Origin: a virus
Direction: 5' to 3' (one strand)
DNA length: 25,289 nt
IMG/VR virus record: IMGVR_UViG_3300017969_000129
Location: 1-25,289 of that record
Made by a program: the position numbers and the translations under genes. The notes under the pieces were generated by a model that saw only the letters and a program-made list of their open reading frames with translations, ran no database searches and was not told the DNA's origin. Shown here one piece after another: positions 1 through 25,289 of the stretch. How positions within the stretch are numbered: position 1 is the first letter of the stretch; each line of letters opens with the position of its first letter.

Positions 1-1805
1 GCCGAATGTCTGTAACGTTTTTGAGTCAGTGATCCAGATGAGGTTGCATTTCCTGAAGAAGCAAAAGTGATAAAATCTATACTACTAAGTTTTATATGTT
101 TTGGAACAGTATAAGGAGTGGTATTCCAATCATTACCACCAATATATAAACCTCTTGATCCATTTGAACCTGCTGCGGCTTCACTGCGTCTTGTACTTAG
201 ATCACCAAAATCATTAGAATTTCCAGTTGTCGTGATATCAATAGTGTTCAAATTATCGTACGCTGTTTTTCCAGCGGCACCTCTTGCAAAGACTGCAGTA
301 TCTCCATACCATACGCCTGTAATTGATCCTGACGATCCAGCACCAGCTGAATCTTGACTTGTTACGCCTGACCCATATCCACCAAACGCAACATTACCAT
401 TTACTAGTTGTGTAGCCATAATTGCGATTACGGATCCGGAATCGGCTGCAATATCTAAAGTGATAGAAGATCCATCAGTAGATGTATAATCGCTTGTAAG
501 TAAAAGTACGCCGTTGTAGTGAACAAATGCAGCACCATTAGAATAATCTAATATATTGCCATTTATATCACTATCTGAAAATGTAGTTTGACCTTCTGAA
601 GCAATATATTCGTATAATGTAACATTTGCACCAGTTTGTCTTTGTTGAACATAATCAGAATCAACAATAGTGTATACTGTTTCACCAATGTTTACAGTTT
701 CATCTGCAACTTCACCATCTTCTTGAACACCACCTGCAGCAAGGTCAAACTGGTTTACAAAATACGAAGAATCATGCCCACCTAGTGTTTCGGCATCAAC
801 ACCTAGAGCATCAACAAATGCTTTATCTACATCATTTGTGATAATCTGTGAAACTTGAGCAGAATCTGGTAAAGCAGCTATCTGTGCTGTAACCGTCGAT
901 GCAAAATTAGCATCATCATTTAATGCTGCTGCCAACTCATTTAGAGTATCTAATGATGCAGGTGCTGCATCAATTACATTAGCAATACCAGCATCAACTA
1001 ATGTATTAACATCCGTTGAATCTAAAATATTTGGCTTATTTGTTAGATCAGTATACGAACCACTAAATAATGTAGGTGTATTAGTGAAATTATTATAATC
1101 TAAATAGTAAGTACCTTGCTGGCCATCAAGTGTATCAGCATCAATGTTAAGAGCATCAACAAATGCTTTATCTACGTCAGAAGAAATGATAGTAGAAACT
1201 TGCGCTGAATCTGGTAAAGCAGCTATTGCTGCATCAACATAATCTTGAGTAGCTGCACCAGCACCTGATGTAAGAGATATAATTTGAGCTGAGTCTAATA
1301 CGTTAGGTGTATTAGTGAAATTATTGTAATTTAAATAATAAGAAGAGTCATTACCACCTAATGTGAAAGCATCTATATTTAAATTGTTAACAAAAGTTTG
1401 ATTAACATCTGTTGTAATAATACCAGAAACATCAGTTGAGTCTAGTATGTTAGGTGTACCCGTTAAAGAAGAATAAGCAAAATCTTGACGAGATTGAACA
1501 TATGTGCTATCTGCTGTAGCATTAATAATGCCAATTACTGAATTTGAATCAACTAAAAGCTGTCTAGCTTGAATATAAGCAGAATCTACTAAATTCGTAA
1601 CCTGACTACTATCTAAAGATAAGTCTTGAACTAAAGACTGAACTAATTCAGAATCAATAAAAGACTTGATTTCATTAGAGCTGTTTTTATAAAACAACTT
1701 ACCATCAGCGAAGTTAATAGCTAATTCGCCGTATTCTAAATTCTCTGCTGCAGGTATATTACCAGAAACGCTGGATTTTTTTAATTTTAATACCGTTGTC
1801 GTCAT
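1..1805 (-). CDS. Long tail fibre / adhesin with kelch-like distal region (3' end cut by window edge)
   Basis: The frame is open from the ATG at 1805 to the left edge, giving 601 residues with no stop. An AAGGA ribosome-binding site lies a few bases upstream of the ATG. Residues 1-50 form a virion-attachment N-terminus of the common phage-fibre type (a GELAIN core followed by G-K-L-F/Y). Residues about 70-400 carry repeats: three copies of a DS-x-Y-[IV]-Q-x-RQ motif, several NFTNTP/TNKPNILDS segments, and a block reading AAPASLDTLNELAAAL that is typical of phage tail-fibre repeats. From about residue 490 the sequence changes to a Gly/Asn-rich pattern (TTGNSNDFGDL, then GSRGLYIGGN, then SSGNATSSGSL). 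It resembles the kelch-like propeller repeats I know from marine phage fibres. The likely role is host recognition. It has its own late promoter and a leader hairpin. The C-terminus and any chaperone gene are outside the window. Confidence 0.85.
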   Translation of the reverse strand, partial: MTTTVLKLKKSSVSGNIPAAENLEYGELAINFADGKLFYKNSSNEIKSFIDSELVQSLVQDLSLDSSQVTNLVDSAYIQARQLLVDSNSVIGIINATADSTYVQSRQDFAYSSLTGTPNILDSTDVSGIITTDVNQTFVNNLNIDAFTLGGNDSSYYLNYNNFTNTPNVLDSAQIISLTSGAGAATQDYVDAAIAALPDSAQVSTIISSDVDKAFVDALNIDADTLDGQQGTYYLDYNNFTNTPTLFSGSYTDLTNKPNILDSTDVNTLVDAGIANVIDAAPASLDTLNELAAALNDDANFASTVTAQIAALPDSAQVSQIITNDVDKAFVDALGVDAETLGGHDSSYFVNQFDLAAGGVQEDGEVADETVNIGETVYTIVDSDYVQQRQTGANVTLYEYIASEGQTTFSDSDINGNILDYSNGAAFVHYNGVLLLTSDYTSTDGSSITLDIAADSGSVIAIMATQLVNGNVAFGGYGSGVTSQDSAGAGSSGSITGVWYGDTAVFARGAAGKTAYDNLNTIDITTTGNSNDFGDLSTRRSEAAAGSNGSRGLYIGGNDWNTTPYTVPKHIKLSSIDFITFASSGNATSSGSLTQKRYRHS

Positions 1806-1831
1806 ATGCTATCCTTAAAAAAGGGTGTTAT

Positions 1832-1853
1832 AGCCGGAGTAAAAACCCCGGCT
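1832..1853 (-). promoter_or_regulatory. Leader stem-loop of the last fibre gene
   Basis: AGCCGG (1832-1837) and CCGGCT (1848-1853) form a perfect 6-bp GC-rich stem with a 10-base loop. It lies just downstream of the late promoter box at 1862-1869, so it should form at or near the very 5' end of the fibre mRNA. A run of six T residues on the minus strand (1817-1822) is separated from the stem by nine bases, which is too far for a standard intrinsic terminator. A 5' hairpin that stabilises the message or tunes translation is my preferred reading; a weak terminator for read-through from upstream remains possible. Confidence 0.5.
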
Positions 1854-1861
1854 TTATCAAC

Positions 1862-1869
1862 TATTTATA
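1862..1869 (-). promoter_or_regulatory. T4-type late promoter box (TATAAATA)
   Basis: The minus strand reads TATAAATA exactly, the T4 late -10 box recognised by the gp55 sigma factor. It sits between the 750-residue fibre stop (1871) and the next fibre start (1805). The expected transcription start is near 1855. Confidence 0.8.
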
Positions 1870-1870
1870 T

Positions 1871-4123
1871 TTAGAATGTACCGCCATCTAGCTCTACAAT
1901 AGAAACTTGACCAGAAGTAACAGTCATTTGATCTGAATCAAAGTTTGCAACACCAGGATTTGATGTAGTTGCAAGTTCAGCCGCGATTGTTAATTGACCG
2001 GCCGGATCATTATATGTAATATCAATGCCTTCGCCTTCAACTAAGAATGTGGACATTTCATCATGAATAACTTCACCTAGACCAACACCATTAAGTTGAA
2101 CTGCACTATCTAGTGTATCAAATTCAACATTAACTGGTTTGTTAAAGTCCCAAGTATCAGTTGCGCCATCATAAGTAATAGCAGCAGCTGTTCCTGTGTA
2201 GCTTGAAGAACCAATTGAGATACCAGCACCGTCAGCTTCTGCATTATTGTCAGCTGAATCTGCTAGATTTAGTGTTTTATCACCAATACTAACTTCTGTA
2301 GAACTAATTGTTGTTGTAGTACCTTGAACAATCAAGTTACCTTGTACAATTAAGTCACCTCCAGCTGAATCTGTTGGTGCAGGATCGATGAATAATTGAT
2401 TAGAGTTATCAGTTGAACTGATTTTGTTTCCATCAATTCTAATATTATCAATATTAGCAATATCTGCAGAAATTTCATCAATATATGCTACACCGTCAAC
2501 ATATAGGTCTTTCCACTCATGGGTCGCAGAACCAAGATCATGTGTATCATCTGTTGCTGGAATTAGAGCTGAAGCAAATCTACCACCTACTGTAATAGTA
2601 TCATTATCGGCAGAATCACCTAAGATTGTATTACCATTGACTGTAAGGTTTCCAGTCAAAACCATATTATCATTAGCAATATCAGCATTGAATGTGGCGT
2701 CACCAGCAACTGTTAAAGAACCGCCGATGTCAACATCGCCATCAAATGTAGCTGATCCAGCGAATGTTGATTGGCCTGTACCATTTACAGTGATTGTTCC
2801 ACCAATGACAGTGTCACCATTTTCTCTTACTTCGAAGAGAGCAACATCATTTACATCAAGAACCGAGAATACATTGGTTGCTGAATCACCCGCAGCTTTT
2901 GCTGTTGATGAATGAACTGTAAGAACATTATCGATATCAAGTGCGGCAGAATCAGTTGCATATGCTCTATTTGCATAGAAATTCCAGTTACCTGCTGTTA
3001 CTTTATCAGAAATAACTGTATCAATATTACCAACACCATCAACGTATAAGTCTTTCCATTGTAAAGATGCTGTACCAAGATCATATGTGTTGTTTGTGGT
3101 TGGAACAATTCCTGTATCAACTCTTCCACCAAACGAAATTGTATCATTATTAGCAGAATCGCCAAGTGTAGTATTACCATTAACTGTAAGGTTGCCAGTT
3201 AAAGTAAGATTATCTCCAGTAAGATCAGCGTTTACATTAGCACCGTTTTGTACTGTTAATGCACCACCAATATCAACATCACCAGTAAATGTTGTTGTTC
3301 CAGTTCCTTCAACTGTAAGAACCCCGCCGATAATTGCATCGCCATTTTCTCTTACTTCAAATAATGCACCATCTGATGCAACAACCGAGAATACATTAGT
3401 TGCTGAATCACCAAGAGCTTTTGTTACTTGGGATGTTACCTTTAAAACATTGTCAACTTCAAGCTCAGCTGAATCTGATGCATAAACTCTATTATCATGG
3501 AATACCCAATCACCAAGAGTACCATCATTTACAGAAATGCTATTGTCTAACGCAATTGAAATTCCTGATCCAGACGCTGTAGTAGTAATTCCATTGCTAC
3601 CCGTGATAGCAAAAGAAGAATCTGAAAGAGTAATATCTCCTGTACCACCATCACCACTAAATTGTAGTTGGATTGCGTCACCACCAATTACTCCATCAAC
3701 ATATGCTTTGGTAGCTGCGTCTGTTCCAGCTGTTGGAGTTCCAAGATTTATAATCTTGTCTCCTTGCATATCCAGTACTTGATTTAGTTTTAACGCACTA
3801 CCGTTTAGAGTTGCAACCGTTGATGAATCAAGTTTGATATTATCAACTTTTAATACATCAATGCTACTAGAAGAATCAACTATGAGAGCAGCATTAGCAG
3901 TTAGCGTACCAGGCGCGTGATTTAATTTAGTTGTAAAATACTTACCGCCAATCACTTCATGATTAGCAGCATCTCCATTTGTTTCAGTACCGGTTCCGAT
4001 ATATAATCTATCACCACCATTACTGATTGTACCGGGGAGATAGGAATAGGCCAATTCCCCTGCGGCAAGCGTGGTAGGATTACCAGACGTTCCCGATCTT
4101 TTAATTCTAATAATTGTTGCCAT
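1871..4123 (-). CDS. Repeat-rich tail fibre protein, 750 aa
   Basis: A virion fibre protein. Residues 1-50 (MATIIRIKRSGTSGN, then AAGELAYS and a GGDRLYIGTG segment) form the same type of N-terminal attachment domain as the neighbouring long fibre. Residues about 200-550 contain two copies of a 174-residue unit; the tryptophan codons of GDWVF and GNWNF lie 522 bases apart, and each unit ends in WKDLYVDGV. Within each unit are short GNLTVNGNT/GDVDIGG-type repeats, which usually form a beta-helical or beta-prism shaft. Residues about 590-670 (TTTTISSTEVSIGD to DTWDFNKPVNV) match a domain of the 316-residue fibre protein. No catalytic site or chaperone domain is visible. Its ATG overlaps the stop of the upstream gene (TAATG), suggesting coupled translation. 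I am sure it is a fibre; its precise place on the tail is unknown. Confidence 0.88.
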   Translation of the reverse strand: MATIIRIKRSGTSGNPTTLAAGELAYSYLPGTISNGGDRLYIGTGTETNGDAANHEVIGGKYFTTKLNHAPGTLTANAALIVDSSSSIDVLKVDNIKLDSSTVATLNGSALKLNQVLDMQGDKIINLGTPTAGTDAATKAYVDGVIGGDAIQLQFSGDGGTGDITLSDSSFAITGSNGITTTASGSGISIALDNSISVNDGTLGDWVFHDNRVYASDSAELEVDNVLKVTSQVTKALGDSATNVFSVVASDGALFEVRENGDAIIGGVLTVEGTGTTTFTGDVDIGGALTVQNGANVNADLTGDNLTLTGNLTVNGNTTLGDSANNDTISFGGRVDTGIVPTTNNTYDLGTASLQWKDLYVDGVGNIDTVISDKVTAGNWNFYANRAYATDSAALDIDNVLTVHSSTAKAAGDSATNVFSVLDVNDVALFEVRENGDTVIGGTITVNGTGQSTFAGSATFDGDVDIGGSLTVAGDATFNADIANDNMVLTGNLTVNGNTILGDSADNDTITVGGRFASALIPATDDTHDLGSATHEWKDLYVDGVAYIDEISADIANIDNIRIDGNKISSTDNSNQLFIDPAPTDSAGGDLIVQGNLIVQGTTTTISSTEVSIGDKTLNLADSADNNAEADGAGISIGSSSYTGTAAAITYDGATDTWDFNKPVNVEFDTLDSAVQLNGVGLGEVIHDEMSTFLVEGEGIDITYNDPAGQLTIAAELATTSNPGVANFDSDQMTVTSGQVSIVELDGGTF
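2450..3508 (-). repeat. Tandem internal duplication of a 174-codon unit in the 750-aa fibre gene
   Basis: Two adjacent units run from GDWVFHDNRVYASDSAEL to WKDLYVDGVGNID and from GNWNFYANRAYATDSAAL to WKDLYVDGVAYID. The matching tryptophan codons (3506-3508 and 2984-2986) are 522 bases apart. DNA similarity remains visible, for example around the FEVRENGD coding parts near 3345 and 2825. Outer boundaries are approximate. Confidence 0.8.
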
Positions 4124-4470
4124 TAGTATTGGCCTCCGTTAATTATATGTTGTTCTGAGACTCTACTTAGTCTAAAGTTTCCGTTATCTGAATCATATAT
4201 TAATAAATCACCATTTTCGGCTCCAGATAAACCATTTATTTGAAAAGATATAATATCATCTGGATTTGCATAATTTAAATTACCGGAACCATCAGTTACA
4301 ATTACTTGATTTGCTGCGATTCCTGAATCTACTAATTTTAAGCTACTAACTCCACCGCTTAAAGTTAAATTGGCTGAGCTATCAATTACGACATCACCGC
4401 CAAAAATCGCTGAGTCAGCTACTTCTAAGCCACCTTTAACTATAAAATTTTGTATAGATGAATCAGCCAT
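4123..4470 (-). CDS. Small fibre-like structural protein, 115 aa
   Basis: The sequence has fibre-like beta repeats: FIVKGGLEVADSAIFGGDVV followed by a NLTLSGGVSSLKL segment, then a Gly/Asp-rich stretch (GLSGAENGDLLIYDSD). It looks like a short shaft piece or accessory domain of the adjacent 750-residue fibre, and the two genes are coupled by a one-base TAATG overlap. An AGGA ribosome-binding site precedes the ATG at 4470. No named family is recognised. It may be a separate subunit that caps or joins the long fibre; that is inference from position and composition. Confidence 0.75.
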   Translation of the reverse strand: MADSSIQNFIVKGGLEVADSAIFGGDVVIDSSANLTLSGGVSSLKLVDSGIAANQVIVTDGSGNLNYANPDDIISFQINGLSGAENGDLLIYDSDNGNFRLSRVSEQHIINGGQY

Positions 4471-4481
4471 TCTTTATCCTG

Positions 4482-4904
4482 TTATTCGTTAAATATTCTT
4501 GTAATTTTAACAGTTGTATTTGCATAATGTGGAGTAAAGTTTAAATGAACAGCATCCGGTGCGCCTGATTGATAGGACACTGTAAAGTCTCCCAAATCAC
4601 CATCACTTCTAATTACGGCATATTCTGTTACTCTTGCAACAGAGCCATCATGAATTACTAAAAGCTTTGAACCTTGAACTTTTCCATCTACTTGAATTTC
4701 TGTTAAGTATTCAATAATATTAGCCGTAGATGCGTCAAAAGAATCCACTAGTTGATTAGTAGAAGTAGTGGTTAGTGTAACAGCAGCCTGCCTAATATTT
4801 CCAATATCACCGAAACTTGTAACAGTTCCAGAAGAAATACTACGAATTGGAGTTCCAACTCTTATAGCTTTAACAATTGTGCAATTATTATAATTTGTTG
4901 CCAT
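4482..4904 (-). CDS. Virion structural / fibre-associated protein, 140 aa
   Basis: A beta-rich protein of a type I recognise from large cyanophage and pelagiphage fibres. The core reads TLTTTSTNQLVDSF, followed by an EYLTEIQVDG strand, KLLVIHDGSVARVTEY, GDLGDFTVSY, and a closing NFTPHYANTTVKITRI. These are usually modules inside longer structural proteins; here the module stands alone as one gene. No enzyme motif or signal peptide is visible. It lies 4 bases downstream of the 116-residue gene and 11 bases upstream of the 115-residue gene, in the fibre operon that starts at the late promoter at 5281-5288. Confidence 0.75.
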   Translation of the reverse strand: MATNYNNCTIVKAIRVGTPIRSISSGTVTSFGDIGNIRQAAVTLTTTSTNQLVDSFDASTANIIEYLTEIQVDGKVQGSKLLVIHDGSVARVTEYAVIRSDGDLGDFTVSYQSGAPDAVHLNFTPHYANTTVKITRIFNE

Positions 4905-4908
4905 ATTT

Positions 4909-5259
4909 TTATCTTGTAACTGATGGTGTTACAATTGCCCTTCCCTCTAAAACTCTTTCAATAACTGTAGTTTCTGTATCTGAGTCATATTTAGAAATTT
5001 CTAAATCATACACATATCTTCCATGTTTAAGTGCATCAGTCTGCTCATTTGTGAGTGACATAGTCACTATACCATATTCATCAACAATGTTAATATAAAA
5101 ATCGGTTGTGTTGTCACTATCCGACGTGTAAGTTTTTTTCAATTTTGCGGCGGCAGAATAACCTGATAAATCTTTTATAGATCCATCACCTTCAACAAGA
5201 TGAACCTCTACTGAAACATCAGATCCTTTATCAATTGTAATATCTTCGTACTCGGCCAT
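4909..5259 (-). CDS. Small beta-sandwich structural protein, BppU-N-like, 116 aa
   Basis: The sequence reads as a single immunoglobulin-like sandwich. An N-terminal DITIDKGSDVSVEVHLVEGDG precedes DLSGYSAAAKLKK, and a C-terminal half carries GRYVYDLEIS, VIERVLEGRAIVTPSVTR. This pattern (a DLSGYS-A loop, then YDL and an EG-x-x-x-V-x-P ending) resembles N-terminal domains of phage baseplate upper proteins (BppU-like) and small virion proteins in marine T4-like phages. That is a family resemblance by eye, not a search result. It is the first gene after a perfect late promoter, with the start 22 bases from the box and an AGAGA ribosome-binding site. A role as a fibre adaptor is plausible. Confidence 0.75.
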   Translation of the reverse strand: MAEYEDITIDKGSDVSVEVHLVEGDGSIKDLSGYSAAAKLKKTYTSDSDNTTDFYINIVDEYGIVTMSLTNEQTDALKHGRYVYDLEISKYDSDTETTVIERVLEGRAIVTPSVTR

Positions 5260-5280
5260 GTGTATTCTCTAATTTTATTA

Positions 5281-5288
5281 TATTTATA
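5281..5288 (-). promoter_or_regulatory. T4-type late promoter box (TATAAATA)
   Basis: A perfect TATAAATA on the minus strand in the 32-base gap before the 116-residue gene. Transcription would start near 5275, leaving a short leader of about 16 bases that contains the AGAGA ribosome-binding site (5266-5270). Confidence 0.85.
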
Positions 5289-5291
5289 CGA

Positions 5292-6206
5292 TCACGTTTT
5301 AGAAATTTTCAAATAATATGTATTAATAACGGTTGATGAACCATCTGGATGTTCCTGTGCTCGATAGTCATATTCATCAACAAAAAGAGTTCTATATATA
5401 GAACTGTCTAATTTTGAATCAAGCATAGCAGTACCTCTATTTAAACCATTAGTGTAAGAATATCTTAGTTGCCATCCAGGTTCCTGTGATACCGAATAAT
5501 TTATTGCATTTGTTAAGTAAGTGTCAAAATCTTCTAAAGGGTATTGTCTCACACCACCATTACTTAAAACAGACATTGGTGTTATAATATCAATTGGAGC
5601 ACCATCAATCACATGTAAATAATAACTTTGAACAATTTCTGGTTGATCTAGCGTATCTGGAATGGCATCAGCAGTATACAAAGCAGCGTTAGATCTAGTA
5701 TCTGTAAAAATTGGATTAGAATCTACGAGTGTAGCACCTGGAACTGATGTGGAAGTTGAAATAAAATGTGTTCCAGCCTGTGAAGGAGTAAGATCTCCTG
5801 AAGTTAATAAATCAATAGCTGGATGAATAATCGTATCGTAATAATCTTCTTCTCGCATAGCTCTTATGCTATATCCATCTACATATGCTAATGGAGGAAG
5901 AAGTTTAGTTGGTTTTGCAGTTGTTGTTACTGTTTCATCTATTTTATTAAATGTAATAGAAGTTGTTGTTACGTCTGCAGTTTCTGCTTCAGTAGGAAAT
6001 CTATCTGTTCTTGTCGAATATACTCCAGCTAAAACTCTAGTGTCAAATATAGATCCTAAAGATCCACCACTGTTTACTCTAGATAAAGAAACAGCTGGGT
6101 TTAAACTAAAGTTATATACTGCTCTTAAAATCAAGTTGTCAATTTCAGACTGTGACATTGTCTGAAATCCAAACGGCCCTGGTTTAAGAGGTTTTCTAAC
6201 AGTCAT
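5292..6206 (-). CDS. Virion structural protein, 304 aa, paralogue of the 308-aa protein at 14750-15676
   Basis: The protein starts MTVRKPLK and ends INTYYLKISKT; the paralogue starts MAVRRPLK and ends INEIYYLKINKV. Further shared blocks are an early MS-x-x-EI segment, NP-x-VSLS/VTLS followed by a GG-x-LG-x-I motif, RAM/KSMN before a D-[FY]-x-D-T-[IF]-I-x-PA-[IV]-D-x-LTS block, SYYLH, RYSY with a downstream NRGTAMLD, and VDEYDYR. A function cannot be read directly. Placement among fibre genes and expression from the late promoter at 7203-7210 indicate a baseplate or fibre-linked structural subunit. A good AGGAG ribosome-binding site precedes the ATG at 6206, 16 bases after the 316-residue gene. 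An 18-bp perfect DNA palindrome lies inside it at 5388-5405. Confidence 0.8.
   Translation of the reverse strand: MTVRKPLKPGPFGFQTMSQSEIDNLILRAVYNFSLNPAVSLSRVNSGGSLGSIFDTRVLAGVYSTRTDRFPTEAETADVTTTSITFNKIDETVTTTAKPTKLLPPLAYVDGYSIRAMREEDYYDTIIHPAIDLLTSGDLTPSQAGTHFISTSTSVPGATLVDSNPIFTDTRSNAALYTADAIPDTLDQPEIVQSYYLHVIDGAPIDIITPMSVLSNGGVRQYPLEDFDTYLTNAINYSVSQEPGWQLRYSYTNGLNRGTAMLDSKLDSSIYRTLFVDEYDYRAQEHPDGSSTVINTYYLKISKT
5388..5405. repeat. 18-bp perfect palindrome inside the 304-aa gene
   Basis: AGTTCTATA is followed directly by its inverse complement TATAGAACT with no loop. It is within coding sequence (Ser-Ile-Tyr-Arg-Thr region). It could be a protein-binding site or chance in AT-rich DNA. Confidence 0.35.
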
Positions 6207-6222
6207 AATCTAAACTCCTAAA

Positions 6223-7173
6223 TTAAGCACCAGGTGCTCCAATTTCAGATCCGTATATTGTTAAAATTGGATCTCCTATAGAATCAAAAATTGAAAATGA
6301 AACTGTCATTCTAGATGTAATGTCTGAATCAACTCTTGCATTAGTGTAATATTGATTACTATCGCCTTCAGTTAAATCATCTGTAGTGCCTGCGCCATTT
6401 AGATATAAATTAGTTGAACCTTCTGGTAATGCATCTGTATTTACTTCAGCGCCAGTAGTTGAAAAATACTTATTATTTGTGCCTTCTGGTAAATCATCTG
6501 TAGTTCTAATATTAAAATCAGAATCAAAATCAGTTGATGAATATAATGCAAAATTTAAATTAGGTGCATTTACATCTTTATTAAATACCCATTCATCAGT
6601 AGAAGCATCATAGTATATCTTTGCATTAGCTCCTGCAAGTGTAATACCTCCACCATCAACTGAGGCAGAGTCAGGAGCGCTATCTCCTATAATAATATTA
6701 ATGTCATTGATAGTAAGTTCTGTTGAATTTAATGTTGTAGTTGTACCATCAACAAATAAATTCCCGCCAACGTTTAGATTTCCATCTAATATAGAGTTAC
6801 CTGTAACATCTAAATTACCACCTAAAGTTGTGTTTCCAGTAACGCCTAAGTCACCACTTAAAGTAGAATTTCCAGTTACGCCTAAAGCCCCGTCAGCTTG
6901 GACATCATTAAATGTAACATTACTAGTTGTTTCAACTTCTTGACCAATACTAATAGCATTTTTATCGGTTCCACTATCTAACTCAATAGTGACACCAGTG
7001 CCAGCCTGGATTCCTCTTAAATTATATAGTCTTTCTAAACTTCCATACAAATCGTCAATAGACAATTTATGCAATGGCTCATCTTGTTGAGCTGTGACAT
7101 CAAATAAAATGAGTAAATCACTTGAATCTACTGAATCCTGTAATAATGGATCTAAACTACTGACTCTTGGCAT
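6223..7173 (-). CDS. Short tail fibre protein, 316 aa
   Basis: A fibre protein with a short shaft of GVTGNSTLSGDLGVTGNT-like repeats at residues about 95-135. Residues about 136-204 form a domain running from TTTTLNSTELTIND to STDEWVFNKDVNAP that is shared with the 750-residue fibre. From about residue 215 come three [TD]D-[DA]-L-[PT]-EG-[TSD]-x-N-x-Y repeats, a well-known phage fibre motif. The C-terminus (FDSIGDPILTIYG) resembles that of the 85-residue protein at 15682-15939 (INSAGTIVKEIYG). It is the first gene after a late promoter and has an AGAGG ribosome-binding site. It is followed by the 304-residue protein, the same order as the 85/308 pair upstream of the cassette. Confidence 0.85.
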   Translation of the reverse strand: MPRVSSLDPLLQDSVDSSDLLILFDVTAQQDEPLHKLSIDDLYGSLERLYNLRGIQAGTGVTIELDSGTDKNAISIGQEVETTSNVTFNDVQADGALGVTGNSTLSGDLGVTGNTTLGGNLDVTGNSILDGNLNVGGNLFVDGTTTTLNSTELTINDINIIIGDSAPDSASVDGGGITLAGANAKIYYDASTDEWVFNKDVNAPNLNFALYSSTDFDSDFNIRTTDDLPEGTNNKYFSTTGAEVNTDALPEGSTNLYLNGAGTTDDLTEGDSNQYYTNARVDSDITSRMTVSFSIFDSIGDPILTIYGSEIGAPGA

Positions 7174-7202
7174 TACTATACCTCTATAAAACGTTTTTTT
7201 AT

Positions 7203-7210
7203 TATTTATA
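7203..7210 (-). promoter_or_regulatory. T4-type late promoter box (TATAAATA)
   Basis: A perfect TATAAATA on the minus strand in the 71-base gap between the last cassette gene (ends 7245) and the 316-residue fibre start (7173). Transcription would start near 7196. No terminator hairpin is visible in this gap, so read-through from the cassette is likely. Confidence 0.85.
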
Positions 7211-7244
7211 AGTTTTTTAAAACCAACGAGATTGATATAGAAGT

Positions 7245-7904
7245 TTATTTCCAGAATAATGATTCATGTGGCTTGTTTAGAGATGTAGTAAAATGTACTA
7301 ATTTAATGCTATCATTAAATTGATTATTAGTCATAATATTTGAATCAAATTTTGCTTTATATTGATTTGCTATAAAATCATTTTTTGATTCGGTGTTTGT
7401 CCATCTAGTTATCCATTTTTCAGGCACTAATTTTAACGTCAAATTTTGTTCTACATGTTCTTCTACAAAAAATTGTTCACCATTTACTGGTCCAATTGTC
7501 AATCCGCTTTTTATATAATGAGACATCCAATGTTTTGGATTTTTCATAAAAATATCATATATGTAATTACAGTCTTTAGGATAATATTTTTGAAATCCTC
7601 CATTTATTTTCCAATTAGGATAATTATGATTCCACCATTGAGGGATTCCTAAAAATTCACCTCTTTTAATTGGAAAATCAAATAATTTTTTGTAATCACC
7701 AATCAATAAAACATCTATATCTAATACAACAATAGGCTCATCAGTATTGAGAGCCATGCATTGCATTTTATTCCACTGTAAAGCTATAGATTTTTCATAT
7801 GATTCTCGAATCCATACGACTTCATAATCTTTTAACTTTTCATTAATATAATCTTCATATTCTGGCCCGTACTTGTTTCCAATGCGTAGGCAATATATTT
7901 TCAT
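7245..7904 (-). CDS. Glycosyltransferase-like protein, GT-A type with DxD, 219 aa
   Basis: A small, probably cytoplasmic nucleotide-sugar transferase. The N-terminal strand (MKIYCLRIGNKYG) leads to the metal/sugar-nucleotide motif DID at residues 62-64, inside PIVVLDIDVLLIGD. A KINGGF segment lies in the middle. The C-terminus carries KLVHFTTSLNKPH, resembling the HF...KPW closing motif of GT8-like enzymes. There is no signal peptide or membrane segment. It is the last gene of the cassette, three bases after the 296-residue gene. Donor and acceptor sugars cannot be deduced. GT-A fold is well supported by pattern; catalytic activity is inferred. Confidence 0.72.
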   Translation of the reverse strand: MKIYCLRIGNKYGPEYEDYINEKLKDYEVVWIRESYEKSIALQWNKMQCMALNTDEPIVVLDIDVLLIGDYKKLFDFPIKRGEFLGIPQWWNHNYPNWKINGGFQKYYPKDCNYIYDIFMKNPKHWMSHYIKSGLTIGPVNGEQFFVEEHVEQNLTLKLVPEKWITRWTNTESKNDFIANQYKAKFDSNIMTNNQFNDSIKLVHFTTSLNKPHESLFWK

Positions 7905-7907
7905 GAT

Positions 7908-8798
7908 TTAAAAAGTTCTTCCTTCATATTTAACTTCTGGCCAAATAAGTTCAAATTTCTTATTGATGGCATGAATCATTTTATGGCTTGGATCTATTGC
8001 GTCATCTGGAAGTCTACCGTGCCATTCATCAGTAAGTGATTCATAGTTAATATTTTTAGATTTCACTAAGAAACTAAACATGGTTTCATTATCAAAAGCA
8101 AATCTACTAAAAATTGCTTCTGGGAACATTGTGATTTCCTGTTCTTGTAAAGCTTTTAATTTATAAATTAATGTTTCAAATTCACCATTCCAATCCATAG
8201 ATTGTATAGCTTCAGACCCACCAATAACTGTGCCGGTATTAATCACATCATTTTCAGGATGATATCCTTCTTCTAATAAAAGAGCATAACAATTCCAATA
8301 TTTTACGGCTGGATTTCTATCACAACTATTGTATTTTGTTAAGTCTGTTTTCTTCCCCCACTCGGCTAACTCATTATTATTTTTTGCATATAATTTATTC
8401 ATATCAAGAACTTCAAAAATATCTTCATTTGTTCTTGGTATGACATCAATATCCATATAAAATACAGCGTCATACTCATATGATAATTTTTGAAGTAAAT
8501 GATTTTTATAGTAATTCACAATATGATACATTGGAAGATTTTCATACACTTCTTTGCAGTAAACATAATAATCTATAAATTCTTTATCAAAAACATATAG
8601 TTTGTAATCTGCATCGATCTCATCGGCATATGCTTTTTGTGTCCACATTAAATGATTTTTAAATGCTGCAAATTTATCTTTGGTTTCTTCAGCACGTCCA
8701 ACTCTCCAGGGATTTTTTCCTGAATGCCTTGAATATCCGGCTTCATTTAACAATGCTTCTGGAATATCAATGTAAATAGAAAATATAATCTTTTTCAT
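7908..8798 (-). CDS. Glycosyltransferase-like protein, GT-A type with DxD, 296 aa
   Basis: The DxD motif is DID at residues 116-118 within AVFYMDIDVIPR, preceded by a strand and helix pattern (NYYKNHLLQKL) typical of GT-A enzymes. A later NTGTVIGGS segment fits the acceptor-side NTG/NxG motif seen in many such enzymes, and the C-terminal MIHAINKK supplies a candidate metal-binding histidine. It is longer than and distinct from the KWG-type group in this cassette (proteins at 9430, 10208 and 13550). No membrane anchor is visible. It is spaced three bases from both neighbours, so it is surely co-transcribed. Its sugar specificity is unknown. Confidence 0.72.
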   Translation of the reverse strand: MKKIIFSIYIDIPEALLNEAGYSRHSGKNPWRVGRAEETKDKFAAFKNHLMWTQKAYADEIDADYKLYVFDKEFIDYYVYCKEVYENLPMYHIVNYYKNHLLQKLSYEYDAVFYMDIDVIPRTNEDIFEVLDMNKLYAKNNNELAEWGKKTDLTKYNSCDRNPAVKYWNCYALLLEEGYHPENDVINTGTVIGGSEAIQSMDWNGEFETLIYKLKALQEQEITMFPEAIFSRFAFDNETMFSFLVKSKNINYESLTDEWHGRLPDDAIDPSHKMIHAINKKFELIWPEVKYEGRTF

Positions 8799-8801
8799 AA
8801 C

Positions 8802-9443
8802 TTAACCTTTTTTTCCTATTACAAAAAATTGTTTATAGTTTCTAAAACCTAAATCATCTTCAAAATCAAAAACCTGTTCATGTTTAAAGTGTACTTCAGT
8901 AATTCCAGATTGCTTTATTAAATCTCTAGTAGATTCTACTTTATTAATATGACCTCTTTTTGTTAGATTATTTCCACTTAAAACTACATAAGAATTATTT
9001 GGTATAACTTCTTTCATTGGAAAAGAATGTTCACAACTCGTATTAATGTATACGTCAGCTGGGTGAAACATATCATTATCAAATGTAACATCCAAATTGT
9101 GATGGCTATAATTTATAGTAGAAGTTAAATCTTCATTTCTATAATACTTATTGATTCTCCAAGCTAATTTTTCGGTCACTGGACACATATCATATGTTCT
9201 TACTTTATGCGCACCTTTTTCAAAACACATTGGAACAGAATAAAATCCAACACCAGAATTTAAAATATTGACATCTTTTCCTATAAGGTCAATTTTATCA
9301 GCCCACCAATGTTGAATAATAAATTCAGTTTTACTCATTTGTTCAAATAAATTATCATAATAATTATCCCAATCACTAAGTTCTTTTGTTTCTCTTAGCA
9401 ATACGGTAAAACGATCTACATCTGATTTTTCAATTTGATACAT
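8802..9443 (-). CDS. Class I methyltransferase-like protein with INTSCE motif, 213 aa
   Basis: A Rossmann-type pattern is visible: NILNSGVGFYSV (residues about 59-70) as the SAM-binding glycine loop, VRTYDMCP with Asp85 as the likely ribose ligand, and PADVYINTSCEHSFPM (about 128-143) as the motif IV region. A C-terminal KRGHIN segment and a closing VIGKK complete the pattern shared with the 200-residue protein at 12960-13562. I recall this INTSCE group from marine phages, where it is usually annotated as a methyltransferase or hypothetical. Its start overlaps the end of the upstream glycosyltransferase by 14 bases. Methylation of a sugar or protein is inferred, not shown. Confidence 0.65.
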   Translation of the reverse strand: MYQIEKSDVDRFTVLLRETKELSDWDNYYDNLFEQMSKTEFIIQHWWADKIDLIGKDVNILNSGVGFYSVPMCFEKGAHKVRTYDMCPVTEKLAWRINKYYRNEDLTSTINYSHHNLDVTFDNDMFHPADVYINTSCEHSFPMKEVIPNNSYVVLSGNNLTKRGHINKVESTRDLIKQSGITEVHFKHEQVFDFEDDLGFRNYKQFFVIGKKG

Positions 9444-10185
9444 TTTGCTTCTTCTCTGATAAAGAAATGCCTTCTAGCATATTAATAATTCCACGTTTAT
9501 CATTTTCTTTTAATGCACGCTCAGTTGTAACAATACCTTCATCATAGTATTGAAAATGATTTCTTCTACTTTCTATACTATATGGCCCAAACTGATGAAA
9601 CATAAAAGTATCCATAGATGGGTATGTATAAAAGCACTTATCTAAATTACTATTTACAAAGTTATATATGGGTTTATTTTGACCTTGTTTCCAACGTAAA
9701 ACAGAACTATTAAATAAAGGACATCTTGTTATATGATATTGTCTTTTCCATTCATAGCCATTTTCATAATAAGGATGATCCCACCAATAATTCCAAACAA
9801 TATAAGGTTTATCGTCATTTAATTCTTCAAAAAAATACGCTAAATCACCTTCAATATTTGTATCTAAATCAAGATACAATATGGTGTCATTTTCATTGAA
9901 TTTTTTGTCTTCATTAAATAAAGTTATTTTTCTATAATGAGGAATTCCTCCAAAATCATCTCTATGATATCCGTTTTGAACCATATCATATCTTTCATTT
10001 GGATCCGTAGATGCTCTATAATGTTTTAGTTTAAATGCTTCCCATGTTTCATCAAATTCTGTAAAACACTCGAAATCAAAATCAACTGAACAGTTTTTCT
10101 TAACTTTTTTGTATAATTCATTTACATACCCATCATCGTATAGTGTACCCCATTTTGCACAAATGATTTTATTTTTGGATTTCAT
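9430..10185 (-). CDS. KWG-type glycosyltransferase-like protein with DxD, 251 aa
   Basis: I chose the ATG at 10185 because it places the family's KWG-x-x-Y motif near residue 11, as in the two related proteins here. A TTG at 10215 would add ten residues and overlap the upstream gene by 8 bases. The motif order is IICAKWGTLYDDGYV, NCSVDFDF, FGGIPHYRK, then TILYLDLDTNIEGDL with DLD at residues 106-108, then a CPLFNSSVLRWKQGQ segment. It belongs to the same family as the proteins at 10208-10903 and 13550-14299, and shares most with the latter. GT-A nucleotide-sugar transfer is the likely activity. It is followed, with a 14-base overlap, by an INTSCE methyltransferase-like gene, and the same pair occurs at 14299-12960. 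Confidence 0.75.
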   Translation of the reverse strand: MKSKNKIICAKWGTLYDDGYVNELYKKVKKNCSVDFDFECFTEFDETWEAFKLKHYRASTDPNERYDMVQNGYHRDDFGGIPHYRKITLFNEDKKFNENDTILYLDLDTNIEGDLAYFFEELNDDKPYIVWNYWWDHPYYENGYEWKRQYHITRCPLFNSSVLRWKQGQNKPIYNFVNSNLDKCFYTYPSMDTFMFHQFGPYSIESRRNHFQYYDEGIVTTERALKENDKRGIINMLEGISLSEKKQNVSN

Positions 10186-10207
10186 ACCAAGTGTCTTTCT
10201 TATATAA

Positions 10208-10903
10208 CTAAACAATTACTTCATCCTTTAAACCAATTGGTTCACCAGCTAAATTTTGAATTAAAGCATTTGTGTTTTTATAATACCAATCTACAGCTTC
10301 AACTGGTAAATAGTTAAAGTAATCTTTTACACCAAATCTATACCAAACATACGCATCTACTCTACGATATGTAAAAAATACTTGATCAGGCTTTTTTTCT
10401 ATTAAATCAGTAATTGGTTTTATTTGGCCTTTTTTCCAAACAAGAACTGACGTATTAATAGGAGTAATATTTTGATTTTTATAATCCTGAATTAATTTCC
10501 ATTTTTCCATATCATAATCGTACTGAACCCACGGCTTATCAAAATTTAACTCTGTAAAATATTTTAAATCACCGTTAATAATCATGTCAATATCTAAGTA
10601 CATAAAAACATCATCATCATCAAATTTTACATCTTGTGTCCAAGGATAGATTTTTTTATATAATGGTAAACCACCTAAATCATAATTCCAATAGCCATTT
10701 ACTAATTTTGGACCTTGAACAACTTCAGGCTTACCTGTTCCTCTAAAATATTTTTTACTATATTTGTCCCATCCTGTTTCATAATCTCTCAAAACAGTTA
10801 AGTTCCAATCTACAGTCGTATGTTTTCCAATACTTTCTTTTAGAGTATCAATGTACTTTTCATCATACATATCTCCCCATTTATGAACAATAATTTGTAA
10901 CAT
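10208..10903 (-). CDS. KWG-type glycosyltransferase-like protein with DxD, 231 aa
   Basis: The order of motifs matches its two paralogues in the cassette: IIVHKWGDMYDEKYI at the N-terminus, a TVDWN segment, LGGLPLYKK, then VFMYLDIDMIINGDL with DID at residues 104-106, and NTSVLVWKKGQIKP. No signal peptide or membrane helix is seen, so action in the infected cell's cytoplasm is expected. It starts one base after the stop of the 185-residue methyltransferase. It is the most divergent of the three KWG proteins; the donor sugar cannot be predicted. Confidence 0.75.
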   Translation of the reverse strand: MLQIIVHKWGDMYDEKYIDTLKESIGKHTTVDWNLTVLRDYETGWDKYSKKYFRGTGKPEVVQGPKLVNGYWNYDLGGLPLYKKIYPWTQDVKFDDDDVFMYLDIDMIINGDLKYFTELNFDKPWVQYDYDMEKWKLIQDYKNQNITPINTSVLVWKKGQIKPITDLIEKKPDQVFFTYRRVDAYVWYRFGVKDYFNYLPVEAVDWYYKNTNALIQNLAGEPIGLKDEVIV

Positions 10904-10904
10904 A

Positions 10905-11462
10905 TCACCACTTCACAATGTAATAATTTTCATTTAGTTTTTCTATAAGAGGACTAAAACCTTGCAATAGCATAATCAACTCATCCATTGTATATGTATG
11001 ATATTTATCACTAATTCCATCTTTATAATTCTCATCATAAAACACAAAAAAGGCGTGTTTAGCATCCATTTTTATGTAATGATCTAGTAGCTTTGATAGC
11101 CCAATATAATTCGGTGTTCCAAATAAGCTAACTAATATATCACACTTTTCATTAATGTACATATTGCAATCAGCTTGTTTAAAAGTATATTCGGGGAATT
11201 TTTGCTTAGCGTTTTCTAACATTCCTTCAGATATATCATATCCAATAAATGTTTTTGGATCTGGTTTTCCTAAAATGTCAATGTCTTGCCCAGAACCAAC
11301 ACCAAGAGATACAATCTTGCCAACCTCACCATTTTTCATCCAAAATTTATGAGCGTCATACTCATCTTTCATATAATGATTATTTTCCCATCCGCCATGA
11401 ACATATTTCTGTTCGTACCATTCAGCAGCTGCATTATATTTTTCTCTTAATAATTCACTCAT
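10905..11462 (-). CDS. SAM-dependent class I methyltransferase, 185 aa
   Basis: Classical methyltransferase motifs are in order. IVSLGVGSGQDI (residues about 50-61) is motif I, TFIGYDISEGMLENAK with Asp76 is the ribose-binding strand end, FKQADCN (about 94-100) is the adenine-contact region, and DILVSLFGTPNY (about 108-119) is motif IV. The length is short for the family, with a compact C-terminus. The substrate is not evident; the glycosyltransferase neighbours suggest a sugar hydroxyl or a small metabolite. The 74-base gap before this gene is the only sizeable one within the cassette, so it may begin a second transcription unit. Confidence 0.85.
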   Translation of the reverse strand: MSELLREKYNAAAEWYEQKYVHGGWENNHYMKDEYDAHKFWMKNGEVGKIVSLGVGSGQDIDILGKPDPKTFIGYDISEGMLENAKQKFPEYTFKQADCNMYINEKCDILVSLFGTPNYIGLSKLLDHYIKMDAKHAFFVFYDENYKDGISDKYHTYTMDELIMLLQGFSPLIEKLNENYYIVKW

Positions 11463-11499
11463 AGCGTCACTTTCTTGTTTACAAAAATCATAAATGTGG

Positions 11500-11511
11500 T
11501 ATAATATTATA
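11500..11511. promoter_or_regulatory. 12-bp palindrome with TATAAT core in the cassette's only real gap
   Basis: TATAATATTATA is a perfect palindrome and offers a sigma-70-like -10 hexamer on either strand. It lies 38 bases before the methyltransferase start at 11462. I see no convincing -35 element at 16-18 bases. It could be an internal host-type or middle promoter, an operator half-site pair, or chance in AT-rich DNA. Confidence 0.3.
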
Positions 11512-11536
11512 GTTATCTATAATGGAAGCTGGAATA

Positions 11537-12232
11537 CTACCAACCAATCGCACCATGCTTCATAACAGCATCTTTTGTCATTTCATCTAAAGTAGTGCCT
11601 TTTTCATTATCTAATTGATCATACGCATATTCTATTTCTCTACAGCCCATACAATCTCCACACGGTTCTGTAGCATGAGTATTGCATGATATAGTGTAAT
11701 CATAAATCCAATCAAACTTGTTTCTTCTACCTAAATCTACTACATGATATTTTTCTAAATGTTCAAAAGGATTTTTTAAAAAATTATCATTTGTTAACCA
11801 AGGGCGTTTTGACATGCCTTTTTGTGTTGGATCCCACCTAGGAAACCATTGTGGATGTGGTGGTAAAATATTTCCACAATAAAGTTCTTCACAATCAGTA
11901 GTGTCTCTTATTTCTTGAAAAGCTAAACATAAGCGAGGGTAATGCGCGCTCATTGGCCAATCCCAACGAGTTTTACCAACAATTTCTAATTCTAAATTTA
12001 CTTCTAACTTTTTTAAAATTTCATCAATAAGAGGCTTACTCGGATCATAGCTTGTTTGAACATTAAAAATTCTAATATCAATGTCGTTTTTAAAATTGTC
12101 CCAAAGCAATTTAAAAATTGTAGTGCTGTCTACGCCTGAAGACATTAATACACCGATTTTTTTCTTTGGATTTAAGTTTATAATTCTTTCGTCCCATTCT
12201 GGCCCAGTTATAAATTTCATAACGTTATCCAT
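11537..12232 (-). CDS. PP-loop ATPase with QueC-like cysteine cluster, 231 aa
   Basis: The PP-loop is SSGVDS at residues 31-36, following a hydrophobic strand (KKIGVL), the AMP/PPi-binding signature of the N-type ATP pyrophosphatase family. Near the C-terminus four cysteines (183, 191, 194, 197; C-x7-C-x2-C-x2-C) sit in a CGDCMGCRE context. This closely resembles the zinc site of QueC, 7-cyano-7-deazaguanine synthase, and the length matches QueC. No folE, queD or queE partner is visible here, and the neighbours are sugar- and methyl-transfer genes. A related amidating or thiolating PP-loop enzyme acting on a glycan precursor is therefore an equal alternative. The start overlaps the upstream sulfotransferase-like gene by 16 bases; Met5 is a possible alternative start. 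Confidence 0.72.
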   Translation of the reverse strand: MDNVMKFITGPEWDERIINLNPKKKIGVLMSSGVDSTTIFKLLWDNFKNDIDIRIFNVQTSYDPSKPLIDEILKKLEVNLELEIVGKTRWDWPMSAHYPRLCLAFQEIRDTTDCEELYCGNILPPHPQWFPRWDPTQKGMSKRPWLTNDNFLKNPFEHLEKYHVVDLGRRNKFDWIYDYTISCNTHATEPCGDCMGCREIEYAYDQLDNEKGTTLDEMTKDAVMKHGAIGW

Positions 12233-12963
12233 CCTCCATTATTTACAACCTCGGAATTTAATTTATCTATGACAAAATCTGGATCTTCAAAAAATCGAAG
12301 TTTTTCCATAGGATCTTCCCATATTAATGTTTCCTTAGTATTTTCACTATCTACAAAAATTTCATCATAAGAAGTTTTTAATACCTCATCTGCAAAAGAT
12401 TCAACATTGTTAATATTATTTTTAAAGCTTTTTATTGTTTTAAGCATTTCGTTAATATAAAAAACAGCTTGTTTATTTGATATTTTAGGCATGTTTTCAA
12501 AATGATTTTTAACACTTTCTCTTGTAGATTCGCCTTCTGAAATATTCCACCAAGAAATTCCAGATTTTATAATTTCATTTTTATTTTTTGAAGTAATATT
12601 TTCATAATGGTTTTTAGCTAAAGGTAAAGCCAATGATGTATAATGAGAAAGATAATCTTTTCTAGGATATAAAATTATAAGTTGACAATTTTTCCAAAAA
12701 TTAAAATTATGCTTTTTTTGCCATTCCATATAATGATGATCAAGCATAACTTTGGCTAAAACAAATTTTTCTTTTGATTGAGAATTTTCTATAAATTCTT
12801 TTTGAAAATCATCAGGCCAAAATACAAATTCACCATAATTTTTATCAAAACTACTAAAATTTTCAAAATGTTTTTTAATAGATTGATTTAAGTATGTAGA
12901 AGCTGTTCTAGGCACCGTTGCTATAAAAGTATTTTTTAATTTTAGACTTGATATATCAATCAT
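12217..12963 (-). CDS. Sulfotransferase-like P-loop protein, 248 aa
   Basis: An N-terminal strand and loop, FIATVPRTASTYLNQSI (residues about 13-29), resembles the 5'-phosphosulfate-binding loop of PAPS-dependent sulfotransferases (PRSGSTW-type). A second segment, LIILYPRKDYLSHY (about 95-108), resembles the 3'-phosphate motif with Ser106 in the expected place. However, the arginine usually two residues before the proline is replaced by leucine; Arg101 next to it might compensate. The length suits a small sulfotransferase. The gene overlaps its upstream neighbour by four bases (ATGA) and its downstream neighbour by 16. The likely role is transfer of sulfate to a sugar or protein, but activity is uncertain because of the missing arginine. 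Codon use and base composition are very AT-rich. Confidence 0.55.
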   Translation of the reverse strand: MIDISSLKLKNTFIATVPRTASTYLNQSIKKHFENFSSFDKNYGEFVFWPDDFQKEFIENSQSKEKFVLAKVMLDHHYMEWQKKHNFNFWKNCQLIILYPRKDYLSHYTSLALPLAKNHYENITSKNKNEIIKSGISWWNISEGESTRESVKNHFENMPKISNKQAVFYINEMLKTIKSFKNNINNVESFADEVLKTSYDEIFVDSENTKETLIWEDPMEKLRFFEDPDFVIDKLNSEVVNNGGWITL

Positions 12964-13562
12964 ATTTTTTTTCCAATAACCATGTAAGTATTTTTATGAT
13001 TTATATCAGCTGTGCCGCTGTAAACAACTTCCATTGGAGGAAGTGTTTTTATAAAATCATATATTGTGTCTTGAATATTTATATTGCCTCTTTTCTTTTC
13101 ATTTGTTCCTTGAAAAGCCATTAGAGTTCCAGGTTTATAAACATCTGCACAAAATTTCATATCATACATAAGTTCACATGATGTGTTTATTAATAGATCT
13201 ACTTCGTGTCTTATCCATTCTTTATCTAAAACAACATCTAATACTATTTGTTCTACGTTTTTAAAATCTTGTAAAAGTTTCCAATTAATACTTTGAACTG
13301 CAGGATCATAATCATATAATATTATATCACTATATTTTTTAAATAAAAATGATTCATAAAAAAAGAATCCAGATGCGTAAAAATTTACACTTTTTACGTC
13401 TTTATCAAATTTGGACAGCTCATTATATAACCATATATTTTTTTGTAAGACTTCTTTTTTCAAACAAGAATAAAAATTATCTTTATGCCAGGGGTATTCT
13501 TTATCAATTGAATAAAGTGCATCTATTAATGGCTGAGCTGGAAAATCGTTTAAGTTAAACAT
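12960..13562 (-). CDS. Methyltransferase-like protein with INTSCE motif, 200 aa
   Basis: It is a paralogue of the 213-residue protein at 8802-9443. The shared blocks are VDLLINTSCELMYDMK (residues about 121-136), a KKRGNIN segment (about 146-152) and a final MVIGKK. The SAM-loop equivalent (SVNFYASGFFFYES, about 58-71) is degenerate, with only one glycine, although an acidic LYDYDP follows in the right place. It may be a divergent methyltransferase or a non-catalytic relative. Its start overlaps the upstream KWG glycosyltransferase by 13 bases, the same arrangement as the second pair in the cassette. Confidence 0.6.
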   Translation of the reverse strand: MFNLNDFPAQPLIDALYSIDKEYPWHKDNFYSCLKKEVLQKNIWLYNELSKFDKDVKSVNFYASGFFFYESFLFKKYSDIILYDYDPAVQSINWKLLQDFKNVEQIVLDVVLDKEWIRHEVDLLINTSCELMYDMKFCADVYKPGTLMAFQGTNEKKRGNINIQDTIYDFIKTLPPMEVVYSGTADINHKNTYMVIGKKI

Positions 13563-14299
13563 ATCTTATTTTTTTCATCCATATTTAATCCAGCTAACGT
13601 GTGAATAATTGTATTATCATTAAAAGAATTTTTATCAGATGCTACTATTCCTCTATCAAATGTATTAAAAAAATTTCTATTATATTCGTCATACGCATGT
13701 GGACCAAATCTATGAAATAACCAATTGTCGTTTATCCCATATTGAAAAAAATTAGCGTAAGAGTTTTTCATCATTTGATTAAATATTCTTCTACACTGAC
13801 CGGGTTTCCATAATAATACTGAACTATTATAATATGGGCAACTTCTTAAATTATAAAGCCTATTCCATTTCATATTTTCGTTAAACTGCCAACTTCTTGC
13901 AATCCAAGGTTTGTTTAATTCTAAATCAAAGAAATATGCTAAATCTTTTTTAATTATTGTATCTAAATCTAAATACAAGATGGTGTCATCTTCTGCGCAA
14001 TATTCAATATCTTTTAAAAACATTATATATTTTCTAAAATGTGCAAAACCGCCTGCATCTTCTCTAATATATTCTTGAAGTGGATTATCAGTTATTGAAG
14101 ATTCGGGATCCTGTGTTCCTCTAAATACATCTTTTTGTATTTTTTCTAGTTCTTTAAACGCGGCAGAAATATGGACATGATCCATTGTAATAAAATCAAA
14201 ATCTACTGAACAATTATTTTTTACTTGATCATATAGAGCTTCTACATGTTCATTGGTGTAACGAGTACCCCATTTTAAATAAACAATTTTATTTGCCAT
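13550..14299 (-). CDS. KWG-type glycosyltransferase-like protein with DxD, 249 aa
   Basis: This is the first gene of the cassette in transcription order, four bases from the preceding 146-residue gene's stop. Motifs in order are IVYLKWGTRYTNEHV, NCSVDFDF, AGGFAHFRK, TILYLDLDTIIKKDL with DLD at residues 111-113, and CPYYNSSVLLWKPGQ. The NCSVDFDF, ILYLDLDT and NSSVL blocks are nearly identical to those of the protein at 9430-10185, so the two look like duplicates. A GT-A type, metal-dependent sugar transfer in the cytoplasm is the likely activity. Nothing in the sequence identifies donor or acceptor. Confidence 0.75.
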   Translation of the reverse strand: MANKIVYLKWGTRYTNEHVEALYDQVKNNCSVDFDFITMDHVHISAAFKELEKIQKDVFRGTQDPESSITDNPLQEYIREDAGGFAHFRKYIMFLKDIEYCAEDDTILYLDLDTIIKKDLAYFFDLELNKPWIARSWQFNENMKWNRLYNLRSCPYYNSSVLLWKPGQCRRIFNQMMKNSYANFFQYGINDNWLFHRFGPHAYDEYNRNFFNTFDRGIVASDKNSFNDNTIIHTLAGLNMDEKNKICLT

Positions 14300-14302
14300 G
14301 AT

Positions 14303-14743
14303 TTATTTCAATGTTAGTGCCAAAATATGAATTAATTCTAATGCATCATTACTTTTTTTAATTTTATTGATTTTTGTTTTTGAAAGAGAAAGAATATTTT
14401 CAAGCCTAAACATGTCTGCTTTTATTTTAAAAATAAAATCTTCATCAAACCTTTTTTCTAAAAAATTAAAGCAGTCAAACGGCAATCCATTTGATTCTTT
14501 TTCTATCACTTTAATTTGAGGTTTTTCTTTTTTCTTTGAAGCTTCTCTTATTTTTTTATAAGTTCTCATTTCTATATCTTCTAAACTATATTCTTCCAAT
14601 AAGTCTAGAAAATCCTGTGAACTATAATCTACTTCAAGAGCATAAGAAATTATATCATCGTTTTCTTTATATAAAACTTCAATAATTGTATTTTGTCTAT
14701 CAAAAAATTTTACGTCAATAATTTTGTCGCTAAAAATAGCCAT
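14303..14743 (-). CDS. Conserved hypothetical T4-like phage protein, 146 aa
   Basis: The N-terminal half (KIIDVKFFDRQNTIIEVLYKE, then ALEVDYSSQDFLDLLEEYSLEDIE) resembles short hypothetical proteins I recall next to tail genes in cyanophages, in which a beta hairpin is followed by an acidic helix. The middle (about residues 61-85) is lysine-rich (REASKKKEKPQIKVIEKE) and the C-terminal part is helical. There is no catalytic motif, signal peptide or membrane segment. It sits six bases after the 308-residue structural gene and just before the cassette. A small structural or assembly role is plausible but not shown. Confidence 0.65.
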   Translation of the reverse strand: MAIFSDKIIDVKFFDRQNTIIEVLYKENDDIISYALEVDYSSQDFLDLLEEYSLEDIEMRTYKKIREASKKKEKPQIKVIEKESNGLPFDCFNFLEKRFDEDFIFKIKADMFRLENILSLSKTKINKIKKSNDALELIHILALTLK

Positions 14744-14749
14744 AATAAT

Positions 14750-15676
14750 TTACACTTTGTTAATTTTTAAATAATAAATCTCGTTTATAATTGGAGAGCC
14801 ACTTGGCACCCTTTGGTAGCCAAATTCATAATCATAATCTGTTACTACATACTCACCCTCACGAATAATTGAATTATCTGAATCCAATATAGTATCTATC
14901 ATTGCTGTACCGCGGTTATTTCCACTATCATATGAATATCTAATTTTACAATCATCAGAATGAACAGCGGCCCACTGCATATAGGTTTGTAGAAGAGCAT
15001 CATTATCACTGTCATTCATTTGTCTAATGTTATAATCGCTATCAATTAATAAGAAATTTGGTGATGATACATTAGTTTCTCTTTTTAATTTATGTAAGTA
15101 ATAACTATTAACAGTTATAAATTGATCTTGTTCCTCACTCAAAGGCCCGGAAGAAAACGCATCAGCATCGGCTAAAGTATCAACAAAAACTGGAATAGAT
15201 GAAACTAAATCTGCATTTTCTACTAAATTAGTAGAAGCAATAAAGTATGTTCCGCCTTGAGATTTAGTAAGGCTTGAAGATGTTAAAGTATCAACTGCTG
15301 GTGAAATAAATGTATCAACAAAATCAGAATCATTCATTGATTTGATGTCACCACTATCTGTATAGTAAACTGGATACGCTCTATTATCAGTATCTAAATA
15401 CTGTGTTACAGCGCTGTCTACAGATTGGTTGATTCTTGAAAAATTAATAGTATTAAATGAAAGCTCAGTAACACCACCAGTTTCAACATTAGGGCCTGCT
15501 ATTGTTCTTTTATCTGAAATATTTCCAAGATTACCTCCTGAACCAACTACAGATAAAGTAACAGAAGGATTTTCTGCAAACAAAGATATCATTCGAGATT
15601 GGATTTCTCCAATCTCTTCATCGCTCATTTCTTGTAAATCTGAGCCATTTATCTTTAGTGGTCTGCGAACTGCCAT
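14750..15676 (-). CDS. Virion structural protein, 308 aa, paralogue of the 304-aa protein at 5292-6206
   Basis: Shared blocks with the 304-residue protein run along the entire length: MAVRRPLK at the start, GSGGNLGNI near residue 46, FISPAVDTLTSSSLTKSQGG, VNSYYLHK, RYSYDSGNNRGTAMID, and a final EIYYLKINK. This colinear match shows a full-length gene duplication rather than a shared domain. No enzyme motif is visible. Location between the DUF4815-type protein and fibre genes points to a baseplate- or fibre-linked subunit. It starts five bases after the 85-residue gene. The Asp-Ser dipeptide is frequent here, as in the other virion proteins of the window. Confidence 0.8.
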   Translation of the reverse strand: MAVRRPLKINGSDLQEMSDEEIGEIQSRMISLFAENPSVTLSVVGSGGNLGNISDKRTIAGPNVETGGVTELSFNTINFSRINQSVDSAVTQYLDTDNRAYPVYYTDSGDIKSMNDSDFVDTFISPAVDTLTSSSLTKSQGGTYFIASTNLVENADLVSSIPVFVDTLADADAFSSGPLSEEQDQFITVNSYYLHKLKRETNVSSPNFLLIDSDYNIRQMNDSDNDALLQTYMQWAAVHSDDCKIRYSYDSGNNRGTAMIDTILDSDNSIIREGEYVVTDYDYEFGYQRVPSGSPIINEIYYLKINKV

Positions 15677-15681
15677 GATAT

Positions 15682-15939
15682 TTATGACCCAGCTGAATCA
15701 AAGCCATAGATTTCTTTTACTATAGTTCCGGCTGAATTTATAATTCTCAAAGATGAAGTTCTAACTTCAGTTCCAACGGCATTATTATAAACCCAATTTA
15801 TAGCCTCTACTAAATCAGAATCTTGATCAGTAGGAACAATAAGGTTATCTAAATCACCGACGTTAGTAGATAAAATGTTAATTTTTTCTCTTTGAGCGTC
15901 AAATGTGTCGCTTAAATCTACGTAAATTTTTCTACCCAT
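15682..15939 (-). CDS. Small structural protein, 85 aa
   Basis: The start (MGRKIYVDLSDTFDAQREKINILS) suggests a helical segment, and SDLVEAINWVYNN is a common phage-fibre linker pattern. The end, RIINSAGTIVKEIYG, resembles the end of the 316-residue fibre (SIFDSIGDPILTIYG). Its ATG overlaps the stop of the 68-residue gene by one base (TAATG), so the two are probably translationally coupled. It directly precedes the 308-residue protein, mirroring the 316/304 pair on the other side of the cassette. Confidence 0.7.
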   Translation of the reverse strand: MGRKIYVDLSDTFDAQREKINILSTNVGDLDNLIVPTDQDSDLVEAINWVYNNAVGTEVRTSSLRIINSAGTIVKEIYGFDSAGS

Positions 15940-16145
15940 TAGATTTCCATCTTCTTAATAATTACTTCCAACAAGTTCTTTATTTCACCCATATCATTTT
16001 TTAGTTTTTTAATTTCTTCTTGTTGAGTTTTTCTACTTTCTTTATTTTTTCTTAACTGTTCAAAATTAGTATTAACATTAAGAATAGCGCCTGTTTTTTT
16101 ATCTTTAACTAAATCTGAATGGCCATCAATACTAATATATCTCAT
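15939..16145 (-). CDS. Small coiled-coil protein, 68 aa
   Basis: The N-terminal MRYISIDGHSDLVKDKKTGAI resembles small cyanophage proteins with a GHSDLV-K/R-D signature. After ILNVNTNFEQL the protein becomes a charged helix with heptad-like hydrophobics (residues about 33-66: IKKLKNDMGEIKNLLEVI), a probable coiled coil for oligomerisation. Both ends use one-base TAATG overlaps, with the DUF4815-type gene upstream and the 85-residue gene downstream, so synthesis is probably tied to the giant structural protein. A connector or assembly role is inferred. Confidence 0.75.
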   Translation of the reverse strand: MRYISIDGHSDLVKDKKTGAILNVNTNFEQLRKNKESRKTQQEEIKKLKNDMGEIKNLLEVIIKKMEI

Positions 16146-19100
16146 TACACACCTAAAGCAATAATACGTAAATCTTTAATAGTTGGTACTTTTGAAGAAT
16201 TTGAAGATTTAAACACAATTTTAATTTGGAATGTATTAAATGCGTTCAAGCCTCCACCTTGTCCACCTATCAAATATCTATAATCTCTAAAAATATTTCT
16301 ATTTTCATCGCTTGGCACATTGCTTTCTTTTTCTGCTAACACCCAAGATACGTCGTTAATATTTTGATCATCAGATAGAGTTTTATAGTAAACATCAAAA
16401 GACGATGTAGAAGGTCTATTAGCACCAATTAAAACTTTTAAGCCAACAGCATCATTAACTAAAGTTACTGGCTTAGTAATGTGTTTGGATAGGTGCGAAC
16501 CTTGATTAGGATTAGTTTCGTCAATATAATCAATTGGAACATTAAAGCCAGTGGCCGATGTTTCTGCTTGGTTATCAATTCTATTGTTAATTAGTGCAAG
16601 AGAAGCTCTCTGTAAGTCCAAAACTGGTGAAACATATGAATTTTCAGTTGTCATATCAACATACATCTTAGCAGTAGAAGTACCTAAAGCTGTCTCTTTT
16701 GCAGCATTAGCAATAACTTTTGGTCTTGGGAAATAATTTGCTTCCTTATTGCTCAAAGTAGTTAAAATAGTATCTTCTAAATATGGTGTTTCCGCTCCTG
16801 CTAAAGATTTACCAGTATGAAACTTACCATTCATCAATAAACTTGTTTTATTAGGAGTTATAGTCTGAATATATGGATATAACACATCAATTGTTGCGTT
16901 TTCAGTTGCTAAAACATCGTTTCCACCGCCGCTTGCAGTTTCTGTAGCATTCGCGCTGTGATTAAATGCATATCCAAATCCATCAACTTTAGTAATTGTT
17001 TTGGTTCCGTTTAATGCTGTAGCTAAAATTCCTCCAACTGTAGCATCAATACCGGAAATTGTAACTGTATCACCAACAACAAACCCGTGATCTTTGTGTG
17101 CTATTTTTATTTCTTGTGATCCAGAAGTTGTAGTCACAGGATTTGCATCTAATAGTTTACTAGGTAAAGTGTTATTTCTTAAATAAGCTTGTCCATCTGT
17201 AGTAGTATCAAAATCAGCTCTAAATAATTCAAACATTAAATCTTCATCTTGTGCTGGTGTCCAGGTTGAAGCATTTTGAGATTTAAAGAATGAACCTAAG
17301 AAAGGCTGTTTAGTAATTCTTTTCTCTGTTGAATTTAAGATAAACTCGCCCATTTTAGAAATAAACACATTATAGTCAGTGCTATCTGATAAAATGACCA
17401 ATGCATATTCAGTATTAGGATTTAAGAAAATTGGCTCATCAAATTCAAAAGTAGTTGCAACTGAAGCATCAGTTGATGTGCTTACTTGACTTGGATTTAA
17501 TATCTTATTTGAGCCAGGTATAACTTCATCTGAAGATGGCGCACCATTAACCATAGGTCTTAACTGTACCCAAACCGGCATTGTGTCAGATTTTGATTGG
17601 AAATATAAATTTAACTTTGTTACAAATAAACCATCTTCTTCATGAACATAAAAAGACTGGGCTAAAGGATCGGTTCTTCTTCTTGTAGGAACTCTAGGCG
17701 GTCTAGGTGGTTGCGGTCTACGAGTTGAAACAATAGTTCTTTGTCTAGTTTCAATTGTACCTTCAGCGGTATAAACTGCAGTAGCTACGGTTGTAGAATC
17801 GTCGGGATTATAAGCTGTTACATCTAATAAAGTAAACTCTCTTGCGCCTGTTCTAAATCTAATTGAATCAGTGTTAGGTATAAAGAAAGAACCTGAAACT
17901 CTTCCAGCAGCATCTGCGATAAGAGTTGTTGATCCACTTGGATGTTCTGTAGCTCTATTTTGAGTATCGCCAAATTCAGTTCTAGATGCATTTACTCTCT
18001 GGAAAGCTTCACTTCTACACCAACTAGAAACATCTACTTCATCAAAGAAAGGAATAACTCTTGTGTTTGGTCTTAAACCATATGCATCAAAGTATACTTT
18101 TCTAGAACGCATAAATGGAACAATTGCAACGTCAATGATTCTATCATCTACAATTTGTCTAATTGTTTCATTTGTTACAACACGAGAAACTGTTGCGCCA
18201 GTATTTCTATCAACGCCGTTCCAATTCCATTCAATAGCTTCTCTTAGTAATTCTTGATTTGTATCTAGCCTTGTGCCACCTTGAATTACTCTATCTGCTG
18301 CTCTACGGGTATCTCTCCATTCATCAGATGATGGAGATAATTCAACTGTTCCATTGAATTGAATCATAGCGAACGGATTAACATTTTCTGTCGTTGAAAC
18401 TTGATCTTGTAAAATATAAGATTCTTCTTCATATTTGACGTAAATATTATCGCCTTTTATAACAGTATTAGTAGATAAATCTGAGTCATAAACTAGACCT
18501 ACATTTTTCTCAACAAATGCTGGATTCAAAGTTTTCTTTTGAGGGTTAATTGAAGCTCTATATTCAACATTTCCTGTAAGAGAATGATAGTGATCTACAA
18601 AATTATCTACTAAGAAACCAGACTTAGTTCTATTATTTCCGGCTGAATCTAAAACTTCTAAGCTATTTGTATCTAATTCTAATAAAGTTAATGATGTAAC
18701 TTCTTCAAGTCTATCAACTCTTTTTTCAATTTTACCAATATCGGCCATTGTATAGCCTTTGGTTTCAATAAATTGATAGTTCATATCAGTTTCATCATCT
18801 GTATATGGATTCATTTTAACTCTGTAAAGCTCTAATGAATTTTCAGGAACATCTTTAAATTTTGGATCTAATGATGAAACGCCTTCTAGTACAGAAATTG
18901 TGCCTAACTCGTTTACAACAATTTTGTCATATCTGGGCAAGTAATAAGTCACATCGGCAGTAATTAAATCAGTTGTTTGAAGAAGTTCATTGACTCTAGC
19001 TGTAGAACCTGTAAATGTTCCAGCTGAATTAATAGTAGGTCTAAAGTCAAAATAATTTCTTAAATCAATTACTGTGCCATCTTTAAGAGTATGAGTAGGA

Positions 19101-21109
19101 ACATTTGCGTAAGATGTGTTGGCATAAGAGTTTACGTTAAAGAAATCACCAGACACACCATGTGTAAAGTGGTTTACTTTATAAGCCACGTTTCCAGCAA
19201 CACTTTGACCGGATTTAAGAACTAATCTACCAATTCCATAATATGCGTCTGTTTGACCACCGTCTAATGTAAATTTATGAGAAATGTCAGGGCCATTTGA
19301 TGAATCTTCTCTAATATATTCATAGTCATAAACATCAACAAGTCCTAAATCCACATATTGAATACCACTACCATCTGAATCAATTGTTTTAAGCGCTGTA
19401 GTTTCTTCTGGTGTTTTAGTTCTAAAGCTCGCTGAACCTTTATTAACATATGCCAAAAACTCTAACTGTGAGTTAGGTGTTGCATCTGTTACAGTAGCGG
19501 ATGTTGTGCCCGATCCAGTAATAGTTGGACTTATAATTTCTCCAGAAGAATCTACTGCAACAATCCAATCGTTGGTATTTGAAAATGTTTCTCCAAGAGA
19601 CGATAGAGATAAACCAACTTGACCGGCAGAATCAGTTGAAGCAATAAATTTTCTTTGCACTTGAAATGAGACATCATTAATATTTGAAGGTCTAACTTCT
19701 GGTAATTCAAACAGTAAAGAATTTTTATCTGGTTCATTAAGTACTGCAATTCCATTTTCAAGAACTAATGTAGCGTTATCTGTAGCAGATTTACCAATAG
19801 ATCTAATGTCTCTTATATAATATCCAGTAGACATTTCTATTTTGAATAGATAAATTTTATGTGTACCATCAGTATTTGCTTCAACAGCTCTAACTCTAGC
19901 TGTACCAATTGTTGTACCAGAATTAAAAGTAGCATTATCTTTTAAATCTAATTCATCATTAATGTTAAAATTGGGAATACCTAATAAATTTTCTACTGTT
20001 ACATAATTTCCGTACTCAACAGAAATAACTTCATTTTCAATTGTTAAAGTATCTCTAGCTCTATTTACGGCTATTGTAGATTGAATATCACGATGAGCTC
20101 TATAACCATTTACATATGCTGTTCCTTCACTAACTTTTAATTTTAGTAAAGTTGGATCAGTTTCATCTGAATCATAAGAAATTTTAAAGGGTTTTACTAA
20201 ATAGTTGCCTGATTCTTCTTTAGTTCTTAGTGCTAATAAATCATTAATCTTATTGTATTGGTCAAATCCAGTAGAAGCTTCAAGAACTTCAGAATTTCTA
20301 ATTTTTGCTAAATAAACAAATGTTTCATCTGAATCAATTAAGTCTTTAGTTGTAAGAACTAATTTAATTCTATAACGATCAGCACCAGGAGCAGTAGTGT
20401 TTGGAAGAGCACCTGAATTGTCATACAAAGATTCATCGTCATCTACTGTAACAATGTCTTGAACTACTTTAAAACCAACTTCAACTGTTACTGAGGGAGA
20501 ATACTTAGCTAAAATAATAGATTGTTGTTCAGCTTGGACAAAAAACCCATTTACAAAATAAAATCCTTGACCTACAGAAAATCTTACTGACTTACCTACT
20601 GCTGGATTTAAAGCTGTATTAGTTGTTTGTACTGTTAATACAGTACCAGTATTAATACCAACTAAATCTTCGCCCGGAGTTAATCTAATTGGAGCTGTGG
20701 ACGTTGTGCCATTTAATGTATTAGTATAAGAAACATATAAAGTGGCTGGATCAGTTAAAGTAGCAGCTTTCTTTTCAATAACTTTGACTCTTACACCAGA
20801 TGTTTGACCTAAGAATGTTTCTTCATCAATAGAATTGTCTGTTGGCAATGTGTACGCTGACGTGTCAAGTTTAACAAATTCGTATGAATCATTTAAAGAT
20901 AGTCCACCTGGAATTACAGTAGCACCCTCTTTAAAAATGTTTCTTCCGAATCTTTCAATTTGTTTTTGAATAATTGTTTGTAGTTGTGTTAATTCACGCG
21001 CTTGTAAAGCTTTACCTTTATTAAAAAGAATACGATGAAAGTTGTCGCTATCAGCGTAATCATCTCTATAACGAGTTTCAAAAATATTTTCAGTGTACGT
21101 AATTGTCAT
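16145..21109 (-). CDS. Giant virion structural protein, DUF4815 type, 1654 aa
   Basis: The N-terminus matches DUF4815: YADSDNFHRILFNKGKALQ, then ARELTQLQTIIQKQIERFG and a GATVIPGG turn, within residues 20-70. The middle is a long series of beta-rich segments. A proline/arginine-rich hinge (about 1130-1146) precedes TDPLAQSFYVHEEDGLFVTK, a signature I know from large cyanophage virion proteins. It is followed by a jelly-roll-like region (VWVQLRPMVNGAPSSDEV; EYALVILSDS) and a DHGFVVGDTVTISGI module near residue 1340. In marine T4-like phages this protein follows the wedge genes, where T4 has gp9/gp10; direct homology to those is not claimed. It probably links baseplate and fibres. Confidence 0.85.
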   Translation of the reverse strand: MTITYTENIFETRYRDDYADSDNFHRILFNKGKALQARELTQLQTIIQKQIERFGRNIFKEGATVIPGGLSLNDSYEFVKLDTSAYTLPTDNSIDEETFLGQTSGVRVKVIEKKAATLTDPATLYVSYTNTLNGTTSTAPIRLTPGEDLVGINTGTVLTVQTTNTALNPAVGKSVRFSVGQGFYFVNGFFVQAEQQSIILAKYSPSVTVEVGFKVVQDIVTVDDDESLYDNSGALPNTTAPGADRYRIKLVLTTKDLIDSDETFVYLAKIRNSEVLEASTGFDQYNKINDLLALRTKEESGNYLVKPFKISYDSDETDPTLLKLKVSEGTAYVNGYRAHRDIQSTIAVNRARDTLTIENEVISVEYGNYVTVENLLGIPNFNINDELDLKDNATFNSGTTIGTARVRAVEANTDGTHKIYLFKIEMSTGYYIRDIRSIGKSATDNATLVLENGIAVLNEPDKNSLLFELPEVRPSNINDVSFQVQRKFIASTDSAGQVGLSLSSLGETFSNTNDWIVAVDSSGEIISPTITGSGTTSATVTDATPNSQLEFLAYVNKGSASFRTKTPEETTALKTIDSDGSGIQYVDLGLVDVYDYEYIREDSSNGPDISHKFTLDGGQTDAYYGIGRLVLKSGQSVAGNVAYKVNHFTHGVSGDFFNVNSYANTSYANVPTHTLKDGTVIDLRNYFDFRPTINSAGTFTGSTARVNELLQTTDLITADVTYYLPRYDKIVVNELGTISVLEGVSSLDPKFKDVPENSLELYRVKMNPYTDDETDMNYQFIETKGYTMADIGKIEKRVDRLEEVTSLTLLELDTNSLEVLDSAGNNRTKSGFLVDNFVDHYHSLTGNVEYRASINPQKKTLNPAFVEKNVGLVYDSDLSTNTVIKGDNIYVKYEEESYILQDQVSTTENVNPFAMIQFNGTVELSPSSDEWRDTRRAADRVIQGGTRLDTNQELLREAIEWNWNGVDRNTGATVSRVVTNETIRQIVDDRIIDVAIVPFMRSRKVYFDAYGLRPNTRVIPFFDEVDVSSWCRSEAFQRVNASRTEFGDTQNRATEHPSGSTTLIADAAGRVSGSFFIPNTDSIRFRTGAREFTLLDVTAYNPDDSTTVATAVYTAEGTIETRQRTIVSTRRPQPPRPPRVPTRRRTDPLAQSFYVHEEDGLFVTKLNLYFQSKSDTMPVWVQLRPMVNGAPSSDEVIPGSNKILNPSQVSTSTDASVATTFEFDEPIFLNPNTEYALVILSDSTDYNVFISKMGEFILNSTEKRITKQPFLGSFFKSQNASTWTPAQDEDLMFELFRADFDTTTDGQAYLRNNTLPSKLLDANPVTTTSGSQEIKIAHKDHGFVVGDTVTISGIDATVGGILATALNGTKTITKVDGFGYAFNHSANATETASGGGNDVLATENATIDVLYPYIQTITPNKTSLLMNGKFHTGKSLAGAETPYLEDTILTTLSNKEANYFPRPKVIANAAKETALGTSTAKMYVDMTTENSYVSPVLDLQRASLALINNRIDNQAETSATGFNVPIDYIDETNPNQGSHLSKHITKPVTLVNDAVGLKVLIGANRPSTSSFDVYYKTLSDDQNINDVSWVLAEKESNVPSDENRNIFRDYRYLIGGQGGGLNAFNTFQIKIVFKSSNSSKVPTIKDLRIIALGV

Positions 21110-21122
21110 TTTTTATCTACTC

Positions 21123-22481
21123 TTATAATTGAAGAATAATTTTAATATCTTCTGTTTGATTTGCTGTTCTAGCTACAGCAGTTCTATTATCAATATAAAG
21201 AACTTCCCCGGAGAAAGGATCTACTTCAGAACTATCTATTAATTGTGAAATGATTCCATTTCCTGTGCCATCTGATTCTGTTAATGTTTCACCAACAACA
21301 AAGGAACCATATCCAGTATCATCATTTTGGTGATAATAAATAATATCTGAATCAACTTCATCGATGAAAGCTTTTGTTCCGGATGTGCTACCAACAATGA
21401 CATTATCAGAATTAAATGCTAAAGTGATTGGAGACATTTTCATAGATTTTAAAGCATTAGCTGTTTCTGAAGTTAAGTCAGAATCAGAACCATTTCCTTT
21501 CTTAGGATTTTTAATAATACCTATCTGTCTAAAATCTTGTAAGATAATAAAATCATCTAAGCTTCCTTGTGTTTTTGCATGAAGCATAAGGCCACTAGCT
21601 TTTAAATCTGATCTTGCATCAAAGCCTAAACCATTGTGATCTGTTAAAACTGCTCTTGCTGTTGCACCAGTACCACCTCCACCAGAAATACTAACTTCAG
21701 CATAATCGAATCCAGTTGGATATGATAGAGTTGAAGAATCATTATCGAATTCAATTTTAGACACTGTATTAGTAGAAGAGTCAATGAAAGCGGTGATGCT
21801 ATAATCACTATCCGCACTATTTCCAGTAATTGTTACAGTTGGCTTTGATGTATATCCACTGCCTCCATCCGTAACAACAATAGAAGTAATCATTCCACCA
21901 ACAGCCGTGTCTTGAATTTCTTTATGCTTTATTTGAATACCAGTGGCATCAGAATCCAATTCTCCAACAATTTTACTGACGGGCATATAATTTGCAGATA
22001 AGAAGTAATTTGCTTCTAAAGCAGAAATTGTATATAAAAATTTCCATACATATCCATCTGCAGTTTCAAAGGCATGATTATTTGATCCTGTTGGCTCTAC
22101 AGTAGAAGGAACAGCTGATCCTGTAGTATCTCTACCAGTTCTTAAACAAACATAAACGTGATGATTTTGATTTAAAACATAATAGTTCGGAGAAGGATGA
22201 CCTGCTTGAGTATCATCATATTGAGCATAAGTTGTTCCAGTTGTCCAATTTACTCTTGCTACTGAAAATGAAGTTGATAAGATTTTCTTAACAGATTGTA
22301 AACTTTGTCTAAATTCACGAATATCTTTCATAGTGTTAGTTGGAGTGATGGGATTGTCAGCGCTGTCCCAATACTCAGATCTGCCTACACCAATGTAGTA
22401 TCTATCACTTGAGTCGTTGATACCATCTATGATATCTTGAACGATACTCTTCTTAAAAAAATCAGTTATTACGGCTGCCAT
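21123..22481 (-). CDS. 8: Baseplate wedge subunit gp8, 452 aa
   Basis: Landmarks of T4 gp8 are clear: YYIGVGRSEYW (residues about 28-38), a YVCLRTG strand near 110, DGYVWKFLYTIS (142-153) and a C-terminal GEVLYIDNRTAV...QTEDIKIIL that parallels the gp8 ending. The protein is longer than T4 gp8 (334 residues). Most of the extra length is an insertion at about 195-280 that carries two GSGYT/GGTGATA-type beta modules. Wedge gp8 binds gp7 and gp6 during assembly of the hexagonal baseplate. The gene has its own late promoter (22530-22537) and an AGGA ribosome-binding site before the ATG at 22481. Confidence 0.9.
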   Translation of the reverse strand: MAAVITDFFKKSIVQDIIDGINDSSDRYYIGVGRSEYWDSADNPITPTNTMKDIREFRQSLQSVKKILSTSFSVARVNWTTGTTYAQYDDTQAGHPSPNYYVLNQNHHVYVCLRTGRDTTGSAVPSTVEPTGSNNHAFETADGYVWKFLYTISALEANYFLSANYMPVSKIVGELDSDATGIQIKHKEIQDTAVGGMITSIVVTDGGSGYTSKPTVTITGNSADSDYSITAFIDSSTNTVSKIEFDNDSSTLSYPTGFDYAEVSISGGGGTGATARAVLTDHNGLGFDARSDLKASGLMLHAKTQGSLDDFIILQDFRQIGIIKNPKKGNGSDSDLTSETANALKSMKMSPITLAFNSDNVIVGSTSGTKAFIDEVDSDIIYYHQNDDTGYGSFVVGETLTESDGTGNGIISQLIDSSEVDPFSGEVLYIDNRTAVARTANQTEDIKIILQL

Positions 22482-22529
22482 TCTGTTTGTCCTATTAAAA
22501 CTGTAGTGCTTATCATAATTTATTTTTAT

Positions 22530-22537
22530 TATTTATA
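22530..22537 (-). promoter_or_regulatory. T4-type late promoter box (TATAAATA)
   Basis: A perfect TATAAATA on the minus strand in the 60-base gap between the gp7-like stop (22542) and the gp8 start (22481). Transcription would start near 22523. It is the last such box before the accessory cassette, so it probably drives gp8 through the cassette, about 15 kb. Confidence 0.85.
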
Positions 22538-22541
22538 AGGT

Positions 22542-23507
22542 TTATGCTGCATAATGCTCATAAGTGGCTTCCATAGCATCAAAGATGCTGCTAAATGTTG
22601 AATTAGCACTATCTATTGTTAAAGATTGATAATCTCTAATTTGTACGTTTGGTTCAAGTCTAACAGTATATATTGTTTGGCTTGAATCTGCGTTTCTATC
22701 AGTATATGAAGAATCTGTTTCAATTAAACCATTGAGTTGATGCCAGATATATTGTTGAGGATTTCCTGATTCACCAGTAATATATTCAGTAGCACCCATA
22801 GTTTGAATTAGAGTTGTGTCATTGTCTACAACTAAAGTACTTAATAAGTCTATAGTTGATTCATATGTTACTTCACCAGCAGCAGAATCTAAAATAACAT
22901 TCGGCGCAGTTAAAGTATTTGTTTGAGCTGTTAAAACTAAAACTTCTGCACCCAAATAAAACCCTGCAGGGTGAACAAATTTTCGATATAGATTTTCCCA
23001 AGTAGCAATTGAGATTGGTGCTTTTACAAGAACTGATAGAACTTGATAAAGTGCACCATCTTGTAAAACGGCTAAGCTGTCTATACCTAGTTCAGTTTCC
23101 CCGACAATAAACAAATTTTCTTTAGGATAATTGATCTCAACATCTTCACCAAAGAAAGTTCTAAAAAATCTTTCGGTTGAGAATTTAGTTCCTTTAACTC
23201 TAAAGAAATCAGCAAATTCTCTAATAACTTCTCTTGGACTTACAAATTGATTTTGTGAAACGCCTAAAGCTATTTCTCTAAACATTAAATCTAATTGCTG
23301 TAATGTATTAGCTTCAACGTCTCTAATAATTTGTAAATCATTAATTAGATCGCCAATATTTGTATCACTGTCTAAATTTTCATAATATGCATCAAGGAAT
23401 GTAATTAGTGTAGGATACTCAGTTGTAAAGTATTCTGGCAAAATTTCTTTTACCAGACTTTGCTTTACTGAAATAGGTAAACGATTGAGATCCTTCAAAG
23501 TTTGCAT
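22542..23507 (-). CDS. Baseplate wedge protein, short gp7-like, 321 aa
   Basis: The position between gp6 and gp8 is that of T4 gene 7, and two blocks resemble the C-terminal part of T4 gp7. These are FFRVKGTKFSTERFFRTFFG followed by EDVEINYPKE (residues about 101-130; compare the T4 TKG...KFLFKVLYNEEVEI segment) and RKFVHPAGFYLGAEV (about 175-189; compare FVHPVGFGF). The N-terminus has helical segments with EYPTLITFLDAYYENLD. T4 gp7 is 1032 residues, so most of its N-terminal domains are absent here. The ATG overlaps the gp6 stop by one base (TAATG). The wedge role is well supported by synteny; calling it gp7 is my inference from these blocks. Confidence 0.78.
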   Translation of the reverse strand: MQTLKDLNRLPISVKQSLVKEILPEYFTTEYPTLITFLDAYYENLDSDTNIGDLINDLQIIRDVEANTLQQLDLMFREIALGVSQNQFVSPREVIREFADFFRVKGTKFSTERFFRTFFGEDVEINYPKENLFIVGETELGIDSLAVLQDGALYQVLSVLVKAPISIATWENLYRKFVHPAGFYLGAEVLVLTAQTNTLTAPNVILDSAAGEVTYESTIDLLSTLVVDNDTTLIQTMGATEYITGESGNPQQYIWHQLNGLIETDSSYTDRNADSSQTIYTVRLEPNVQIRDYQSLTIDSANSTFSSIFDAMEATYEHYAA

Positions 23508-25289
23508 TATAATGTTACTCTCGTATTCTGATCATCTGTTAGCGCGATTGATTTTGTTTTTTGTGGATCAAGTTTAAGAATGTAATTTCTTAAAGGTCTA
23601 ACAACTGCAGGATTGTTTGGTGTTACAGTAAATTTTATAAATGAATTACCACTTTGAACAGAACTTGCTGCAAAGTTATTTAAACTTACTACGCCAGTTG
23701 TTGTGTTATACGATCCAATATTGTTTTGAACAATTTCTGCTGATGTAGCATTTACTACTTCTATTTGAGTTGTTCCTAATTTATTTCTAGCATATACTAA
23801 AACGCCGTTTGGGTTATAATAGTTTTCTGAAATAACTCTATGAAATTCGTCATCAGGAGAAGCAATAGCAACTGGGAAATTTAAATCATATGCTAAAGCA
23901 GTTGCACCAAATGTTGGAGCTAATCTTAACTGAACACCAACATCAATTTTGGAAGAAAGAATCGCTGCATCTAATTCATCAATATCAGCTAAAAGTTGAG
24001 ATCTTCTAAATACTTTATCAAATGAATTTAAATTTTCATTGAAGTAAGAAATCATTAAATTTTTAACTCTGGTTTCCATATTACCAGCTGTTAATCCAGT
24101 TAAATCAGGATCATAATTAAATGATGTTGTTAATTCAAGATATACATCTTCTGGATTTACAAATTTTGCAGTAACAGAAGTTACAGAAAGTGGATCAATT
24201 AATTGTGATTGAATTTGATTCTGCACTGTTGTTTTTGTGGCTTGTGATGTAGATTCTGGAAATTGTAAACTAATATAAACCTTACCATAATCAATTGGCA
24301 AATTCTGATCCCCACTCCAAGCTTTTACAGCTGAAACTGAAGAATATTTAGATTTTATTTGTGCTTCATAATCTAAAGGTGTAACTAATCTTTGTTGAGT
24401 TGCAAAAGCTACCGGGGCGGTTTGTCTAATAGATTCAATTGTTTGCTTTTCACTTCCACCAACTGATTTAGATAAAGTAGTAACTGATTGTGAATAAGAA
24501 GTAGAATCGACAACTATTTCTCCAGTTGTTGAAAACGATGACCCACCATTTGCTGCTGCACCAGATGCTCTAATGTATCTTACAACAACCTTTCCTCCTA
24601 TTGGAGGCGTTTTTCCAAAAACAACACCATCACCAAAACTTAGTTCAAATTGTCCATTTGGAGCTTCTTTTAATCTATAGTATGTTGAATCAGAATTTAC
24701 AGTGATTGCTTGTGACATAGATGTATATTCGGTATATGAACTGGAAGTAGTTGTATCATAAACAAAAACTTTAGCTGTTGATGTATCAATTTCTTCATCT
24801 GGTATAATATAAATTTGATATTCACCGCTTTCACCGACATAAAAAGTTTTAGTTACAACTTCTCCTTCATACGCAATAATTTCTTCTTCACCGTCATCAT
24901 TTTTAAATGTGTATAAGCCAGCACCATTATCTGAAGCTTCATAAGTGTCTTTAGTATAAAAAGTATAAGACACATCATCAATTGTTGTCGTATATGCAGA
25001 ATTTTCAGGTAAAGTAATTGTTGCTGGCTTAGGAGCGGCAGAAGAAAGATCGACTGTAACTTTTAACGCAACTTGAGATGAAGTTTTGGATCGTACATTT
25101 AAACCAAGTGTGTCTGCATGACTAACAACAGAACTTCTTAATTGGGCAGTGTTTAAAAAAGCTTCGTTTAAAGCAAAATTTGCAGTTAATGCATTGAAGT
25201 GAGTATTATATGCTAGAACATCTAAAATGTTAGAAAGACCAGAAGCTTCAAAATCATAATCGGCAAACTCATCTTGATTAGCAAGATAA
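23507..25289 (-). CDS. 6: Baseplate wedge subunit gp6 (5' end cut by window edge)
   Basis: The frame is open to the right edge (first full codon at 25288), giving 593 visible residues. A GTG at 24973 is internal, not the start. The upstream part contains the gp6 signature: DYDFEASGLSNILDVLAYNT, then NEAFLNTAQLRSSVVSHA and VRSKTSSQ, closely matching T4 gp6. Later come a FELSFGDGVVFG turn, a GAAANGGSSF segment and ATQQRLVTPLDYEAQIKSKYSSV, the baseplate J-like region common to gp6 and other wedge proteins. gp6 dimers form the continuous ring that ties the six wedges together. T4 gp6 is 660 residues, so perhaps a few tens of N-terminal residues are missing. Confidence 0.92.
   Translation of the reverse strand, partial: YLANQDEFADYDFEASGLSNILDVLAYNTHFNALTANFALNEAFLNTAQLRSSVVSHADTLGLNVRSKTSSQVALKVTVDLSSAAPKPATITLPENSAYTTTIDDVSYTFYTKDTYEASDNGAGLYTFKNDDGEEEIIAYEGEVVTKTFYVGESGEYQIYIIPDEEIDTSTAKVFVYDTTTSSSYTEYTSMSQAITVNSDSTYYRLKEAPNGQFELSFGDGVVFGKTPPIGGKVVVRYIRASGAAANGGSSFSTTGEIVVDSTSYSQSVTTLSKSVGGSEKQTIESIRQTAPVAFATQQRLVTPLDYEAQIKSKYSSVSAVKAWSGDQNLPIDYGKVYISLQFPESTSQATKTTVQNQIQSQLIDPLSVTSVTAKFVNPEDVYLELTTSFNYDPDLTGLTAGNMETRVKNLMISYFNENLNSFDKVFRRSQLLADIDELDAAILSSKIDVGVQLRLAPTFGATALAYDLNFPVAIASPDDEFHRVISENYYNPNGVLVYARNKLGTTQIEVVNATSAEIVQNNIGSYNTTTGVVSLNNFAASSVQSGNSFIKFTVTPNNPAVVRPLRNYILKLDPQKTKSIALTDDQNTRVTL

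Follow-up and report, generated by a model that had tools for sequence, protein, structure and literature searches.

Among the closest described counterparts of the locus studied here is the host recognition cluster known from pelagimyophages and cyanomyophages, a variable island adjacent to VrlC that contains fibres and GT8-type glycosyltransferases (PMC7029224). In pelagimyophages, this island is located downstream of VrlC, and islands of this kind have been read as serving modification of the host O-chain, while the word methyltransferase occurs nowhere in that paper (PMC7029224). In chloroviruses, autonomous virion glycosylation by viral transferases together with a methyltransferase domain equips a virion protein with an O-methylated glycan (PMC4691112). 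These differ from our case in that they are eukaryotic algal viruses with a modified capsid protein and a solved glycan, whereas the glycan of the present cassette is a predicted one.

The window, i.e., the complete 25,289-nucleotide stretch of viral record IMGVR_UViG_3300017969_000129 that was analyzed, stems from a T4-like marine myovirus and carries a cassette between its baseplate and fibre genes. Ten ORFs fill positions 7245-14299 exactly, all on the minus strand (Table 1). They are flanked upstream by tail genes (gp6, a gp53-like wedge protein, gp8 and VrlC-like) and downstream by genes for fibre-like proteins, in agreement with a sequence-only reading that had described ten packed enzyme-like ORFs among tail genes of the same strand. 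That reading was correct about tight packing insofar as neighbouring ORFs overlap by 4-16 bases or are separated by 1-3 bases; it overlooked the 74-base gap between PPL and MT2.

The cassette is a variant of the published pelagimyophage host recognition cluster (PMC7029224). The region lies directly downstream of the VrlC homologue (16145-21109), is variable and includes GT8-like genes alongside fibres. With regard to the distal end of the cluster, for which the neck gene gp14 is the criterion, the window breaks off within a fibre gene; by inspection only, the neck-type genes of G001 appear to begin near 68 kb. In contrast to the published cluster, the glycosyltransferase-methyltransferase (GT-MT) modules of the cassette are ordered, conserved and located on the late strand, accompanied by paralogues in pairs and by a PPL-MT2 module. 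The initial impression that such a gene combination is unusual inside a tail operon is therefore only partly right, because an island of this type has been published (PMC7029224) and Pelagibacter phage Mosig EXVC030M (MT647606) has the triplet MT1-GT2-GT1 at this locus. Mosig contains homologues of GT1, GT2, MT1/3 and a GT3-5-like gene, which adjoin homologues of VrlC, s85, s304/s308 and u146 just as at the cassette. On the other hand, its cassette is inverted, includes genes annotated as nitroreductase, carbamoyltransferase, radical SAM and aminotransferase, and offers no match for PPL and MT2. Among isolate phages searched with GT2, Mosig was the sole match, with an identity of only 33% (E 2e-47), and neither tblastn with PPL, GT4 and GT5 nor blastn with cassette DNA found anything in isolate phages.

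Table 1. Features of the cassette and its surroundings in the window.
Feature	Position	Strand	Remarks
Late-promoter-like TATAAATA	7203..7210	-	just after cassette, upstream of fibre gene s316; similar position in relatives
Late-promoter-like TATAAATA	22530..22537	-	upstream of gp8; presumed start of unit ending with cassette; similar position in relatives
s304, structural protein	5292..6206	-	past the other end of the cassette; paralogue of s308
GT1, GT8-like glycosyltransferase, core gene	7245..7904	-	PHROG1962 glycosyltransferase 6e-4; conserved
GT2, GT8-like glycosyltransferase, core gene	7908..8798	-	Pfam GT8 6e-4 (below cut-off); conserved in Mosig
MT1, predicted class-I SAM methyltransferase, core gene	8802..9443	-	AlphaFold2 model and Foldseek
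GT3, GT8-like glycosyltransferase, core gene	9430..10215	-	DLDT; paralogue of GT4/GT5
GT4, GT8-like glycosyltransferase	10208..10903	-	DIDM; paralogue of GT3/GT5
MT2, predicted SAM methyltransferase	10905..11462	-	Methyltransf_25 3.5e-6 (over cut-off)
Gap of 74 bases	11463..11536	-	sole real gap within cassette; separates PPL from MT2
PPL, QueC-like PP-loop ATP pyrophosphatase	11537..12232	-	Pfam QueC 2e-6 (over cut-off); PHROG1550 1e-9
ST, putative sulfotransferase	12217..12963	-	'PRTASTYL' motif only, 5'-PSB-like by eye
MT3, class-I SAM methyltransferase-like	12960..13562	-	MT1 paralogue, 30%, E 1e-12
GT5, GT8-like glycosyltransferase	13550..14299	-	DLDT motif; Pfam GT8 E 1.7e-4 (below cut-off)
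u146, small protein	14303..14743	-	directly before cassette; synteny kept in relatives
s308, structural protein	14750..15676	-	paralogue of s304, 38% identity, E 2e-54
VrlC-like baseplate protein	16145..21109	-	PHROG358; vs. Mosig VrlC 7e-229; upstream edge of host recognition cluster

Nine of the ten cassette genes could be assigned to a class, namely GT8-like transferases, class-I methyltransferases and a QueC-like PP-loop enzyme. Profile searches returned QueC and Methyltransf_25 above and GT8 below the cut-off. Scores of window proteins against PF01501 range from 14.8 to 21.7 bits and thus stay under the Pfam cut-off of 24.3, which is exceeded by a GT2 relative in contig L056 (27.5 bits). 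GT3, GT4 and GT5 are three paralogues (GT5 is 40% identical to GT3 and 29% to GT4), and in their family the GT8 profile matches 12 of 24 members at E<=0.01, the DxD motif (D111/D113) is invariant across all 24, and the family profile matches PDB 5gvv (GT8) at 2e-5. The five proteins originally noted as DxD glycosyltransferase-like are predicted to be GT-A/GT8-like transferases, with similarity to the GT-A core seen in the GT3-5 family.

The proposed three methyltransferases likewise found support, each by a different route. MT2 is a predicted class-I SAM methyltransferase by profile, MT1 by its predicted fold (AlphaFold2, pLDDT 89; best Foldseek match to SAM methyltransferases, E 2.7e-9) and MT3, which evolves fastest of the cassette genes (omega 0.23), by homology to MT1; profile searches with MT1 and MT3 yielded no match. 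These predictions also support the methylated part of the glycan originally suggested. Its sulfated part did not hold up. ST, proposed as a sulfotransferase, shows the motif alone, matches none of PF00685, PF13469 and PF17784 and obtained no credible family from profile searches. It is missing from the cassettes of all relatives, its sole match in viral contigs is a near-identical twin contig, and matches in isolate phages are at chance level only.

The PP-loop ATPase was borne out by the Pfam match to QueC, by a zinc site (C-x7-C-x2-C-x2-C) accompanying the SSGVDS loop and by a structure model that matches QueC 3bl5 (E 5e-6). PPL shares the PP-loop and fold with the QueC superfamily comprising QueC, Cap9, QatC and WbpG (PMC13329287, PMC13279940), and the four-cysteine zinc site with QueC, Cap9 and QatC. 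It differs from these proteins by lacking YPDC/VPxRN, by its constant methyltransferase partner and by its phage glycan context. Measured against canonical QueC, PPL possesses the PP-loop and the zinc site, lacks the diagnostic motifs (Y-x-D-C and P-x-R-N are absent from all 12 PPL sequences checked) and scores 22.2 bits against TIGR00364, far under the equivalog score of 150.3. MT2 adjoins PPL downstream at every complete PPL of the subfamily found. A scan of bacterial genomes with PPL returned one contig binned to Lewinella, identical in layout to phage contig L056 and probably itself a phage contig.

Relatives of QueC make 7-deazaguanines, and in G007 the PPL-MT2 pair resides within a block of thymidylate-synthase-like, dCMP-deaminase-like and AGT-like genes. 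Both observations would fit a role of the QueC-like enzyme, methyltransferases and transferases in modifying phage DNA or tRNA. We regard this as very improbable, as PPL is devoid of the motifs of canonical QueC (PMC13329287), the core does not include a DNA-glucosyltransferase family (the AGT of G001 lies outside it), and neither TGT/DpdA (PF01702) nor QueD (PF01242) was found in the contigs searched, with positive controls. DNA modification of the preQ0 type was rejected because TGT and QueD were not found in these contigs. Cap9 (9nto) is the second-best structural match of the PPL model (E 2.5e-5), and the PP-loop and four cysteines are retained, so that PPL could act like Cap9/QatC and, rather than amidate a sugar, attach a small carboxylate to a phage protein at its N-terminus. 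Such an activity is hardly to be expected either, given that the Y/D pair holding the deazaguanine in QueC and Cap9 was not found in PPL sequences, that the neighbours listed are MT2 and transferases without a CD-NTase or QatB homologue, and that the constant partner is a methyltransferase. A mobile pair of a QueC-like protein and a predicted methyltransferase without the canonical deazaguanine-binding motif is new here, and PPL would represent a QueC-like branch tied to a methyltransferase and at odds with the motifs described for the known branches.

A survey of related phages, as suggested at the outset, detected the cassette in 12 further contigs, where it occupies the same locus, keeps its gene order and has gained or lost modules. 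The recombining modules are [GT5-MT3], [PPL-MT2] and GT4, in addition to a constant core GT3-MT1-GT2-GT1; MT1/MT3 and GT3/4/5 are paralogous, and GT5-MT3 parallels GT3-MT1. This modular GT-MT architecture is new. The compared cassette genes are under purifying selection (omega 0.03-0.23, one pair tested), which together with the repetition of gene set and order in independent contigs argues against a chance assemblage. Wider relatives including Mosig contain a reduced cassette at the same locus. Fibre genes adjoin the locus even where the cassette is inverted. Linkage to fibres at the same locus would also follow from a cassette that alters the receptor.

That the glycan cassette is made late is supported by the enzyme classes, by the strand and by TATAAATA as a putative late promoter, four of whose five copies fall in intergenic DNA, itself 1.5% of the sequence (P 2e-7). 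Co-transcription with tail genes does not apply throughout, for Mosig and five other relatives have most or all of the cassette on the opposite strand.

Taken together, the enzyme classes and their shuffled sets at the same spot in relatives indicate that the cassette probably produces a methylated sugar chain on tail fibres or on the host surface. For the acceptor, distal tail proteins are slightly favoured over the host envelope. The full proposal, an accessory glycan cassette within the host recognition cluster that acts on the phage's own distal tail proteins as putative acceptor, we put at slightly less than an even chance. The soluble, cytosolic and late-made enzymes would attach sugars singly from nucleotide sugars, each duplicated GT-MT pair (GT5-MT3, GT3-MT1) adding one residue and then methylating it. 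PPL-MT2 could introduce a further ATP-dependent change of the amide or amidine type followed by methylation. If, which is less certain, baseplate and fibre proteins are the acceptors, the adhesion apparatus of released progeny would bear methylated glycans.

Remodelling of the host envelope, in which the host's LPS core or O-chain would be lengthened or capped at the inner leaflet by GT8-like enzymes and methyltransferases, keeping progeny off debris and stopping competitors from adsorbing, is a serious possibility that we nevertheless rate below probable. It agrees with what has been proposed for pelagimyophage host recognition clusters rich in GT8 (PMC7029224), LPS galactosyltransferases belong to GT8 (the GT3-5 family profile matches LgtC 1g9r weakly), and the linkage of the cassette to fibres suits a pairing of receptor and adhesin. 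Relatives furthermore carry genes for an epimerase, UDP-glucose dehydrogenase, a DAHP/KDO8P-synthase-family protein and a CTP transferase, although the sugar-nucleotide genes of G001 adjoin an AGT-like DNA glucosyltransferase and may serve DNA. However, the cassette comprises no lipid carrier transferase, flippase, polymerase or ligase, and its enzymes appear soluble, with neither a transmembrane-like segment (maximum KD19 1.33; pI 5.0-7.0) nor a strongly basic C-terminal tail. In addition, the window's clade has the cassette inside the late structural unit, which is late for superinfection exclusion.

Returning to tail proteins as acceptors, the distal tail proteins of the window contain 73 Asp-Ser dipeptides vs. 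33 expected, the top of 156 dipeptides, while the ratio in other proteins of a relative is 0.7-1.1. The excess is at the protein level and fibre-specific, a codon or GANTC effect was ruled out, and the sites turn over among relatives. The Asp-Ser preference of the Bacteroidota O-glycosylation system, which acts at D-S/T motifs (PMC12871550), resembles this excess, but that system is periplasmic and lipid-linked, and on the phage side there is a statistical excess without strict correspondence to the presence of the cassette. Five cassette-bearing relatives reach ratios of 1.42-3.73 as compared to 1.16-1.70 in ten relatives without a detectable cassette, the latter including 5-8 sites in gp8 (P 0.04, uncorrected for kinship and with relatives selected for DS repeats). 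Since the excess extends to cassette-less relatives, it does not identify the acceptor; Asp-Ser as a proven glycosylation sequon was rejected and is kept as an unexplained clade trait. We consider it unlikely that distal tail proteins are glycosylated at Asp-Ser with a modular methylated glycan built by soluble phage enzymes, to which PPL and a methyltransferase add a swappable terminal group. Were this the case, phage adhesins would be served by an O-glycosylation system that is cytosolic and directed by a motif.

For the glycosyltransferases that abundant T4-like phages of the sea encode in their fibre islands, the host-surface reading has been inferred from gene content. With a conserved core, swappable modules and the isolate Mosig bearing a reduced cassette, virion and host-surface targets become separable by mass spectrometry.

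The main genes of the window (virus record, 25.3 kb) all lie on the minus strand, in the order gp6, a gene for a gp53-like wedge protein, gp8, the gene for a VrlC-like protein, small structural genes, the cassette and fibre-like genes (Table). The best match of gp8 among isolates is that of phage C48C1 with 36% identity, followed by other members of the Kyanoviridae, pelagiphages as well as cyanophages among them. With a G+C content of 24.5-33% (26-30% in most genes), the cassette lies below most of the flanking structural genes (32-38%). Two paralogous structural proteins sharing 38% identity are encoded one on each side of it.

Features of the window and of related contigs and loci
Sequence	Feature	Positions	Strand
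Window	gp6	23507-25288	-
Window	VrlC-like protein	16145-21109	-
Window	Structural protein, paralogue of 5292-6206	14750-15676	
Window	Cassette, ten genes	7245-14299	-
Window	Structural protein, paralogue of 14750-15676	5292-6206	
Window	Hairpin and T-run	1806-1870	
Window	Intergenic TATAAATA copies	Upstream of gp8, s316 (fibre gene just past the cassette end), gene 4909-5259 and fibre gene 3-1805	
L060, more distant phage	Fibre and glycan-type genes	6651-12737	
L096 of contig G001	AGT-like gene region	8703-12898 and neighbours	
L100 of relative G003	Sulfotransfer_4 gene	1733-2251	

The cassette occurs at the same site in 12 further contigs. A core of GT3-MT1-GT2-GT1 (GT, glycosyltransferase; MT, methyltransferase) was found in every contig long enough to reach it, while the pairs GT5-MT3 and PPL-MT2 (PPL, the QueC-like PP-loop enzyme) as well as GT4 are gained or absent, and the putative sulfotransferase (ST) is restricted to the window and one near-identical contig. 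In one pair of relatives (L044/L049), omega values of 0.03-0.23 indicate purifying selection on cassette genes, the value for gp8 being 0.11. The ten-gene cassette recognized in the sequence-only reading is real, conserved at the same locus in relatives and functional as judged by selection.

All five glycosyltransferases are GT8-like, with single proteins scoring under the Pfam GT8 cut-off. GT3, GT4 and GT5 are paralogous to one another; the GT8 profile is matched by 12 of the 24 members of their family, in which the DxD motif is invariant, and the family profile matches the GT8 structure 5gvv at 2e-5. ST is identified by a sulfotransferase-like motif only. A true Sulfotransfer_4 gene (1.8e-22) is present in the relative G003, elsewhere in the genome amid a cluster of transferase-like genes. 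MT2 is identified as a methyltransferase by profile. Profile search gave no match for MT1, the model of which (pLDDT 89) matches SAM methyltransferases at 2.7e-9. MT3 is a paralogue of MT1. GT5-MT3 and GT3-MT1 constitute two parallel pairs of a glycosyltransferase and a methyltransferase.

PPL matches QueC by profile, with a score far under the QueC equivalog cut-off, and the fold of its model (pLDDT 78.6) matches QueC (3bl5, 5e-6) and Cap9 (2.5e-5). The PP-loop is conserved in it, as are four cysteines. Canonical QueC is defined by the motifs Y-x-D-C and P-x-R-N (PMC13329287), whereas neither was found in PPL. Outside the cassette setting, PPL-MT2 resides beside PhyH, GT3 and MT1 in three loci (L055, L056 and L083) and within a sugar/nucleotide block of another phage in a fourth (L075). 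PPL proteins are 72-81% identical to that of the window regardless of the backbone, be it related (gp8 55-87%) or without anything in common. The backbone groups the window with contigs G001 (3300037961_005010) and c881 (3300030395_000881) with good support; the PPL-MT2 tree fails to recover this grouping, the window's own branch being weakly placed there. These comparisons suggest that the PPL-MT2 pair has been exchanged between phages. L083 stems from a contig binned to an uncultured Lewinella and shows the arrangement radical SAM-GT-MT-GT2(double)-PPL-MT2-PhyH-like-GT-GT3-MT1; its layout matches that of the phage contig L056, and it is likely a mis-binned phage.

Five copies of TATAAATA are present in the window, a count that by itself is not above chance; their placement is above chance, with four of the five in intergenic DNA that makes up 1.5% of the sequence (P 2e-7). 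Relatives also have TATAAATA upstream of gp8 and directly after the cassette. The simplest reading of these positions would be a late unit spanning gp8 to the end of the cassette, followed by a fresh late start past it. Between two of the fibre genes, a GC-rich hairpin with a T-run behind it adjoins a copy of TATAAATA, possibly a terminator plus late promoter.

Virion proteins are one candidate acceptor for the cassette enzymes, and location of the genes in a predicted late unit, the solubility of the enzymes and the constant linkage to fibre genes speak for them. The host envelope is the other candidate, favored by the kinship to GT8 and by sugar-nucleotide genes, and already inferred in the literature for such islands. 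In the relative G001, the gene for an AGT-like DNA glucosyltransferase (3e-32) has as neighbours those for an epimerase, a UDP-glucose dehydrogenase and a protein of the C5-cytosine DNA methylase family; the DNA of this relative is probably glycosylated.

A search for a footprint of modification on the virion side gave a strong excess of the dipeptide Asp-Ser. It reaches about twice the expectation in distal baseplate and fibre proteins of the window and of G001 (L091-L096, about 29-67 kb). In the distal tail proteins of the window it ranks first among 156 dipeptides (73 vs. 33 expected); in G001 the value is 1.80 in distal tail proteins vs. 0.70-1.11 in the remaining proteins, and ten reference phages show 0.33-1.24. 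A codon effect was ruled out as the source, the signal being at the protein level, and the sites turn over between relatives. The excess is no proof of modification because it is also seen, gp8 included, in relatives without detectable cassette (contig fragments, such that a cassette may sit elsewhere).

In the isolated pelagiphage Mosig, the same locus carries, on the opposite strand, homologues of GT1, GT2 and MT1/3 as well as one GT3-5-like gene. Relatives of MT1-GT2 occur in five metagenomic relatives, in four of which (stretch read) they are located at this locus, mostly or wholly inverted, and likewise in the fifth, G020; MT1 and GT2 were undetected in ten other relatives, which are contig fragments from genomes that could carry the cassette elsewhere. 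In the more distant phage (L060), fibre genes precede a set of genes for transferases, a QueC-like PP-loop enzyme, a methyltransferase-like protein and a carbamoyltransferase. Because Mosig, the metagenomic relatives and this phage carry such genes there, the locus is, on comparative grounds, one that repeatedly acquires glycan genes. The same has been described for pelagimyophages (PMC7029224). The cassette is a variant of this known type of phage island that contains the unusual QueC-like/methyltransferase module.
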